In this document: positions 1 to 64,000 of the stretch, in pieces | Layout: each line of letters begins with the position of its first letter | Numbering within the stretch: position 1 is the first letter of the stretch | Assembly (NCBI GenBank): GCA_020061465.1 | Contig: JAGUYG010000051.1 | Location: forward strand, 56,725-120,724 | DNA length: 64,000 nucleotides | From: Ignavibacteriales bacterium | GTDB taxonomy: Bacteria; Bacteroidota; Ignavibacteria; Ignavibacteriales; Ignavibacteriaceae | Reading direction: 5' to 3' | Notes under the pieces: model-generated | Database searches by the model: none | What the model saw: only the letters and a program-made list of their open reading frames with translations | What the model was told of the DNA's origin: nothing | Made by a program: the position numbers and the translations under genes

Positions 1-1818
1 ATCGCCCGGTTTATTAGTTAAATAAATTCCTTCATATAATCCGCTTCCCAATGAATTGAGGAAAACCTCGCCTGTTTGACTTCCATCCGATAAAGAAATT
101 TTAACTTCGGCATCCGTAACGGGATTAAATGCTTCATCATAAACTTGAGCCGAAAACTCTATTTGCTCGCCAGGTGAATAAACTCGCTTGGAAGATTTTA
201 TCGTTACTTGTTTTTTATCTTCGGAAGTGTTTAGCCACTTGACACTGCTTAATATGAATCTGTCGAAAAGATCAAGATTACGCTGTGCTGTTTGCAGCTT
301 CCATTTCCATAAATCAGAGGCAAGTAGGGCAATAGACCTTTTCCCGCCAAGTCTTCGTGTTAATATTAACGGTGAATTAAGCGGAACGTTATTAACCTTT
401 ACCCTTGCTGTTATGTAGCTTTCCGGTTTCGGTTTTAAATCTGCCGCAGGTTGATAAATCGGCGGTAAATTATTCCATGCGTTTATGGGATCTATCGCAT
501 TATTCTGAATCAATGGATTTCTTGATTCTGCGGATGAAACTGAAGGCTGTACTTCAATTATTTGATTATTAAAATTACCAATAGTAAAAGGAAGTTCCTG
601 CTGGAAGATTCGTAAAGATGGGAAATGAATTCCCGAAGTTAGCGTACTAAAGAAAGGTTTATTTTTTTCGGTGATTGCTTTCTGAACTGCTTGGGTTAAA
701 TCGGCGGGTAAACCGGCGGAAGGGAATCCAATCATAAAAATAACATCAGCGCTGTCAATTAATTTCTGCTTATCGTTTTGTTCTAAGAATTTATTATTAC
801 CCAAATACGTTACTGACTTGATTTCTAAATTTTCATCGGATTTCAATGTGTTTCGAATAAAAGAGAGATCTGATGAGGGACTGCCTGCAAGCAGTAAAAT
901 TTTAAGCTTATTGCTTAGAACATTTATGTAAAATATCTTTTTATTATTCGCAGTTGAAAATTCACCTTCGAGATTAGAAACCACGACAGTTAATTTTTTT
1001 TCACCGCCTGTTTTAGGTGTATATGCAAAGTTTACATTTTGAATTCCGGCGTCACTAAGCGAAATATTTTTCTGCTCGATCAATGTGTTATCTTCAAATA
1101 AAGAAACGCTCACAGATGCGCTAACAAATCCCCGGTTAGTAATTGACGAGGCAATAGTTGTCGGCGTTTCGGCATAAATATATTCATTGAATAAAACGCT
1201 TTTCACTTCAACATCATTTCTCTGTGTAGTATCGCCTAAACCTATAGTGAATACCGGTACTCCCAGCTTCTCTGCTGAATAAAGCGGATTGATGCCTTCC
1301 GTAATAACTCCGTCGGTTATTACTGAAATCGAAGCAATATTTTTTCTATCCTTTTGAATGCTGTTAAAAACTTTTTCAAAATTTGTCACACCCTCATCAA
1401 AGGCTAACTCTTGCGGATCGTCATTTTCAAGCGGTTTCGGTTCAATACCGAATGAATATAATGCAGATTTTTCGAGCAGGTTTTCATTCGATAACCTGCG
1501 AAGAAAATCTGTTATAACGCCGCGCCTGTTTGTTCCGTCATTAATCAAAATAGATCTTGAGTTATCAACAAAAACAAAATTGACCGGCTGCAATACAAGT
1601 TTCTTCGCTAAAGTAAGAATCGGTTCAAATACAATAAATAAAATCAGTATTAATGAAATTGTTCTTAGCGCGGTTAATATAAATTTTCTTGCCGGCGATA
1701 TTAGTGGAACAGTATAACGGTACACGAAAAAAGCATATCCGCCCAGGAGCATGAGAAATAGGATGAACAGAAATGGATTAAAAGAAAAGGTAAGATTTAT
1801 TTTTTCAATATTGAACAT
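1..1818 (-). CDS. VWA-like membrane protein, C-terminus cut by window edge
   Basis: The minus-strand frame stays open from an ATG at 1818 to the left edge (606 codons, no stop seen), so only the C-terminus is missing. Two transmembrane helices open the protein (about residues 15-32 and 47-66). A VWA-like core follows, with FVFVDNSRSI near residue 81 and a VITDG segment. Next come a CARDB/Ig-like part and a Rossmann-like stretch (ILLLAGSPS) of the type seen in class-I-amidotransferase-like domains of large bacterial VWA membrane proteins. The ATG overlaps the PhzF stop by one base (TAATG), which suggests translational coupling. Family membership is inferred from architecture; the function is unknown. 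Confidence 0.7.
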   Translation of the reverse strand, partial: MFNIEKINLTFSFNPFLFILFLMLLGGYAFFVYRYTVPLISPARKFILTALRTISLILILFIVFEPILTLAKKLVLQPVNFVFVDNSRSILINDGTNRRGVITDFLRRLSNENLLEKSALYSFGIEPKPLENDDPQELAFDEGVTNFEKVFNSIQKDRKNIASISVITDGVITEGINPLYSAEKLGVPVFTIGLGDTTQRNDVEVKSVLFNEYIYAETPTTIASSITNRGFVSASVSVSLFEDNTLIEQKNISLSDAGIQNVNFAYTPKTGGEKKLTVVVSNLEGEFSTANNKKIFYINVLSNKLKILLLAGSPSSDLSFIRNTLKSDENLEIKSVTYLGNNKFLEQNDKQKLIDSADVIFMIGFPSAGLPADLTQAVQKAITEKNKPFFSTLTSGIHFPSLRIFQQELPFTIGNFNNQIIEVQPSVSSAESRNPLIQNNAIDPINAWNNLPPIYQPAADLKPKPESYITARVKVNNVPLNSPLILTRRLGGKRSIALLASDLWKWKLQTAQRNLDLFDRFILSSVKWLNTSEDKKQVTIKSSKRVYSPGEQIEFSAQVYDEAFNPVTDAEVKISLSDGSQTGEVFLNSLGSGLYEGIYLTNKPGD

Positions 1819-2687
1819 TAAAACGTCAGCACTCCCTTAAAAACGGTAACGGCATTACCGGATATGTATAATTTGTTTGAAAGCTTTGAGTAATTTACAT
1901 CTACTCTGCCGCGTCTACCCAAAACATCTCCCTGTTCAAAAGTATAATTGAACTCATCTTTATCGTTTTTGATGAATCCGAGTTTAAGAAGCACCAGCAG
2001 CAGCGGTCCGTTTGTGGAACCTGTAACCGGATCTTCGTCAATGCCATGAGCAGGAACAAAGTAACGGCTGTGAGCAAAACTATCTTTATCAATTGTATCA
2101 AGTGTAAAAACAACAATACCTTCAAACTCTTTGCTTGAAATAGACAACTCAACCATTTTTTTGAAATCGGGTTTTATGCCGTGCAGCGTTGAAAGATCAT
2201 TAACAAAAATGTAAAGGTTTTTATTCCCTAAAATAATCCACGGTACATTTTCATTTAACTTGTCGGATTTAATTCCGAGCACGCTGATAATTTCTTCTTT
2301 TAATCCGGAGAACTCATTCATCTGCATCAGCGGTACCTGCATAAAGTATTTGCCGTCTTTTACTTTACATTTAAGAATACCCGATAAAGTATCAAAGCGG
2401 ATGTCAGAATTGTCGGATATTCTGTTTGTTTGTTTAAGGTAATGAAGCGTTGCTATGGTTGCATGTCCGCATAATTTAACTTCTGTAGCAGGCGTGAACC
2501 ATTGCAATTTAAAATCAGCATTTTCGGAATTGGATATGAAAGCAGTTTCCGAAAGATTCATCTCTTTAGCAATTAACTGCATTTGTTCGGCAGTTAAACC
2601 CTCGCCGGTTGTAACCGCGGCGGGATTTCCCTCAAATGGATTTTGAGTGAAGGCATCTATTTGATAAATCTCAAGTGTTCTTTGCAT
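1818..2687 (-). CDS. PhzF family isomerase/epimerase-like protein
   Basis: About 289 residues with the PhzF fold signature: an N-terminal YQIDAFTQNPFEGNPAAV segment, the NLSETAF motif carrying the catalytic-type glutamate, and a matching second half with DPVTGSTNG. Members are diaminopimelate-epimerase-like isomerases acting on small metabolites; the substrate here cannot be read from sequence. I chose the ATG at 2687 because family members normally begin a few residues before YQxDAF. A TTG at 2702 would add five residues. The gene overlaps the end of surE and is followed by the VWA-like gene with a one-base overlap, so the three are probably one transcript. Confidence 0.9.
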   Translation of the reverse strand: MQRTLEIYQIDAFTQNPFEGNPAAVTTGEGLTAEQMQLIAKEMNLSETAFISNSENADFKLQWFTPATEVKLCGHATIATLHYLKQTNRISDNSDIRFDTLSGILKCKVKDGKYFMQVPLMQMNEFSGLKEEIISVLGIKSDKLNENVPWIILGNKNLYIFVNDLSTLHGIKPDFKKMVELSISSKEFEGIVVFTLDTIDKDSFAHSRYFVPAHGIDEDPVTGSTNGPLLLVLLKLGFIKNDKDEFNYTFEQGDVLGRRGRVDVNYSKLSNKLYISGNAVTVFKGVLTF

Positions 2688-3450
2688 CGAATAGTCTTTC
2701 AAGTTTCCATTCTTTCAGTTTCTCATACGTTTCATAATCTGTCAAATCAAAATGAATAGGAGTAACCGATACGTAGTTATTTTTGATAGCCGCTTGATCG
2801 GTCTGGATTTCCTTATCCACTTCAATCAGGTTGCCTGTTAACCAATAATAATTTCTTCCGTAAGGATCGATACGCTGCTCATAAATATCATCCCACTTCG
2901 ATTTGCCCTGCTTTGTTACCAGGATTCCGGCAATCATCTCTTCGGGAACATCGGGAACGTTAACATTCAATAGAGTACCGTTTGGCACTTTCTTTTGATG
3001 CAGCTCGAGAGCTAAGATCTTGGCAACCTTGCCGGCAAATTCAAAATTCTTAACAGCATGATTTGTAACTGAAATTGCAATCGAAGGAACATCCATTATT
3101 GCGGCTTCCCTTGCTGCCGATACTGTGCCTGAATAAATGATATTTATTGCCGTATTCGAACCGTGGTTTATGCCTGAAACAACTAGGTCAGGAGGTTCTT
3201 TCATTAAATTTCGTATACCCATCTTAACGCAATCAGCCGGAGTGCCGTCTACTGCATATCCGAAAAAATCGCCGTTTTTAAAGTAATTAATCACTCGCAG
3301 CGGAATCTGCATCGTAATCGCATGACCCACCGCGCTCTGCTCTTTAAGCGGGGCGACCACTGTAACCTCACTTATTTCCTTCAAGTATTTTACAAGCACA
3401 TGAAGTCCGTTTGAATCTATTCCGTCATCGTTAGAAACTAAAATTTTCAA
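2671..3450 (-). CDS. surE: 5'/3'-nucleotidase SurE
   Basis: The 259-residue protein starts MKILVSNDDGIDS and matches SurE throughout. It has metal-ligand positions D8, D9, S39 and N95 (the last in VSGINHGSN) and the conserved VDGTPADCVKMG segment. SurE is a cytoplasmic metal-dependent phosphatase that removes phosphate from nucleoside 5'/3'-monophosphates. Length is normal for the family. It is the first gene of a three-gene minus-strand group and its tail overlaps the PhzF-family gene. Confidence 0.97.
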   Translation of the reverse strand: MKILVSNDDGIDSNGLHVLVKYLKEISEVTVVAPLKEQSAVGHAITMQIPLRVINYFKNGDFFGYAVDGTPADCVKMGIRNLMKEPPDLVVSGINHGSNTAINIIYSGTVSAAREAAIMDVPSIAISVTNHAVKNFEFAGKVAKILALELHQKKVPNGTLLNVNVPDVPEEMIAGILVTKQGKSKWDDIYEQRIDPYGRNYYWLTGNLIEVDKEIQTDQAAIKNNYVSVTPIHFDLTDYETYEKLKEWKLERLFDAKNT

Positions 3451-3647
3451 AATTATACCTTGCTTTATTTGAAAAATTGCGGGCTAAATATAAGACATAG
3501 GTTGGTGAGTCTCAATTGAAGGGGGAGTGGGTTGTGGGTGGTTGGTTGTAAGTTGTAGGTTGTTGGTGGTGGGTAGTTTGTTGTTATTAATTTTATTTCA
3601 AGGTTGTTTCCGCTTAGTAATTGAGTCTTTTTAAATTTTATTTTTAG

Positions 3648-3678
3648 TAAATTTGCGCCTCATAAGTCTGTATATTTG
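3648..3678 (+). promoter_or_regulatory. Candidate Bacteroidota-type -7 elements upstream of pgeF
   Basis: Two matches to the TAnnTTTG -7 element known from Bacteroidota housekeeping promoters lie just before the first gene of the 3684-9210 operon: TAAATTTG at 3648 and TATATTTG at 3671. A TTG-containing -33-like stretch sits near 3621. This is pattern matching only; the second site is almost on top of the start codon, so the first is more credible. Confidence 0.3.
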
Positions 3679-3683
3679 CATTA

Positions 3684-4424
3684 ATGATTATTCTTCAGTC
3701 AAGCCTTTTAAATCAGTTTCCTGAAATAATCTTTGGTTTTTCTACAAAAATTGGATTGAACAGAAAGCCGCCCTATTTTTTTAATGTTTCTATGTCGGTA
3801 GGAGATAACGAAGAGACAGTACACGAAAACAGAACAAAGTTTTTTAACGGGCTTGGTCTAACTGCCGGCTGCATGGCATATCAAAAACAAATTCATGGTG
3901 ACGAAATAAATTATGCTGCAGTACCGGGTTATCAAGGCGAAAGCGATGCATTGATTACCGATCAAAAAGAAATAGCATTGGCAATTAGCTCAGCAGATTG
4001 TCCTGCGATCTTTTTATATGACCGGAAGAAAAAATTAATTGCCGCTGTACACTCCGGTTGGAGAAGCACCCACAAGAAAATTTTGATGAAGACATTGTTA
4101 AAGATGAGAAACGATTTTTTTTCAAATCCCTGCGATCTTGCTGTGTATATAGGTCCATCAATAAGCCAGAAAAACTATGAAGTTGGTTCTGAGATAGCTT
4201 CACTATTTGATAAAAAATACCTGCTTAAAAATGAATCAAAATACCTGCTTGATGTTGCAGGTATAAATTATGACATGCTTCTGCAATTCGGTGTGCCTGA
4301 ACGTATGATTCAACGTTCACATTTGTGTACTTATGAAATGACGAACTTGCTTCATTCCTATAGAAGAGACGGACAAACATCGGGTCGTTCATTCGGAGTA
4401 ATGGCAATAAGGAATAATAAATGA
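3684..4424 (+). CDS. pgeF: Peptidoglycan editing factor PgeF (laccase-domain YfiH family)
   Basis: The 246-residue protein has the three-ligand metal site of the YfiH/YlmD family: H71 (KQIHGDE), C106 (SSADCPAIFLYD) and H123 (AVHSGWRST). Family members hydrolyse or deaminate purine nucleosides and are reported to edit misincorporated UDP-MurNAc-serine in peptidoglycan synthesis. Older 'polyphenol oxidase' names are not needed. It is the first gene of an eight-gene plus-strand operon and its stop overlaps the next start by four bases (ATGA). Confidence 0.93.
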   Translation: MIILQSSLLNQFPEIIFGFSTKIGLNRKPPYFFNVSMSVGDNEETVHENRTKFFNGLGLTAGCMAYQKQIHGDEINYAAVPGYQGESDALITDQKEIALAISSADCPAIFLYDRKKKLIAAVHSGWRSTHKKILMKTLLKMRNDFFSNPCDLAVYIGPSISQKNYEVGSEIASLFDKKYLLKNESKYLLDVAGINYDMLLQFGVPERMIQRSHLCTYEMTNLLHSYRRDGQTSGRSFGVMAIRNNK

Positions 4425-5365
4425 ATAACGGAACAATTAAAGTAACCGCTGTATTCGTAATGATCTGTTTATTGTGGGGTTCTACCTGGCTGGCAATTCG
4501 TGTCGGGCTTGAATCTCTAACTCCTATGATTTCAGCCGGCATCCGATTTTTAATTGCGTCTCTGCTTATTCTTCTTATTATGAAATTCAGAAATATTAAA
4601 CCTCAATCGGATAAAACAGCCTATCGATTATACTTCGTAATGGGAATATTCTCTTTTGTAATCCCTTTCGGGCTTGTTTATTGGGCAGAGCAGTTTGTTC
4701 CATCGGGTTTAGCTTCGGTTCTTTTTGCAGTTTACCCGTTCTTCGTTGCTATTTTTTCCTTCTTTGTTTTTAAGAATGATAAGATAGGATTAAATAAAAT
4801 GATTGGAATTGTTGCGGGATTTACCGGAATTGTGATTATTTTTTCCGAAAGTTTTGACTGGAACTTTTCAGATTATTTTCTGGGGATGCTTGCGATTGTT
4901 TTAAGCGGCACAATGCAGGCAGCAATTGCTGTTTCGATAAAAAAATTTGGCGGACATTTACACCCCCTTTCAATGAATTTTGTACCGATGCTCCTTGCCG
5001 CAATTTTAATGCTGCTTATCGGTGTTTTGATTGAGGATAAATCAAGGTTAGTTTTTGATTTTAATGCAGCAGCCTCAGTATTGTATTTGGGAGTTTTTGG
5101 CAGTGTCTTCACATTTACGGGGTACTATTGGCTTCTGAAGAGAATAAACATTATTGTGCTGTCGCTTGTGGCTTTTATAACGCCTATCATAGCGCTGCTA
5201 TTGGGGTGGATTTTTTATAATGAGCAATTAACATTTCGTCATTTGGTGGGAAGTATGCTGGTCTTATTCGGTTTGTTAAGTGCTAACATCGGCGGAAGAG
5301 AGCAGATTAAAAAATTATTGAATTTTAGAAATTACCGTTTTACAGGCGTTAGAAAAGAAAGTTAA
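4421..5365 (+). CDS. EamA/DMT family transporter
   Basis: This 314-residue protein has ten predicted membrane helices arranged as two EamA repeats. The first helix carries LLWGSTWLAIRVG, typical of drug/metabolite exporters, and a second-half helix carries GSVFTFTGYYWLL. It acts in the inner membrane, probably as an exporter; the substrate is unknown. It overlaps pgeF by four bases and lies 5 bp before folB, which places it firmly in the operon. Confidence 0.9.
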   Translation: MNNGTIKVTAVFVMICLLWGSTWLAIRVGLESLTPMISAGIRFLIASLLILLIMKFRNIKPQSDKTAYRLYFVMGIFSFVIPFGLVYWAEQFVPSGLASVLFAVYPFFVAIFSFFVFKNDKIGLNKMIGIVAGFTGIVIIFSESFDWNFSDYFLGMLAIVLSGTMQAAIAVSIKKFGGHLHPLSMNFVPMLLAAILMLLIGVLIEDKSRLVFDFNAAASVLYLGVFGSVFTFTGYYWLLKRINIIVLSLVAFITPIIALLLGWIFYNEQLTFRHLVGSMLVLFGLLSANIGGREQIKKLLNFRNYRFTGVRKES

Positions 5366-5370
5366 GTCAG

Positions 5371-5748
5371 ATGGTTAACATTATCAGAATAAAAAAAGCA
5401 ACGTTTTATGCTTATCATGGAGTGCTGTCCGAAGAGCAGAGCGTAGGCGGAAAGTTTGAAGCCGACGTTGATATCTATACCGATTTTTCTGAGGCTGCGC
5501 GGAAAGACAGTCTAAAGCAAACAATCGATTATGACAAGGTATATAAATTCATGTATCAGCTTGTTCTTGAGCAAAAGTATTATCTTATTGAAGCGCTTGC
5601 AATGAAAGTAGCCGACGAATTATTAAAGAAATTTTCACAAGTAACTAAAGTTGCCGTTCGCGTTCGAAAAAATAATCCGCCCTTAGGCGGCGTGGTTGAT
5701 TGTGTGGAAGTTGAAGTAATTAAAGAACGCTCTGATTTAACCGATTAA
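5371..5748 (+). CDS. folB: Dihydroneopterin aldolase FolB
   Basis: A 125-residue protein with the FolB pattern: an N-terminal IKKATFYAYHGVLSEEQ segment with the active-site glutamate, DYDKVYKFM, the YYLIEALA stretch, and VAVRVRKNNPPLGG. It converts 7,8-dihydroneopterin to 6-hydroxymethyl-dihydropterin in folate synthesis. The next gene is folK, the following step of the same pathway. Confidence 0.95.
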   Translation: MVNIIRIKKATFYAYHGVLSEEQSVGGKFEADVDIYTDFSEAARKDSLKQTIDYDKVYKFMYQLVLEQKYYLIEALAMKVADELLKKFSQVTKVAVRVRKNNPPLGGVVDCVEVEVIKERSDLTD

Positions 5749-5767
5749 AAAATCCAAGGCAAATAAA

Positions 5768-6265
5768 ATTAATAACACTGCATACATCGGCTTGGGATCA
5801 AATATCGGCGATCGAATTGGGTTTATTCGGAATGCCGTTGAGGAAATTCGAAAGGATGTTCATTGTAAGGTAAAGTTAGTTTCTGCAGTGTACGAAACTG
5901 CTCCATATGGTAATTCAAAGCAGCCAAATTTTTATAACGCAGTAATCATGATCTCAACAAACTATACTTTAGAAGAGCTGTTTTCCTTCCTTAAAGGAAT
6001 CGAATTAAAATTGGGGCGGAAGGATTCTGTTAGGTGGGGACCACGCGAGATTGATCTTGATATTTTATTTTTCGATGAGATAATTTATTCCGAAAATAAT
6101 TTAAAAGTACCTCATCCTGGTGTTCATTTGAGAGATTTTGTATTAGTACCGCTGGTTGAAATAGCGCCGAATCTGATTCACCCTGAATTAAAAGAAAAAA
6201 TTATTGATATTTGTAAAAGAAATTCTGAAAAAAATGTAATTCAAAAGCTTTCTGAAAAAATTTAA
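5768..6265 (+). CDS. folK: 2-amino-4-hydroxy-6-hydroxymethyl-dihydropteridine pyrophosphokinase FolK
   Basis: HPPK signatures are clear: AYIGLGSNIGDR at the N-terminus, the KQPNFYNAV segment, and the GPREIDLDILFFDE catalytic loop, then VPHPGVHLRDFVLVPL. It pyrophosphorylates hydroxymethyl-dihydropterin. There is no ATG. A TTG at 5792 would begin inside GLGSN and remove the first beta strand of the fold. The frame is open upstream, and an ATT at 5768 with AAGG eight bases before it would restore INNTAYIGLGSN. I therefore prefer the rare ATT start; this is inference. About 165 residues. Confidence 0.9.
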   Translation: MNNTAYIGLGSNIGDRIGFIRNAVEEIRKDVHCKVKLVSAVYETAPYGNSKQPNFYNAVIMISTNYTLEELFSFLKGIELKLGRKDSVRWGPREIDLDILFFDEIIYSENNLKVPHPGVHLRDFVLVPLVEIAPNLIHPELKEKIIDICKRNSEKNVIQKLSEKI

Positions 6266-6271
6266 AATAAA

Positions 6272-6943
6272 TTGAGTAAAAGCTTGAAGGTAAATGCCGA
6301 AGTAAAATACATTGCAATAGAAGGGGTAATCGGAGTAGGAAAAACCACCTTGGCAAAAAAAATAAAAGATAGTCTTAACGCACAAATTATCCTCGAGCAA
6401 TTCGAAGTAAATCCGTTCCTTGAAAATTTTTATGCAGATAGAAAAAGATATGCTTTTCAAACACAAATGTTTTTTTTGATAAACAGATACAAGCAGCAGC
6501 AAGAATTAAATCAGGAAAATCTATTTACAGAGTATATTGTGTCAGATTATATTTTTGAGAAAGACAGAATTTTTGCCTATCTGAATTTAAACGGCGAAGA
6601 GCTTAAGCTGTACGAGAGTCTCTTCCCGCTGCTGGCGCGTAATCTGCGAAAACCCGATTTAGTGCTTTACTTACAATCTTCTGTTGAAAGACTAATGTAC
6701 AATATCCGGAAAAGAAGCCGTAAGATAGAGCGAAACCTGACGCGCAGTTATATTGAAGAATTAAGCGAGGCTTACAATCATTATTTTTTTAGATATAACT
6801 CAACCCCGCTATTAATTGTTAATTCCTCTGAAATTGATTTTGTGCACAGCGAGGATGATTTTGATGAGTTATTTAAACAAATATTCAGAGAAGACAGAGC
6901 CGTTACTGAATATTTCAAACCGGAATCCAAGAGGTTAGAATGA
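6272..6943 (+). CDS. Deoxynucleoside kinase (dNK family)
   Basis: A 223-residue P-loop kinase with GVIGVGKT at about residues 18-25. The later ILEQF, RYAFQTQMFFL, DYIFEKDRIFA and LYLQSSVERL segments are typical of dCK/dGK-type deoxynucleoside kinases. It phosphorylates deoxynucleosides in salvage; which base it prefers cannot be told. It starts at TTG 6272, six bases after the folK stop, and overlaps the following small gene by four bases. Confidence 0.92.
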   Translation: MSKSLKVNAEVKYIAIEGVIGVGKTTLAKKIKDSLNAQIILEQFEVNPFLENFYADRKRYAFQTQMFFLINRYKQQQELNQENLFTEYIVSDYIFEKDRIFAYLNLNGEELKLYESLFPLLARNLRKPDLVLYLQSSVERLMYNIRKRSRKIERNLTRSYIEELSEAYNHYFFRYNSTPLLIVNSSEIDFVHSEDDFDELFKQIFREDRAVTEYFKPESKRLE

Positions 6944-7143
6944 ACATTTTAAGAATTATTTTATTCTTTATTCTTTTCTTTATAATATTTAAAGCAATTA
7001 GACTTATACTTCGAATGATACGGGGACATGGGGAAGTTGATAAATCTTTTCGCAAAAGTTCAAAAATCCGCAGCAAGTTCAAAAATGCCGAAGAAGTATC
7101 TTTTACGGAAATAAAAGACAAATCCGAAAGCGATAAGAAATAA
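6940..7143 (+). CDS. Small single-pass membrane protein
   Basis: A 67-residue protein with one hydrophobic helix (about residues 4-25) followed by a short charged, lysine-rich cytoplasmic tail. It overlaps the kinase gene by four bases and ends 11 bp before the glycosyltransferase, so its reading frame is protected inside the operon. I do not recognise a named function; similar small helix-plus-tail proteins are common in Bacteroidota operons. Confidence 0.7.
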   Translation: MNILRIILFFILFFIIFKAIRLILRMIRGHGEVDKSFRKSSKIRSKFKNAEEVSFTEIKDKSESDKK

Positions 7144-7154
7144 ATTTCCAGCTC

Positions 7155-8264
7155 ATGGCAAAAAAAAACTTTTTATCGAATATTCTATACAAGATATTTC
7201 AAAAACTATTTGGCACCGTTGAAGATAAAGACCTGTCGCTATCCAACCCGCAAAAATTTTTAATTGTAAGACAGCATAATCAGCTTGGAGATTTATTAGC
7301 AGGCGTTTCCCTCTTTAGAGCAATTAAGGAAACATATCCTGCAAGCAGCATAACAATTATTTTAAGTCCCGATAACTATCATGGTTTGGTTAAGAACAGG
7401 TTCATTGATAAAATATTTATATTCGATAAAAAGAAACTCTTAAATCCGCTTTATGTAATCCGGCTTGTTACGCTTTTGCGATCCGGTTATGATTCCGCCA
7501 TTGTTCCGGTAGTAGTTTCTATTTCATTTACAAGTAACTTTTTAGCCGGGCTGTCTAATTCGCGTGTAAAAATCGGTGCTGCCTCGTTGAATGGTATTGT
7601 AAATGAAAGCGCATTTTTTTTTAATCGGAGAATTAAACTTGATTGGAGAAAGCATCCCGACTCTAATGTATCGGAGCGAAGTTTAGACATAGTAAGACCT
7701 TTCGGAATAACTACAAGTGATTATAGAGTTGAAATCAATTTTACTGAAGAAGATATTGAAGTTGCTCGTTTGTTTAAGGAGCAAATTGGTTTAAGCGATA
7801 AGGAATACATAATTGGGTTTCATGTCGGTGCCGGCAAACCTTCTAATCGATGGTCGTTGGATAAGTATTTATTATTAATGCGAAGATTGAAGGAAATTTA
7901 TTTAATCCAATTTTATTTAACCGGAAGTAATTCAGACCGCGAAGAGATTCAGTATTTGAAAAGCCGTGCTGAGTTCAAATTGTATGAGTTCTTAAATAAA
8001 CCAATTCCTGAAGTAGCTGCTCTTATCTCTTTATCCGATTTATTTATTTCGAACGATACCGGTATAATGCATGTAGCTGGTTCAACGAGTACCCCGCAGA
8101 TTTCAATTTTTGGTCCTACCAATCCTTTTAATTGGGCACCCATCGGAAATAATAAATATTTTATTCGAAAATCGGAATTGATTGATGATGTTTCAGTGCA
8201 GGATGTATTCGAATTGTGCAAAATGATTCTGCCTTTTAATAAAGAGGAGTATCATGTTCGTTAA
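7155..8264 (+). CDS. Glycosyltransferase family 9 (heptosyltransferase-like)
   Basis: The 369-residue protein has the two-domain GT-B layout of ADP-heptose:LPS heptosyltransferases. It has RQHNQLGDLLAG near residue 39, the HVGAGKPSNRWSLDKY segment at the start of the second domain, and the C-terminal SNDTGIMHVAGS and IFGPTNPFNW motifs. It probably adds a sugar to the lipopolysaccharide core at the inner membrane. Its end overlaps the next gene by 11 bp. Confidence 0.9.
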   Translation: MAKKNFLSNILYKIFQKLFGTVEDKDLSLSNPQKFLIVRQHNQLGDLLAGVSLFRAIKETYPASSITIILSPDNYHGLVKNRFIDKIFIFDKKKLLNPLYVIRLVTLLRSGYDSAIVPVVVSISFTSNFLAGLSNSRVKIGAASLNGIVNESAFFFNRRIKLDWRKHPDSNVSERSLDIVRPFGITTSDYRVEINFTEEDIEVARLFKEQIGLSDKEYIIGFHVGAGKPSNRWSLDKYLLLMRRLKEIYLIQFYLTGSNSDREEIQYLKSRAEFKLYEFLNKPIPEVAALISLSDLFISNDTGIMHVAGSTSTPQISIFGPTNPFNWAPIGNNKYFIRKSELIDDVSVQDVFELCKMILPFNKEEYHVR

Positions 8265-9210
8265 TAAATGTTTGGCTGCGGTGGACATGGGTACAAATTC
8301 CTTTCATCTAATTATTGTTAAGGCAAGCGATAACGGTTCGATTGAAATAATAGATAGAAAAAGAGAAGTACTAAGACTCAGCTCGGAGGAAGGAAGCAGC
8401 TTTAGTTTAATTTCCGATTCTGAAACCGAAAAATCAATCAGAACGCTCAAAAAGTTTAAAGTACTTGCGGATCAATATAAAGCGATATTAAGAGCAGTTG
8501 CTACAAGTGCAGTGCGCGAAGCTAATAATCAAGAGCAATTTTTAGATCAAGTTTATAAAGAGACCGGAATCCATGTTGAAGTAATTGATGGCAAAAGAGA
8601 AGCGGAATTAATTTACTTGGGCGCTTCTAAAGCAAAACAATTGACCAATAAAAAAGCGCTCTGTATCGATATAGGCGGAGGCAGCACTGAAATTATTTTA
8701 GGAGATAAAGGAACGATTCTTTTTTCTGACAGCATCAAGGTTGGAACCGTTCGACTAACCCGTAAATTTTTTCCAGACTATACTTTATCTGAAAATACGA
8801 TAGAATTTTGTTCTAAGTTTGTCGAAGAACAAATCCTATTAAGCCAATCACTCAATTTTGAAGAATCATTTGAGATTGCTGTAGGCACTTCGGGTACTAT
8901 TCAATCCATTGCCTCCTTAATTTCTTTTAACCGAAAAAAGGGGAATAATCTTGAAGCAGACGATTTTTCATTTACTTACAGCGAATTAATAAGTGTATCG
9001 GAATTAATTTTAAGCAAAAAAAACCTTGAGCAACGACTTACAATAGCCGGAATTGAAACGAAAAGAGCCGATATCTTGCCGGCCGGAGTAATCATCTTAA
9101 ATAAGATTTTTCAACTTTTTAATATTGAGCGCATGTTTCTCTCCGGTTATGCATTAAGGGAAGGAATCATATTTGATATGCTCGAAAAAATTAAAGCAGG
9201 CAAATCGTAA
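8254..9210 (+). CDS. Ppx/GppA family phosphatase
   Basis: A 318-residue ASKHA-fold protein with AAVDMGTNSFHLII at the N-terminus, ATSAVREA, and the IDIGGGSTEI phosphate-binding loop. It is short (two domains only), like the small exopolyphosphatase or pppGpp phosphatase forms of this group. It hydrolyses inorganic polyphosphate or pppGpp; the sequence does not decide which. Last gene of the operon; no clear hairpin terminator follows. Confidence 0.9.
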   Translation: MFVNKCLAAVDMGTNSFHLIIVKASDNGSIEIIDRKREVLRLSSEEGSSFSLISDSETEKSIRTLKKFKVLADQYKAILRAVATSAVREANNQEQFLDQVYKETGIHVEVIDGKREAELIYLGASKAKQLTNKKALCIDIGGGSTEIILGDKGTILFSDSIKVGTVRLTRKFFPDYTLSENTIEFCSKFVEEQILLSQSLNFEESFEIAVGTSGTIQSIASLISFNRKKGNNLEADDFSFTYSELISVSELILSKKNLEQRLTIAGIETKRADILPAGVIILNKIFQLFNIERMFLSGYALREGIIFDMLEKIKAGKS

Positions 9211-9390
9211 GGAAATTTTTTCTTAACGCCGACAACTTAACATATTTTGGTGCTTTCGTAGGTTTGTTCATCCCATGCATACACTTATCACACTAAAAAA
9301 TCGAAAATATTAAAAACAGTAGCCACTACGTCATACTGCTAATTTTTTCAACACAAATTATTGACCAATTACTTATTTTTATTTAGATTT

Positions 9391-9429
9391 AGTCTTAATA
9401 ATAATAAGATTATTTCTTTTCAATCTTAT
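9391..9429 (+). promoter_or_regulatory. Cluster of inverted half-sites before the flavin module
   Basis: In the 271-bp gap before the porin gene, ATAAGATT at 9404 and AATCTTAT at 9422 form an exact inverted repeat with a 10-bp spacer, and a near-copy half-site AGTCTTA lies at 9391. This could be an operator for the porin/FMN/ApbE cluster. It differs from the sigma54-linked palindromes elsewhere in the window. The binding protein is unknown. Confidence 0.35.
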
Positions 9430-9481
9430 CGTAATTATTCTTTCAAATACATGCTCATTTTAATGATAAAATAGGTTTTTT

Positions 9482-10555
9482 ATGAAATTCTTTACCGCAG
9501 TTTCAGTGATAATATTACTAATAATTTTTACCGCTAATAATTATTCTCAAGAATTTGATTTCTTTGAACCAAAGACTACCGTAAGCGGCTATGGCGAGCT
9601 GCATTATAACAACGAAAAAGTTGAAGGAAAAAAGAGGACACAAGTGTTAGATTTTCACCGTTTCGTCCTCTTCTTCGGGCATGCCTGGTCGGAAAAATGG
9701 TCTTTAAAATCCGAAGTGGAATTAGAGCATAACTTTGTCAAGAATGGGCAGGGAGAAATTGAATTAGAGCAAGCTTATGTTAATTACCACCATGCCGATT
9801 GGCTTGGTTTTCAAGCCGGAGTTATATTACCTTCTGCAGGATTGATAAATGAATATCACGAACCGCCTCTGTTCTTTGGTGTAGAACGACCGGACTATCA
9901 TAACAAAATAATTCCAACCACATGGTTTGGAAACGGCATTGCTTTCTACGGTAACTATAACGGCTTTGATTATAAGTTCGTGATTATGGAAGGATTAAAT
10001 GCGGATAAGTTTTCTGCAAGTTCGGGTATCCGGGGAGGCAGACAAAAAGGATTCATGGCAAATGTTGAAAATCCTCTCTACAATTTTAGACTCGATTACT
10101 TAGGATTTCCAGGATTGAAGGTTGGGGCTTCCTATTCCTATAATAACGCAATCGGAGATTCTACCACTAATGAAATCGGACTTGCAGAATTCCACTTGAA
10201 GTATGAAGCAAATAATTTCTACGGAGTTTTCGAATTAGGAAACATCTCATATAAAAGTGGTGAGATAAAATCATCAAGAGGTTATTATTTCGATCTTGGA
10301 TACAATTTAAGCAGCCACATTGCGTGGGAAACAAAGGTAATTCCGTTTTTTAGATACAGCGATATTAATACAGCAGCAAGTACACGCAGCGGGGGTGATT
10401 CTGAAAAGGCTTATCATATAAAACAGTGGATGGTTGGATTATCCGTTAAGCCGCTGCCGGCGGTGGTGTTTAAAGCTGATTTCGGAGAGATTAAGAGAGA
10501 ATTGGGTGACGTTAAAACCTCGCTGTTCAACCTTGGCGTAGGCTATATGTTTTAA
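9482..10555 (+). CDS. Outer-membrane porin-like beta-barrel
   Basis: The 357-residue protein has a signal peptide (residues 1 to about 22). The rest is amphipathic beta-strand sequence ending in an aromatic residue (VGYMF), as expected of an outer-membrane barrel. The start of the barrel (SGYGELHYNNEK) and the LEQAYVNYHHADWLGFQAGVILPSAG stretches recall OprO/OprP-like porins. It heads a cluster with an FMN-binding protein and ApbE, so it may pass a substrate or ion used by that redox module. Substrate unknown. Confidence 0.75.
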   Translation: MKFFTAVSVIILLIIFTANNYSQEFDFFEPKTTVSGYGELHYNNEKVEGKKRTQVLDFHRFVLFFGHAWSEKWSLKSEVELEHNFVKNGQGEIELEQAYVNYHHADWLGFQAGVILPSAGLINEYHEPPLFFGVERPDYHNKIIPTTWFGNGIAFYGNYNGFDYKFVIMEGLNADKFSASSGIRGGRQKGFMANVENPLYNFRLDYLGFPGLKVGASYSYNNAIGDSTTNEIGLAEFHLKYEANNFYGVFELGNISYKSGEIKSSRGYYFDLGYNLSSHIAWETKVIPFFRYSDINTAASTRSGGDSEKAYHIKQWMVGLSVKPLPAVVFKADFGEIKRELGDVKTSLFNLGVGYMF

Positions 10556-10620
10556 GATGACTTTAGTTTTAACATTTTAGTTCGTACAACCTTAATGTAA
10601 GCCATTATTAAAGAAGCTAT

Positions 10621-11163
10621 ATGACGAAATATGTTTCGAACATTATAATAGCAGTTTTACTTTTTTCACTTTTGTCGAACGCTCAGGAAATTCGGGATAA
10701 AACGGAAGCTCTTATTAAATCGGTATATGGGATACATGCGGAATTTTCCTTAACTAAATATCCCATACCCAAAAATCTAAAGCATGAAATTGAAAAAAAA
10801 GTTCGTCAGGCTTTCTTCCAAGATTATGTATATATCTATAAAGTAAACGAGAACGGAACTCGAGTTGGATATGCAGTACTTGATAATGTAATTGGGAAAT
10901 CTATGCCTATAACATTTTTAGTTATGTTTGATTCGGAAGGCACGATAATATCAACTAATATAGTTAAATATAGAGAGCCGTACGGCGGAGGTGTTGGTTC
11001 GCAAAGGTGGAACGATCAATTTAAAGGATTAAATTCAAATTCAAATTTTGATGTAGGTAAAAATATAAACTCAATCAGCGGCGCAACAATTTCAGTTTAT
11101 TCCGTTACAAAAGGAATTCAAAAGCTTGCTTTGTTGATTGAACATATTAAGGACAGTAGATGA
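10621..11163 (+). CDS. Secreted FMN-binding domain protein (covalent flavin carrier)
   Basis: A 180-residue protein with a signal peptide and one FMN-binding domain. The SGAT motif at residues 153-156 is the flavinylation site recognised by ApbE, with T156 as the expected acceptor for FMN through a phosphoester bond, as in NqrC/RnfG. The YGGGVGSQRW segment before it also fits. It acts outside the inner membrane as an electron carrier. Its stop overlaps the next membrane gene by four bases, and apbE lies two genes downstream. Confidence 0.88.
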   Translation: MTKYVSNIIIAVLLFSLLSNAQEIRDKTEALIKSVYGIHAEFSLTKYPIPKNLKHEIEKKVRQAFFQDYVYIYKVNENGTRVGYAVLDNVIGKSMPITFLVMFDSEGTIISTNIVKYREPYGGGVGSQRWNDQFKGLNSNSNFDVGKNINSISGATISVYSVTKGIQKLALLIEHIKDSR

Positions 11164-11672
11164 AAAAATCTCTTTATCAGCTTGATAAGAATCTTAAAAA
11201 TTTTCTTGCCGTTTATATCTTAGTTCTCACTTGCGGAGTAATGACCGGACTGACATTCCTGCACTATACTACGGAGTTGGCTCCGGAAGGTGCAATAAAA
11301 AGATTCAACGGTAACATGTTAAATAATCTAGAAGAAGAGTTTAATATTCCCGAAAATTATCCTAAGCCGATTTCAGAAATGCTGATTACAACTCATAACC
11401 ACATTATAGGCTTCTCTTTGATATTTATTTCGCTTGGTTTGATTTTTTACTTCAATTCAATAGTAACCGGTTTTTGGAAGATGTTTTTAATGATTGAGCC
11501 GCTTGTTTCAACTGTGATTTCATTCGCATCTATTTGGGGAATGAGATATATCGATCAAAATTTTGTGTATTTAACAGTAATATCCGGCACATTAATTTAT
11601 TTGTCTTATTTTGCCATGTCGGGAATTTCATTTTACGAATTGATATTCAAAAAAGAGTCTATTCGAGAATGA
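11160..11672 (+). CDS. Four-helix membrane protein of the flavin module
   Basis: A 170-residue protein with four predicted membrane helices (about 13-35, 82-101, 106-126, 136-156) and a periplasmic loop between the first two. Three histidines near membrane ends (H35, H79, H81, the last two in TTHNH) could bind heme, but no standard cytochrome b motif is clear. Four-base overlap with the FMN-binding gene suggests it anchors or feeds electrons to that protein. No family name recognised; the redox role is inference. Confidence 0.7.
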   Translation: MKKSLYQLDKNLKNFLAVYILVLTCGVMTGLTFLHYTTELAPEGAIKRFNGNMLNNLEEEFNIPENYPKPISEMLITTHNHIIGFSLIFISLGLIFYFNSIVTGFWKMFLMIEPLVSTVISFASIWGMRYIDQNFVYLTVISGTLIYLSYFAMSGISFYELIFKKESIRE

Positions 11673-11792
11673 TAAATCTTATTGCCATCTACTGTTAATT
11701 CTCTCTTTATGACATTTCTTTTTTAGTATATTTTTTAATTAGATTAATATATCATTTAGAAATAACTGAGGACTTCTTGTAAATTTTATTGT

Positions 11793-12785
11793 ATGAAAAA
11801 GCTAACAACATGTTCGGCAATGACACTTCTCCTCTTCCTGATTGGTTATTGGATTTCAACTTTGACAACAAAAAGTGAATCCATTACTAAACGTACTCAA
11901 ATTATAATGGGTACGGTTGTAGAAATTCAGATACGGGGAGAAGACGAAGGCAGGGCAGTTGCCGTAATGAATAAAGCTTTTGCAGAAATTAAAAGAATTG
12001 ATACACTCTTCTCTACTTACATAAAGGAAAGTCCCATATTTAAAATTAATAATAGTGATGATAGCCTGATTAGTATGCCCAAAGAGATTTATGAATTACT
12101 AAAACTCTGTGATGAATTATGGAAAACCACTGACGGATCGCTTGATGTAAGCTTAGAAGCTTTAATTTCATTGTGGGGATTTGATCATAGCTCGCCCTCC
12201 GTTCCCGATTCTCATCACCTTGATGATGCGCTTAAACAGAGTGGATGGTCAAACATTAATTTGCTGCCTGATAACCGGCTCCTTAGCAAAAATAATGTTA
12301 AACTTAATTTTGGTGCAATTGCCAAAGGTTATGCGGTCAATAAAGCTATGGATGTTTTATTGATGGAAGGAATTTCTGACGCTTTAATTAATGCAGGTGG
12401 TGAAATTAAAGTAACCGGCGGACAATGGATAATTGGCATTCAACACCCGCGTGAAGAAAGTTTTTTAGCGGCAAAAATTAAGTTGGAAAATATGGCTGTG
12501 GCTACTTCAGGAGATTATGAGCAATTCTTTATGGAAGATGGAAGAAGGTATCACCATATCCTTAATCCCCAAACAGGCTTTCCGGCGGATGAATTGCAAA
12601 GCGTTACTGTTACAGCGTCAAATGTTACAATTGCTGATGGATTAGCTACCGCTGTGTTCGTACTGGGAACAACTAAAGGTTTAAAGCTGATTGAATCATT
12701 ACACGAGACGGAAGCTATGATTATTGACAGCAGCGGAATAATGTCATATTCGTCCGGCTTCAAAAAATTTTTAGTAATTGATTGA
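11793..12785 (+). CDS. apbE: FAD:protein FMN transferase ApbE
   Basis: A 330-residue ApbE with an N-terminal membrane or signal segment (about residues 8-25). Family motifs follow: MGTVVEIQI, LNFGAIAKGYAVNKA, ALINAGGEI, HHILNPQTGFPA and the metal-binding ADGLATA stretch. It moves FMN from FAD onto a threonine of target proteins in the periplasm. The target is very probably the S-G-A-T protein two genes upstream. A 120-bp gap precedes it. Confidence 0.95.
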   Translation: MKKLTTCSAMTLLLFLIGYWISTLTTKSESITKRTQIIMGTVVEIQIRGEDEGRAVAVMNKAFAEIKRIDTLFSTYIKESPIFKINNSDDSLISMPKEIYELLKLCDELWKTTDGSLDVSLEALISLWGFDHSSPSVPDSHHLDDALKQSGWSNINLLPDNRLLSKNNVKLNFGAIAKGYAVNKAMDVLLMEGISDALINAGGEIKVTGGQWIIGIQHPREESFLAAKIKLENMAVATSGDYEQFFMEDGRRYHHILNPQTGFPADELQSVTVTASNVTIADGLATAVFVLGTTKGLKLIESLHETEAMIIDSSGIMSYSSGFKKFLVID

Positions 12786-12846
12786 GTGATCTCATCTAAA
12801 AAATTATTGAACGCTTATATTGAAATTAACTTTTGGAGGCAATAAA

Positions 12847-14322
12847 ATGAGAATATTAATTGTGTTAACTTTTTTAATGGTACTTGATAAATCTTTGTTT
12901 GCTCAAAGTGATATTATGTTCGACGAATATTTTATCGATAAAAATTTAAGAATCGATTATCACCACACCGGCGATGCTGAATTTGAATTAGTAACCGTCG
13001 ATCAATTATACGGTTATGGAGTATGGGCTGGTAGTACTAAAAATCTAATTGATAATTTTAACAACGGTGCTTATTATTATAAAGTATTTGATACTCAAAG
13101 CGGAAAATTAATTTACTCAAAAGGTTTCGATAGTTATTTTAAGGAATATCAAACCAGCGACAAAGCTTTAAAAGGGGTTAAGAAAACCTACCATGAAAGC
13201 GCGCTAATTCCTTATCCTAAAAACGCAGTTAAATTTGTAATCGAAAAAAGAGATAATCAAAATATTCTAAAAGAAATTTTTGCTGCTGAAATCTATCCTG
13301 ATGATCTATACATAATTCACGATCCGGTGAAAGATGCAAGAGTAACAGTGTATGATCAATTTATAAACGGTCATCCTCATCATAAAGTTGATATAGTAAT
13401 TTTGGCTGAAGGTTATACTGCAGTAGAGCAAATCAAATTTGAAAAGGATCTGGAAAGATTTGCAAATGCGTTAAAGAATCATGAACCGTTCAAGAGAAAT
13501 AAAGATAAGCTGAACATTTACGGTGTCTTCAAACCTTCGGAAGAAAGCGGCTGCGATGAACCGGGTGCAGGCATCTATAAAAGTACCGTTTTAAATTCTA
13601 CTTATTATTCTCTTGGTTCGGAAAGATATCTTCTTACGGAAGATAACAAAACTATGCGCGATTTAGCCGCTCATGTTACATACGATGCGATTTTTATTAT
13701 GGTAAATCATAACAGATACGGAGGCGGTGGAATTTATAATTTCTTTTGCACATTCGTAAGCGATAATCAATTTAGTGATTATCTTTTCTTGCACGAGTTT
13801 GGGCATTCGTTTGCCGGGCTGGCAGATGAATATTATACTTCCGAAGTAGCATATAACGAATTCTATCCGAAAGATGTTGAACCTGTAGAACCGAATATCA
13901 CTCGTTTGTTTGACAAAGAAAACCTGAAGTGGAAGCACTTAATTTCAAAGGATATCGACATACCGTCCCCATGGGAAAAGGATGATTTTGATAAAATGGA
14001 CCTTGCCTGGCAGAAAGAACGTAGGGAGATGAATAAAAATATTGCTCGCCTTAAATTGGAAAAAGCACCTTCTAATGAAATTGAAGAAGCTCAGAATGAA
14101 TACAATGAAAAGGATAAACTTCACAGTGAGGCTGTAGATCTTTACTTAAAGCAAAGTAAGTTTGCCGGAAAGGTCGGTGTATTTGAAGGTGCCGGATATT
14201 CGTCGATAGGAATGTACCGACCGATGTTGGACTGCTTAATGTTTTCAAAAGGAACAAAACCGTTTTGTGCCGTTTGTGAAGAGCATGTAGAAGAGGTAAT
14301 TAACTTTTTTGCAGGAGAATGA
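12847..14322 (+). CDS. Secreted M64 (IgA peptidase-like) metallopeptidase
   Basis: A 491-residue protein with a signal peptide and the M64 zinc site HEFGHSFAGLADEYY (H316, E317, H320, D327 counted from this start). The peptidase domain begins near DIVILAEGYT. I chose ATG 12847, which has GGAGG six bases upstream, rather than the in-frame ATG at 12820. Cys residues near the C-terminus (DCLMFS, FCAVCEEH) are also typical. It is secreted or periplasmic; target unknown. It lies 61 bp after apbE and is followed by a strong hairpin. Confidence 0.92.
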   Translation: MRILIVLTFLMVLDKSLFAQSDIMFDEYFIDKNLRIDYHHTGDAEFELVTVDQLYGYGVWAGSTKNLIDNFNNGAYYYKVFDTQSGKLIYSKGFDSYFKEYQTSDKALKGVKKTYHESALIPYPKNAVKFVIEKRDNQNILKEIFAAEIYPDDLYIIHDPVKDARVTVYDQFINGHPHHKVDIVILAEGYTAVEQIKFEKDLERFANALKNHEPFKRNKDKLNIYGVFKPSEESGCDEPGAGIYKSTVLNSTYYSLGSERYLLTEDNKTMRDLAAHVTYDAIFIMVNHNRYGGGGIYNFFCTFVSDNQFSDYLFLHEFGHSFAGLADEYYTSEVAYNEFYPKDVEPVEPNITRLFDKENLKWKHLISKDIDIPSPWEKDDFDKMDLAWQKERREMNKNIARLKLEKAPSNEIEEAQNEYNEKDKLHSEAVDLYLKQSKFAGKVGVFEGAGYSSIGMYRPMLDCLMFSKGTKPFCAVCEEHVEEVINFFAGE

Positions 14323-14352
14323 TTAAATATATAAGCGGACAAAAAATATAAT

Positions 14353-14422
14353 GCCCTCTAAAGGTTTCTTTCAAATGATTCCGGTCAATCAAAATGAAAG
14401 AAATATTCTTTAGAGGGCTTTT
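14353..14422. terminator. Bidirectional hairpin terminator
   Basis: GCCCTCTAAAG at 14353 pairs exactly with CTTTAGAGGGC at 14408, followed by TTTTG, with further pairing of TTTCTTTC and GAAAG inside. It sits between two convergent genes (M64 peptidase on plus, HTH-like gene on minus), where a two-way terminator is expected. Confidence 0.8.
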
Positions 14423-14436
14423 GTTCAGAGCTTAAA

Positions 14437-14937
14437 TTAAGGATACCGATTAGAAAAATGCTCAATATTTGTAATATAAGAAGTTCGTTTCTTTCTGTAT
14501 CCGGGTGAGTGATGCACTATTTTTTTTATAGTATCAAATTGTAAGTACGGATATTCTTCTCTGATAATATCGATAGCATTACCCGAACTTACATTTCTTT
14601 CTCTCAGCACCCTATATTTTTTTCTAATAAGCCTATCGCGTATCGATGTTTCATTAAACAATCCGTTTAGCTTAAGAATCGTGTATATTTGATCGCTGAT
14701 AAGATCTTTCAGCGGATTCTCTTCATTATTATGTAATTCCAATTCTTCCATATATTCCATCTGAGGAGAATTAAATATTGTTTTGCATTTGTTTGGAAGT
14801 ATTGTAACGAGAAACAAAGTATAAGCAAAAATTGCCTCCGGCTTGACGCTATTAAATAAGGAGCCTTCTCTTCCTCTTACATTCAAATGTATATAGCCGC
14901 TCAAGCCGGGGGACAAACCACTCATCCATAAACACAC
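14437..14937 (-). CDS. Small putative helix-turn-helix protein
   Basis: Unrecognised gene. The convincing coding part is the last 110-130 residues: a helical stretch (LKDLISDQIYTILKLNG), then RDRLIRKKYRVLRERN and NAIDIIREEYPYLQFDTIKKIVH, which looks like a helix-turn-helix with a Tyr/Phe-rich second helix. It ends in a basic tail, so DNA binding is plausible. The true start is unsure: no Shine-Dalgarno is visible, and the first 30 or so residues from 14937 look poorly coding; an ATG at 14760 is an alternative. It lies downstream of the response regulator on the same strand. Confidence 0.55.
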   Translation of the reverse strand: MCLWMSGLSPGLSGYIHLNVRGREGSLFNSVKPEAIFAYTLFLVTILPNKCKTIFNSPQMEYMEELELHNNEENPLKDLISDQIYTILKLNGLFNETSIRDRLIRKKYRVLRERNVSSGNAIDIIREEYPYLQFDTIKKIVHHSPGYRKKRTSYITNIEHFSNRYP

Positions 14938-15069
14938 TAACTTATGTTATGCTCAATTGCTAATCTATAATTTTAAATTAGTTTAACAACAGCATAAGTA
15001 TGCGGTTTTTTGGCAGATAAGAATCAGATTTTAAATTTTACTGCATAACTGTGCAGCAGGTGAGACCGA

Positions 15070-15708
15070 TTAAACAATTTTTTTGCGCAGGGCTGTTGCA
15101 ACCGCTTCGGTTTGAGAGTGGACGTGAAGTTTTTTGTAGATGTTCCGGATGTGATGTCTTACTGTATCAACACTAATGAATAATTTATCTGCAATCTCTT
15201 GATAATTGTTCCCTTCGGTCAGCAAGCGCAATACTTCCTTTTCTCTAAGTGTTAAATCATAATCGGAATTTTCGGGAAGATTTATTTTGTTTTGCTGAAA
15301 TCTTTTTATTACCTGCCTGGCTATGTGCGAACTCATCGGCGAACCGCCCTCATAAATATCTTTTATTGCTTCAAGCAAACGGGCAGGGGGAGTTTTTTTA
15401 ACCAAATAACCGCATGCACCCGCACATAAGGCATCGAAAACGACTTCACTCTCTTCATAAATGGTTAGCATAAGTATGTTCAATTCCGGAATTATTTGCT
15501 TTGCCCTTCTAACTCCTTCAATACCGTTAATTCCCGGCAGGCCAATATCCATTAAAACTACATCGGGTAAAGCCGTCTTAAGCGATTCTAAAAATTGTTC
15601 GCATGTATGATAGGCGCCGGCACACGAAAATTCATCAGTACCGTTTATCAGAGCCGATAATCCTTCTCTAATAGTCTTATTATCTTCTACTATAGCTACA
15701 CGAATCAT
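15070..15708 (-). CDS. NarL/FixJ-type response regulator
   Basis: A 212-residue protein with a receiver domain (phospho-acceptor D54 in VLMDIGLPG, acidic pair E8/D9, conserved lysine in GYLVKK). A LuxR-type HTH follows (LTLREKEVLRLL ... EIADKLFISVDTVRHH). It is transcribed 63 bp downstream of the large histidine kinase gene, its expected phosphate donor. It binds DNA when phosphorylated; targets are not visible. Confidence 0.95.
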   Translation of the reverse strand: MIRVAIVEDNKTIREGLSALINGTDEFSCAGAYHTCEQFLESLKTALPDVVLMDIGLPGINGIEGVRRAKQIIPELNILMLTIYEESEVVFDALCAGACGYLVKKTPPARLLEAIKDIYEGGSPMSSHIARQVIKRFQQNKINLPENSDYDLTLREKEVLRLLTEGNNYQEIADKLFISVDTVRHHIRNIYKKLHVHSQTEAVATALRKKIV

Positions 15709-15771
15709 TTTGTATTCGATAATTGGTTATACAATTATAAAATATGATTTAACTTAACTAAAGTACTATAA

Positions 15772-18700
15772 TTATGACCTACTCTTAAAAATACTTTTTA
15801 GAATTCCGACTTTATCAATTCTTCCCACGAATCTAATCTTTGTTCCGTGTCCCGGAATCGATTCCCACTGCAATTTTCCGCCTATTGACTCTGCGCGATT
15901 ACGAATATTCGTTAAGCCGTCGCCTATTTCTGAATTTTCTTTTAATATCCCTATCCCGTCATCGGTAAGTGTCAATTCAATATTATCTCCGTGCAGATTC
16001 ACATCTAAAAATATTTTTTTACACTTGCTATGCTTAACAGAATTGTTTATTGCTTCCTTGAATATTAAGTACAAGTGCTGCCGGTAATCCATCGGCAGTT
16101 TAATGCCTTTTAGTTTTTCAAGATTGCTCGTCTTGAACGTAATACCGATTGAGGAAAGGAACTCGCTGTAGGTGTCCTTAAGGCGGACAATTAAATCATA
16201 AAGAGAATCTCTTTTAGGATTAACCACCCACACTATATCGCTCATATTATCAACTAACTGCCGTGCTAATTCGCTGATGTTTTTCAAATCTTCGGATGAA
16301 CCGTTTGGTATCCGGCTATATTTGGATGAAGCCAACTCGCTTAGGATAGAAATCTCCGTTAATCCTGCACCGATGTTATCGTGCAAATCTGCAGCAAGCT
16401 TTGTTTTTAACTTTTCAATTGCGAGTAAATTTTTTACTCTTAATGAGCCAATATAATAGATCAATCCTGCTATTAATAAAATACTTAGGGAAACGAACCA
16501 CCACCGTTGCCAGAGCGGAGGGAAAATCTCAATTTCCACAACAGCCGGTACCGGATTCCAAACTCCATCATTATTCGAACCGGTTACTTTAAAGTAATAT
16601 TTCCCCGGTGAAAGATTAGTATAGTTAACCATTCTTATTGATGCATCGGTATACTGCCAATCTTTATCATATCCTTCTAAGATATATACATATTGGTTAT
16701 TAGCCGGATTCGTAAACTCAAGGGCTGCAAACTCAAAGGTAAATGAGTTTTGGTTATACGGGAGAGCTAATCGATTTTTTTCTCCTTTAATTGGTTGATT
16801 AAAAATTTTAATTGAGGTAACAGCGATTTGAGGTATAACCGGATTGTCCTGCACATTAGCCGGGAAAAAATGATTTACTCCATCAATGCCGCCGAAGAAA
16901 AGCTCTCCTTTGGTGCTTTTGAAAAACGCACCTCCGCTAAATTCAAGGCTTTGTAGTCCGTCAAAGAGTGAGTAATTAGTAAAGTGACCGCTCTCGAAAT
17001 TGTACTTAAATAAACCGTTATCGGTCGAAATCCATAAATTATTATTTTCGTCTTCAAGAACTCCGTAAACTACATCGCTGGTTAATCCATCCTGAGCTGA
17101 GTAACGCTTAAAAGTATTTGTTTCGGAATTGTATCGATTCAATCCGCCGCCGTAAGTACCTGCCCAAAGAATACCTCTTGAATCTGTATACACCGAAAGT
17201 ACGCGGTTATCGCTCAAGCTGCCGGAAATTTTTGGATCACTTCGAAGCGATTCAAACTTACCGGATTTTTTATCGAATCTATTTATTCCTCCGCCGAAGG
17301 TACCTATCCACAAAGTTCCGTTATTGTCTTCAAATAAATTATACACACGATCATCACTTATGCTGTTTGAATCCGACGGATTGTGACGGAATGAGTTAAA
17401 TCGGACCTGACCGCTGTTTATCGCTTCTTTCAAATCAAAATAATTTAATCCGCCGCCAAAGGTTGCCAACCAAACGATATTATCCTTATCTATGTGTATT
17501 GATAAAATTTGATTAGCCGCAATGCTGAATTTATTTTCCGGATCATGTTTGAAGACGGTAAACTTACCGGTACGCTTCTCGAATCTATTCAAGCCGCCGC
17601 TGTAAGTGCCTAACCAAAGATTACCAAATTTGTCTCCTTTTATCGAACGGATATGATCATCGCTTAGAGAATTTCTATCGAATGAGTCATGTTTATAGGA
17701 AGTAAATTTATTCTTATATCTATCGTATCGGTTTAACCCTCCGCGGTAAGTTCCGATCCATAACATAGCTTCTTCATCTTCATAGATAGCCCAAACCACT
17801 TTATCCGAAAGAGTATTTGTCAAAAGAGGTTTACGCTGTATTAAACCAAATTTCAATTTACTTCTTTCAAGTTTGCTAATGCCTTCGCCGAGGTGAGTTC
17901 CTATCCAAATAATTCCCGACCTATCCTCGCATATCGAAAGAACATCGTTATCGGTTATTGAATTTGCGTTAAAAGGATCATGCAAAAATCTCAGGAATGA
18001 ATTAGTTTTGTAATCAAAGCTGTTCAACCCGCCGCCGAATGTTCCGATCCACAAATAACCACGAGTATCTCCGGTTATTGCCATAACCGTATTGTTGCCC
18101 AAACTTTTATCATTACGCCGATTATGCTTGTACGAGTTGAATACGGCATCAGCAGGGTGTAAATTCTTCTGCGATTCCTTTAATTGATTTAACCCTCCGT
18201 CGTATGTTCCAATCCATATTGAATGAAATCGATCTTCAAAAAGTGAGATTACTTTGTTATCACTCAGGCTGTTTCTATTAAGTGGATTTTGCTTGTATTG
18301 AATAAAATGAATTTCTTCAACAACGGACGAGTGTTTGTGTATGCCTTCGGAAAAAGAAACTTTGTTTAATCCTCCGCCGAAAGTTCCCACCCAAATTGTT
18401 CCTTCACTATCGACTAAAATGCTCATAATACGGTTATAGCTTAAGCTGTGTGGATTTGAATTGTCAAAATAAAAATGCCGGATTTCCCCATTTTTTTTAT
18501 TGAATCTAAACAATCCCTTTCCCCATGTTCCTAACCAAAGTTTCCCTGTGTTATCTTCGGCGATGGTTGTAATTGTGTTGCTGTTATTTCTTGAAAAGGA
18601 AATGGGATACTCATAATATTCTTTAGCTTTGCTGGCAGGAACAGTTACACGGTTTGCTATTTCATGCCGGTAAAATATTTCAGTGGTTCTATCAAATTTA

Positions 18701-19026
18701 TTCAATATACCGTCGGTAGTTCCTATCCAGAGCATTCCGTCTTGGTCCTCATAGATTGCGGTTATTCCATTTGCAGAAATTGATGTGGTATCGTTAGGCT
18801 GGTGTGTATAAACGGTGAATGAATAACCGTCAAATTTGTTTAGACCATTTAGAGTGCCAAACCACATAAATCCTTTGCTATCTTGTATTATAGCAGAAAT
18901 CGATGTTTGAGATAATCCGTCTTTGATTCCGAATTGTTTAAAAGTGTACTCTTCCGGTGCGGCATATCCGGCAGTTGTGATTATGATTCCGGCATAAAAA
19001 ATTAATTTGAATAAAAGTGACAACAT
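15772..19026 (-). CDS. Propeller-type sensor histidine kinase (Reg_prop, Y_Y_Y, HisKA_3)
   Basis: About 1084 residues. After a signal segment come many repeats of the two-component-regulator-propeller type (pattern I-x-x-D-x-x-G-x-x-W-x-G-T repeated roughly every 45-60 residues), then a Y_Y_Y beta-sandwich and one membrane helix. A HisKA_3-type kinase follows, with LAADLHDNIGAGLTEI (His), EAINNSVKHS and DDGIGI motifs. It lacks the receiver and AraC parts of hybrid PUL sensors and instead pairs with the separate NarL-type regulator downstream. The ATG at 19026 gives a clean signal peptide; 19077 would add a basic leader. Ligand unknown, likely extracellular. Confidence 0.93.
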   Translation of the reverse strand: MLSLLFKLIFYAGIIITTAGYAAPEEYTFKQFGIKDGLSQTSISAIIQDSKGFMWFGTLNGLNKFDGYSFTVYTHQPNDTTSISANGITAIYEDQDGMLWIGTTDGILNKFDRTTEIFYRHEIANRVTVPASKAKEYYEYPISFSRNNSNTITTIAEDNTGKLWLGTWGKGLFRFNKKNGEIRHFYFDNSNPHSLSYNRIMSILVDSEGTIWVGTFGGGLNKVSFSEGIHKHSSVVEEIHFIQYKQNPLNRNSLSDNKVISLFEDRFHSIWIGTYDGGLNQLKESQKNLHPADAVFNSYKHNRRNDKSLGNNTVMAITGDTRGYLWIGTFGGGLNSFDYKTNSFLRFLHDPFNANSITDNDVLSICEDRSGIIWIGTHLGEGISKLERSKLKFGLIQRKPLLTNTLSDKVVWAIYEDEEAMLWIGTYRGGLNRYDRYKNKFTSYKHDSFDRNSLSDDHIRSIKGDKFGNLWLGTYSGGLNRFEKRTGKFTVFKHDPENKFSIAANQILSIHIDKDNIVWLATFGGGLNYFDLKEAINSGQVRFNSFRHNPSDSNSISDDRVYNLFEDNNGTLWIGTFGGGINRFDKKSGKFESLRSDPKISGSLSDNRVLSVYTDSRGILWAGTYGGGLNRYNSETNTFKRYSAQDGLTSDVVYGVLEDENNNLWISTDNGLFKYNFESGHFTNYSLFDGLQSLEFSGGAFFKSTKGELFFGGIDGVNHFFPANVQDNPVIPQIAVTSIKIFNQPIKGEKNRLALPYNQNSFTFEFAALEFTNPANNQYVYILEGYDKDWQYTDASIRMVNYTNLSPGKYYFKVTGSNNDGVWNPVPAVVEIEIFPPLWQRWWFVSLSILLIAGLIYYIGSLRVKNLLAIEKLKTKLAADLHDNIGAGLTEISILSELASSKYSRIPNGSSEDLKNISELARQLVDNMSDIVWVVNPKRDSLYDLIVRLKDTYSEFLSSIGITFKTSNLEKLKGIKLPMDYRQHLYLIFKEAINNSVKHSKCKKIFLDVNLHGDNIELTLTDDGIGILKENSEIGDGLTNIRNRAESIGGKLQWESIPGHGTKIRFVGRIDKVGILKSIFKSRS

Positions 19027-19219
19027 GATTAATATTCGCCGGGCGAATTTATATTTTAAGTGGGTACCAGCTAACATATCTAAATTGCTTAATCCGAAAT
19101 AAATTTTTCAACAGCACAATTTTGTTACTGTAATTGAAGCCGGATAGTTGACCGCATTTATGGTAAAGATCAAAATCAAATTTATGTTTCTATTAATCAA
19201 AATATAAAAAATAATAATT

Positions 19220-19453
19220 ATGCCAAAGGTAAACTTAACTCACAAACCGACAAGTGAACAGATTCGAATCTTGAAGGATTACCTGCAGAGGAGGTCGCAG
19301 CATAAGCAGCAGGGTTCTATCTCGTTAACTCAGGTGGTCAATCGTTTTAAGCATAACAGTCTTAAAACGGATAGGGAAAAGATGGCACATTTTAGAAAGC
19401 TGCTTAGGATTATTGAGAAGGAAACAGTTTCCACTCCATTGAGCAAAAATTAG
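19220..19453 (+). CDS. Small basic hypothetical protein
   Basis: A 77-residue, lysine/arginine-rich, helical reading frame (HKPTSEQIRILKDYLQRR ... FRKLLRIIE) starting with ATG in an AT-rich leader without a clear Shine-Dalgarno. It lies divergent from the large sensor kinase. No family recognised. The even helical composition supports coding, but it may be non-functional. Confidence 0.4.
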   Translation: MPKVNLTHKPTSEQIRILKDYLQRRSQHKQQGSISLTQVVNRFKHNSLKTDREKMAHFRKLLRIIEKETVSTPLSKN

Positions 19454-19637
19454 TATTGAAGCTTCATGTTCCTTTTTCGGGGATTTCGAAATTATATATT
19501 AATCCATGTATAGATTTCAGTTTTCTAAGGAGGAGAAATTGCCGGTATGGGTTCCACTTACCGCCGAGAAGCATACATCACACACTGAAAATTATCTGAA
19601 TTAGAGTTGTTAATAAGATGGGAACCAAAAACAAATT

Positions 19638-19794
19638 AATAATTCATGTTACGCAGGAAAGTTCGGAACGTAGAGATGACATCTTTTACTTAGAAAACGA
19701 TTTTGCGCTAAAACAGCATCTTCACTCAAATATTGGCGATTTTTACTTAATACAAAAAGATGTCATCTCTTAACCGTGCGTAAGGTGAGTTAAT
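19638..19794 (+). mobile_element. 157-bp MITE-like element, copy A
   Basis: Runs from AATAATTCATGTTACGCAG to GTGCGTAAGGTGAGTTAAT. Inside are exact 16-bp inverted repeats AGAGATGACATCTTTT (19672-19687) and AAAAGATGTCATCTCT (19755-19770). Copy B at 29532 has the same length and order in the opposite direction, with the 19-bp end identical. It contains no coding frame. It lies in the 443-bp gap before the CE4 gene, which otherwise holds nothing firm. Confidence 0.8.
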
Positions 19795-19896
19795 AATTAT
19801 CAAATGGGAATATTCGCCTTTCTTTTGATTCGTATTTCCAAATTACGCAGAATAGATTGGTAATCTCCCTTACATTTTGATCCTCTTCCAAAAAAA

Positions 19897-21507
19897 TTAT
19901 GGAACATAAGACCTGTTTACATCTCCTGCAGCGATTGCTTTTATTACCTGGTAATAGTTTGAGTCCGATAAATTTATTGTAATAGGATTTGGGCTGAATA
20001 ACCAATTTGGCTTTGTGAACGAGTCGATTAGCATTGCGAACCGTCGTAAAATCAGCAATGCGTCGGTTGAATTTATTTTCCCGTCGTCGTTAACATCCGC
20101 AGCCAATTTTTGAATATCATCCAAACTCTCAAGACCGGCAAAATACCTTACGGTTACTAATGCATCTGATGAATTTACTCCTCCCCAATTACCCGTCTTT
20201 TTAAATGTAAAATTGTAAGTGCCGGCGCTTAAGTCCGGAAAACTAAAGTTACCCTGCTGATCAGTATAAATAATAGCAATTGTTTCGCCTGACTTTAGCA
20301 GTTTAACCTCCGCATTCTGGATAGGAGTTTGACTTGAGTTATGGTAAACTATTTTTCCTGAGATTGAATAATTGGACGGAGGCACGGCATTGTTATTTAA
20401 TTTTACAATTCCATTATCCGGTATAACAGTTGTCCTGATGATTTTTTTATTTCCGCTGTTATATGCATAAACAACTTGAGAGTTCGTTCCCTGTGTTATC
20501 GTAACAGCATTCCATGAAGATGGTACGGTAATATCAACCGTAAGCGGATAATTATAAATTGAATTATCGAGGTTATCACTAACACTAATTTGAATTTCCG
20601 AATTGGTTGAAGATAAAACCTGATAATAAAAATTATCGCGCTGCTTCATATATCTAACCACATCGGCTGCTGTTCCAACCCATATATCGTTTGCATTATA
20701 TTTTGTTTTAATCCAATTGCATAAATCTGTTAACCACTCCGTTGTTATTGGATAGTATGCACCTTTATTTAACATCTCTTTTAACATTGAGAATGGGTAA
20801 ACTTCATGTCCCATCAACATTGCCCATCCTCCGCTGTTGATTGAATTCTGTATATAATTCTTAAAATTTTCTAATTCATCCAGATCGTCTGAAAGTGAAT
20901 TGCGGGGTGAATTAAAAGCGGGCCATTGGCATTTAACTCCGAATAATTCATTCTCGCTCATTGAAGAATTGTTAGGAGATGAACCTGTTGCTCTTCCTGC
21001 TTGATAATACATTTTAGCAACGTTATCTACACTTGAATTATGATTTGTATATGGATATGCACAAGTAATACAAAGGTGACCGGGAATTTTTTCTTCAATA
21101 CGCCTCTTTGATTGATACAATTCATATTGTATCGTTCCAGGTGTGGTAATGTTTCCGGTAGACATTTTAGTTAAATCGGAATGTGTCATGGTATGCGAAC
21201 CGATCTCATGTCCTTCCTGAGCAAGCTGCTTAAAGTGCCACCAGGTACCGTATCGCCAATTTCCAGGCGGGTTTTCTGTAAGAAAATCGGCAATTACATA
21301 AAATGTAGCTTTGAAGCCGAATTGATTCATTATCGGGCGAACGTATTCGTAATCGGTGAGGTAGCCGTCATCGAAAGTAAATGAGAAAGCCGACTTTCTG
21401 TCATCAGGCCATGTTTTAACCGAAACTTCTCCGATTGATTGAGCAAATGTATTATTAAAGAATAAAATGATAGTTATAGCTGCTGTAAAAACTGTATGCT
21501 TTCTCAT
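19897..21507 (-). CDS. Secreted polysaccharide deacetylase (CE4) with dockerin-like tail
   Basis: A 536-residue protein: signal peptide (1-22), NodB-type deacetylase with FSFTFDDGYLTDY (catalytic D pair), HEIGSHTMTHSDL (metal His) and GWAMLMGHEVYP. Next are a beta domain, a carboxypeptidase-regulatory-like domain (ISGKIVYHNSSQTPIQNAEV) and a C-terminal dockerin-like pair (ADVNDDGKINSTDALLILRR and GDVNRSYVP). It removes acetyl groups from extracellular polysaccharide such as xylan or chitin-like chains. Last gene of the minus-strand glycan group. The dockerin suggests attachment to a cohesin-like partner. Confidence 0.88.
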   Translation of the reverse strand: MRKHTVFTAAITIILFFNNTFAQSIGEVSVKTWPDDRKSAFSFTFDDGYLTDYEYVRPIMNQFGFKATFYVIADFLTENPPGNWRYGTWWHFKQLAQEGHEIGSHTMTHSDLTKMSTGNITTPGTIQYELYQSKRRIEEKIPGHLCITCAYPYTNHNSSVDNVAKMYYQAGRATGSSPNNSSMSENELFGVKCQWPAFNSPRNSLSDDLDELENFKNYIQNSINSGGWAMLMGHEVYPFSMLKEMLNKGAYYPITTEWLTDLCNWIKTKYNANDIWVGTAADVVRYMKQRDNFYYQVLSSTNSEIQISVSDNLDNSIYNYPLTVDITVPSSWNAVTITQGTNSQVVYAYNSGNKKIIRTTVIPDNGIVKLNNNAVPPSNYSISGKIVYHNSSQTPIQNAEVKLLKSGETIAIIYTDQQGNFSFPDLSAGTYNFTFKKTGNWGGVNSSDALVTVRYFAGLESLDDIQKLAADVNDDGKINSTDALLILRRFAMLIDSFTKPNWLFSPNPITINLSDSNYYQVIKAIAAGDVNRSYVP

Positions 21508-21831
21508 TTTCCTCTGATGTTTTGTTTCAAAATTTCTTTAGTTGAAGTTGAAAATTAAAAACCATTAACTTCGGTCAACTTGAGCATTATGCACTATTAT
21601 GAGATGCGAATTTTATTTTAATACAACACAACAAGATACCTGACATAACTACCCTCAAAAATTCGCTCAAATTGTCAATAATCATATGTTCAATTCATTT
21701 AATTACCTTAGAATTGCCAAATATAATGCCAGCGGTTTCTATTATATGTTTGTAAACAGTTGTTAAATAAGTAGGTTAGGGGCATGAACCTGTCCTGTCC
21801 AAATAGAAGACGGATTAATTTTCTTATCGGG
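21508..21831. other. Gene-free gap with one repeat end
   Basis: The 324-bp gap between the CE4 gene and the PpiC-like gene holds one recognisable item: CGGTCAACTTGAG at 21572-21584. It matches the terminal repeat of the 201-bp element at 32243-32443, with a poor inverted partner (GCTCAAATTG) near 21664. No terminator or coding frame is evident. Confidence 0.4.
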
Positions 21832-23667
21832 TCAAGGAAGAATTTTTTGATTTTTCATCCACTCATAAATCCAGCGGTAGCGAGGAGTTGTATATGGCAC
21901 CGCAGCAATCCTTCCGCCGAAACCCATATAACGGTGTGTAAACATATTCAAATCGGAAACTTTAATTTGTTTGAGCACTTCATAATTTATTTTTAGTCCG
22001 TATTTATCTGCGTACTCCGCAGTTTTCCTGTTATAAATTATTTCTAATTTCTTATTCAGCAGCTCGCTATGCAATAAATCTTTAACGTCTTCGTACGAAT
22101 TTAAGTTGCCGTCCCTGCTTTTTTTCTTATCCAGCAATTTTACTATTGAATATCCTTCGGGAACCTTGATTGGTCCGTAAACTTCATCTATTCGCATTCC
22201 TGCTGAGATGCGCCCAATTTCGCCGAACATTGAAACAGGGAAATATCCAAATTCTCCGCCTTTGTTTTTTGTCCATTCTCTTTTTGTATGATGCAGTGCT
22301 AACTCTCTAAAATCCTTTTCGTTTTTCAGGTCGTCAAGTATAAGCTTTACAACGTCCAAATCATCAACCAGAATTTCAAGAATGTTTACTTGCAAGCCCG
22401 GATCCTCGGCTTTGTAAATTGAATTATAAAATTCTTCTATCTCATAATCTTCAACTTTCACTGAATCCACAAATCTGTTGCTAAAAAGCTGCGCTAAATA
22501 ATTTTCTTCCCACCTCACCATTTCTCTGCGAACTTCAGGATGATTATTTAAACCCCTTTTATAAGCTTCAGCGGTAATTAATTCTTTCTCAATAAAACTT
22601 TTTAACTTTAAATTTAATTCATTAATTATATGAGTAAACGAAGCTTGCTTTACACCGAATCCTGCAAAAATTAATTCATAAAGAAAATCTTTTACTGTTA
22701 ACTTAGTTTCATTTAAATCTACCAAATGTAAACGAGAAAAATCTACTGAAGAAGTATCAATAATTGTTAATATATCTGATTCATTCAAGAAGTATTTCAT
22801 TTCACCGGTTTGATCTTTTTCGGGATTTTTATTCTGAAGTATAATTCCGATGTAATCTGCTAAATGGAAAAAAAGCTGTTCCGAAGGACGGACAGTAATT
22901 CCTGCAAAAAGGTTTTTCAAAAATTTTGTTCCGATTTCTTTTGCCTTCCGTTCCTTTATAATTTCTCTAACCGAATGTGCGGTTTTTCCCTGCGGCGAAT
23001 CCTCAGAAGCTTGAATTTGCTTTTCAGCAAGCTTGAAAATAAACCAGCCGGAATTTGTTTTTAACGGGATTGAAATTTCGCCTGGACTCAAAGAAAATAA
23101 AACATCTTCAATGTATTCATCAGAAAGGTCGCCATACTTAATTTCAACCGGCGCCGGTTTTAATTTGGATTCTGCTGACATGCTTAATATAGAATCGTAA
23201 GAAGCTCCTTCTAGAATTTGATGATATGTGTTGAAAGCTTTTACCGAATCTTTGAACGTCATTACGTATACGGAAAGTTTAATATTATTCTTTAGTAATC
23301 CCCGCAGAACTTCATGTTCCGATATTGAAATTTTGGTTTCAACTTCATCCTTATAAAGAGCATCTCTAACAAACAGCTTTTCGATCGGCTTGATTGAATT
23401 TATGAAGTACTCTAAAGTATCTAATCTCAATTCAGCGGCTTCGGCAGCCCATAATTTTTCTGCTATAAGCGAATAAAGAAACTCGGACTTAATGGTATCG
23501 ATATTTAAATGTTCACTTAAATGCGGCATTAGCTCATAAAGCTGCTTAAACTCATCCTCCGTTATCACTCTATTGCCTGCTTTTGCAACAATTTCATTTG
23601 CTTCTTGGGCGAAGAGTAGTTTTGACAAAAAGAATATTGCAAGAATTAACTGAAAGTATTTAATCAT
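21832..23667 (-). CDS. Periplasmic peptidyl-prolyl isomerase (SurA/PpiC-like)
   Basis: A 611-residue protein with a signal peptide and an N-terminal chaperone-like segment starting VAKAGNRVITEDEFKQLY. There are two parvulin-like regions, a degenerate one at about 125-220 (GDLSDEYIEDVLFSLSPGEIS) and a better one at about 425-520 (GGEFGYFPVSMFGEIGRISAG). It would help fold outer-membrane or secreted proteins. It lies between GH5 and CE4 genes on the same strand, so it may assist the secreted glycan enzymes. Confidence 0.88.
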   Translation of the reverse strand: MIKYFQLILAIFFLSKLLFAQEANEIVAKAGNRVITEDEFKQLYELMPHLSEHLNIDTIKSEFLYSLIAEKLWAAEAAELRLDTLEYFINSIKPIEKLFVRDALYKDEVETKISISEHEVLRGLLKNNIKLSVYVMTFKDSVKAFNTYHQILEGASYDSILSMSAESKLKPAPVEIKYGDLSDEYIEDVLFSLSPGEISIPLKTNSGWFIFKLAEKQIQASEDSPQGKTAHSVREIIKERKAKEIGTKFLKNLFAGITVRPSEQLFFHLADYIGIILQNKNPEKDQTGEMKYFLNESDILTIIDTSSVDFSRLHLVDLNETKLTVKDFLYELIFAGFGVKQASFTHIINELNLKLKSFIEKELITAEAYKRGLNNHPEVRREMVRWEENYLAQLFSNRFVDSVKVEDYEIEEFYNSIYKAEDPGLQVNILEILVDDLDVVKLILDDLKNEKDFRELALHHTKREWTKNKGGEFGYFPVSMFGEIGRISAGMRIDEVYGPIKVPEGYSIVKLLDKKKSRDGNLNSYEDVKDLLHSELLNKKLEIIYNRKTAEYADKYGLKINYEVLKQIKVSDLNMFTHRYMGFGGRIAAVPYTTPRYRWIYEWMKNQKILP

Positions 23668-23899
23668 TTTTAAGAATTATCCTGAAAAATCTTTAAATCT
23701 AATTAAACATATTTATGCGAAGTACTATTTAGTAGAAATTTCCCCGCGGAACTCTGAGCTTCTTGGTGAATCTCAGTGCAAGAAAAAATTTCACCGAGCC
23801 TCACAGAAAATACATCGAGAACCACCGAGTTTTACTGAGAGATTATTTTCCCTGACTTACTGAATACACCTGATATTTTATAATGTAAGAATCTAATTT

Positions 23900-25114
23900 T
23901 CATTTAAGTCCGAGAGCTTCAAGGTAACCATAATTAATTTCACAATTTTTCAGCTTAATGTTTTCAAGATATTCATTCAGTGCCGCCTTAATTTTTACTA
24001 TGTCTGGTCTGTTATTTCGAATCTCTTCATAAGTGGTTCTCGGTAATGAGGCATAATTTATTAAAAGATCATATTCATCAGGTTTTTTTATACTGACTAC
24101 ACAGCTCTGCGAATCCAGCTTTTTATAAGGCCAGAAAGCCCAGCCTACCTCATTTTTTTCTAAAAGAATTCTAAAGGATTTAATCCATTCGTTTGTATTT
24201 TCACCCGATTCACCCATCCAAATCGGAACATTATATTTATTTCCAAAATCAATATAAGATTGAATTACTTCCTGTGTTGTATCAGTCCAATATTTATGAA
24301 ATGTATAGACTGCTTTAGAATCGAACGGCGGACCAAACACATCGAAGTTGCTGTTCCACTGTGCGCCGCCAAGGAATACAATATGGTTAGTATCAACTTC
24401 CCGTATAGCAGAAACAATCTCTTTGAACAGCGGTTCTAGTTTAGGATTGAGAAGCTCTTTATCAAAGTAATGAGCTATGGGTTCATTTAAAAGGTCATAA
24501 CCGATTAATATTTTTTCTTCTGCATATCTCTCAGCAATTTTTTTCCACAATTGAATTGTGGTTTCTCTGCTTTGCCGGCTTTCATATAGAAAAGGATAAC
24601 CCCAGCTATCGTCAATATTATCGCCGGTTTGACCTCCCGGTGCGCCATGCATATCGAGTATAACAAATACTTTTTCGTCGGTACACCAACGTATTACTCT
24701 ATCTAGCATCTCGAAACCTTTCTTGAGGAAAATTTCCGGATGATCCTCAACTACAAACAGTCTGAAATTAAACGGAACCCGCACAGAATTAAATCCCGCT
24801 TGCTTTATGAACTTAATATCTTCATGAGTAGTATAGTTATCACGGAATGATTCCCAAAACTTTGCTGCTTCATCGACTCCGATTAATTCATTTAAAACTT
24901 TTTCGATTAGTCGCGGTGAACTTGCATGCGAAAACTTGAACATGTAACCTTCCGGCAGCAGCCAATTGCCGAGATTTATGCCTTTAAGAATCAGCTTATT
25001 TCCTTCGGCATCTATAAAATATTTTCCGTTAACTGAAACGAAATCACCGGCGAAGATATTTATAGAAAACAGCGGCAGAAAAATCACGTAACAAAATATA
25101 ATTACAGTTCTCAT
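23900..25114 (-). CDS. Secreted GH5 beta-glucanase
   Basis: A 404-residue protein with a signal peptide and a single TIM-barrel GH5 domain. The N-terminal LKGINLGNWLLPEGYMF, the acid/base E211 in LLNEPIAHYF, H273 in TFHKYW and the nucleophile E302 in WMGESGENTNEW are all in place. No binding module or sorting domain follows. The sequence type resembles exo-beta-1,3-glucanase/endoglucanase members. It lies 42 bp after the GH3 gene, so the two are probably co-transcribed and act on beta-glucan. Confidence 0.93.
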   Translation of the reverse strand: MRTVIIFCYVIFLPLFSINIFAGDFVSVNGKYFIDAEGNKLILKGINLGNWLLPEGYMFKFSHASSPRLIEKVLNELIGVDEAAKFWESFRDNYTTHEDIKFIKQAGFNSVRVPFNFRLFVVEDHPEIFLKKGFEMLDRVIRWCTDEKVFVILDMHGAPGGQTGDNIDDSWGYPFLYESRQSRETTIQLWKKIAERYAEEKILIGYDLLNEPIAHYFDKELLNPKLEPLFKEIVSAIREVDTNHIVFLGGAQWNSNFDVFGPPFDSKAVYTFHKYWTDTTQEVIQSYIDFGNKYNVPIWMGESGENTNEWIKSFRILLEKNEVGWAFWPYKKLDSQSCVVSIKKPDEYDLLINYASLPRTTYEEIRNNRPDIVKIKAALNEYLENIKLKNCEINYGYLEALGLK

Positions 25115-25156
25115 GTGACAAATTTTCCGTTTAATTAAATATATGTTTATTAAATT

Positions 25157-27403
25157 TTAATCTAACTCAAATGTTTTGAATTGCGCATCTGCCGAATTTG
25201 ATCCGGCAAATACTTTGAATGAACCCGGTTCGGCAATCCACTTCATCGAAGCATCATAAAATGACAATTCATTTTTTGTAATTATGAATTCAACATCCCT
25301 TGATTCGCCTTTCTTCAGAAAGATTTTTTTGAATCCCTTCAGTTCCTTAACCGGTCTGGTTATGGATGCTGTTACATCCTGTATGTAAAGTTGAACTACT
25401 TCCTCGCCGTCATAATTTCCTGTATTCTTCACATTAACTGAAACTTTAAGCGTATCATCCATTTTAATTTTGGTTTTATTCAACTGAATTTCATCGTAGG
25501 AAAAATTTGTATAACTAAGTCCATATCCGAAAGGAAACAGGGGAGTAAGGTGTAAATCCAAATACTTAGATGTAAAATAATCGAGTGGATTGCTCGGTCT
25601 TCCGGTATTTTTATGATTATAATAAATCGGTATATGTCCTGTAGCCCGTGGAAAAGTAACAGGCAATTTTCCACCGGGATTAACATCACCAAAAATTACA
25701 TCTGCAATAGCTTGACCTGATTTTATTCCCAGGAACCAGCTTTCAATAATTGCAGGAATATTTTCTGCGATCCAGTTAATTGCAAGGGGTCTTCCGTTCA
25801 TAAGAACAACGATAATTGGTTTGCCGATTTTGAATAATTCAACTGCCAATTCATTCTGAACACCGGGCAATTCAATTGATGATCTGCTCCTCGCCTCGCC
25901 GCTCATGTGTCCTTCTTCTCCCAAAGCTAAAATAACAATATCTGAATTTTTTGCTGCCTCCACTGCAAGCGGAAAATCGTTTTTGCTTTTTCCTTTTATA
26001 GTGCATCCTTTAACATGAGAAATTATTGCTTGAGGAGCTGCCTTCTTTATTCCATCGAGCAAGGTTATAACATCGTTCGAATCTCCCATCTGTTCCCACG
26101 AACCTAAAGGGTGTTTTTTTGAATTGGCTAACGGACCTATTATGGCAATTGATTTTAAATCTTTTTTGAGAGGTAAAATTCCGTTTTGATTTTTTAGCAG
26201 CACAATTGACTTTTGCGCACTCAGCAATGCGGCATCTTGAATTTCCTGACTCATCACCGTCATCGTTTCTGCATCTTCATTACAATATTTATAAGGAGTA
26301 TCAAACAAGCCCAACTTAAATTTTATTCTTAAAATTCTTTTAACAGCCTCGTTAAGTCTATCTTCGGAAACTTTTCCTTCTTTAACCAAGTCGCTTAAGT
26401 ATGTAACATAAGAACGTGATTCCATATCCATATCAACACCTGCGTTAATTGCGAGCATCGCAGCTTCTTTAAGATTTGCTGCAACGCCATGATTCACCAG
26501 CTCACCTATTGAATTCCAATCGCTTACAACAAATCCGTTAAATTTCCACTCGTTCCGCAAAATGTCGGTCAATAAAAATTTATTTGAAGAAGAGGGGACT
26601 CCGCTAATTTCGTTGAATGAGCACATTATTGTTTGTGCACCGGCATCAACGGCAGCTTTAAATGGCGGGAGATAAATTTCGCGCAAAGTTCTTTCAGATA
26701 TATCAACCGTATTATAATCTCTGCCGCCTTCTGCACCGCCGTAAGCAGCGAAATGTTTTGCGCAAGCAATAATATTTTTGTTTGATGAAAGATCACCTTG
26801 AAATCCTTTAACTCTTGCCGCTGCCATTTCCGAACCTAGGAAAGGATCTTCTCCCGAACCTTCAACAATTCTTCCCCAGCGCGGATCGCGTGCAATATCG
26901 ACCATTGGTGCAAACGTCCAGTGGATGCCAAGCGAAGCTGCTTCTTTTGCCTGAAGTGAAGCTGACATCTGTACTAAATCCGGATCCCAACTGCTCGCCT
27001 CAGCAAGAGGAACGGGGAATATTGTTTTTACACCATGAATTACATCGAAACCAAAAAGGAGTGGAATTTTTAATCGTGATTCTTCAACTGCAATACGCTG
27101 CAGCTCCCGTGTTAATTTTGCTCCTGTAGCGTTAAGAAATGAACCAATTTTTCCACTGCGAATTAAGTCAGTATATTCAGTCGGGATTTGAAGAATAACA
27201 TCAGGACCCCATCCAAAACCATACGACAATTGGTTTAATTGTCCGGCTTTTTCTTCACTGGTCATTAATGATAGAACAGAATCGATCCGTCTTTCTATGT
27301 CAGTATTATTTAGCTGCTTTTGATTATTCTTTTGTAAGAAGGATGTTTGAATAAACAAAAATGAAACAAGCGATATAAACAATAGTCGAAATGATTTTTT
27401 CAT
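25157..27403 (-). CDS. bglX: GH3 beta-glucosidase with Fn3-like domain (BglX type)
   Basis: About 748 residues: signal peptide, GH3 N-domain, GH3 C-domain and a C-terminal fibronectin-III-like domain. The nucleophile is the Asp in FVVSDWNSIGEL (D295 from this start), and KHFAAYGGAEGGRDYN carries the substrate-binding KH. I chose ATG 27403, which has GGAG six bases upstream; upstream ATGs at 27415 and 27460 lack this. It cleaves terminal beta-linked glucose in the periplasm. BglX-like by length and layout. Confidence 0.93.
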   Translation of the reverse strand: MKKSFRLLFISLVSFLFIQTSFLQKNNQKQLNNTDIERRIDSVLSLMTSEEKAGQLNQLSYGFGWGPDVILQIPTEYTDLIRSGKIGSFLNATGAKLTRELQRIAVEESRLKIPLLFGFDVIHGVKTIFPVPLAEASSWDPDLVQMSASLQAKEAASLGIHWTFAPMVDIARDPRWGRIVEGSGEDPFLGSEMAAARVKGFQGDLSSNKNIIACAKHFAAYGGAEGGRDYNTVDISERTLREIYLPPFKAAVDAGAQTIMCSFNEISGVPSSSNKFLLTDILRNEWKFNGFVVSDWNSIGELVNHGVAANLKEAAMLAINAGVDMDMESRSYVTYLSDLVKEGKVSEDRLNEAVKRILRIKFKLGLFDTPYKYCNEDAETMTVMSQEIQDAALLSAQKSIVLLKNQNGILPLKKDLKSIAIIGPLANSKKHPLGSWEQMGDSNDVITLLDGIKKAAPQAIISHVKGCTIKGKSKNDFPLAVEAAKNSDIVILALGEEGHMSGEARSRSSIELPGVQNELAVELFKIGKPIIVVLMNGRPLAINWIAENIPAIIESWFLGIKSGQAIADVIFGDVNPGGKLPVTFPRATGHIPIYYNHKNTGRPSNPLDYFTSKYLDLHLTPLFPFGYGLSYTNFSYDEIQLNKTKIKMDDTLKVSVNVKNTGNYDGEEVVQLYIQDVTASITRPVKELKGFKKIFLKKGESRDVEFIITKNELSFYDASMKWIAEPGSFKVFAGSNSADAQFKTFELD

Positions 27404-27630
27404 TCGATGCTCCATTAGAGTGTTATCTGGAATAAAAGTGAAGCGCAACTTCGCATTCACCTGAAACTAATTAATAGTAAGGGTATAAACATAGACTCAT
27501 TAAAATGAATTAACTTATATCTTCTCACCCATTCAACCCGCTTGACAGACACAGTTTTAAAGGTCATCCAATCATCCAATCATTCAAACATTCATTCATG
27601 CAATCTGCAATCATTCAATCAATCATTTAC

Positions 27631-29439
27631 TCAATACGTCAATCCATACCCGTACGGAAACAACGGGTCGTAATTTATATCGCCGTAGTTAATGGGAATT
27701 TGCGACATAGATTTAGGCCATGTATGAGATAACAAGCCAGTTGGTGGATAATCACCAAACAAAACATCAGCCACTCCTTGCCCTTCGGTACCGGGAAGCC
27801 ATGCAGCAATGAAAGCATCTACTAAATTAATTGTGGGTTCAATTATCATCGGTCTTCCCGAAATTAAAATAACCACTACAGGTATTCCTGCATTTTTAAC
27901 TCGTTGGACTGCACTCAAATCATCCCAAGAAAGTGTAAGATTGTTTCGATCGCCTGCTCCTTCGGCATAAGGAGTTTCACCAATTACTACAATTCCTATG
28001 TCAGCTCCTTCCGCGCTACTTCCATCAATTGAAAAAGTAACATTTGTACTTTCATCAACTGTATTTTGGATTGCAGTTAGGATGGTTGTGCCGGTTGTAA
28101 TATTTCCGCTGCTACCCTGCCATGAGATTGTCCAACCGCCGCATTGATTGCCGATATCGTCTGCGCTCTTTCCAGCCACATGAATGTGTTTTAGATTTTT
28201 GGAAATAGGTAATACATTGTTAGTATTTTTAAGCAAAACGAGTGATTGACGAACACATTCCCGTGCAACAGCGCGATGCTCATTTGAACCGACTGAAGCT
28301 AATAAACTTTTATCGGCGTAAGGGTGTTCAAATAATCCCAACTCATATTTGATAGTAAGTATGCGTTTCACTGCATCATCTATTCTTTCCAGCGAAACTT
28401 TCCCTTCTGCGGCAAGCTCTTTCAATAAAGATATAAACTGTTTGTAATTAGTAGGAACCATAACCATATCAAGCCCTGCATTTATCGCAGTTTCAATATC
28501 GCTCTTATAATCGCCAGGAAGTTGATCGATTCCAGTCCAATCCGAAATAAGAAAACCTTTAAAGCCTAATTCATTCTTCAAAACATCTGTTAGCAGGTAC
28601 TTATTACCGTGCATTTTAATACCATTCCAACTGCTGTAAGAAACCATAATGGTTTTTACACCTGCATTAATAGCTGCAATATATCCAGGTAAATGAACTG
28701 TACGAAGAGTCTGTTCATCACAAATAGTGTTTCCTTGATCTTTTCCATTCTGCGTGCCGCCATCACCCACAAAATGTTTGACACAAGCTGCAATTGATTC
28801 TGGATTGTCCGGAGAAATTCCTTGAAAGCCTTTTACTGCTGCCTCTGCCATCATGGACTGAAGCTCAGGAGTTTCACTATAGCCTTCGTAAGTTCTTCCC
28901 CAGCGTTCATCCCGCGGCACGGCAATACATGGTGCGAATGTCCAATCAATTCCCGTAGCAGCAACTTCTTTAGCAGTAATTCTTGCTGCCTCCTGTACTA
29001 GGGAAGGATTTCGGGTGCATCCTAAGCCGATGTTGTGAGGAAATATTACAGCGCCTTTCACGTTACTGTGTCCATGAACAGCATCTATTCCGTATATCAA
29101 CGGTATTTTAAGTCTTGTTTGCAAAGCATAGGATTGATAGAGATCGTACATCTCAGCCCATGCTGTTGGTGTATTGACTGAAGGTGCCGAACCTCCGCCG
29201 CTCAGCAGTGAACCCAAATAAAAATTTTTTATATCCTCTATATTTTGAAGTGCACCCCTTTCGGCTTGAGTCATTTGTCCTATTTTTTCATCGATTGTCA
29301 TTTGAGATATAAGTGCATCGACTTTTTGTTCGATGGTTAGTACCGATTCGGGAGGAATAATTTTTTCTTCTTTACAAGAGAAGGCTATTATCAAGAAGAT
29401 AGCTGTAAAATGTAAAGCATTAAATCGTATTATTTGCAT
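27631..29439 (-). CDS. GH3 glucan beta-glucosidase lipoprotein
   Basis: A 602-residue two-domain GH3 enzyme without the Fn3 tail. The N-terminus carries a lipobox ending at C22 ([10 protein letters not shown]), so it is probably a lipoprotein. The nucleophile is D300 in [11 protein letters not shown], and [16 protein letters not shown] has the conserved KH. This form resembles exo-1,3/1,4-beta-glucanases. It follows the ROK kinase gene with a 157-bp repeat element between them, and precedes the second GH3. Confidence 0.93.
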
Positions 29440-29531
29440 GAGTTTAGTTTCAAATAATATATTTCATACGAGGAAAATTTTATGCCCATTTAACCTCGAA
29501 TAAACAGAAGGCAGAAGTCGCTTGTTACTTC

Positions 29532-29688
29532 ATTAACTCACCTTACGCACAACTAAGAGATGACATCTTTTGCTAATAAAGATTAATTTTTAATGTTTAG
29601 GTGTAAACGCTATCTTGATAGAGATTCTACTAAAAAGATAAAGATATCATCTCTATGCACCGCACCTTTCTGCTTAAGATGAGTTATT
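29532..29688 (-). mobile_element. 157-bp MITE-like element, copy B
   Basis: Opposite orientation to copy A and exactly the same length. The left end ATTAACTCACCTTACGCAC is the exact complement of the 19-bp end of copy A. The right end reads AATAACTCATCTTAAGCAG on the minus strand, matching copy A with four differences. The inner inverted repeats (29556-29571 and 29640-29654) differ by one base. It sits between the ROK kinase and GH3 genes, where it may affect their co-transcription. Confidence 0.8.
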
Positions 29689-29700
29689 GACTCAAAAATG

Positions 29701-30666
29701 TTATTTCTTATCTAATTCATTCCAAATTAATGCGGCTGCACCTAACACTGCAGAGTTGCCGCTTTTTAATCCGGAAGGAAGAATCTGAACTTTATTTCTG
29801 AATATAGGCAGAAGAGATTCTTCGAAATATTTTTTAAACGGTTCGAATAACAATTTACCTGCCGCGGCAAGCCCTCCGAATAAAATTATGGCTTGCGGAC
29901 TTAAGTGCGCAACCGAGTCTGCTAACTTCAATCCAAGCACTTTGGCAGTAAAGTCGAAAGCTTCCAAAGCAATTTTATCACCTGCATTAGCGGCATCCGA
30001 AATCATCTTAGCGTCAAGATCTGTAAAATTAATTTTTCTTAAAATACTTTCTTCGGTTGAATTGCATAACAATTCGAATACGGTTCGCTTAATTCCGCTT
30101 GCAGATGCATAAGTTTCGAGGCAGCCTTTTCTTCCGCAGCCGCACTGCCTGCCGTTTGGATCGTAAATAGTATGCCCAATTTCACCGGCAAAACCATCTG
30201 CACCGTAAATTAAATTTCCGTTAGCCACAATACCGCTTCCCAATCCGGTGCCTAAGGTTATAACAATAAAATCTTTCATTCCTTTGGCTGCACCGAATTT
30301 CATTTCACCTATTGCCGCGGCATTTGCATCGTTAGTAATAGCAACGGGTATGTTATAACGCTTTTTGACCAGCGCAACGATATCTACTACTCCCCAATTT
30401 AAATTTGGAGGAAGCTCAACAGTTCCCTTATAATAATTTGCGTTGGGTGCACCGATACCAATTCCAACAAGTTTGTGTTTATCTGAAATTTTTTGGAAGA
30501 TAAGATTGCTTTGCTTAAACAGCCTTTCAAAAAGATCTTCGGCTGGCTTTTCAGCATGTGTAGGGATTGATGAATCGGCAAGACATGCGCCATCTCTATC
30601 GATAAAACCAAACTTAGTGAAGGTTCCACCGACGTCAATTCCCATAACTATTTCGTTCAACGACAT
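29701..30666 (-). CDS. ROK family glucokinase
   Basis: A 321-residue ROK sugar kinase with the ATP-binding GIDVGGTFTKFG, the catalytic Asp in AITNDANAAAIGE (D113), and the zinc site formed by H165 with CGCGRKGCLE. No DNA-binding domain is present, so it is an enzyme rather than a repressor. It phosphorylates glucose or a related hexose in the cytoplasm. It starts 3 bp after the MFS permease stop, which supports import and phosphorylation of the same sugar. Confidence 0.93.
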   Translation of the reverse strand: MSLNEIVMGIDVGGTFTKFGFIDRDGACLADSSIPTHAEKPAEDLFERLFKQSNLIFQKISDKHKLVGIGIGAPNANYYKGTVELPPNLNWGVVDIVALVKKRYNIPVAITNDANAAAIGEMKFGAAKGMKDFIVITLGTGLGSGIVANGNLIYGADGFAGEIGHTIYDPNGRQCGCGRKGCLETYASASGIKRTVFELLCNSTEESILRKINFTDLDAKMISDAANAGDKIALEAFDFTAKVLGLKLADSVAHLSPQAIILFGGLAAAGKLLFEPFKKYFEESLLPIFRNKVQILPSGLKSGNSAVLGAAALIWNELDKK

Positions 30667-30669
30667 ATT

Positions 30670-31995
30670 TCATCCCTTAACTGTTTTTAGATATGCGGGA
30701 ATATGCCCTTTTGCACCATAATATGCAATAAACAAGTAACAAATTACCGGTAAAATAAAAGCATGGTGAATCCCGATGTTATCCGCAATTACTCCCTGCA
30801 AAACGGGAATGATTGCCCCGCCCACAATAGCGGTACAAAGAATTCCTGAACCCTGACCGGTATGTTTTCCTAAACCATCAATTGCCAGCGTGAAAATTGT
30901 TGGGAACATAATCGAATTGAATAAGCCTACCAGCAAAATAGACCACATAGCAACATATCCAAAAGTTAACATCGAGGTAATAACTAAACCTGAAGCTACG
31001 AAAGCGTTGAAGGCAAGAACAGTTCCGGGCTTTATTCTTCTTTGAACTGCCGAGCCGATGAAACGACCTATCATTGCACCGCCCCAATAAAAGGATATAA
31101 ACTTTCCGGCTTGAGCTTCAGGTAATCCGACTATGTCGGTATGACCAAAGTAATTTACCAAAAAGCTTCCTATAGAAACTTCGGCACCCACATAAACAAA
31201 AATTCCGACAGCGCCGAGTATGAGATGCTTATATCCCCATGCATTATGATAAAGATCGTCAAAACTTTTTCCTTTGCTGTTGCTTGCCGCTACCGAGGCG
31301 GCTTCGATTTCAGGTAATTTTATCAAAGCAAAGATTGCAGCTATTACCAATAGTGCAGCCGCTAAACCAAGGTAAGGTACTTGCACTGCGCTGGCTTCTG
31401 CTAATTGATATGCACTCAAATCAGCGTAGCTCATAAGTTGAATTTCTTCGGTGCTTTTTACTGCAACCGATAGTATTAACAGCGATCCGAAGTAAGGCGC
31501 TACGGTAGTTCCTAATGAATTGAAAGCCTGCGTTAAATTCAATCTGCTTGATGCAGTTTCCGGTTTTCCTAATATTGCAACATAGGGATTAGCCGCAACT
31601 TGAAGCAGTGTTATACCGGCGGCAAGAATAAATAATGCGATCAAGAAAATTGTGTACGATCTGTAACCTGCGGCAGGATAGAAAATTAAACATCCGATGC
31701 CTGCTGTAATAAGTCCTATAACTATTCCTTTTCTATATCCTATTTTTTCAACTAAAATACCTGAGGGGAGTGAAACTATTGCATAAGCCGCAAAAAAACT
31801 GAATTGAATGAGCATTGCCTGTGCATAGTTGAGTGAGAAAACCGCTTTAAGATGAGGAATTAAAATATCATTTAGACATGTTAAAAATCCCCACATGAAA
31901 AAAAGGGAGGTCAATATTGTAAGTGCGAATGTATAATTAGTTTCTTGTTCAGGTACTGAATTGTTTTTACCGGCGGCAAATTCCTGCACAGCCAT
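30670..31995 (-). CDS. FucP/GluP-like sugar MFS permease
   Basis: A 441-residue twelve-helix transporter of the fucose/glucose-galactose proton symporter group. The early helix has [19 protein letters not shown], a signature of this family, and later segments have GRFIGSAV and [14 protein letters not shown]. It imports a monosaccharide across the inner membrane, probably glucose given the adjoining ROK kinase. It heads the minus-strand glycan group, which is divergent from the sensory operon across a 731-bp gap. Confidence 0.92.
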
Positions 31996-32242
31996 ATATG
32001 CTCCTGTATTTAATTATTTAAGATTTTATGCTTTGGTTCATTTAGCCCCATTAGCGCAGCGGCTGCCTGTAAAGTAGTTTGAACAAAACTTTGGTTTCCG
32101 CATTTCGGGAAGGGAAAAAGTTGAATGAATTTTACAGCAGCATAACCGGGTAAGCAGGGCATCGAGAAATATTTCTGTTTGATAAATTATATTCGATTAT
32201 TTCTATATGCCCAATGATTTGACAAATAGTATGCCTAATAGT

Positions 32243-32443
32243 TTACTCAAGTTGACCATTTAATTTCTTTATGGATTTAAACTCCGTTCAATAGGATCCT
32301 TCGGATAAAACGGTTTAATTCTCCAGATTTGGCTTTCAGCAGCCCACGACTTAAGTCGTGGGTTGCTTAACAAAAAATCTTAATTACTAACCATTTTAAT
32401 GGTTTTCAATGTAATATTAAACCAGAGCGGTCAACTTGAGTAA
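32243..32443. mobile_element. 201-bp element with 15-bp terminal inverted repeats
   Basis: TTACTCAAGTTGACC (32243-32257) and its exact complement GGTCAACTTGAGTAA (32429-32443) bound a non-coding 201-bp segment. A 20-bp palindrome lies in the middle. A third copy of the end motif lies at 21572. The size and structure fit a MITE. No clear target duplication is visible. Confidence 0.6.
32343..32362. repeat. 20-bp perfect palindrome (REP/IS200-type)
   Basis: CCCACGACTTAAGTCGTGGG is fully palindromic and flanked by AGCAG/GTTGCT, which extends the stem. Hairpins of this type occur at IS200/IS605-like ends and as REP sequences acted on by related Y1 transposases. No transposase gene is present in the window. 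Confidence 0.55.
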
Positions 32444-32528
32444 TTTAATAACGACTTATGTCCGTTGTTCTTAATTACATTTGTTTTTTCATCAAATTAA
32501 AATCCGTTCAGCGTGATTACAAATTTCC

Positions 32529-32567
32529 GTTATTATTTTAATAACAAAATATTATTAAATTGATAAG
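32529..32567 (+). promoter_or_regulatory. Tandem 17-bp palindromic operators, sensor operon
   Basis: Two 7-3-7 palindromes: GTTATTA-TTT-TAATAAC at 32529-32545 and ATTATTA-AAT-TGATAAG at 32551-32567, with centres 22 bp apart. The same arrangement occurs upstream of the GH2 and SSS genes. The distance from the second centre to the -12 G of the sigma54-like promoter is 104 bp. They probably bind the sigma54 activator encoded in this same operon, giving autoregulation. Confidence 0.75.
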
Positions 32568-32649
32568 GTGAAAAAAGCAGGAATAAAAAATTACATTTCA
32601 TATTAACCGATTTTAAGTATTGCCGATTTGTTATTACTTAGGATATCTA

Positions 32650-32665
32650 TGGCAAGTAAAATGTA
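32650..32665 (+). promoter_or_regulatory. Sigma54-like -24/-12 promoter, sensor operon
   Basis: TGGCAAGTAAAATGTA fits TGGCAC-N5-TTGCW with a full TGGCA -24 element and TG at -12; the usual C after it is T. It is placed about 62 bp before the ATG of the binding-protein gene, in phase with the tandem operators upstream. Confidence 0.65.
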
Positions 32666-32726
32666 AGAAATTAATTATTGTAACATTTGAATAAATGCTT
32701 AATCAAAATCCGATTTAAGAAGAAAA

Positions 32727-34040
32727 ATGAGATTTGAAAAACTTATTTATGTAATTGTCAGCTCGTTATTTGTTACCGTGCTGATTCTTGTAAGCTATGT
32801 TTACAATCCTTTTAATTCCGTTGAGAATTCCGGAAAGAATGTGAAGAGGATTTTTTTTGTCGATCACATTTCATCGGCGCATCAAAAGCTGATAGACAAT
32901 TTTAACCGGAAATATAAAGGTCAAATTTTTGTTGAAGCTATTAACCTGCCGTTTGATAAATTCAGTACAAATGAACGAAAAGAATTGCTTGCGAGATATC
33001 TAAGAAGCAAAAGCGATCGCATAGATGTGTTTTCTGTCGATCAAATTTGGGTTCCGAGGTTTGCAAAATGGGCGGTTCGATTAGATAATTATATCATTCC
33101 AAAGCAGAGAGAAACCCTGCTGAAATATGCGCTCGAGTCATGCTTGTTTAATGATACACTCGTTGCAGTGCCATTATATATAGACGTTGCTTTAATGTAC
33201 TATAGAAAAGACCTGCTCAATAAGCTGCCTAAATATAACTCAGTTATAAATAGGATTGAAAACTCAATAACCTGGGAAGATTTTATTGAATTAGGTAAAC
33301 AATTCAAGAAAGAGAACACACCCTTTTTTATCTTTCAAGCCGACGATTTTGAAGGGCTTATCTGCAGCTTTGTAGAAATGATGGCAAGCCAGGGAAAGGG
33401 AATGGTTGAGAACGATTCGCTTAAGCTAAACACGCCGGAAGCGGTAAAATCGTTACAGACACTTATCGATCTCGTTAACACTTATAAAATTTCTCCTTCG
33501 GAGGTAGTTCAATTCAAAGAAAATCCGAGCTATAAATATTATTTGCAAAACAACGGAGTGTTTTTAAGAGGCTGGCCAAGTTTTCCTTTAGATTTTAAAG
33601 ACAGTGAATTTTCTTATCTTCTTGAAAATATTGTAAGAGCACCCACGCCGCATTTCAAAGGCAAAAAAGCAGCTTCTGTCTTTGGAGGCTGGAACTTAAT
33701 GATTTCAAAATATTCAACTAATGTTCAGGAGTCGATTCTATTCATAAATTATTTATTGAGCGAGGAAGCACAGCAAATTTTGTTTGAAGAAAGCGGTTTC
33801 CTTCCTATTGTTAATTCACTTTATGAGAACCAAAAGTTTAATGATAAATACCCGGAAATTTTATTCTACAAAAAATTATTTAATCAAGGTATACACAGAC
33901 CGTTTCTTGAGACATATACAAATATATCGGACATCCTTTCATACTATTTGCATCTTGCAATTAAAAATGAATTATCCGCTGAGGAAGCTCTTTCTCACGC
34001 CTCAGCAAAAATTAATTCGGAATCAATTTTACTTAAATGA
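32727..34040 (+). CDS. Membrane-anchored sugar-binding protein (ABC type), likely sensor subunit
   Basis: A 437-residue family-1 extracellular solute-binding protein with an N-terminal membrane helix (about residues 6-25) and no obvious cleavage or lipobox, so it probably stays anchored. The fold signatures include VFSVDQIWVPRFAKW, VPLYIDVALMYYRKDLL and AAS-VFGGWNLMISKYS. No ABC permease or ATPase gene is nearby. Instead, a histidine kinase starts 15 bp downstream. I infer it presents bound oligosaccharide to that kinase rather than to a transporter. Confidence 0.88.
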   Translation: MRFEKLIYVIVSSLFVTVLILVSYVYNPFNSVENSGKNVKRIFFVDHISSAHQKLIDNFNRKYKGQIFVEAINLPFDKFSTNERKELLARYLRSKSDRIDVFSVDQIWVPRFAKWAVRLDNYIIPKQRETLLKYALESCLFNDTLVAVPLYIDVALMYYRKDLLNKLPKYNSVINRIENSITWEDFIELGKQFKKENTPFFIFQADDFEGLICSFVEMMASQGKGMVENDSLKLNTPEAVKSLQTLIDLVNTYKISPSEVVQFKENPSYKYYLQNNGVFLRGWPSFPLDFKDSEFSYLLENIVRAPTPHFKGKKAASVFGGWNLMISKYSTNVQESILFINYLLSEEAQQILFEESGFLPIVNSLYENQKFNDKYPEILFYKKLFNQGIHRPFLETYTNISDILSYYLHLAIKNELSAEEALSHASAKINSESILLK

Positions 34041-34055
34041 GAGGGGATAGGAACG

Positions 34056-35534
34056 ATGGGAAAGAAAAGATTTTTTGAAAGTCTTCGCGAGTATCATTTT
34101 GAATTTAAACATCTGACTGTGTTGTTTATAGTTATATTCTTTTTTCAGCTTGTTGTTTCATTCATTAACAAGTCATCCATTAAAAACTTTCTTAGCAGCA
34201 CTCAGGAATGGTATCAAAAAGATTCTGCCGAGAGATTAGCTAACTTAACCACTACTTCTATGGAACTGCTGCTTGAGACGATAAATCTACAGGAAAAAAT
34301 TTATGGCGAAAGCAAAGAAAAAATAATTCAGTCATTTGATATAATACTGAGTCAGCAAATACTTCAGCATAACATACAGGAGATTTGCATTCTAGTTAAC
34401 AGAGGACAAAACATTTACGCAATAGACGAAGGGAAAATTTTATTCTCCTTTTTAACAAATGATAGGTCATTTATTCCAGAAACAAAAATTTCTCACAGAC
34501 AAGCTATTGAGCTGTATGACAAATTAAAGGAAGATATTCGTTCCAACGAGCAGATACGAAGCATACTTACCGAAAAACAAACTTTTCACATCTTCGTTCC
34601 TTTTGTGCTCAGAGGTGAATATATCGGGGCTGTGTATGTAAAAAACACACCGGACTTTTCGTTCATCACCGATCAAATAATTTCAAGCTATGATGAAACA
34701 TCGGTAATATATCTTTCATTCATTTTGCTCGGGCTTCTTGCCATGTATTTTATTTCTTCTTACACCGTAAAAGAAAGAGACGACACACAAAAGCTGTTGT
34801 TTGACGAACACGAAAGAAATCTGAAAAAGCAGATTACTTATGAGAAGGAATTAGTTTTCACTAAAAGAATTTATCACACTCATCATAAGGCGGAAAAAGT
34901 GATGGGATTTATTAAAGAAGACTTAAGAAATCTTTCTGCAGATAATATAGACGATGTTAAATACCGCGTAACCAAATACTCCAATTTTATTTCAAGAGTG
35001 ATTTATGATATGAAGTGGTTCGATCCGCCGCTTCAAACTATACGCAATCCCATATTCAATACAAATGTAAATGAAGTAATCAGATTTATTGTAGATAACA
35101 TTTTTTTACGGATTACAACAAAATCAAATGCTTTAGAGATTAAATTAAATCTTGACGAATCACTGCCAAACGTACCGATTAATGAATTCGTAGTTTGGGA
35201 AATAATCGAACCGCTCATTCAAAACGGATTAGATCATGGAGGAGTAGAAAATCTGTTGATAAATGTTTCAACAAAATTTGAACATCACTCTAATTCTGCA
35301 AAAATTTTCATATCAGATAACGGAAAGGGAATATTGCCTGAGCTGTTAGAAAGAAATGAAGAAGGTATAAAAAAAATCTTCTTAGAAAATGTTACTTCCA
35401 GACATGTCGATGCAAGAAATGTGGGTTACGGCTGTTATATTGCTTATGAGATTAGCAAACGATGCGGATGGGACATTGATGCAGTGAATTTAGATTCGGG
35501 GGGATGTATGTTTACAATAAATTTTTCGAATTAA
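34056..35534 (+). CDS. Membrane sensor histidine kinase
   Basis: A 492-residue kinase with membrane helices at about 20-37 and 217-236 enclosing a 180-residue periplasmic sensor region rich in helices. The likely phospho-acceptor lies in RIYHTHHKAEKVMG (H274-H277; which one is unclear because the H-box is unusual). The ATPase domain is standard: WEIIEPLIQNGLDH (N390), DNGKGI (421-426) and a glycine loop in NVGYGCYIAYE. It is encoded between the binding protein and the sigma54 regulator, 15 and 12 bp from each. Confidence 0.9.
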   Translation: MGKKRFFESLREYHFEFKHLTVLFIVIFFFQLVVSFINKSSIKNFLSSTQEWYQKDSAERLANLTTTSMELLLETINLQEKIYGESKEKIIQSFDIILSQQILQHNIQEICILVNRGQNIYAIDEGKILFSFLTNDRSFIPETKISHRQAIELYDKLKEDIRSNEQIRSILTEKQTFHIFVPFVLRGEYIGAVYVKNTPDFSFITDQIISSYDETSVIYLSFILLGLLAMYFISSYTVKERDDTQKLLFDEHERNLKKQITYEKELVFTKRIYHTHHKAEKVMGFIKEDLRNLSADNIDDVKYRVTKYSNFISRVIYDMKWFDPPLQTIRNPIFNTNVNEVIRFIVDNIFLRITTKSNALEIKLNLDESLPNVPINEFVVWEIIEPLIQNGLDHGGVENLLINVSTKFEHHSNSAKIFISDNGKGILPELLERNEEGIKKIFLENVTSRHVDARNVGYGCYIAYEISKRCGWDIDAVNLDSGGCMFTINFSN

Positions 35535-35546
35535 AAAGGGAAGAAG

Positions 35547-37001
35547 ATGTTTAAGAATTCAATCAAAGTGCTTTTAATAGAAGACGAAGAGTACGACGTA
35601 CGCCGTGTAATGAATACTATAAAACCATTTGCCGATAGGATTATCATTTCTAAAATAGCATCCAACGGTTTTGAAGCTATTGAAGAGTTGCAGAAGGGAA
35701 AAGAAAATTATCATGTTGTAATTATGGATTTTCAAATTGCCGGTGGACTTATGGGCGAAAACCTAATCCAAAAAATCAAATCCTTTGATCCTTCCCTGCA
35801 GATAATTGTCATCACTAAAATGACCGTGAATATTGCCGATTTGAATTTTGCAAATAATCTTATTAAAGCCGGTGCCTATTGGTATTGCACAAAATATCCC
35901 GGGGATATTGAAGATTATATTTATCAGCCGACAGATTTTATAATCAGCATTTTTAATGCGCATGAAAAATGCCAGCTTGAAAGGGAGCGAAACCGTTCCA
36001 ATCAAAAAATTATAAAAAATGTAGAAGATATCTTGCAGCAAAAAAGAATTGAAGGAGTATCCGAAGCTATTAAGCATCTGAAAGACGACATTAAAAAATA
36101 TTCTCAGTCCGATGTAAGCATTCTGATTAAAGGAGCTTCTGGCACAGGAAAAGAACTTGTTGCTTACAACATTCATTACCAAAGCCATCGCAAACTCGAA
36201 AATTTTGTTCCCATCAACTGCGGAAGCATTCCGAATGATCTTGTTGAAAGCGAATTATTTGGTTATGAGAAAGGAGCGTTTACCGGCGCCGATAAAAAGA
36301 AACCGGGCTTGTTCGAGCTTGCAAACCACGGAACAATCTTCCTTGATGAAATAACCGAACTGCCCCTGCCTGCACAGGTTAAGCTTCTTCGGGTAATTCA
36401 GGACGGAGAAGTTGAAAAAATCGGGCGGACGGAAAAAATAAGAGTGGATGTTCGGATAGTTGCTGCAACGAATAGAAACATTGAAGAAGAAGTAAAAGCA
36501 AAACGATTCCGTGAAGATTTGTATTACCGCTTAAACGTTGTCCCGATTGTTGTTCCCGAATTAAAATATAGAAGAGATGACATACCCGTACTGCTTAATT
36601 ATTTCCTCGGTTATATTAGCATCGATATGGGAAAAGATAAACCGGAAATTATCCCCGATGCCATGAAAGTTTTTCTTGACTATCATTGGCAGGGCAATGT
36701 GCGAGAGTTAAAGAATGTGAGCCAGCGGCTATTATTTACCGATGAAAAAGTAATTACTGCGTCGATTGCAAGACGCGCAATTGGAATTATGGAAAATCAA
36801 ACCGCAGTTCAAAATGAAGACGGAATAGATTTTAAAGCTGCGGGCGATATCATTCCGCTTAAACAAATGGAAAAAATATTCAGAGAAAGATATTTTAAGT
36901 TTGCAAGAGAAAACTCATCATCGGATACTGAAGCAGCACGAAAGCTTGGTTTGGCTCCGCCTAATTATTACAGGATGGCTAAAGAGTTAGGATTAAAATA
37001 A
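35547..37001 (+). CDS. Sigma54-dependent response regulator (NtrC family)
   Basis: A 484-residue protein: receiver domain (acidic E12/D13, phospho-acceptor D61 in VVIMDFQ, lysine K116), then an AAA+ domain with Walker A GASGTGKE (196-203), the sigma54-contacting GAFTGA loop (243-248) and GTIFLDEI (262-269). A Fis-type HTH ([22 protein letters not shown]) ends the protein. It activates sigma54 promoters when phosphorylated. The intact GAFTGA loop agrees with the -24/-12 promoters found at 32650, 40046 and 43054. Confidence 0.96.
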
Positions 37002-37065
37002 AGAAGGGAAACGCTTCGATGATCGAGCTAAAGATTTGTACCGATTCACGCAAAGGTCGAAAACC

Positions 37066-39795
37066 ATGAATACTAAATTACTTAACATCACATTTCTGTT
37101 ATTCATCACGAATGCCGCATTTATATTAGATACATCAACATACACAAAAATATTTGCGCAAGAAACTTTTTCGAAGATCGTTATCAATGAAATTATGTAC
37201 AATCCTCCAGCCAGCCAGGGAGATGATGATTTTTATGAATGGCTGGAAATTTATAATAACTCCGGTGACACGGTTGATATAGGCGGATGGTATATTCTAG
37301 ATGATCAGGATTCTCATACACCTTATACTTTTCCGGCTGAGACAAAAATTTACCCTGGCGAGTACATTATTGTTGCCAAGGATCCGGCATCGTTTTCAAG
37401 CTATTACAATATACATGATGTTTACGGGGGGCATTCATTTAACTTCGGCAATAGTTCCGATCAGGTTAGGTTATTTGAAAGCAGCGGTGAACTGCACGAC
37501 ATTGTAATTTATTTTGATAATATTCCCTGGGCGCCCGAAGCCGACGGAAGCGGGAAAAGTCTTGAGTTAATTAATCCTTCGCTTGATAACAATTCCCACT
37601 TGAGCTGGAAAGCCAGCATTGAACACTTAGGTACCCCCGGCAGAGTTAATTCGGTTTATTCTGAAATTACAACCCTGCCGGCACCGGTAAATGTGAGGGT
37701 AACAAACAGAACCATGAATTCAATTACTTTGAATTGGGATAATGTTGAGAGTGCAAATCATTATTTAGTTGAAAGAAGGGATTGGCCCGATACCACAGTT
37801 ATTGCTTCATCAGACATAAGCGAAGATAATTTTTTTGAAAGCACCGGATTAAGTCCAAACGGGCAGGTTTATCTTTACAGAATTAAAGCTGTAAACGATA
37901 CTTCCGACGGAAGATTTTGTGAGACGGTATACGGCATTACGACCGGTGAAATACCGCACCTTCCACAGTTTCGCCTGCTGATTTCAAAAGCAAATATAGA
38001 CTCGATGAATGCAGATATAACAAGTGATATTTACGTGCCAACAACATTTTTTATCGGCGATACAATTGCTATAAATGCGCGCGTCAGATACCGCGGACAA
38101 AGTGCGAGGTTCTGGAATAAAAAATCATGGCGGGTAAAGCTGCCTTCGGATATGCTTTACGAGGGGCAGGATGAAATAAATTTTAATTCGGAATATGTTG
38201 ACGAATCGCTGATAAGAAGCAAACTATGTTACGATCTTTTCAATAAAGCCGGGGTTCTATCGAGCAGTTGTGAAATGACTTATCTGAATCTTAACGAAAG
38301 TTATTACGGAGTTTTTGCTCGAATAGAACCTGTGAATAATTATCTGCTTGAAAGATGGGGTTATCCGGCAGCGGGCAGCTTATACAAAGGTGCAAGCGAG
38401 CTGAAAAAAGGAACGGCAAGATTAAATGAAAAAAAAATAGGCGATCCGGATGATTTTTCGGATCTCGAACAACTAATTGATTTTCTCCATTCAAAATTAA
38501 CTGTTGAACAGTGGAGAGATTCTGCGCTTAAGCTGATTGAAGTTGAAAAGTTTTTTGACTGGTATGCCGTAAATGTTCTTGTAAACAATATGGACTTTCC
38601 CGCAAAGAATTTCTACCTGTTCAGACCACCGGGCGGAAAGTGGATCTGGATTCCGTGGGATTATGACTTTTCATTTGGAAGGCATTGGAACTACGGATAC
38701 TTTGATTTTACAATTCGTACCGATGATCCGATTGACGGTGGAAGCATCAACAGCCCTAAAGTAGATGATTTATATAATATTCTTTTAAGCCGCTTGATTA
38801 CCATTCCCGAATTTGTGGACATATACAAAGACAAGCTAAAAATGTACATGGAAAATCTTTTCACAGTTGATTCGATGTTTGCACAAATTGATAAAAATTT
38901 TGCCTCTATTTATGAAGATGCTTTAAAAGATCAAATGAAAGCGATAAGTAATGATTTCTTTTCAACTCAGGACCTTAGACTTAACTCCTTTGTCTTGAAT
39001 AGAATAAATTTTATTGAGACAACGCTTAGTAAAACAGACGATGTCGATTTATATAATTCTAAATCTCGACGTGCCGAATCTGATACAACCATTTTAATTG
39101 ATGCATTAGCACATCCTGTAGTTAAAGTTACAGGCGCAAAATGTTTTGACAGCGTAAGTGTTTCAACCGATCCTTTTGTTTCATTCAAGGGAAGTCCAAA
39201 CACACTTAAGTTATTTAATATCAAAATCTATTCTTCGGAGGCTTGCGCCAGTTTGAAATTTGGATTAGTCTATAACCGGAGTGATCAATATTTCACTAAT
39301 GTTGGGAGTTCTAATCTTTACTCCGTTTACCAATTTTTCATGGGTAATTGGATTAGAGTGACCGGAGTTTATCATGATTATCTCAGAAAGACAATGTGGG
39401 TAACGCCGCTATTAATAGACAGTGTGTATTTATTTGCTATTGGCACCTCATTACCGACAGATATTGAAGAAGTTGAAAAGGAAATAAAACCTTTTGAATT
39501 TAACCTTTCACAAAACTATCCTAATCCTTTTAATCCAACTACTCAAATAAAATATAGTATAAAAGAAAGTGGTTTGGTTACTTTAAAGATTTATGATTTG
39601 CTTGGAAGAGAAGTAGCTACATTAGTCAACGAAGAAAAACCCACCGGCACTCACTCAGTTAATTTTTCCGTAGGATCCTTTGGAGGTGCGAGCAATCTGA
39701 CAAGCGGAGTATATTTTTACTCTATTACAGCCACGCCAAATGGCGGGCAAGCCGGAACATTTTCGCAAACTAAGAAGATGATACTGCTGCGTTAA
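37066..39795 (+). CDS. Secreted lamin-tail/CotH protein with type IX sorting domain
   Basis: About 909 residues: signal peptide, a lamin-tail domain (IVINEIMYNPPASQGDD..EWLEIYNN), an Fn3 domain, a CotH kinase-like domain (RVRYRGQSARFWNKKSW, KSWRVKLP, FNSEYVDESLIRSKL, IPWDYDFSFGRHWN) and a Por-type sorting tail starting SQNYPNPFNPTTQIKY. ATG 37066 gives a proper signal peptide; a TTG at 37036 would add ten residues. It lies 64 bp behind the sigma54 regulator and may belong to the same transcript. CotH domains can be protein kinases; its target is unknown. Confidence 0.88.
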   Translation: MNTKLLNITFLLFITNAAFILDTSTYTKIFAQETFSKIVINEIMYNPPASQGDDDFYEWLEIYNNSGDTVDIGGWYILDDQDSHTPYTFPAETKIYPGEYIIVAKDPASFSSYYNIHDVYGGHSFNFGNSSDQVRLFESSGELHDIVIYFDNIPWAPEADGSGKSLELINPSLDNNSHLSWKASIEHLGTPGRVNSVYSEITTLPAPVNVRVTNRTMNSITLNWDNVESANHYLVERRDWPDTTVIASSDISEDNFFESTGLSPNGQVYLYRIKAVNDTSDGRFCETVYGITTGEIPHLPQFRLLISKANIDSMNADITSDIYVPTTFFIGDTIAINARVRYRGQSARFWNKKSWRVKLPSDMLYEGQDEINFNSEYVDESLIRSKLCYDLFNKAGVLSSSCEMTYLNLNESYYGVFARIEPVNNYLLERWGYPAAGSLYKGASELKKGTARLNEKKIGDPDDFSDLEQLIDFLHSKLTVEQWRDSALKLIEVEKFFDWYAVNVLVNNMDFPAKNFYLFRPPGGKWIWIPWDYDFSFGRHWNYGYFDFTIRTDDPIDGGSINSPKVDDLYNILLSRLITIPEFVDIYKDKLKMYMENLFTVDSMFAQIDKNFASIYEDALKDQMKAISNDFFSTQDLRLNSFVLNRINFIETTLSKTDDVDLYNSKSRRAESDTTILIDALAHPVVKVTGAKCFDSVSVSTDPFVSFKGSPNTLKLFNIKIYSSEACASLKFGLVYNRSDQYFTNVGSSNLYSVYQFFMGNWIRVTGVYHDYLRKTMWVTPLLIDSVYLFAIGTSLPTDIEEVEKEIKPFEFNLSQNYPNPFNPTTQIKYSIKESGLVTLKIYDLLGREVATLVNEEKPTGTHSVNFSVGSFGGASNLTSGVYFYSITATPNGGQAGTFSQTKKMILLR

Positions 39796-39796
39796 T

Positions 39797-39851
39797 AAAA
39801 CCTCCGAGGTTAGCTATGCAATAATTGCGCTTTGAAAACCTCGGAGGTTTT
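39797..39851. terminator. Long hairpin after the CotH gene
   Basis: AAAACCTCCGAGGTT (39797-39811) pairs exactly with AACCTCGGAGGTTTT (39837-39851) across a 25-base loop, one base after the stop codon. It could end transcription of the sensory operon. The AACCTCCGAGGTT unit is also a common interspersed repeat in this lineage. Confidence 0.55.
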
Positions 39852-39934
39852 AGGATAAATCATGTTTCAGCACAGAGTGGTAGCGGCGAAATAGCAGTGC
39901 TGTTATATGTTCTACGGCTTTAACACCTTCATAA

Positions 39935-39973
39935 ATTATTATTTTGATAACCGCTTATTATTAGTTTAATAAT
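39935..39973 (+). promoter_or_regulatory. Tandem 17-bp palindromic operators, GH2 gene
   Basis: ATTATTA-TTT-TGATAAC at 39935-39951 and ATTATTA-GTT-TAATAAT at 39957-39973, with centres 22 bp apart. The second is a perfect 7-3-7 palindrome. The distance from its centre to the -12 G of the GH2 promoter is 94 bp. Same arrangement as at 32529 and 42944. Confidence 0.75.
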
Positions 39974-40045
39974 TCTTTTTACCTTCCTCATTAATCACGA
40001 TTCAGAATAATGAAGAAATTTGTAACAATTTCATCCAAAGCTGAA

Positions 40046-40061
40046 CGGTATATTTCTTGTC
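40046..40061 (+). promoter_or_regulatory. Sigma54-like -24/-12 promoter, GH2 gene
   Basis: CGGTATATTTCTTGTC has GG at -24 and TTG at -12 with the correct ten-base gap; the usual C after TTG is T, as in the sensor-operon promoter. Its placement predicts a transcript start near 40071, and this argues that the coding start is the ATG at 40132 and not an earlier in-frame codon. Confidence 0.5.
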
Positions 40062-40131
40062 TCTGCATTGGATTAGTCAAAGACCCTTTATCAAATTCTT
40101 AATAAATGTAAACTTAAAACAGGAAAAATTC

Positions 40132-42486
40132 ATGATGAAATTTATACGCCTGGAACAATCCTTACTTCTCCTATCAATCGTTACTGTAATTTTATTTTAT
40201 AATAGTTCTTCGGCGCAGATTGCATCTCTTGAAGCTACATTAAAGCTGCAAAAAGTGGATGGAATAAATATTCCCGTGCAAAACGGAATCCCGGTTCCTT
40301 CTTTCGAAAAACAGCAGCGTCAGATTATTAATCTTCAGGGTGAATGGAAAAAACAACGCTTTGCCGCTGCCGATAATATTACTCTTGCGAAAAGAGATCA
40401 AACAGGAATGAATAATCTTCTCAATGAAGCGGCAGGCAGATATTTAAAAGATTATGATGACAGCGCGTGGGAGTTAAAAATCCTTCCGGCAGTCGAAAAT
40501 ACAATGTATGAATATCCCAAAGTACCTGAATATTATGAAGACGGCGTTTGGTACCGTAAAAGTTTCACATTAGATGACTCTCTCGCCGGCAAATTTATTA
40601 AGCTGATGTTTTATGCCGTTAATTATGTAGCCGATGTGTGGATAAACGGACAATATTTAGGTTATCACGAAGGCGGTTACACTCCGTTCGCATTTGATGT
40701 TACAGATTATTTGATCTACGGCGAGGAAAATACTATTGCCGTTCGGGTTGATAATCCTGCCTGGGGAACAAGAATCGATATCGTACCATATTATAAAGTT
40801 GACTGGTTCAATTATACGGGAATTATTCACGATGTTTATTTAGAAATTACAAATCCCGTTTCAATTATTAGAACGGACATAGTTCCGCTTAATCTTGACG
40901 GAACAATCCAATCAACCATTGTATTACTAAATAGAGATAATTCAGATAAAAATATTGATGCATCAATTGAAATCTATAATGCGGATGTAAATTCAACTAA
41001 TATTAAAGCAGAAATTTCTTCGAAGTTAATCGGTACGGCTGCTTCATTTTCAGGTACCGCTCAAGCCTCAATCAATGTTATGAAAGATTCGGTTAAAGTA
41101 TGGCGTACAAATCTAATGGTAACAGCGCCTAAATTTTGGTCGCCAAAAGAACCTAATCTTTACGTAATGAAAGTAACGTTAAAAGCAGGTGAGAACGTAA
41201 TCGATGAGTACTTTACGCAGTTTGGAATACGAACTGTTCGAACACAGGAATTTAGAGTCTTACTGAATGATAAGCCTGTGTTTCTAACCGGCCTGGCAAG
41301 GCATGAAGATCATCCTGTTCACGGAAGAAGCATTCCGATAGAAAGAATTTATGATGATCTCGTAATGGTTAAAGATGTAAATGCCAATATGCTGCGAACT
41401 GCTCATTATCCAAATCATCTCTATACTTATCTAATTGCTGATAGATTAGGAATAACAATATTAGAAGAAATTCCTGTATGGTGGTTTGATGATTCGCTTC
41501 CCTGGCTTATTCAAAATTCAGTTAGACACATCCACGAACAAATGTTCAGGGAAATGGTCTTCAAAGATTATAATCGTCCTTCCATTTTGTTTTGGAGTAC
41601 TACAAACGAATGTAAAGACGTAGCAAACCGCAAAACTTTCATTCAAAAGGTAAAACAGGATTTAATTTTTAATTACAATGATGGAAGATTAATCACACAG
41701 TCAGCCGCTGCCGATAGACCGGGCGCTGAAGATGAATCGCAGGCTGTTTGCGATGTTGCAGGTTGGACGATGTACTTCGGTATTTTTCACGGCGGCACTT
41801 ATTACGACGGCACACGATATTTTTTAGGTTATGCTAATATCGCTTATCCCGAAAAACCTATACTCGATACCGAGTTTGGTTATTGGTCGGGTGAAACAGG
41901 CGGAAGCCAGGGAACACAAGTAACTGTGTTCAACGAAACTTTCCGTGCTTTTCAAATTAGAGCTGCAATGAAACCGGATGGTTCATTAAGCTGGGGCGGA
42001 TTTTTAATGGGTATAACATGGTGGTGCATCTTCGATTGGTACTCAAGTCAGCATCCGTATGGATTTCAAAGCATGGGATTGTATAATATGTTCAGAGATA
42101 CACCGAAGCAAGTAGCGCCTGTTCTTAGAGACGCTTACGCACCATACTTCAATCGTGGTGGAATACCTGTATTAGTTGAAGAAGAAAATGAATCGTCCTT
42201 GCCCGCTCAATTTAAGCTGTATCAGAATTACCCTAATCCTTTTAATCCATTAACTAAAATTTCTTTTAGCATACCAAAAAAAGCAGTTGTTTCATTGAAG
42301 ATTTATGACATTCTCGGTAATGCAATTCGTTCGCTTATAAATGAGGAAAGAGAAGCAGGCATCTACGATGTTGAATTTAATTCGGATAACCTTAGCAGCG
42401 GAGTTTACATTTACAGATTATCAGCGGGAGTTTCCGGAACAGCCGGCAGTTTTAGCGATTCAAAAAAAATGATTTTGCTGCGATAA
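40132..42486 (+). CDS. Secreted GH2 glycoside hydrolase with type IX sorting domain
   Basis: About 784 residues: signal peptide, the three GH2 N-terminal domains (YADVWINGQYLGYHEGGYTPF in the jelly-roll) and a TIM barrel with the acid/base E493 in STTNECKD and nucleophile E581 in LDTEFGYWSG. A Por-type tail (YQNYPNPFNPLTKISF) follows. ATG 40132 has AGGA seven bases upstream and gives a clean signal peptide. GH2 members cleave beta-galactosides, mannosides or glucuronides; specificity is not clear. Its promoter carries the tandem operators, so it is a predicted target of the sigma54 regulator. Confidence 0.9.
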   Translation: MMKFIRLEQSLLLLSIVTVILFYNSSSAQIASLEATLKLQKVDGINIPVQNGIPVPSFEKQQRQIINLQGEWKKQRFAAADNITLAKRDQTGMNNLLNEAAGRYLKDYDDSAWELKILPAVENTMYEYPKVPEYYEDGVWYRKSFTLDDSLAGKFIKLMFYAVNYVADVWINGQYLGYHEGGYTPFAFDVTDYLIYGEENTIAVRVDNPAWGTRIDIVPYYKVDWFNYTGIIHDVYLEITNPVSIIRTDIVPLNLDGTIQSTIVLLNRDNSDKNIDASIEIYNADVNSTNIKAEISSKLIGTAASFSGTAQASINVMKDSVKVWRTNLMVTAPKFWSPKEPNLYVMKVTLKAGENVIDEYFTQFGIRTVRTQEFRVLLNDKPVFLTGLARHEDHPVHGRSIPIERIYDDLVMVKDVNANMLRTAHYPNHLYTYLIADRLGITILEEIPVWWFDDSLPWLIQNSVRHIHEQMFREMVFKDYNRPSILFWSTTNECKDVANRKTFIQKVKQDLIFNYNDGRLITQSAAADRPGAEDESQAVCDVAGWTMYFGIFHGGTYYDGTRYFLGYANIAYPEKPILDTEFGYWSGETGGSQGTQVTVFNETFRAFQIRAAMKPDGSLSWGGFLMGITWWCIFDWYSSQHPYGFQSMGLYNMFRDTPKQVAPVLRDAYAPYFNRGGIPVLVEEENESSLPAQFKLYQNYPNPFNPLTKISFSIPKKAVVSLKIYDILGNAIRSLINEEREAGIYDVEFNSDNLSSGVYIYRLSAGVSGTAGSFSDSKKMILLR

Positions 42487-42785
42487 ACGTTGGTTATTTA
42501 TTTATGCACCACATCTTTATGGTCGCTGACTTTGACCTCGAAGCATACTCATGAATTACACAGAGTTACGCAGAGTGAAAACACAGAGGGTTCCAAAGAG
42601 ACGACTGAAAATTATTATACAAGTATTGTTGGTATTAAATTCTATTATGATAAGTATACTGGAATAAATAATCCGAGGATCCTTTGGACATTAAATGCAC
42701 AGCATCCTTTGGATACAAAATGATCAATGAATAATATTCGAATCAATTCAAAAGATTGCCATCAGCTTTCAATACAAGAATGCAC

Positions 42786-42809
42786 AGCCTGATTTATCAG
42801 GCTTTTTTT
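42786..42809 (+). terminator. Rho-independent terminator after GH2
   Basis: AGCCTGA (42786-42792), a four-base loop and TCAGGCT (42797-42803) followed by a run of seven T. It lies 300 bp after the GH2 stop; the part between holds no credible gene. Confidence 0.8.
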
Positions 42810-42844
42810 GGTGAGCGTCACCATTTATGATGCTTCGAACGTAA

Positions 42845-42864
42845 AGACGGGGCATGCCCCGTCT
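42845..42864. repeat. 20-bp GC-rich palindrome
   Basis: AGACGGGGCATGCCCCGTCT is a perfect palindrome in otherwise AT-rich sequence, flanked by GTAA/CTAC. Palindromes built on GACGGGGCATGCCCCGTC are widespread dispersed repeats. It could form a hairpin but has no T-run. Confidence 0.6.
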
Positions 42865-42943
42865 CTACAACCGTATAATACATAACCAATTAAATAGTTT
42901 GATAATTATTTCAAAAATTGTAGGGGAAATTTTAGTTACATGA

Positions 42944-42982
42944 CTTATTAAAATAATAAGCATCGCTTATCAATTTAATAAG
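42944..42982 (+). promoter_or_regulatory. Tandem 17-bp palindromic operators, SSS symporter gene
   Basis: CTTATTA-AAA-TAATAAG at 42944-42960 (perfect) and CTTATCA-ATT-TAATAAG at 42966-42982, with centres 22 bp apart. The distance from the second centre to the -12 G of the promoter is 93 bp. Same arrangement as at 32529 and 39935. Confidence 0.75.
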
Positions 42983-43053
42983 CAAATTCAAATGCTGCTG
43001 AAGAAAGGTGCTTACTTCAAACAAAATTCAATGTAAGAATTCACTCCGGTTAA

Positions 43054-43069
43054 TGGCATTGTTTGTGAA
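43054..43069 (+). promoter_or_regulatory. Sigma54-like -24/-12 promoter, SSS symporter gene
   Basis: TGGCATTGTTTGTGAA has a full TGGCA -24 element and a weaker -12 (TG then A rather than TTGC). It is 30 bp before the GTG start. The spacing to the upstream operators matches that of the GH2 promoter within one base. Confidence 0.5.
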
Positions 43070-43098
43070 TAATTATAATTAAAAGCAAACTCATTATT

Positions 43099-44727
43099 GT
43101 GTATAACACCTTTACTTTTAGTGACGGCATAATTCTTTTCGCTTACTTAATTATTGTATTAAGCATGGGATTTTATTATTCAAGAGTAAGGGATAAGAAT
43201 TTTAACGAATATTTCTTAGCCGGTAAAAATGTGGGATGGTTCGCAATCGGATTTTCTATTTTTGCAACCAACATTTCAAGCGAACACTTCGTTGGATTAG
43301 CGGGTTCTGGTTCGGTACGTGGATTAGCGGTAGCTCAATTCGAGCTGCTGGCAATTTTCATTTTAATTCTCTTAGGTTGGATTCTCGTTCCTATTTACCA
43401 TCGTGCCGGTGTTGTTACAATGCCGGAATTTCTTGAAAAACGATTCGATGCAAAAAGCAGAAAATTTTTTGCGGGACTTTCGATTCTGATTTACCTGGTT
43501 ACGAAAATATCCGTAACAATTTTTGCCGGCGGTATTTTATTTTACAAAATTTTTGGGCTGAGCATCTATAATTCAGCAATAATCATTGTTCTGATTACGG
43601 GCTTATACAGCGTAATCGGCGGAGCTTCAGCGGTAATCAGAACGCATGTATTTCAAGGCTGGCTGATGATTTTAGGTGCCGTTACGCTAACATTATTCGG
43701 GCTTAATGAAGTCGGCTGGTACGAAGGCTTACGAAGCAAACTTCCGGCTGATTACTTTACGATGTTCAAGCCGATGACTGACCCGGATTTTCCATGGACA
43801 GGAATTCTCTTCGGCGCTCCTATAATAGCTTTTTGGTACTGGTGTACGGATCAATATATTGTTCAACGCTTGATGTGTGCCGGTACAATTGAAAATGCCC
43901 GCCGCGGTTCTCTCTTAGCAGCCTCGTTAAAAATTCTTCCTCTTTTCATTTTAGTTTTACCCGGTTTAATTGCGGCGGCTTTGTTTCCCGAAGTAAGCGG
44001 TGATGATGCTTATCCTGTGCTGCTTGCCAGCAATATTTTGCCCGCCGGAGTTAAAGGTTTTGTAATAGCGGGACTGCTTGCCGCTGTAATGTCGTCGATG
44101 GCAAGTGTATTTAATACTACTGCAACTTTGTTCGTAAATGATTTTTACAAACCGCGCCACCCTGAAGCTAATGAAAGAAAACTTGTTTTGATAGGTCGTT
44201 TATCAGCCACAGTAATTGTAGTGTTTGCAATACTTGGCGTGCCATTAGTGAAGCTTATCAGCTCACAAATGTACCTGTATCTTCAAAGTGTACAGGCATT
44301 CATCAGTCCGCCTATAACTGCCGTTTTTATCTTCGGACTATTAGTAAAACAAACTACTTCGAAAGCTGCTTTGTGGACGCTGATAATTGGAGAGGCAATT
44401 GGTGTAAGCAGATTAATCGCACAACTATTAATAAACACAGGGGTGTCAAACAATTCGTTATTGGTATTTTACACTCAAATTAATTTCCTTCACTTTGCAA
44501 TTTTTCTGTTTCTCTTTTCTTCGGTTTTAATTTTTTCGTTAAGCTATCTAACTAAACCAGTACAGCAAACTGTCGCAGATAAGCTGCAGTATCTTTTTGC
44601 CGAAAGCTTTGGCGAAGTAAGATTCAATTTAATTCACATGAAAAATGCTGCGGGGTATAAATCAAATATGATGCTCTCTGCATTCTTGTTTTTAATAATA
44701 TTAGGGTTATGGGGACTACTATATTGA
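43099..44727 (+). CDS. Sodium:solute symporter (SSS/SGLT family)
   Basis: A 542-residue inner-membrane protein with about 13-14 helices. It has the SSS features SSEHFVGLAGSGSVRGLAVAQ, an LVTKISVTIFAGG segment and the QRLMCAGTIENARRG loop that in SGLT-type carriers marks the sodium-symport fold. It starts with GTG. It likely imports glucose or a short oligosaccharide with sodium. Its promoter carries the tandem operators and a -24/-12 element, so it is a predicted direct target of the local two-component system. Confidence 0.92.
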   Translation: MYNTFTFSDGIILFAYLIIVLSMGFYYSRVRDKNFNEYFLAGKNVGWFAIGFSIFATNISSEHFVGLAGSGSVRGLAVAQFELLAIFILILLGWILVPIYHRAGVVTMPEFLEKRFDAKSRKFFAGLSILIYLVTKISVTIFAGGILFYKIFGLSIYNSAIIIVLITGLYSVIGGASAVIRTHVFQGWLMILGAVTLTLFGLNEVGWYEGLRSKLPADYFTMFKPMTDPDFPWTGILFGAPIIAFWYWCTDQYIVQRLMCAGTIENARRGSLLAASLKILPLFILVLPGLIAAALFPEVSGDDAYPVLLASNILPAGVKGFVIAGLLAAVMSSMASVFNTTATLFVNDFYKPRHPEANERKLVLIGRLSATVIVVFAILGVPLVKLISSQMYLYLQSVQAFISPPITAVFIFGLLVKQTTSKAALWTLIIGEAIGVSRLIAQLLINTGVSNNSLLVFYTQINFLHFAIFLFLFSSVLIFSLSYLTKPVQQTVADKLQYLFAESFGEVRFNLIHMKNAAGYKSNMMLSAFLFLIILGLWGLLY

Positions 44728-44812
44728 AAAAATATTTAAAGATAATTCAACATTTGACCTGCAAAAGACAATGGTCAAACCAAATATCAAAATCTAACAA
44801 GAGAGGAAAGTT

Positions 44813-47281
44813 ATGAATAAGAAGATGTTACTTGTTCTTCTTCTGCTTTTTTCGTGCACCCTTATTGTCCGTGCACAGATAATCGAAAGCTTCGATAATA
44901 TTGCGGCAGATACTACTTATCAATTGTCAATCGAAGGCGGCTCAACAATGACGATTACCCCTAATACAGTCGATAAAGTGGAAGGGGAGGCATCGCTGAG
45001 CATCTACGCTATGATCGGAGCTATTCATGAGTGGGGCAGCTACGCCCAGCTTATTAAACGCTTACCGGCAACCGTTCCTCCTATGGATTGGAGCATCAGC
45101 GATACTTTAAGCATCTGGATAAAAGTTACGCAGGCTCCGGCTTTACCCGAGAACATGGTTTTTAGAATTCATTTAGCGGATAGGTTAGCCGAGGATGGTG
45201 CGATCGAAGAATACATTTACGAAAATGCTACTATATTGGATGCACTATCTGATTGGTTTCAATTAAAAATTCCGCTGTTTGAAAGACCGACCGACGGCGG
45301 TACAATTCCTAATGACGAAGGCTTTGTTCTCTTTCCTAAATCCTGGGGCGGCGGCAGTTATAATAATGAAAAATTGGATTTAGATAAAATCATTGGGTTC
45401 AATATTACTGCAGTTACTTCCGGCTACACTCCCGGGGCAAATATTCCTGCCGACTCATTGACCTACCTGGTTGATAAATTTGAAAGAACGGGAATGAGGT
45501 CAATCCCGGCGATAATTTTTAATGGGATGGCACTTCCTGCTATACTTACCAGTTGGGCGTGGGGTCAGTCATCCATCGAACTTGCAGAAGGAGCCGGCGC
45601 CACACCAGGAACAAATGCATTGAAATGGGTTCAAGGTAATGAGTGGGGGAATGGATGGACAGGAATCGGTTTTACTGTAAATCCTACCTTTAATTTAGCC
45701 GGTGCCTGGCAGCAGGATAGCGTTAAGTTCAAACTAAAATGTGATGAGGGTGTCGGTGCTCTTAGAATGCAATTTGAAGGAGGCGCTGGCAAAGTGGGAA
45801 CTGTTTTCTCTCCGATTGCCGATAACCAATGGCACAGCTATGCACTTCCATTACGTGAAATGGTATATCAGGATAACACTTCCGGCTTTGACTCCTCGAG
45901 TGTACACGTAGTAGGATTGATGGCTGAAGCAAGCGCAACAGCCGGTAAAGTAATTTATATTGATGATTGGTGGACTGGCAATCCCGAATTTGATGTAATA
46001 CCACCGGTAAAAGTACAGCAAGTATTAGTTGTTCCCGGAACTTATGTCAATCTGGTAACGTGGCAGGATGTTCCTGGAGAAGATCAGGAAGTTTATAACA
46101 TTTATTACAGCGAAAATCCAATTACAGATTTAACCGATGTTGAGGTCGTTAAGTTTTCGGTACCGGAGAATAATCAAGTAGTTGAGCATATTCTGAGGGC
46201 GCCGGTTACAGATCAATCAGTCACATATTATTATGCGGTAACCTGCACGGATAAATCAGGCAATACTTCGGAGGCTACTGCTTATGATGTCCCGACTACA
46301 AATACGGCAAAGGGCGTAGTAACTGTTTCGCTGAATGCGCCAACCAGTACTTTTAATGCCGACGGCGATTTATCCGAATGGGCAAATATTACACCGATCC
46401 ACATGGCTCCTTCCGGCGGCGGATATGTAGTTACAAATACAACAATTACTAATGATGCCGATCTAACCGTTGATGCTTATATAGCAATGGATGATACATA
46501 CCTATATGCAGCATTTGATATTGAAGATGATATCGTTTCTCATGCAAGTCCAACTTCTTACTTGAATGACTGTCCGGATTTATTTATCGGATTATATAAC
46601 TGGCACGGAAAACCTCATACAGCATATAAACGCGGTGCCGAGCCTGATTATCATTTCAGATTCGCATTCGATAGAGCATTAATCGATGGCGTAGCTAACG
46701 GCGATAATTTGTTACTTCCCGGAACCGAATATTACTGGGGTGAAAAATTTCCTACAGGTTATGTGGTTGAAGCAAGAATTCCATGGACTCTGCTTGCAGA
46801 TAGAACCGGCGACGATCTCTTCGTTCCGGTTGAAGGATACCGTGTTCCTTTAGACTTCTCAATTAACGATGCCGATGCTACCGGTGAGAGAGAAGGAATC
46901 ATGTGCTATTCACCTTTCAACGAAGATCAGTCGTGGAATAATGTATCGCGCTGGCTGTATACCTGGATCGGAAACCTATGGTATCCGGTTAGTGTTTTTG
47001 ATAAGGAAAATATTGCTTACACATACGAGTTGAATCAAAACTATCCGAATCCGTTTAATCCAAGTACTAAATTAAATTACACAATCGAAAAAGACGGAAT
47101 GGTTAGCCTGAAGGTGTATGATATTCTCGGCAGGCTGGTAACAACATTGGTTGACACGTATCAGCCAAAAGGTACATACACAGTTTCCTTTGATGCTTCC
47201 AATTTACCAAGCGGAATGTACCTGTATAAAATTGAATCAGGTTCATACAGCAGTGTGAAAAAAATGATGCTTATTAAATAA
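44813..47281 (+). CDS. Secreted multi-CBM protein with type IX sorting domain
   Basis: An 822-residue protein without an obvious catalytic domain. After the signal peptide come two CBM11/CIA30-like beta-sandwiches (IIESFDNIAADTTYQLS; then near residue 235), an Fn3-like domain, and a CBM9/DOMON-like domain (FNADGDLSEWANITPIHM ... DDTYLYAAFDIEDD). A Por-type tail (NQNYPNPFNPSTKLNY) ends it. It probably binds glycan at the cell surface. It lies 85 bp after the symporter with a GAGAGGAAAG Shine-Dalgarno, so it likely shares that promoter. Domain names are inferred from motifs. Confidence 0.8.
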   Translation: MNKKMLLVLLLLFSCTLIVRAQIIESFDNIAADTTYQLSIEGGSTMTITPNTVDKVEGEASLSIYAMIGAIHEWGSYAQLIKRLPATVPPMDWSISDTLSIWIKVTQAPALPENMVFRIHLADRLAEDGAIEEYIYENATILDALSDWFQLKIPLFERPTDGGTIPNDEGFVLFPKSWGGGSYNNEKLDLDKIIGFNITAVTSGYTPGANIPADSLTYLVDKFERTGMRSIPAIIFNGMALPAILTSWAWGQSSIELAEGAGATPGTNALKWVQGNEWGNGWTGIGFTVNPTFNLAGAWQQDSVKFKLKCDEGVGALRMQFEGGAGKVGTVFSPIADNQWHSYALPLREMVYQDNTSGFDSSSVHVVGLMAEASATAGKVIYIDDWWTGNPEFDVIPPVKVQQVLVVPGTYVNLVTWQDVPGEDQEVYNIYYSENPITDLTDVEVVKFSVPENNQVVEHILRAPVTDQSVTYYYAVTCTDKSGNTSEATAYDVPTTNTAKGVVTVSLNAPTSTFNADGDLSEWANITPIHMAPSGGGYVVTNTTITNDADLTVDAYIAMDDTYLYAAFDIEDDIVSHASPTSYLNDCPDLFIGLYNWHGKPHTAYKRGAEPDYHFRFAFDRALIDGVANGDNLLLPGTEYYWGEKFPTGYVVEARIPWTLLADRTGDDLFVPVEGYRVPLDFSINDADATGEREGIMCYSPFNEDQSWNNVSRWLYTWIGNLWYPVSVFDKENIAYTYELNQNYPNPFNPSTKLNYTIEKDGMVSLKVYDILGRLVTTLVDTYQPKGTYTVSFDASNLPSGMYLYKIESGSYSSVKKMMLIK

Positions 47282-47293
47282 TTTTTTCATTTT

Positions 47294-47322
47294 GGGCATG
47301 GCATATTAGTCATGCCCTTTTT
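47294..47322 (+). terminator. Rho-independent terminator after the multi-CBM gene
   Basis: GGGCATG (47294-47300), a ten-base loop and CATGCCC (47311-47317) followed by TTTTTC. It sits between the multi-CBM gene and the TonB receptor, so the receptor probably has its own promoter or depends on read-through. Confidence 0.8.
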
Positions 47323-47362
47323 CATTCTAAGATCGGTTGACAAATAAACGCGGGAATTAGTT

Positions 47363-50080
47363 ATGTCTGATAATCAAACCAAAAGGTTCCATAGTTGTAA
47401 TCGCCTGATTATTGTTTTAATTAATTTGTTTCTCTTTATCTCTTTTTCTTCGGTTGCTGTATTTGCAGGAACAACGGGTAAGATAAAAGGAAAGATTACC
47501 GAAACGGAAACGGGCGAGCCTATAATTGGAGCTAATATTATTATCGAAGGAACTTACTTCGGTGCTGCCTCGGACGTCGACGGCGAGTATTACATCAACA
47601 ACGTTCCTCCCGGAGAATACAGAGTAATTGCAAGTGCAGTTGGATTTCAAAAAGTAATTGTAGAGAACGTTTTAGTGAAAATAGATCTTACAACCGTGCT
47701 AAATGTTCAGCTTAGCTCGGCAATTATAAATTTGCAGCAAGAAGTAGTTGTTACTGCACAGCGTCCGTTGGTTCAAAAGGACCTTACATCAACAACCGCA
47801 ACAATTACGGCAAGCGATATTAAAATGATGCCCGTGGAAGAAGTAGGGCAATTAATAAATCTTCAAGCAGGCGTAATTGGCGGACATTTCAGAGGCGGAC
47901 GTTCGAATGAGGTTGCTTATTTAATCGACGGACTGTCTGTAACCGATGCATATAACGGCGGCTTCAGCGTGGAAGTTGAAAATACTTCGATTAGACAAAT
48001 GGAGGTTATCAGCGGTACTTTTAATGCCGAGTACGGGCAGGCTATGTCAGGCATTGTGAATATAGTAACTCAAGAAGGCTCTCAAAAACTCGAAGGTACT
48101 GTCTCGGCTTATATTGGTAATTATGTAACTGCTAATACCGATATTTTCAGAAATCTTGACGACATGACAAATATTCCAACAAGAAATTTTCAGTTTAGTT
48201 TAATGGGTCCAACGGGATTAAGTAACCTGAGCTTCTTTTTGACCGGACGTTATTTCGATAACAAGGGCTATCTTTACGGAAAGAGGGTATATACCATTAC
48301 CGACGATGTGCCTTTCTATCCTGATCCGCTTGACAAATCAGTTTGGGTTGCGCGTAATACAGGAGACGGTGCTTTCGTAGCTATGAATCCTGAAAGAAAA
48401 TATTCCTTCAACGGGAAATTAACTTATTCACTTCCCGGTATTAAATTAAGCTATAGTGTTTTCTGGGATGATAATTTTAATAAGTATTACAACCATTACT
48501 TTTCCTGGACTCCGGACGGAATCATAAATCACTACAGAGCGAATTACATCCATAGCATACAGGTATCGCATTATCCTTCACAAAGCACATTTCAGAGCTT
48601 AAAGATTTCTACGAATCTTTTTAAATATCAGGGTTACTTATATAAAGATCCGTATGATTCAAGGTATGTGGATCCAAGACTGGGCTTAGCCGTTTCAAAT
48701 TATACATTCCGTTCAGGCGGAAATGACGGGACGAGATATGAAAGATCAACAAGAACTACGATAGGGCAGTGGAATTTTTCATCTCAGCTATCGAGAGAAC
48801 ATAAATTAGGTGCAGGAATTGAAGGCAGGCTGCATACTATTTTCAGTCATGGTTACGAAGTAGTTAATCTTACTGAAGGACAAATCGATGAATTCGGCAA
48901 CTCGATTTTTACTTTAGGTTATCGCGATTTGGGAACCGACGGTAATCAAGCATACACCAAGAAACCCTATGAGTTTTCAGCTTATATTCAAGATAAAATG
49001 GAATATGATATTATGATTATTAATGCAGGTGTGCGTTTCGATTATTTCAATTCCAATGCATCGCAGCCGGCAGATTTACGCAACCCAAGAAGAAATCCGG
49101 ATTTTCCCGGAGCGAATGAATTTGTAAAAGCAAATGCAAAACTTCAGGTTAGTCCTAGATTAGGTGCTTCTTTCCCTATAACCGATCAAGGTATTTTAAG
49201 ATTTTCTTACGGTCATTTTTTTCAGATACCAAATTTTGAACATCTCTATGCTAATTCAGATTTTCTCGTAACTCCCGGTGCTTCGCTCTCTTCAATTATC
49301 GGAAATCCCGACCTTAAAGCTCAGAAAACGATAATGTATGAACTTGGATTACAGCAGGTACTTTTCCCGAACTTAGTTCTGCATTTTACTATGTATTACC
49401 GCGACATTCGAAATCTTTTAGGTATGGAAATAGTAAACACTTTTGAAGGTTTCAAATATGCCAGATTTATAAATAGAGATTACGGGAACGTTCGCGGTTT
49501 CATCGTTACGATTGACAAAAGATTTGCCGATTACTTCAGCGCAAAAATAGATTATACTTATCAAATTGCAGAAGGAAATGCTTCGGATCCTTATGCCGTT
49601 TATAACAACAATCAAACAAAACCGCCTGTTGAAGAAACAAAAAAAGTTGTTCCGTTAGATTGGGATCAAAGACACACACTTAACTTTTCGCTTAATGTCG
49701 GGCAGCCCGGCGATTGGACAATCGGTGCGATATTTCAATATGGTTCCGGCTGGCCTTACACTGAAGACATAAAAATTTCTAAAGGAGTAAGATTTGAAAA
49801 CGGCGGCATAAAACCGGCTACTTATAACTTAGACCTAAGAGCAGAGAAAGTGTTTGACATCGGCGGTATCAAAGTAAATACTTTTCTGTTAGTATATAAT
49901 CTGCTTGACATAAAGAATGAATACGGTGTCTATTCAACTACCGGCAGAGCTAACGCTGACCTTAATATAAAATATGCGGGTGAGATAATAGGACTTAATA
50001 CAATTGAAGAATACATAAATAATCCGGGTATGTATGCCACACCGAGAGAAATCCGCATCGGTTTCGGATTTGGATTCTAA
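47363..50080 (+). CDS. TonB-dependent receptor with CarboxypepD_reg-like domain
   Basis: A 905-residue outer-membrane receptor: signal peptide, carboxypeptidase-regulatory-like domain (GKIKGKITETETGEPIIGAN), plug domain (VAYLIDGLSVTDAYNGG, NAEYGQAMSGIVNI) and a 22-strand-type barrel ending IRIGFGFGF. It imports oligosaccharide with TonB energy. Unlike Bacteroides Sus systems, no SusD gene follows; the next gene is the 1044-residue secreted protein, 19 bp on. Confidence 0.92.
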   Translation: MSDNQTKRFHSCNRLIIVLINLFLFISFSSVAVFAGTTGKIKGKITETETGEPIIGANIIIEGTYFGAASDVDGEYYINNVPPGEYRVIASAVGFQKVIVENVLVKIDLTTVLNVQLSSAIINLQQEVVVTAQRPLVQKDLTSTTATITASDIKMMPVEEVGQLINLQAGVIGGHFRGGRSNEVAYLIDGLSVTDAYNGGFSVEVENTSIRQMEVISGTFNAEYGQAMSGIVNIVTQEGSQKLEGTVSAYIGNYVTANTDIFRNLDDMTNIPTRNFQFSLMGPTGLSNLSFFLTGRYFDNKGYLYGKRVYTITDDVPFYPDPLDKSVWVARNTGDGAFVAMNPERKYSFNGKLTYSLPGIKLSYSVFWDDNFNKYYNHYFSWTPDGIINHYRANYIHSIQVSHYPSQSTFQSLKISTNLFKYQGYLYKDPYDSRYVDPRLGLAVSNYTFRSGGNDGTRYERSTRTTIGQWNFSSQLSREHKLGAGIEGRLHTIFSHGYEVVNLTEGQIDEFGNSIFTLGYRDLGTDGNQAYTKKPYEFSAYIQDKMEYDIMIINAGVRFDYFNSNASQPADLRNPRRNPDFPGANEFVKANAKLQVSPRLGASFPITDQGILRFSYGHFFQIPNFEHLYANSDFLVTPGASLSSIIGNPDLKAQKTIMYELGLQQVLFPNLVLHFTMYYRDIRNLLGMEIVNTFEGFKYARFINRDYGNVRGFIVTIDKRFADYFSAKIDYTYQIAEGNASDPYAVYNNNQTKPPVEETKKVVPLDWDQRHTLNFSLNVGQPGDWTIGAIFQYGSGWPYTEDIKISKGVRFENGGIKPATYNLDLRAEKVFDIGGIKVNTFLLVYNLLDIKNEYGVYSTTGRANADLNIKYAGEIIGLNTIEEYINNPGMYATPREIRIGFGFGF

Positions 50081-50099
50081 AGTTTTTGGAGGAAAAATA

Positions 50100-53000
50100 A
50101 TGCACAAGAAAATTCTGTTTATTTTGATTTCATTCCTGATTCACATTCCCTTGTTTGCTCAGATAACCCCTCAAACTCAAAGGTATAGAGATGAACCGAA
50201 AGGCGATATTCAGTACCGGCGCGAGGGAATAATGGACGGCAATCAGATAAGAACATTATTTTATAATAACGGTGAAGTAGGGCAGTGGCCCTATCAACCC
50301 TCCGGCGAATGGCCAAAAGGAACAGGGCATTCTTACTTAGACGGTGTATGTGTTTTAATTGCATCCGAAGTTACTGCACCCGGTAACGGACAGGTGATTC
50401 ATCCGCTTGAAACTTCTTACCGCGAGTGGATGGACAAAGACCCGGTGACAGGACAAATTTGGGGACTTGAACCTGTTCCCGGCTATATGAATCCTTCCGC
50501 AGGAAAGCCGGCGATAAATACCGATCCCAAATCATGGCCCAAGGTTTATCCTACTGCCTTAAATCTTACCCCCGAATGGGACGGCTACTGGTACGGCTAC
50601 TTCGGGAGGGGAGTACAAAGATCCGACTTCGAAACTTTCTTTGTGATGGACGATTCTAAAGACGGTGAATTTATCAGACCTCCTTATAATTATTTTCCAA
50701 TCGCAAGCGACCAAAACAGGGGCGGTTTAGGATTAAGGGTTGAAGTGCGTGGCTTTCAGTGGTCGCAGGTTCTTGCTGAAGACATAATTTTTTGGCATTA
50801 CGATATAGTTAATATTTCGGATTTTAATTATCCAACCACAATCTTCGGATTTTATACCGACTGCGGTGTGGGAGGTACCAACGATTCGGAAGACGATAAT
50901 GCTTCTTTCGATAAAAAGCTTGACTTAGCTTACTGTTTCGATAATGATGGCTTTGGTCAGCCCGATAGATGGAAAACAGGTTATTACGGTTATGCATATC
51001 TCGAAAGCCCCGGCAATCCTTGGAACGGTATTGATGACGATGAAGACGGTATGATTGACGAAAGAAGAGATGACAATATTGATAACGACGGCGATTGGCG
51101 ACCGTTCTCGGATTTAAATGGAAACGGTGTTTGGGATGCAGATGAGAATGAACCTCTGAATGACGATGTAGGCAGAGATGGAGTTGGTCCTTTCGATCTA
51201 CAATATCTTGGTCCTGATGAAGGAGAGGGGGATGGCGTACCGACACACGGTGAACCTAACTTTGATGAAACGGATAAAGATGAATCCGATCAAATTGGTT
51301 TAACGGCAGTTTCTATTTACCGATTAGGACAGGGCGGTACCGGCGGCGGCTGGCCCAAAGATGATGAATCGATGTGGCTGAAGATGAGCTATGCAAATTT
51401 CGATACATCAATTCAAAGAGCAAATATAAGCATGGTTTTTGCCTCGGGTCCTTTCCCATTAAATCTTAATAAGCGCGAAAGATTTTCTATGGCGCTTGTC
51501 TTTGGTGATAATCTTGATGACCTAATTTTTAATAAAGAAACCGTGCAGCAAATCTATAATGCAAATTACAACTTCGCTAAACCTCCTTATAAACCAACTT
51601 TAACTGCTGTAGCAGGCGATGGAAAAGTTTTTCTTTATTGGGATAAAATCGCTGAAGAGTCACGCGATCCTTTCCTTGGTTTTGAGAATAACGATCCGAC
51701 ACAGGGTTACAAAAAAGACTTTGAGGGTTACCTTGTTTACAGAAGTACCGAAGCCGAATTCAATGATATAAAAATAATAACTAATTCTAAGGGAGATCCA
51801 AAATACTGGAAACCCATAGCACAATTTGATTTGGTCGACTCTATGTTAATTAACGGGAGTTGGGAATATATAATGGGACCTGATCCGGTAGGCAGTAATG
51901 GCGCTCACTTTTGGCGCGGCACTAATTCAGGTTTACAGCATTCCTATGTTGATACCGATGTAATGAACGGAGTAAGATATTATTATGCAGTCGTTTCGTA
52001 CGATCAAGGTGATCCGATGTTTGGAACAACCGGTTTGCAGCCTTCCGAATGCACAAAAATTATAACGGAAGATTTTGCCGGGAACCTGCAATTCGTTGAT
52101 ATTAATTGCGCTGTAGTTACTCCGAATGCACCTGCCGCCGGTTATATTCCCCCGCAAATATTGGGGGATACCCGTTCGGTTGCATCCGGCAAGGGAACCG
52201 GTAACCTTTCGGTTAATGTTCTTAACCCTTCGGCAATTAAAGATGGCGCAGCTTACCAAATTCTTTTTAATTCGACGAGCACTTTCCCTTTGTATAAAAC
52301 CATTTCATATTCCATCATCAGAACATTCGACGGGAAAGTTGATACGCTGGAAAGGAAAGTAGACACAACAAGCATCGGTGAGGGGCGATTTAGTCCACCC
52401 TTTGACGGAATGACAATTTCAATAATGAACGATACTGCGGTAACGGTAATAGATTCACTTACCAATTGGTTAATCGGAACGAGCAATTTAAATATTAGAG
52501 TTAATCCCAATAGAACATCGAGAGCAATACCTTGGCCTGCGGATTATGAAATTCAATTCAGCAGTTCAGATCAACCCATTGATACAACATGGTTCACCAA
52601 AATTCCGATTCATGCAAGGGTATTAAACCTTACGGAAGGAACACAAGTAAAAGTTGAATTAAAAGATGTTGATAATTCTAAATCGTTATCTGTAGGGGAC
52701 ACACTGCAAATTCTCGAATTTATCAACACACCTTATACTGTTGCCAATTCAAGAATAGCATGGAATGTATCGTATGGCTATCCATTGATGGGAGATATTA
52801 AACACCCTGCTGCCGGCGATAAATTTATAATCAAAACTTCAAAACAATTTGCTTCGGGGGATTACTTTACTTACAGCACAAAACCGGTTTCAACGGATAA
52901 CGAATTGATGAAGCAGCAATTAGCTCAAATTGGTGTGGTACCCAATCCCTATCTCGGTGCGGCATCATGGGAGAGACGAAATCTTAATTCAACCGGCAGG

Positions 53001-53234
53001 GGAGATAGAAAAATAGATTTTATTAATCTACCTGCCAAATGCACAATTAGGATTTACACAATTGCCGGTGCGCTTGTAAAAACTTTGGCTAAAGATTCCG
53101 GTCCGACTAACGGTGCACTTTCATGGAATCTTGTTTCCGAAGACGGGATGGATATTGCCTACGGTGTATATATCTATCATGTTGATGCCGAAGGAATCGG
53201 TGAACACATAGGCAAATTTGCGGTAATTAAATAG
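50100..53234 (+). CDS. Very large secreted protein with Asp-rich repeats and sorting-like tail
   Basis: About 1044 residues, unrecognised. After a signal peptide come an N-terminal region with aromatic-rich segments (WDGYWYGYFGRGVQ), Asp-rich calcium-binding-like repeats (NGIDDDEDGMID, NIDNDGDWRPF, DLNGNGVWDADENE), an Fn3-like part and a C-terminal segment with VVPNPYLGAASWE ... GVYIYHV, a variant of the Por-type sorting tail. ATG 50100 has GGAGG seven bases upstream. It is coupled between the TonB receptor and the PorV/Q-like gene, so it may act as the surface lipoprotein-like partner that SusD provides elsewhere. That role is inference. Confidence 0.75.
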   Translation: MHKKILFILISFLIHIPLFAQITPQTQRYRDEPKGDIQYRREGIMDGNQIRTLFYNNGEVGQWPYQPSGEWPKGTGHSYLDGVCVLIASEVTAPGNGQVIHPLETSYREWMDKDPVTGQIWGLEPVPGYMNPSAGKPAINTDPKSWPKVYPTALNLTPEWDGYWYGYFGRGVQRSDFETFFVMDDSKDGEFIRPPYNYFPIASDQNRGGLGLRVEVRGFQWSQVLAEDIIFWHYDIVNISDFNYPTTIFGFYTDCGVGGTNDSEDDNASFDKKLDLAYCFDNDGFGQPDRWKTGYYGYAYLESPGNPWNGIDDDEDGMIDERRDDNIDNDGDWRPFSDLNGNGVWDADENEPLNDDVGRDGVGPFDLQYLGPDEGEGDGVPTHGEPNFDETDKDESDQIGLTAVSIYRLGQGGTGGGWPKDDESMWLKMSYANFDTSIQRANISMVFASGPFPLNLNKRERFSMALVFGDNLDDLIFNKETVQQIYNANYNFAKPPYKPTLTAVAGDGKVFLYWDKIAEESRDPFLGFENNDPTQGYKKDFEGYLVYRSTEAEFNDIKIITNSKGDPKYWKPIAQFDLVDSMLINGSWEYIMGPDPVGSNGAHFWRGTNSGLQHSYVDTDVMNGVRYYYAVVSYDQGDPMFGTTGLQPSECTKIITEDFAGNLQFVDINCAVVTPNAPAAGYIPPQILGDTRSVASGKGTGNLSVNVLNPSAIKDGAAYQILFNSTSTFPLYKTISYSIIRTFDGKVDTLERKVDTTSIGEGRFSPPFDGMTISIMNDTAVTVIDSLTNWLIGTSNLNIRVNPNRTSRAIPWPADYEIQFSSSDQPIDTTWFTKIPIHARVLNLTEGTQVKVELKDVDNSKSLSVGDTLQILEFINTPYTVANSRIAWNVSYGYPLMGDIKHPAAGDKFIIKTSKQFASGDYFTYSTKPVSTDNELMKQQLAQIGVVPNPYLGAASWERRNLNSTGRGDRKIDFINLPAKCTIRIYTIAGALVKTLAKDSGPTNGALSWNLVSEDGMDIAYGVYIYHVDAEGIGEHIGKFAVIK

Positions 53235-53246
53235 CGGAGAATGAAT

Positions 53247-54278
53247 ATGAAAAAGAAAATTATACTTACATCGCTCTTAATAATTTTTGTAAGCTCAAGC
53301 ATTTTTGCTCAGCAATTCATTTCCGATGTTTCGAAGAAAGGGACTACCGCAGCACCGTTTTTATCCATAAGTCAAGGTGCGAGAGCATCCGGCATGGGCA
53401 GCGCATTCGTAGGAATTGCCGATGACCAAAGTGCAATTTATTGGAATCCCGCAGGTTTGGCTAAGCTTAAAGGTGTCGGTGTGCTATTCGATCATACCCA
53501 ATGGTTTGCAGATATAAGTTATAACTTTGTTGCCGCCACATATAATTTGGGTGATCTGGGTACTATAGGTTTAAGTGTAACTGCTTCTAACATTGGTGAA
53601 ATGAAAGTAACCACAATCGAAGAACCAAACGGTACCGGCGAAACTTTTTCCGCAGCCGATGCTGCCTTCAGCATTGCTTATGCATTAAATCTAACGGATA
53701 ATTTCTCTATCGGTTTCAATCCTAAATTTGTTTATCAAACTTTATGGAAGATGAGCGCATCCGCATTTGCTATAGACCTTGGCATTCAGTATGTAACACC
53801 TTTCGACGGCATTATACTCGCCATGTCGGTTTCTAATTTCGGCACTAAAATGCAAATGCTAGGGAATTCAAATTTGGTGCTGCACGATTTGGATCCTTAC
53901 AGCACAGGCAACAACGATAAAATTCCGGCTTATCTTGAAACCGAGCAATGGGCGCTTCCGCTTAACTTCAGAGTAGGTGTTGCATACGACCCGATAAATA
54001 CTGAAAATCAGAAACTCATAATTGCATTAGATGCTGCTCATCCAAATGATAATTACGAAAGCATCAACGTTGGAGCAGAATATAATTACAATGATTTCTT
54101 ATTCCTTAGAGGAGGTTACAAATCATTATTTCTTAAGGATTCGGAAGAATCATTCGCTTTAGGTTTTGGTTTGAAGCAGCTTTTGTTAGGCAACGTAGCG
54201 GTTAAATTTGATTATGCCTATCAGGCTTTCGGCAGGTTGTCTGATATTCAGAAATTTACAATTTCAATTACTTTCTGA
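53247..54278 (+). CDS. PorV/PorQ-like outer-membrane protein
   Basis: About 343 residues with a signal peptide and a barrel of the PorV/PorQ (UPF0164) group: FLSISQGARASGMGSAFVG, then DDQSAIYWNPAGLAKL and repeated amphipathic strands to the aromatic C-terminus (FTISITF). ATG 53247 has GGAG seven bases before it; the in-frame ATG at 53241 is too close. PorV shuttles type IX substrates and PorQ-like proteins sit in the same membrane. Its stop overlaps the following GH16 start (TGATG), so it is co-translated with a type IX cargo enzyme. Confidence 0.85.
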   Translation: MKKKIILTSLLIIFVSSSIFAQQFISDVSKKGTTAAPFLSISQGARASGMGSAFVGIADDQSAIYWNPAGLAKLKGVGVLFDHTQWFADISYNFVAATYNLGDLGTIGLSVTASNIGEMKVTTIEEPNGTGETFSAADAAFSIAYALNLTDNFSIGFNPKFVYQTLWKMSASAFAIDLGIQYVTPFDGIILAMSVSNFGTKMQMLGNSNLVLHDLDPYSTGNNDKIPAYLETEQWALPLNFRVGVAYDPINTENQKLIIALDAAHPNDNYESINVGAEYNYNDFLFLRGGYKSLFLKDSEESFALGFGLKQLLLGNVAVKFDYAYQAFGRLSDIQKFTISITF

Positions 54279-56077
54279 TGCGGGTTAGTTTTGTTGTCAT
54301 ATTGCTTTTATTTGCACATAATTTTTTGAACGCAAAAGATTTTAAAGGCGCTGAATACAGAACCAAACAATCTTACACTTACGGCAGATTCGAAGCTAAT
54401 TACAAATCGCCGTATAGAGAGGGTGTTCTTGCTTCCTTCTTCACTTATCATGATGGAGGAATTTCGTGGAACGAAATAGATATTGAAATAATGGGAAGAT
54501 ACGATAACGATGTTCAGTTCAATACTATTACTCCCGGACAGACAAATCATGTAAGACATCAATTTGTTGATTTTAATCCTCATCTCGATTTTCACACTTA
54601 CGCATTCGAATGGACACCCGATTATGTTGCATGGTTCATTGACGGCGAAGAAGTTTACAGGCAGACAGGTGCACACATTTCCACGTTAAATCTGCCGCAA
54701 AAAATTATGATGAACATCTGGAATCCCGTTTATGAAAATTGGGCGGGTAAATGGAATCCGGATATTCTTCCATCATTTGCTTATTACGATTGGGTTAGTT
54801 ACTACTCGTATACTCCCGGTGCCGGCAGCTATGGTACCGGGAATAATTTTACACATCAATGGACGGATAATTTCGATTCATGGGATCAATCAAGATGGGA
54901 TAAAGCAACTCATACCTTCGGCGGCAACAATTGCGATTTCATAAGGGAGAATGCTGTCTTTAATGACGGGAAATTAATTTTATGTCTAACCGATGCGGTA
55001 AATATCGGATACATCGATAAAAAAGCGCCTAATCTGCTTTGGGCACGTGCTTATGATAACGGTGTGTTAGCGTCTTTTACTGAAGAGTTGGATAAGCTCT
55101 CTGCTGAATCGAAATCTAATTACATCATTTCGAACGCGGCAATAGACAGCATTAAACTTTTGGAAGATGAGAAGAACGTTTTTCTGTATTCGTCAAATAT
55201 TAATCTGTCCGGGGGTTTCAATCTTATAGTTTTAAGCATGAAGGATAAAGCAAATCCGCCAAATACAATGCCGGCAAGAGCTGTTCCGGTTATTCTTCCT
55301 TCGGCATTAAAATTTCCGATTAAGATAAACATAGGAGGGCAGGCGGTAAACGATTTTATCGGCGATACGGAGTTTAAAGAAACAACCGAGTATGGTTATA
55401 TGGATGGGCAGAATACAGTATTCCCTTCGTCGCTTCATACAAATAACACAGAATATGATTACGTCTATCGATCGGAGCGTTACGGATTAGCAGCATATAA
55501 AATTAGAGTGCCGCCCGGCAGTTATAGTGCAACGCTTATGTTTGCCGAAAATTATTTTACTCAAACCGGCAGAAGAATTTTTGATGTTTATGTTGAAGGT
55601 AAAAGAGTAATCGACAATCTTGATATATTTAGTCAATTAGGAACTAACTATGCGTATGAGTTAAAAGCCGAAAATATTTTATGCTTAGACGGCATAATAG
55701 ATATTCATTTCTCATCTGAAATTGAAAATCCGCTTATAAACGGTATTATAGTTGAGAATAATACTACCGGATTTTTAGAAGAAGATATGAATCACTTCAA
55801 CTCATTCGCACTTGAACAGAATTATCCAAATCCCTTTAACGGCGCAACAAAAATTGGATTTTCAATTAAGGAAGAAAGCGCAGTTCAATTAAAAATTTTT
55901 AATGTGACAGGAAAAATTGTTTACTCCGAAAACCTCGGAACTTTCGCTCAAGGGAAGCATGAAATTCAGTGGCATGCAAAATCAAATCTTGGAATTTCTC
56001 TTAACTCGGGCGTTTATATCTATTCGCTTGAAAACGGAAAACATACGCTCGCAAAAAAATTAATTTTATTGAATTAA
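54278..56077 (+). CDS. GH16 licheninase (circularly permuted) with malectin and type IX tail
   Basis: A 599-residue secreted enzyme. Residues 20-175 hold strands that in Bacillus licheninases are the second part (GAEYRTKQSYTYGRFEA), with the EIDIE catalytic motif (nucleophile E66, D68, acid/base E70). The part that is N-terminal in Bacillus (NFDSWDQSRWDKA ... GKLILCLT) comes only after the linker at about residue 185. This is the circularly permuted order known from Fibrobacter succinogenes 1,3-1,4-beta-glucanase. A malectin-like domain (INIGGQAVNDFIGD) and Por-type tail (EQNYPNPFNGATKIGF) follow. It cuts mixed-linkage beta-glucan outside the cell. Confidence 0.9.
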   Translation: MRVSFVVILLLFAHNFLNAKDFKGAEYRTKQSYTYGRFEANYKSPYREGVLASFFTYHDGGISWNEIDIEIMGRYDNDVQFNTITPGQTNHVRHQFVDFNPHLDFHTYAFEWTPDYVAWFIDGEEVYRQTGAHISTLNLPQKIMMNIWNPVYENWAGKWNPDILPSFAYYDWVSYYSYTPGAGSYGTGNNFTHQWTDNFDSWDQSRWDKATHTFGGNNCDFIRENAVFNDGKLILCLTDAVNIGYIDKKAPNLLWARAYDNGVLASFTEELDKLSAESKSNYIISNAAIDSIKLLEDEKNVFLYSSNINLSGGFNLIVLSMKDKANPPNTMPARAVPVILPSALKFPIKINIGGQAVNDFIGDTEFKETTEYGYMDGQNTVFPSSLHTNNTEYDYVYRSERYGLAAYKIRVPPGSYSATLMFAENYFTQTGRRIFDVYVEGKRVIDNLDIFSQLGTNYAYELKAENILCLDGIIDIHFSSEIENPLINGIIVENNTTGFLEEDMNHFNSFALEQNYPNPFNGATKIGFSIKEESAVQLKIFNVTGKIVYSENLGTFAQGKHEIQWHAKSNLGISLNSGVYIYSLENGKHTLAKKLILLN

Positions 56078-56142
56078 ACTTTCACTTGAAATTAAAATAA
56101 TGACAACATCCCTAACCATAAAAAAATACACGGGGAATTAAA

Positions 56143-58386
56143 ATGAAAGAGACTAAACGGTTAATCTTACTATCGATAATTTTAATTTTATCAATGGCTC
56201 TTTCTCCGGAGAAAGAAAAAAACTATTCACTTGATGATCGTGTAAAAAAGCTTCTCTCTCAGATGACACTTGAAGAGAAAGTGGGGCAGATGACGCAAGT
56301 TACTATTCAAGCCGTATCAAAAACACAGGGTACAAAAGATCAAAAGCATGAACTCGATCTCAATAAGCTTGAAGAAGCAATAACAAAATATCATGTCGGC
56401 TCTATTCTAAATGTTTACGATGTTGCACATTCAATTGACTATTGGCATGAAGTGATAACAGAAATTCAGGATATAGCAACGAAAAAAACCCGATTGAAAA
56501 TTCCCATCATTTACGGTATAGATGCTATTCACGGAGCTAATTACACTTTGGATGCAACATTGTTTCCGCAGGCAATCAATATGGCTGCAACTATGAACAG
56601 AGATTTGATTGAGAAAGCCGGGGAAATAACCGCAATTGAAACGCGGGCTTCTGGAATTCCATGGAATTTTTATCCTGTTATGGATTTGGGAAGACAGCCC
56701 TTGTGGCCCCGTCTTTGGGAGACATTCGGTGAGGATGTTTACTTAGCATCCGAGATGGGGAAGCATTATATATTAGGAGCGCAGGGTGATGATATCGGCG
56801 ATGAAAAAAAATTAGCAACATGCTTAAAGCACTATGCGGGATACAGCTTTCCGATTAATGGCAGAGACAGAACCCCCGCATGGATATCGGAACGCATGAT
56901 GCGCGAATATTTTTTGCCTCCATTTCAAGCGGGTATCGAAGCAGGCGCTCCTACTGTTATGGTTAACTCATCCGAGGTTGACGGCATTCCCACTCATTCA
57001 GATTATCATCTTTTAACCGAAGTGCTTCGCGGTGAAATGAAATTTAAAGGATTTGTAGTATCCGATTGGGAAGATATTAACCGTCTCTATTCACGCGACA
57101 AAGTTGCCGCATCGCCAAAGGAAGCGGTTAAGATGGCTGTAATGGCGGGCGTTGATATGAGCATGGTACCGTACGATTTCAGCTTTTATGAATTGCTTCT
57201 TGAGCTTGTAAAAAACGGTGAAGTTCCGCTTTCAAGAATTGATGAAGCAGTTGGAAGAATCCTTACTGTTAAGTTTCGGTTGGGATTGTTTGAGAATCCT
57301 TATCCAAATAAAAAATTAAAAGGTATGTTTGCATCACCCGAATTCACAAAAGCAAATTATGATGCGGCATGTGAGTCAATTACATTAGTAAAGAATGAAA
57401 ACAACACGCTTCCTTTATCAAAAAAGATAAAAGTGCTTGTTACCGGTCCGACTGCCGATAGGCTTTCTGTAATGAACAGCGGTTGGACAATTACCTGGCA
57501 GGGAAATGAAGAAACTCTTTATCCGAAAGACAAGAAAACTGTACTAAAAGCAATTCAAGAAAAAATAGGCAAAGAAAATGTTATATATGTTCCGGGATCT
57601 GATTTCGATAAAACACTCAATATTGATGAAGCTGTTAGAAAAACTTCAGATGTTGATGCTTTAATTGTTTGTCTTGGTGAGAAGGCATACTGCGAAACTC
57701 CCGGTAATATTGATGACCTCACTTTAGATGAGGCACAATTAAAGTTGGCAAGTGAATTTATTAAAACTAAAAAGTCTGTTATACTCGTAATGCTGCAGGG
57801 ACGACCACGTGTGATAAATAAAGTTGAACCCGGTGTAGGTGCTGTTCTAATTGGATTTCTCCCCGGCATGGAAGGAGGACGAGCAATTGCGGATATACTT
57901 TTCGGTGATGTTAATCCAAGCGGAAAACTGCCCGTTACTTATCCGCGCGCACCGAATGCAATTCTGCACTACGATTATAAACCGTTAGAATTCTTCGATG
58001 TTAATTCATTCAATCCGCAGTGGAGTTTTGGATACGGATTAAGTTATACAACATTCAGCTATTCAGATTTGAAGCTTGACAAAAAAGAAATCAATAAAGA
58101 TGAAAAAATCAATGTAACCGTTACTGTTAAAAATACCGGAAGTAAAGCCGGTAAAGAAGCGGTCCAATTATATTTGACCGATCTATTTGGAAGTGTGAGC
58201 AGACCTGTAAAACAGTTGAAAGGATTTGAGAAAATTCATTTGAAACCTGGTGAATCAATGGAAGTGAAATTTACAATTGAACCAAAGCATTTATCATTTA
58301 TTGGAAGAGATAATAAAAGAATAATTGAACCAGGCGAATTTAAAGTGATAATTGCCGATTTAACCGAAAACTTTTTTGTTAAATGA
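56143..58386 (+). CDS. GH3 beta-glucosidase with Fn3-like domain
   Basis: A 747-residue enzyme with an N-terminal signal or anchor segment (residues 5-21), GH3 N- and C-domains and a C-terminal Fn3-like domain (VTVTVKNTGSKAGKEAVQLYL). The nucleophile is D308 in GFVVSDWEDINRL; KHYAGYSFPINGRDR carries the substrate-binding KH. It removes terminal glucose from oligosaccharides released by the licheninase 65 bp upstream. It differs in sequence from the two minus-strand GH3 enzymes and has a long insertion-like segment near residue 55. Confidence 0.93.
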   Translation: MKETKRLILLSIILILSMALSPEKEKNYSLDDRVKKLLSQMTLEEKVGQMTQVTIQAVSKTQGTKDQKHELDLNKLEEAITKYHVGSILNVYDVAHSIDYWHEVITEIQDIATKKTRLKIPIIYGIDAIHGANYTLDATLFPQAINMAATMNRDLIEKAGEITAIETRASGIPWNFYPVMDLGRQPLWPRLWETFGEDVYLASEMGKHYILGAQGDDIGDEKKLATCLKHYAGYSFPINGRDRTPAWISERMMREYFLPPFQAGIEAGAPTVMVNSSEVDGIPTHSDYHLLTEVLRGEMKFKGFVVSDWEDINRLYSRDKVAASPKEAVKMAVMAGVDMSMVPYDFSFYELLLELVKNGEVPLSRIDEAVGRILTVKFRLGLFENPYPNKKLKGMFASPEFTKANYDAACESITLVKNENNTLPLSKKIKVLVTGPTADRLSVMNSGWTITWQGNEETLYPKDKKTVLKAIQEKIGKENVIYVPGSDFDKTLNIDEAVRKTSDVDALIVCLGEKAYCETPGNIDDLTLDEAQLKLASEFIKTKKSVILVMLQGRPRVINKVEPGVGAVLIGFLPGMEGGRAIADILFGDVNPSGKLPVTYPRAPNAILHYDYKPLEFFDVNSFNPQWSFGYGLSYTTFSYSDLKLDKKEINKDEKINVTVTVKNTGSKAGKEAVQLYLTDLFGSVSRPVKQLKGFEKIHLKPGESMEVKFTIEPKHLSFIGRDNKRIIEPGEFKVIIADLTENFFVK

Positions 58387-58552
58387 TATAGTTAGTTATT
58401 GGAAACATTAAGTGATTGCATGTGGATGCGAAGAAAATTTAGCCACGAATTAACAATAATTTTCACGAATGATTAGAACTTAAACGCGTTCTATTTAATT
58501 CGATAAAAAAAATTTTAATATGAATTTTATATCTCATAACTTGAGGAATAAA

Positions 58553-59383
58553 ATGTTCATCAGAATTATTTTTTTTCTTCTAATATCTCATTTTATTTTA
58601 TTCGGCTGTCAGGATAAAAGCACCGAGCCAATAAATGAAGATTCTACAAAAGGATGGCAGCTTGTTTGGGCAGATGAATTTAATTACATCGGTCTTCCCG
58701 ATTCAAACAAGTGGGGTTACGACGTAGGCGGACACGGCTGGGGAAATCAAGAGCTGCAATTTTATACTTCACATCGAACAAAGAATGCGCGCGTTGAAAA
58801 TGGAATTCTCATTATTGAAGCCTTTAAAGAAAAATGGGAAGCGAATGATTATACATCTGCACGCTTAGTTTCGAGAGGAAAGGGAGATTGGACATACGGA
58901 CGCTTCGAAATAAAAGCCATACTTCCCCATGGCAGAGGAACGTGGCCCGCAATATGGATGCTTCCGACTCAATGGGCTTATGGCAATGGGGGCTGGCCTG
59001 ATAACGGCGAAATAGATATTATGGAACATGTGGGTTACGACCCCGGATGGGTACATGGATCAATTCACACAAAAGCATATTATTGGCAGATCAATACACA
59101 AAAAACCGCCAAGATTTATGTGCCCGATGCTGAGGTGGCATTTCATGTTTATGCAATGGAATGGACGCCGGAAAAAATTGAAATTTTTATCGACTCAACT
59201 AAATACTTTTCTTTTTCCAATGAACATAAAGGCTGGGAAGTATGGCCATTTGATAAAGATTTTCATTTGTTGTTAAACATTGCTGTTGGCGGTGGATGGG
59301 GCGGGCAAAAAGGAGTGGATGACTCTATCTTTCCACAAAAAATGGAAGTTGACTACGTCAGAGTATTCAAGTGGGTGGAGTAA
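58553..59383 (+). CDS. GH16 laminarinase lipoprotein
   Basis: About 276 residues with a lipobox ending at C19 (FILFGCQDKS). The GH16 catalytic motif is EIDIMEH (E153, D155, E158), the ExDxxE form of laminarinases, in contrast to the ExDxE form of the licheninase upstream. WADEFNYIGLPDSNKW and WPAIWMLPTQWAYG are typical substrate-site strands. ATG 58553 has GAGG six bases upstream; ATG 58520 lacks it. It should cleave beta-1,3-glucan as an outer-membrane lipoprotein. Confidence 0.93.
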   Translation: MFIRIIFFLLISHFILFGCQDKSTEPINEDSTKGWQLVWADEFNYIGLPDSNKWGYDVGGHGWGNQELQFYTSHRTKNARVENGILIIEAFKEKWEANDYTSARLVSRGKGDWTYGRFEIKAILPHGRGTWPAIWMLPTQWAYGNGGWPDNGEIDIMEHVGYDPGWVHGSIHTKAYYWQINTQKTAKIYVPDAEVAFHVYAMEWTPEKIEIFIDSTKYFSFSNEHKGWEVWPFDKDFHLLLNIAVGGGWGGQKGVDDSIFPQKMEVDYVRVFKWVE

Positions 59384-59439
59384 AGAATTCAGTCTTTTTT
59401 CGGCTTAGCGTCACCATTCAGGGTGATTTAGAATTGGAA

Positions 59440-59489
59440 AGAGATGACATCTTTTACGGTAAACTTATGCGTTACAAGATGTCATCTCT
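59440..59489. repeat. Hairpin relic of the 157-bp element family, copy C
   Basis: AGAGATGACATCTT at 59440 and AAGATGTCATCTCT at 59476 repeat the inner inverted repeats of copies A and B, but with only 20-25 bases between them. The outer ends are degenerate. It follows the laminarinase stop by 56 bp and could serve as a terminator-like hairpin. Confidence 0.65.
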
Positions 59490-59686
59490 TAATTGTGTGG
59501 AATAGGGATGAATAATATCATCAAGACACTAACCAAAAATATTTGTCCGACCCAAAGGGTTCTCCAAGGATCCATAGGACTTCGGAAAGGACTCTATGGA
59601 GAAATTCTAATTGTAAGTAAAAAACAAATAATCCGAAGGATCCTTTGGACAAAACCCAAATAACAAATTCAAAATCTTATCGGAAC

Positions 59687-59811
59687 GATCGAGGCTGTGT
59701 AATCAGAATGATCCTTCGGAAAAGTGCCGTTGTCATTTCGACTCCGAAAGCTTTGGACAGTCGCTCCGCTCCTTCGAAATGACAGTTTTGAGTTTTTACA
59801 CAGTCCCGATC
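59687..59811. repeat. Nested inverted-repeat element
   Basis: GATCGAGGCTGTGTAA (59687-59702) matches the complement of TTACACAGTCCCGATC (59796-59811) with two differences. Inside it TGTCATTTCGA (59731-59741) pairs exactly with TCGAAATGACA (59774-59784). About 125 bp, no coding frame. The surrounding 540-bp gap also carries several imperfect copies of a GGATCCTTTGGAC-type unit (59560-59655). Confidence 0.55.
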
Positions 59812-59923
59812 CTACGGAGAAGATTGAACATTATGCAAAGCATGCTGTGCATTTGTAATTTGTGCCGCAGTAGCGGCATGCCGCTAAGCGGTGATTTTTT
59901 GAAATTTGTCCAAGGGACTCCTT

Positions 59924-60982
59924 TTACCAAAGGCATTCTTTCGGAAGGAGAAATTTCTCTGTGAATCCGCCTGCGACGGACTCTGCATCGAATTTTACTT
60001 CATGCTGTCCAGCAGGCAGCATTTCATTCACTAATGTGGCTACTTCGGCTCCGATAATGTTATAAATTTTAATTGTGGTTACCGTCTGTTCCGGCAGAAA
60101 CCAACTTATAACTGTTGAGGGATTAAACGGATTGGGAAAGTTTTGGCTTAATTCGAATTTATTCTTTAACGAGATTTCGATTGAAATCTCTTTTAGAATT
60201 TTTATATCACCGTTTGTATCTATCTCTTTTAACATGTAGAAATATTTTCCTGGGCGGGTAATTTTATTATCAACAAAACCGTACTCCTTGCGGCTTGAAC
60301 TATTGCCGGATGAATTAAGGAATCCAATCTTTTGCCACTCATTATTTTCTGCTTCAAATCTTCTTTCAATATCAAAGCCGAATGAGTTTATCTCGGTAAG
60401 AGTTGACCACTTTAAGAGTACATTCACACCTTTTTGTTCCGCTGTGAATGCCTCAAACTCAACCGGCAGGGGAGTGGAGTTTTCATCAATGAAAACTCCC
60501 AGATTAAACAGGGTAGAGTTATCACCCTCATAAATAGCAAAATCAATGTTCTCAGCTTGCCATGCTAAGTTTGTCAAACCATCGGGATTGAGAACCGAAA
60601 AATACAACGTAACAACATCCATATAATCGGTAGTTACGACTGTACCGTTATTCGTACTATTCAAAACTATATTTAATCTAATTTGATTATTATATGGACG
60701 CGTAACCGTTGCAACGTCATAACTGCCGCCGCTGAAAACATGGTAAATGTAATCAATTCCGTCTGCGGGGGTATCGGGATAGGAGATTGTCTCCTGTTTA
60801 AAATTAACTATAATTGTTGCTTCACCCATTTGAGCCTGTCCGGCATCGGATTTTAATTGAACCATCACACCATAGATATTAGAATCGTGTGTGAGCTTTA
60901 CGAATCTTCCATTTATAGTTTCTGCATTAAGCATGAATGCAGAAAGTATTGATAGAAGTATTAAGTATAAAATATTTTTCAT
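59924..60982 (-). CDS. Secreted cohesin-like protein with broken type IX sorting domain
   Basis: A 352-residue protein: signal peptide, a beta-sandwich of cohesin/CBM type (VQLKSDAGQAQMGEATIIV ... residues 30-170), an Fn3-like domain and the start of a Por-type tail (LSQNFPNPFNPSTVISW). The tail runs normally to ESVAGG, then changes to an unrelated dozen residues ending ECLW. About 25 residues of the usual ending (strand plus KKMILL) are missing, apparently replaced by repeat sequence from 59965 leftwards. The gene lies 14 bp behind the S8 protease gene. Confidence 0.7.
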   Translation of the reverse strand: MKNILYLILLSILSAFMLNAETINGRFVKLTHDSNIYGVMVQLKSDAGQAQMGEATIIVNFKQETISYPDTPADGIDYIYHVFSGGSYDVATVTRPYNNQIRLNIVLNSTNNGTVVTTDYMDVVTLYFSVLNPDGLTNLAWQAENIDFAIYEGDNSTLFNLGVFIDENSTPLPVEFEAFTAEQKGVNVLLKWSTLTEINSFGFDIERRFEAENNEWQKIGFLNSSGNSSSRKEYGFVDNKITRPGKYFYMLKEIDTNGDIKILKEISIEISLKNKFELSQNFPNPFNPSTVISWFLPEQTVTTIKIYNIIGAEVATLVNEMLPAGQHEVKFDAESVAGGFTEKFLLPKECLW

Positions 60983-60996
60983 TTGAAACTCTCTTT

Positions 60997-63294
60997 CTAA
61001 TTTTCAGGTACTTGTGATACTGTACCATTGTTCTTATTCCATAATTGATTCAGGTCGGAAATAGTTACACCGCTGCTTAAATTGAAATCACCATTTTTAT
61101 AACCAACCTGTCCGTTCTCTTCACTCCATATTTCATTACGGTCTGCGATTGTAATACTGCCGCTTCCGTTTCCATCTCCGGCATACATTGCATAGTATTT
61201 ACCTGACTTCTTCAACCCCTTAGAGCCGTAAGCTTTATTGTCGGAGTCTGTAAAATCATAAAGGGGAGTATCTTGCGATAAGTAAACCGGTGATGCAGTC
61301 ATTACACTTAAATGGTTTCGATGTCTTATAACTATATAATAGTCACCATCTTCAATGTCATTAAATTCAGGTAAGCTTATACCGTCAAGATCAGTAAGGA
61401 TTCCGTCTTCTCGAATTAAGACTGCTCGCTTAGCCGCAACGGTGTTGGCAGAAATGTTTGTTCTTAATTCTACAAGCATCCAGTCAACAATTCCGTTTGG
61501 TAATACACTAACAGATTCATTTCCTTCGTAATTCCACGGAGAATTACCGTAGGGGTGTTCGAGCGGTAATTTATTACCCTCAAGAAGGTCTTTATTCATC
61601 TTGTAGTTTTTTAGCGGTCCTTCTAAAAATACTTTTGCATTAACTACCACATAATTAGCCGCCGGGGGATCATCAGCAGGATCATCATCGCCACCCGGAT
61701 CGCCGCCGCTGCCGCTATAATTCATTACTGCATTATATGCATTTAATTTTCCGTATCCGTATGCGGCATTTGGAATACTGCCGGTAGAGCCATCAACAGA
61801 TGTATTGTTGCGAAGTGCTGTATATACTTCTTGAGGAGTAATGCCCGGATATTTGCTTATTAGTAATGCGGCGGCGCCTGCTGCAAATGGGGCTGCAAAG
61901 CTTGTTCCTTCAGAAACTAAGTAATCGGCGCCTTGAGCAGGATCTGAATTATTATTTATCCAATAAATATTTTGAGTTTTATAAATATCTCTATCACGTA
62001 TTGAAATAATTGCACTGCCCGGTGCTACTAAATCGGGTTTTTGCAGTCCGTCTATTCTCGGACCTTGACTTGAATATGAACTGACGTGCTCTGCAATTTG
62101 TCCGAATGAATAGGTAGAACCGTTATATGCTACCCAGCTTTGGGCTGAGGTATATGCACCGACGGCAAAACCATAAGTAGCAGTCGCAGGCGATACGATT
62201 GTATAGCGTGAATCGGGATTGGCAAATTTAACTTTGTTCAATCCGTCGTTATAGTGTTCATACAAATTGAATGACTGCGAGGTATTTGAATTATTGATTA
62301 CTCTCAAATAATAAGTGCCGTTGCCGGCAGGAACTTTAAACAGCGTTTGAGATATTCTTGACTCACTTCCGAATGTACTTTCGGTACCGATATAATGATA
62401 AACATTCGTTATTTCTTCGAATGTGCTTGAATAATATTTCAACTTAAAATCTTTGCGAATTCCTAAACCATCGAAATAAACCAGGTTGAAAGCAAGAGTT
62501 GTTCCGTTCGTTACAGCGTTAGTTACATTTACCTGAATAAAATCGGTTGAATCTTGTGCGGAAATTAAACCGGAAAAGTGTCTTCCTAGAGATCCGAAAT
62601 TACCGGCAGCCAAAAAGACCGGAACACCCTGCGAGTAACACCAATCTACTTTTTGATCTAAAGTTCCCGATCCATCATGATAAATATCCCATGAGCCGTA
62701 ACTAAGTGTTATTAGATTAACTCCATAAACAGTTACTGCGGCATCCATTGCATTAAGAATGGCGCTGGTGCCCGCTCCGCCGTTAATATCATTTCCAACT
62801 TTAAGGAAGACTACTTCTGCGCCAGGGGCAGCTCCTTTATAAGCTCCACCACCGTTTCCAGTATTATCAGCAGAAAGAAATCCTTGTCCAGCAACAATCC
62901 CTGTAACAAGCGTTCCGTGTCCGGTAGCTTTATTCTCTACATCGTCATCAAGCGTTGGAAAGCTGGAATAATCTTTTTTAATTAATGATAAAGGAAGATC
63001 GGGATTAAGCGGTTCGGTATCTAAACCGGAATCAAGTATGCCGATCTTAACTCCCTGTCCGGTTATTCCCGAAGCCCACAGGTAATCAGCTTGAATTTGC
63101 TTGATGGCATTATTGCTTTGCGGTGTTAATTCGCTTTCTGCGAGATCGATTCTCTTAATAAAATCGAACCGGAGCGCATTTACGAGTTCGGACGAAGGAA
63201 TTTCGGCAAGTACAAAACCGTACAAATGATTACCCGCCGGAGGAGTCCAAGATTCAGGTAATACATTTATACCCGATACTTTAAGCCTGTTCAA
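60997..63294 (-). CDS. S8 subtilisin-like protease with dockerin-like tail, 5' end damaged
   Basis: 765 codons from a TTG at 63294. The subtilase triad is intact: D88 (GILDSGLDTE), H126 (GHGTLVTGIVAG), S465 (EGTSFAAPFAAG), with oxyanion N232. The tail has two dockerin-like loops (DGNGSGSITIADRNEIW and GDFNLSSGVTISDLNQLW). There is no signal peptide from this start. The frame continues upstream for 49 sensible codons but without any start codon, and ends at a TAG at 63444. So the gene is likely a pseudogene or lacks its export signal. Operon with the cohesin-like gene. Confidence 0.7.
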   Translation of the reverse strand: MNRLKVSGINVLPESWTPPAGNHLYGFVLAEIPSSELVNALRFDFIKRIDLAESELTPQSNNAIKQIQADYLWASGITGQGVKIGILDSGLDTEPLNPDLPLSLIKKDYSSFPTLDDDVENKATGHGTLVTGIVAGQGFLSADNTGNGGGAYKGAAPGAEVVFLKVGNDINGGAGTSAILNAMDAAVTVYGVNLITLSYGSWDIYHDGSGTLDQKVDWCYSQGVPVFLAAGNFGSLGRHFSGLISAQDSTDFIQVNVTNAVTNGTTLAFNLVYFDGLGIRKDFKLKYYSSTFEEITNVYHYIGTESTFGSESRISQTLFKVPAGNGTYYLRVINNSNTSQSFNLYEHYNDGLNKVKFANPDSRYTIVSPATATYGFAVGAYTSAQSWVAYNGSTYSFGQIAEHVSSYSSQGPRIDGLQKPDLVAPGSAIISIRDRDIYKTQNIYWINNNSDPAQGADYLVSEGTSFAAPFAAGAAALLISKYPGITPQEVYTALRNNTSVDGSTGSIPNAAYGYGKLNAYNAVMNYSGSGGDPGGDDDPADDPPAANYVVVNAKVFLEGPLKNYKMNKDLLEGNKLPLEHPYGNSPWNYEGNESVSVLPNGIVDWMLVELRTNISANTVAAKRAVLIREDGILTDLDGISLPEFNDIEDGDYYIVIRHRNHLSVMTASPVYLSQDTPLYDFTDSDNKAYGSKGLKKSGKYYAMYAGDGNGSGSITIADRNEIWSEENGQVGYKNGDFNLSSGVTISDLNQLWNKNNGTVSQVPEN

Positions 63295-63444
63295 TTGATT
63301 ACTGTTAGGATGGCTCGATAAGTATATCGCAGCTTGTATGATGGCTGGCTTTTTTATTCCTTTTTGAAGAGCTAATTCTTCCGCAAGCTTTTTTTCACTG
63401 ACGGATTTGATTAATTCGCCGCTGCCGATTTTTATTTCAAGCTA
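63295..63444 (-). pseudogene. 5' remnant of the S8 protease
   Basis: In frame with the protease, codons from 63441 down read LEIKIGSGELIKS, then a KKLAEELALQKGIKKP helix and IYLSSHPNSNQLNRLK, a propeptide-like sequence. No ATG, GTG or TTG occurs in this part. TAG at 63442-63444 interrupts it; nine more codons (EKDVITVPK) precede that stop, and a TGA lies just before them. This supports recent loss of the 5' end. Confidence 0.55.
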
Positions 63445-64000
63445 TTTCGGAACGGTAATTACATCTTTCTCTGAACGTCAAGTAATAATTGCCGATTGGC
63501 TCAGTTTGAGAGGAGAAGCATAAGTTAATTTATCTGATTGAGAAGGCTTAGTTAATGCGGCAAGAAAGTATTTTAGTGGCTCAATGTAAATAATAGTTGG
63601 TAATTGTAAAAACACTTACTTTCGTTAAAGATGTTTTTTAATTAAATCATACGACACGGAGAAATCATTTCACTTCATTAAAAGCAAAAAGATTCGTTGA
63701 AGCAATGGATACAAAGACACTTGAAAAGTAGTGAATTTAACGTTCGCTTAAGTTTATTTAACTTTAGGTAGGTCAACAGTCTAAGCGAAACGATATACTC
63801 TATATGGCATTAGCCTCATTTAAGTAACTCACCTTACGTATTATCCTTCAAGGTCGCTGCCTTAGACCTTTAGGGATGCTAGAATTTTGAGCAACCTTGA
63901 GGGTGGGCTGTAAAATATATGGAAAAAACAAAATTTTTGTTGACCCATTTTTAAATAGTGAACTCTTTGTGTCTTTGAAACTTTGGGGCTATTTTTTTGC
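63445..64000. other. Gene-poor right end with a mobile-element terminus
   Basis: No convincing gene. GTAACTCACCTTACG at 63824-63838 matches the 19-bp end of the 157-bp element family; the matching rest of the element is not seen, so it is a solo end or part of another element continuing past the window. Short frames here lack coding character. Confidence 0.45.

What the first reader, a model, noticed from the sequence alone, without database searches (positions are those of the whole stretch)
32529..43069. A local sigma54 regulon marked by paired 17-bp palindromes
Seen: three intergenic regions carry two copies each of nTTATYA-N3-TRATAAn (six sites). Centres are exactly 22 bp apart in all three pairs, two helical turns. 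Each pair is followed, 93, 94 or 104 bp later (centre to -12 G), by a sigma54-like GG-N10-GN element. The genes are the sensory operon itself, GH2 and the SSS symporter. Known: NtrC-family activators with GAFTGA bind tandem upstream sites at about this distance. Inference: the regulator at 35547-37001 binds them and controls glycan use, including its own operon. I know of no described regulon with this arrangement; that is not a literature search.
Basis: partly seen in the sequence, partly recalled or inferred. Interest (0 to 1): 0.87.

Follow-up and report, generated by a model that had tools for sequence, protein, structure and literature searches.

The report
Paired-palindrome switch for beta-glucan genes
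In Ignavibacteria and related phyla the same two DNA palindromes, about two helical turns apart, stand in front of genes that look like ones for taking up and digesting beta-glucans, where they likely let a sugar-sensing three-protein system turn those genes on through sigma-54 RNA polymerase, with sister systems possibly kept apart by the spacing of the pair.

Summary
In detail: six exact palindromes form three pairs, centres 22 bp apart, 93, 94 and 104 bp from sigma54-like elements. The own 4.2 Mb genome has no other perfect pair. In 80 family genomes a perfect pair and the solute-binding-protein (SBP) gene co-occur (33 both, 41 neither, 3 and 3 discordant). In 84,980 species genomes the exact pair lies mostly in Ignavibacteria, Calditrichota and KSB1, before homologous glycan genes (67 of 84 pairs examined). 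Corrections: spacing is 21-23 bp in the window's clade; the site is 15 bp; a fourth conserved target, the divergent MFS/ROK/GH3/GH5 operon, was missed, its sigma54 element now 314 bp from the pair with a 195-bp MITE between them; the element before the sensory operon scores at background, so autoregulation is weak. Most likely mechanism: SBP, kinase and NtrC-type regulator sense a beta-glucan oligosaccharide and activate sigma54 promoters from tandem dimers. Unexpected: a sister regulator clade with nearly the same HTH goes with the same palindrome at 19 bp (9 of 9 genomes holding that clade, 1 of 71 others). Binding, ligand and transcription are untested.

The parts
32530..32544 (.). palindrome TTATTATTTTAATAA, first site of pair 1 (SBP/MFS divergent region)
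   Evidence: exact match; pair in the same place in relatives
32552..32566 (.). palindrome TTATTAAATTGATAA, second site of pair 1
39936..39950 (.). palindrome TTATTATTTTGATAA, distal site of pair 2 (GH2)
39958..39972 (.). palindrome TTATTAGTTTAATAA, proximal site of pair 2
42945..42959 (.). palindrome TTATTAAAATAATAA, distal site of pair 3 (SSS)
42967..42981 (.). palindrome TTATCAATTTAATAA, proximal site of pair 3
43054..43069 (+). sigma54-like element TGGCATTGTTTGTGAA of the SSS operon, -12 G 93 bp from the pair
   Evidence: second best of the window by family-trained matrix; of 63 SSS sides (window included) 57 have an element, 49 of them at 80-98 bp
40046..40061 (+). sigma54-like element CGGTATATTTCTTGTC of GH2, -12 G 94 bp from the pair
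   Evidence: score 12.0, seventh of the window; 22 of 24 GH2 sides have an element, 21 of them at 80-94 bp
   Evidence: third best of the window; 24 of 25 MFS sides of other loci have an element, 13 at 80-98 bp, 6 at 110-115, others at 73, 104, 126, 145, 145
32650..32665 (+). candidate sigma54 element TGGCAAGTAAAATGTA before the SBP gene, 104 bp from the pair; weak
   Evidence: score 7.6; 40 places in the window score higher
32246..32440 (.). 195-bp MITE-like element with terminal inverted repeats CTCAAGTTGACC/GGTCAACTTGAG and an imperfect direct repeat of 7-8 bp at its ends, lying between pair 1 and the MFS promoter
   Evidence: 12 places of its inner palindrome in the genome, 11 exact; copies compared
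32727..34040 (+). sugar-type solute-binding protein (SBP_bac_1), presumed sensor; no ABC permease domain among the 20 ORFs scanned between 19897 and 59383
34056..35534 (+). histidine kinase with HTHHK box invariant in 7 sequences and HATPase; outer domain between two hydrophobic stretches by my reading of the sequence
35547..37001 (+). NtrC-type response regulator: receiver, AAA+ with GAFTGA, Fis-like C-terminal HTH by sequence; presumed reader of the pairs
37036..39795 (+). CotH/LTD protein with T9SS tail, co-directional after the regulator
40057..42486 (+). GH2 glycoside hydrolase with T9SS tail; start probably ATG at 40132, since the promoter overlaps the listed TTG
43099..44727 (+). SSS sodium:solute symporter
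44813..47281 (+). CBM9 protein with T9SS tail
47363..50080 (+). TonB-dependent receptor
50034..53234 (+). conserved protein of unknown family
53241..54278 (+). PorV-like outer-membrane protein
54278..56077 (+). GH16 closest to 1,3-1,4-beta-glucanases, with malectin domain and T9SS tail
56143..58386 (+). GH3 close to beta-glucosidase BoGH3B
58520..59383 (+). GH16 close to laminarinase
30670..31995 (-). glucose/galactose-type MFS transporter (GluP subfamily), first gene of the divergent target operon
   Evidence: pair precedes its orthologue with no SBP in the fetched stretch in L116, L117, L120, L122
29701..30666 (-). ROK sugar kinase
27631..29439 (-). GH3
25157..27460 (-). GH3
23900..25114 (-). 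GH5, with CelC and exo-1,3-beta-glucanases among its nearest solved relatives

Best explanation
The paired 15-bp palindromes TTATYA-WWW-TRATAA, about two helical turns apart, are conserved before glycan genes and are likely the operator read by the NtrC-type response regulator at 35547-37001, which would activate sigma54 promoters of a locus predicted to use beta-glucans. Predicted steps: the sugar-binding protein (32727-34040), probably held to the membrane by its hydrophobic N-terminus, binds a beta-glucan oligosaccharide and docks on the kinase; the kinase phosphorylates the regulator; [quoted passage not shown] the ring reaches the closed sigma54 complex, most often about 82 or 93 bp downstream. 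Targets here would be the SSS/CBM9/TonB/PorV/GH16/GH3 genes, GH2, and (ancestrally at about 111 bp, now across a MITE) the MFS/ROK/GH3/GH5 genes. Shown: the sites, their spacing, their conservation before homologous genes, co-occurrence with the system, and sigma54-like elements on the target side. Inferred: which protein binds, the ligand, phosphorelay, transcription and operon extent.
For: Own genome: 3 perfect pairs, reversed control 0, all in this locus, and one regulator of this kind at E<=1e-160. Family (80 genomes): perfect pair with any 0-30 gap in 36, SBP at E below 1e-80 in 36; 33 both, 3 pair only (G012, G045, G050), 3 SBP only (G002, G027, G055), 41 neither; Fisher 1.3e-15 with genomes treated as independent. 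84,980 species: 83 stretches with the exact 22-bp pair, 80 of them listed; of the 84 pairs in those 80, 67 have a regulon-type homologue starting within 600 bp, 17 do not (12 in unrelated taxa, 5 in Ignavibacteria or Calditrichota, some at locus edges). Unlinked copies also precede MFS, SSS or GH2 orthologues. Sigma54-like elements: 136 of 158 target sides, 24 of 116 gene-less sides, 5 of 32 SBP sides. Pair spacing follows the regulator's clade. The HTH core LGLAPPNYYRM is nearly invariant across phyla, as the site is. Ligand: laminarinase-, lichenase- and BoGH3B-like enzymes and a GluP-type transporter in the locus; the SBP is nearest to a trehalose/maltose-binding protein.
Against: No binding or expression data exist. 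Relatives share ancestry, so all Fisher values are overstated. Target-side element counts take the best of about 120 positions, and gene-less sides are often coding DNA, so they are an imperfect control. Reversed-pattern controls are not empty: 3 of 80 genomes for the 22-bp pair at up to 2 mismatches, 1 of 80 for the perfect gapped pair. No HTH family model matched the C-terminus; the HTH is read from sequence. SBP, kinase and regulator stand together (49 of 52 loci), so co-occurrence alone cannot say which protein reads the site. Twelve exact pairs lie in taxa without visible regulon genes, so the pattern also arises otherwise. Regulator loci without a nearby pair: 2 of 30 in the main clade, 2 of 7 in the SSS-paralogue clade, 2 of 6 in the 19-bp clade, and both long single branches L104 and L115. 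The SBP-side promoter in the window is at background.
Confidence: 0.85

Rival explanations
1. The pairs are operators of another transcription factor (for example a repressor of sugar genes) that merely travels with these loci, and the NtrC-type regulator binds elsewhere.
For: No binding data; the palindrome alone does not name its protein. Twelve exact pairs occur in taxa without visible regulon genes.
Against: Pfam shows no other DNA-binding regulator among the 20 ORFs scanned between 19897 and 59383. Sigma54-like elements lie most often about 82 or 93 bp downstream on target sides, a fit place for an enhancer-binding protein. Spacing classes follow the regulator tree: 19-bp pairs with at most 1 mismatch are in 9 of 9 genomes with the 19-bp regulator clade and 1 of 71 others.
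Confidence: 0.08
2. The pair serves the divergent MFS operon and the outlying catabolic operons only; the sensory operon is expressed constitutively and is not autoregulated.
For: SBP sides carry sigma54-like elements in 5 of 32 cases, no more than gene-less sides. MFS orthologues have the pair with no SBP in the fetched stretch in L116, L117, L120, L122. TAnnTTTG boxes (Bacteroidota -7 box, recalled) stand within 90 bp of 9 of 49 SBP starts, 4 of 60 SSS/MFS/GH2 starts and 5 of 98 kinase/regulator starts, a weak excess. In CuaDSR the sensory operon is constitutive (PMC10384115, passages).
Against: In the window's own subclade L070 and L072 have good elements on the SBP side at 100-101 bp (scores 14.2 and 12.9), near the window's 104.
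Confidence: 0.55
3. The pairs are chance or repeat-driven AT-rich sequence, not a regulatory site.
For: The motif is AT-rich; single relaxed sites are hardly enriched in the window; reversed controls are not wholly empty in the family.
Against: Reversed control 0 in the own genome. Shuffled half-sites of equal composition (18 runs) give 1-14 single sites and 0 pairs where the real site gives 340 singles, in loci that were partly chosen by the pair itself. Conserved across 3 phyla before homologous genes.
Confidence: 0.02

Closest known systems
NtrC-type (group I) bacterial enhancer-binding proteins with tandem upstream sites; CbrB as an example (PMC6296734, abstract and passages seen)
   Same: Sigma54 activator with sites on one face of the DNA, centres 20-25 bp apart, sigma54 promoter downstream.
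   Different: CbrB uses three non-palindromic subsites with variable spacing and is a Pseudomonad system; here two 15-bp palindromes with near-fixed spacing, in other phyla, for polysaccharide loci.
AatJ-AauS-AauR of Pseudomonas (PMC7386598, passages seen)
   Same: A solute-binding protein, a kinase and a response regulator in one locus; a palindromic operator TTCGG-N4-CCGAA. That AauR is itself a sigma54 activator is recalled, not in the passages seen.
   Different: Amino-acid uptake; the SBP belongs to an ABC transporter; one palindrome of another sequence; SBP-kinase contact was left open there.
CuaDSR three-component system of Ruminiclostridium cellulolyticum (PMC10384115, abstract and passages seen)
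   Same: Sugar-binding SBP gene next to kinase and regulator genes; induces genes for a beta-glucan breakdown product (cellobiose).
   Different: AraC-type HTH in the regulator; target is an ABC transporter and phosphorylase operon; no sigma54 in the passages seen.
Hybrid two-component systems of Bacteroides PULs (PMC11253607, abstract and passages seen)
   Same: Sense glycans and control polysaccharide utilisation genes.
   Different: Kinase and regulator in one chain (passages); AraC-type HTH, no SBP and no sigma54 are recalled.
Sigma54 regulon survey of 2025 (PMC12316311, term passages seen)
   Same: Surveys sigma54-linked genes, carbohydrate genes among them, across phyla.
   Different: Its main text has no occurrence of Ignavibacter- or Calditrich-; the carbohydrate passages seen concern PTS and other genes of Bacillota.

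Membership tests
NtrC-type enhancer-binding protein | receiver domain | tested here: met
   PF00072, 38.2 bits over cut-off 30.2
NtrC-type enhancer-binding protein | AAA+ sigma54-interaction domain with GAFTGA | tested here: met
   PF00158, 233.7 bits; GAFTGA in the sequence
NtrC-type enhancer-binding protein | C-terminal Fis-like HTH | tested here: inconclusive
   no Pfam HTH hit; Fis-like AARKLGLAPPNYYRMAKELGLK by sequence, little changed in relatives
NtrC-type enhancer-binding protein | sites upstream of -24/-12 promoters | tested here: met
   136 of 158 target sides; sequence evidence only
NtrC-type enhancer-binding protein | sigma54 present in the genome | tested here: met
   PF04552 in G000 and in 77 of 80 genomes
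NtrC-type enhancer-binding protein | a named NCBIfam regulator (NtrC, AtoC, ZraR and others) | tested here: not met
   25 of 29 matching models shown, none reaches its curated cut-off: a member of the kind, not of a named equivalog among those shown
NtrC-type enhancer-binding protein | binds DNA and activates on phosphorylation | not testable with these tools
   needs bench work
SBP-kinase-regulator three-component system | SBP gene joined to kinase and regulator genes | tested here: met
   49 of 52 loci; the other 3 (L067, L075, L096) run into the end of the contig or stretch
SBP-kinase-regulator three-component system | SBP lacks its own ABC permease | tested here: met
   no permease domain in the 20 ORFs scanned; only these were scanned
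SBP-kinase-regulator three-component system | SBP binds ligand and contacts the kinase | not testable with these tools
   needs purified proteins
SusC/SusD-type polysaccharide utilisation locus | TonB receptor (SusC) | tested here: met
   window 47363-50080
SusC/SusD-type polysaccharide utilisation locus | SusD partner | tested here: not met
   no SusD domain in the 20 ORFs scanned

The most novel reading that the evidence does not exclude
A family of sister regulators with almost the same recognition helix reads one and the same palindrome, and each is tied to its own regulon by the distance between two copies: 19 bp for one clade, 21 bp for others, 22-23 (less often 21) bp for the window's clade. 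Spacing of dimers on the DNA, more than base sequence, would be the specificity code that insulates paralogous glycan switches living in one cell.
Probability: 0.42. Interest if true: 0.8.

Novelty: new variant of a known kind. Interest (0 to 1): 0.68.

Why it matters
It gives poorly studied phyla (Ignavibacteriota, Calditrichota, KSB1) a readable regulatory signal: one DNA pattern marks glycan loci genome-wide, unlinked ones included, and assigns them to a sensor. It joins polysaccharide use with sigma54 and an SBP-based sensor, where Bacteroides uses hybrid two-component systems. And it offers natural sets of sister regulators, often in one genome, for testing whether dimer spacing alone can separate paralogous regulons.

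Tried and rejected
Recognition-helix covariation: the HTH is too conserved across clades to explain site differences, which is what led to spacing. Helical phasing of promoter distance: distances peak near 82 and 93; collapsed to one value per gene family and genus (96 groups) the phase concentration is 0.388 (best period 11.25; 0 of 4000 jittered sets reach it), but 37 elements on gene-less sides (lower score limit) also give 0.339, and outer distances are in phase in only 15-20 of 27 depending on the period; I treat phasing as suggestive, not shown. Housekeeping promoter of the SBP operon: 9 of 49 against 5 of 98 and 4 of 60, weak. The three-mismatch places on C68 and C100: the C68 one sits by a transposase-like ORF by my reading, probably chance; C100 was not examined. 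Kinase model: mean pLDDT 71.7, pTM 0.46, 7 sequences; the catalytic core matched solved kinases; I make no claim on the sensor fold. Insulation of 21 from 22-23 bp is doubtful: genomes with main-clade regulators have 21-bp pairs at unlinked targets (five in L220, L221, L222, L224), which one search did not count. The 19-bp test used a limit of 1 mismatch that I set after seeing the list; at 2 mismatches 24 of 80 genomes match and 8 of 80 match the reversed control; one search scored at most 19 candidates per genome, so short fragments of the clade could be missed. Literature; listings only, cut in some (15 of 1,870, 12 of 60); no title or abstract start described this motif, this regulon or spacing-coded sister regulators. 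Dropped rows: one search used 116 loci (window, 60 and 20 family stretches, 35 of the 80 named loci); 107 of them gave sides. Left out were the 12 unrelated taxa, L163, L193 and loci that I took for duplicates of family genomes, not checked one by one; identical regions were counted once. One search used 49 of 52 loci (L067, L075, L096 lack a full regulator). Place listings were cut; my tallies use their complete per-genome tables. The fold search showed the first 50 of 790 matches.

Full report
What is in the sequence. Proximal centre to -12 G is 104, 94 and 93 bp. In the whole genome (4,207,972 bp, 122 contigs) a search with up to 3 mismatches over both sites gives 5 places; the 3 perfect ones are these, and the reversed control gives none.

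What the genes are. The first operon codes for a sugar-type solute-binding protein (SBP), a histidine kinase, an NtrC-type response regulator and a CotH protein. The second region precedes a GH2 enzyme, the third an SSS symporter followed by a CBM9 protein, a TonB receptor, an unknown protein and PorV. Further on lie two GH16 and a GH3 whose best matches among solved structures are a laminarinase (58520), a beta-glucanase of the 1,3-1,4 kind (54278) and BoGH3B (56143). On the other strand, divergent from the SBP gene, lie a GluP-type MFS transporter, a ROK kinase, two GH3 and a GH5 with CelC and exo-1,3-glucanases among its best matches. I infer a beta-glucan (laminarin or mixed-linkage) locus.

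Conservation. In 80 genomes of the family, 33 have the 22-bp pair with up to 2 mismatches (reversed control: 3 genomes) and 36 have a perfect pair at any gap of 0-30 (reversed control: 1 genome). The SBP is found at E below 1e-80 in 36. Crossing the last two sets gives 33 both, 3 and 3 discordant, 41 neither. One of the discordant genomes, G045, does have a related regulator. I fetched 60 stretches: pairs there lie before SBP, SSS, GH2, CotH or MFS orthologues and a few other genes; SBP, kinase and regulator stand together in 49 of 52 loci, the window counted. Twenty more stretches around further pairs show MFS, SSS or GH2 orthologues again, and 19-bp pairs before other symporter, glycosidase and unidentified genes. 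A scan of 84,980 species genomes for the exact 22-bp pair gave 83 stretches, 80 of them listed. Of the 84 pairs in these 80 loci 67 have a regulon-type homologue starting within 600 bp; the 17 without are the 12 strays and L146, L163, L168, L187, L194. notes that records of the window's own genome may be left out.

Site and spacing. Over 89 distinct 22-bp pairs the half-sites are almost invariant by construction (up to 1 mismatch allowed), the central three bases are A or T in about 90% or more, and the 7-bp linker and outer flanks carry almost no information. In loci chosen by the SBP and not by the motif, spacings at up to 1 mismatch were 19 (8), 21 (8), 22 (39), 23 (12), and one each of 24, 25, 31, 44, 45; some of the 19s are register shifts of a 22-bp pair. 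So the window's three exact 22s are one value of a 21-23 range.

Sigma54 elements. Taking the best GG-N10-G element at 40-160 bp with a recalled weight matrix, 136 of 158 target sides, 24 of 116 gene-less sides and 5 of 32 SBP sides reach a score of 10 (19-bp pairs included). The learned element reads TGGYAY-N5-TTG (the GG and the G were required). A matrix trained on 115 elements outside the window ranks, in the whole window on both strands, 21716(-) first, SSS 43054 second and MFS 32221(-) third; GH2 is seventh, and 40 places score above the SBP-side element. Distances peak near 82 and 93 bp. rpoN is present in 77 of 80 genomes and in all 49 that are at least 90% complete and at most 5% contaminated.

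The missed fourth promoter. AGGCATACTATTTGTC at 32221-32236(-) resembles the MFS promoters of relatives (AGGCATAGTATTTGAC in L067). It is 314 bp from the pair. Between them lies a 195-bp element with terminal inverted repeats, whose inner palindrome occurs at 12 places in the genome. Without the element and 8 bp of repeat about 111 bp remain. Of 25 MFS sides in other loci 24 have an element: 13 at 80-98 bp, 6 at 110-115, and 73, 104, 126, 145, 145; the six at 110-115 have the most similar elements. The direct repeat at the ends is imperfect here, so insertion is the likely but not the only reading.

The sensory operon. In relatives the SBP side rarely has a sigma54-like element (5 of 32, the window counted). 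The exceptions include L070 and L072, which group with the window in the regulator tree (four-row set, 97/84), at 100 and 101 bp. Autoregulation is thus possible in this subclade but not a family trait.

Sister systems. Regulators of 49 loci were placed on a tree. Pairs near them, at up to 2 mismatches: the 30-row main clade has spacings 21 (2), 22 (40), 23 (12); the SSS-paralogue clade 21 (5 of 5 pairs, in 5 of 7 loci); L099 and L102 21 (2 of 2); L090 and L106 21 (2) and 24 (1); the six-row clade of L108-L113 19 (6) and 31 (2), in 4 of 6 loci; L104 and L115 none. A search with a 19-bp pattern and up to 2 mismatches hits 24 of 80 genomes, and its reversed control 8 of 80. By my reading of that list ten genomes have a 19-bp pair with at most 1 mismatch that is not a shifted 22-bp pair; the other 14 match only at 2 mismatches, and about eight of these are such shifts. 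Nine genomes hold the 19-bp regulator clade (76% or more identity to the L110 regulator; two as fragments), and all nine are among the ten; the tenth is G021 (test). In G004, G066, G069 and G079 the 19-bp pairs share the contig of that regulator, and the same genomes have 21-23 bp pairs near the main-clade regulator; in the other five the 19-bp pairs are on other contigs than the regulator. The recognition helices differ little (LGLAPPNYYRM against LGMAPSNFYRM). One site of the 19-bp pairs often reads TYATAA in one half, so some base-level difference may also play a part, and main-clade genomes also use 21 bp at unlinked targets, so 21 does not cleanly separate clades.

Mechanism and its limits. 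The kinase keeps an HTHHK box and N/G boxes invariant in 7 sequences and models as a kinase core. The regulator keeps receiver, AAA+ and GAFTGA. SBP docking, phosphorelay, dimer-dimer contact on the pair and looping are inferred from CuaDSR, AauSR and CbrB and not shown here.

Known or new. Tandem sites for enhancer-binding proteins and SBP-kinase-regulator trios are known. My searches (open-licence library, listings only, several cut) showed no paper on this motif or regulon. The conserved paired operator across three phyla, a sigma54-SBP switch for beta-glucan loci, and the clade-bound spacing are, as far as these searches go, new.

Noticed in passing
window 32246-32440: 195-bp MITE-like element with 12-bp terminal inverted repeats; its inner palindrome CCCACGACTTAAGTCGTGGG occurs at 12 places in the genome; another terminal repeat copy at 21573.
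   Followed up: partly
window 21716-21731 (-): TGGCATTATATTTGGC, the best sigma54-like element of the whole window, lies before a polysaccharide deacetylase/dockerin ORF (19897-21507) without an exact palindrome pair nearby: perhaps another enhancer-binding protein's target.
   Followed up: partly
window 11174-11188: A seventh exact single palindrome TTATCAGCTTGATAA inside an ORF.
   Followed up: no
L171 4621-6567: In Lachnoclostridium an exact pair (6531-6567) overlaps the end of a 647-aa ORF that resembles the regulator (41% identity in the matched part) and precedes another ORF.
   Followed up: no
L136 3902 and L165 5376: Two Prevotella contigs carry the exact pair between the ends of the same two convergent ORFs (493 and 715 aa), so this stray is conserved there but not at a promoter.
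   Followed up: no
L209 6053, 10137, 15552: In G069 three 19-bp pairs (2-3 mismatches) stand before GH3-, CBM9- and symporter-type genes on a contig other than the one holding the 19-bp clade regulator.
   Followed up: partly
window 50034-53234: 1066-aa protein between TonB receptor and PorV, conserved in relatives, with no Pfam or NCBIfam family.
   Followed up: no
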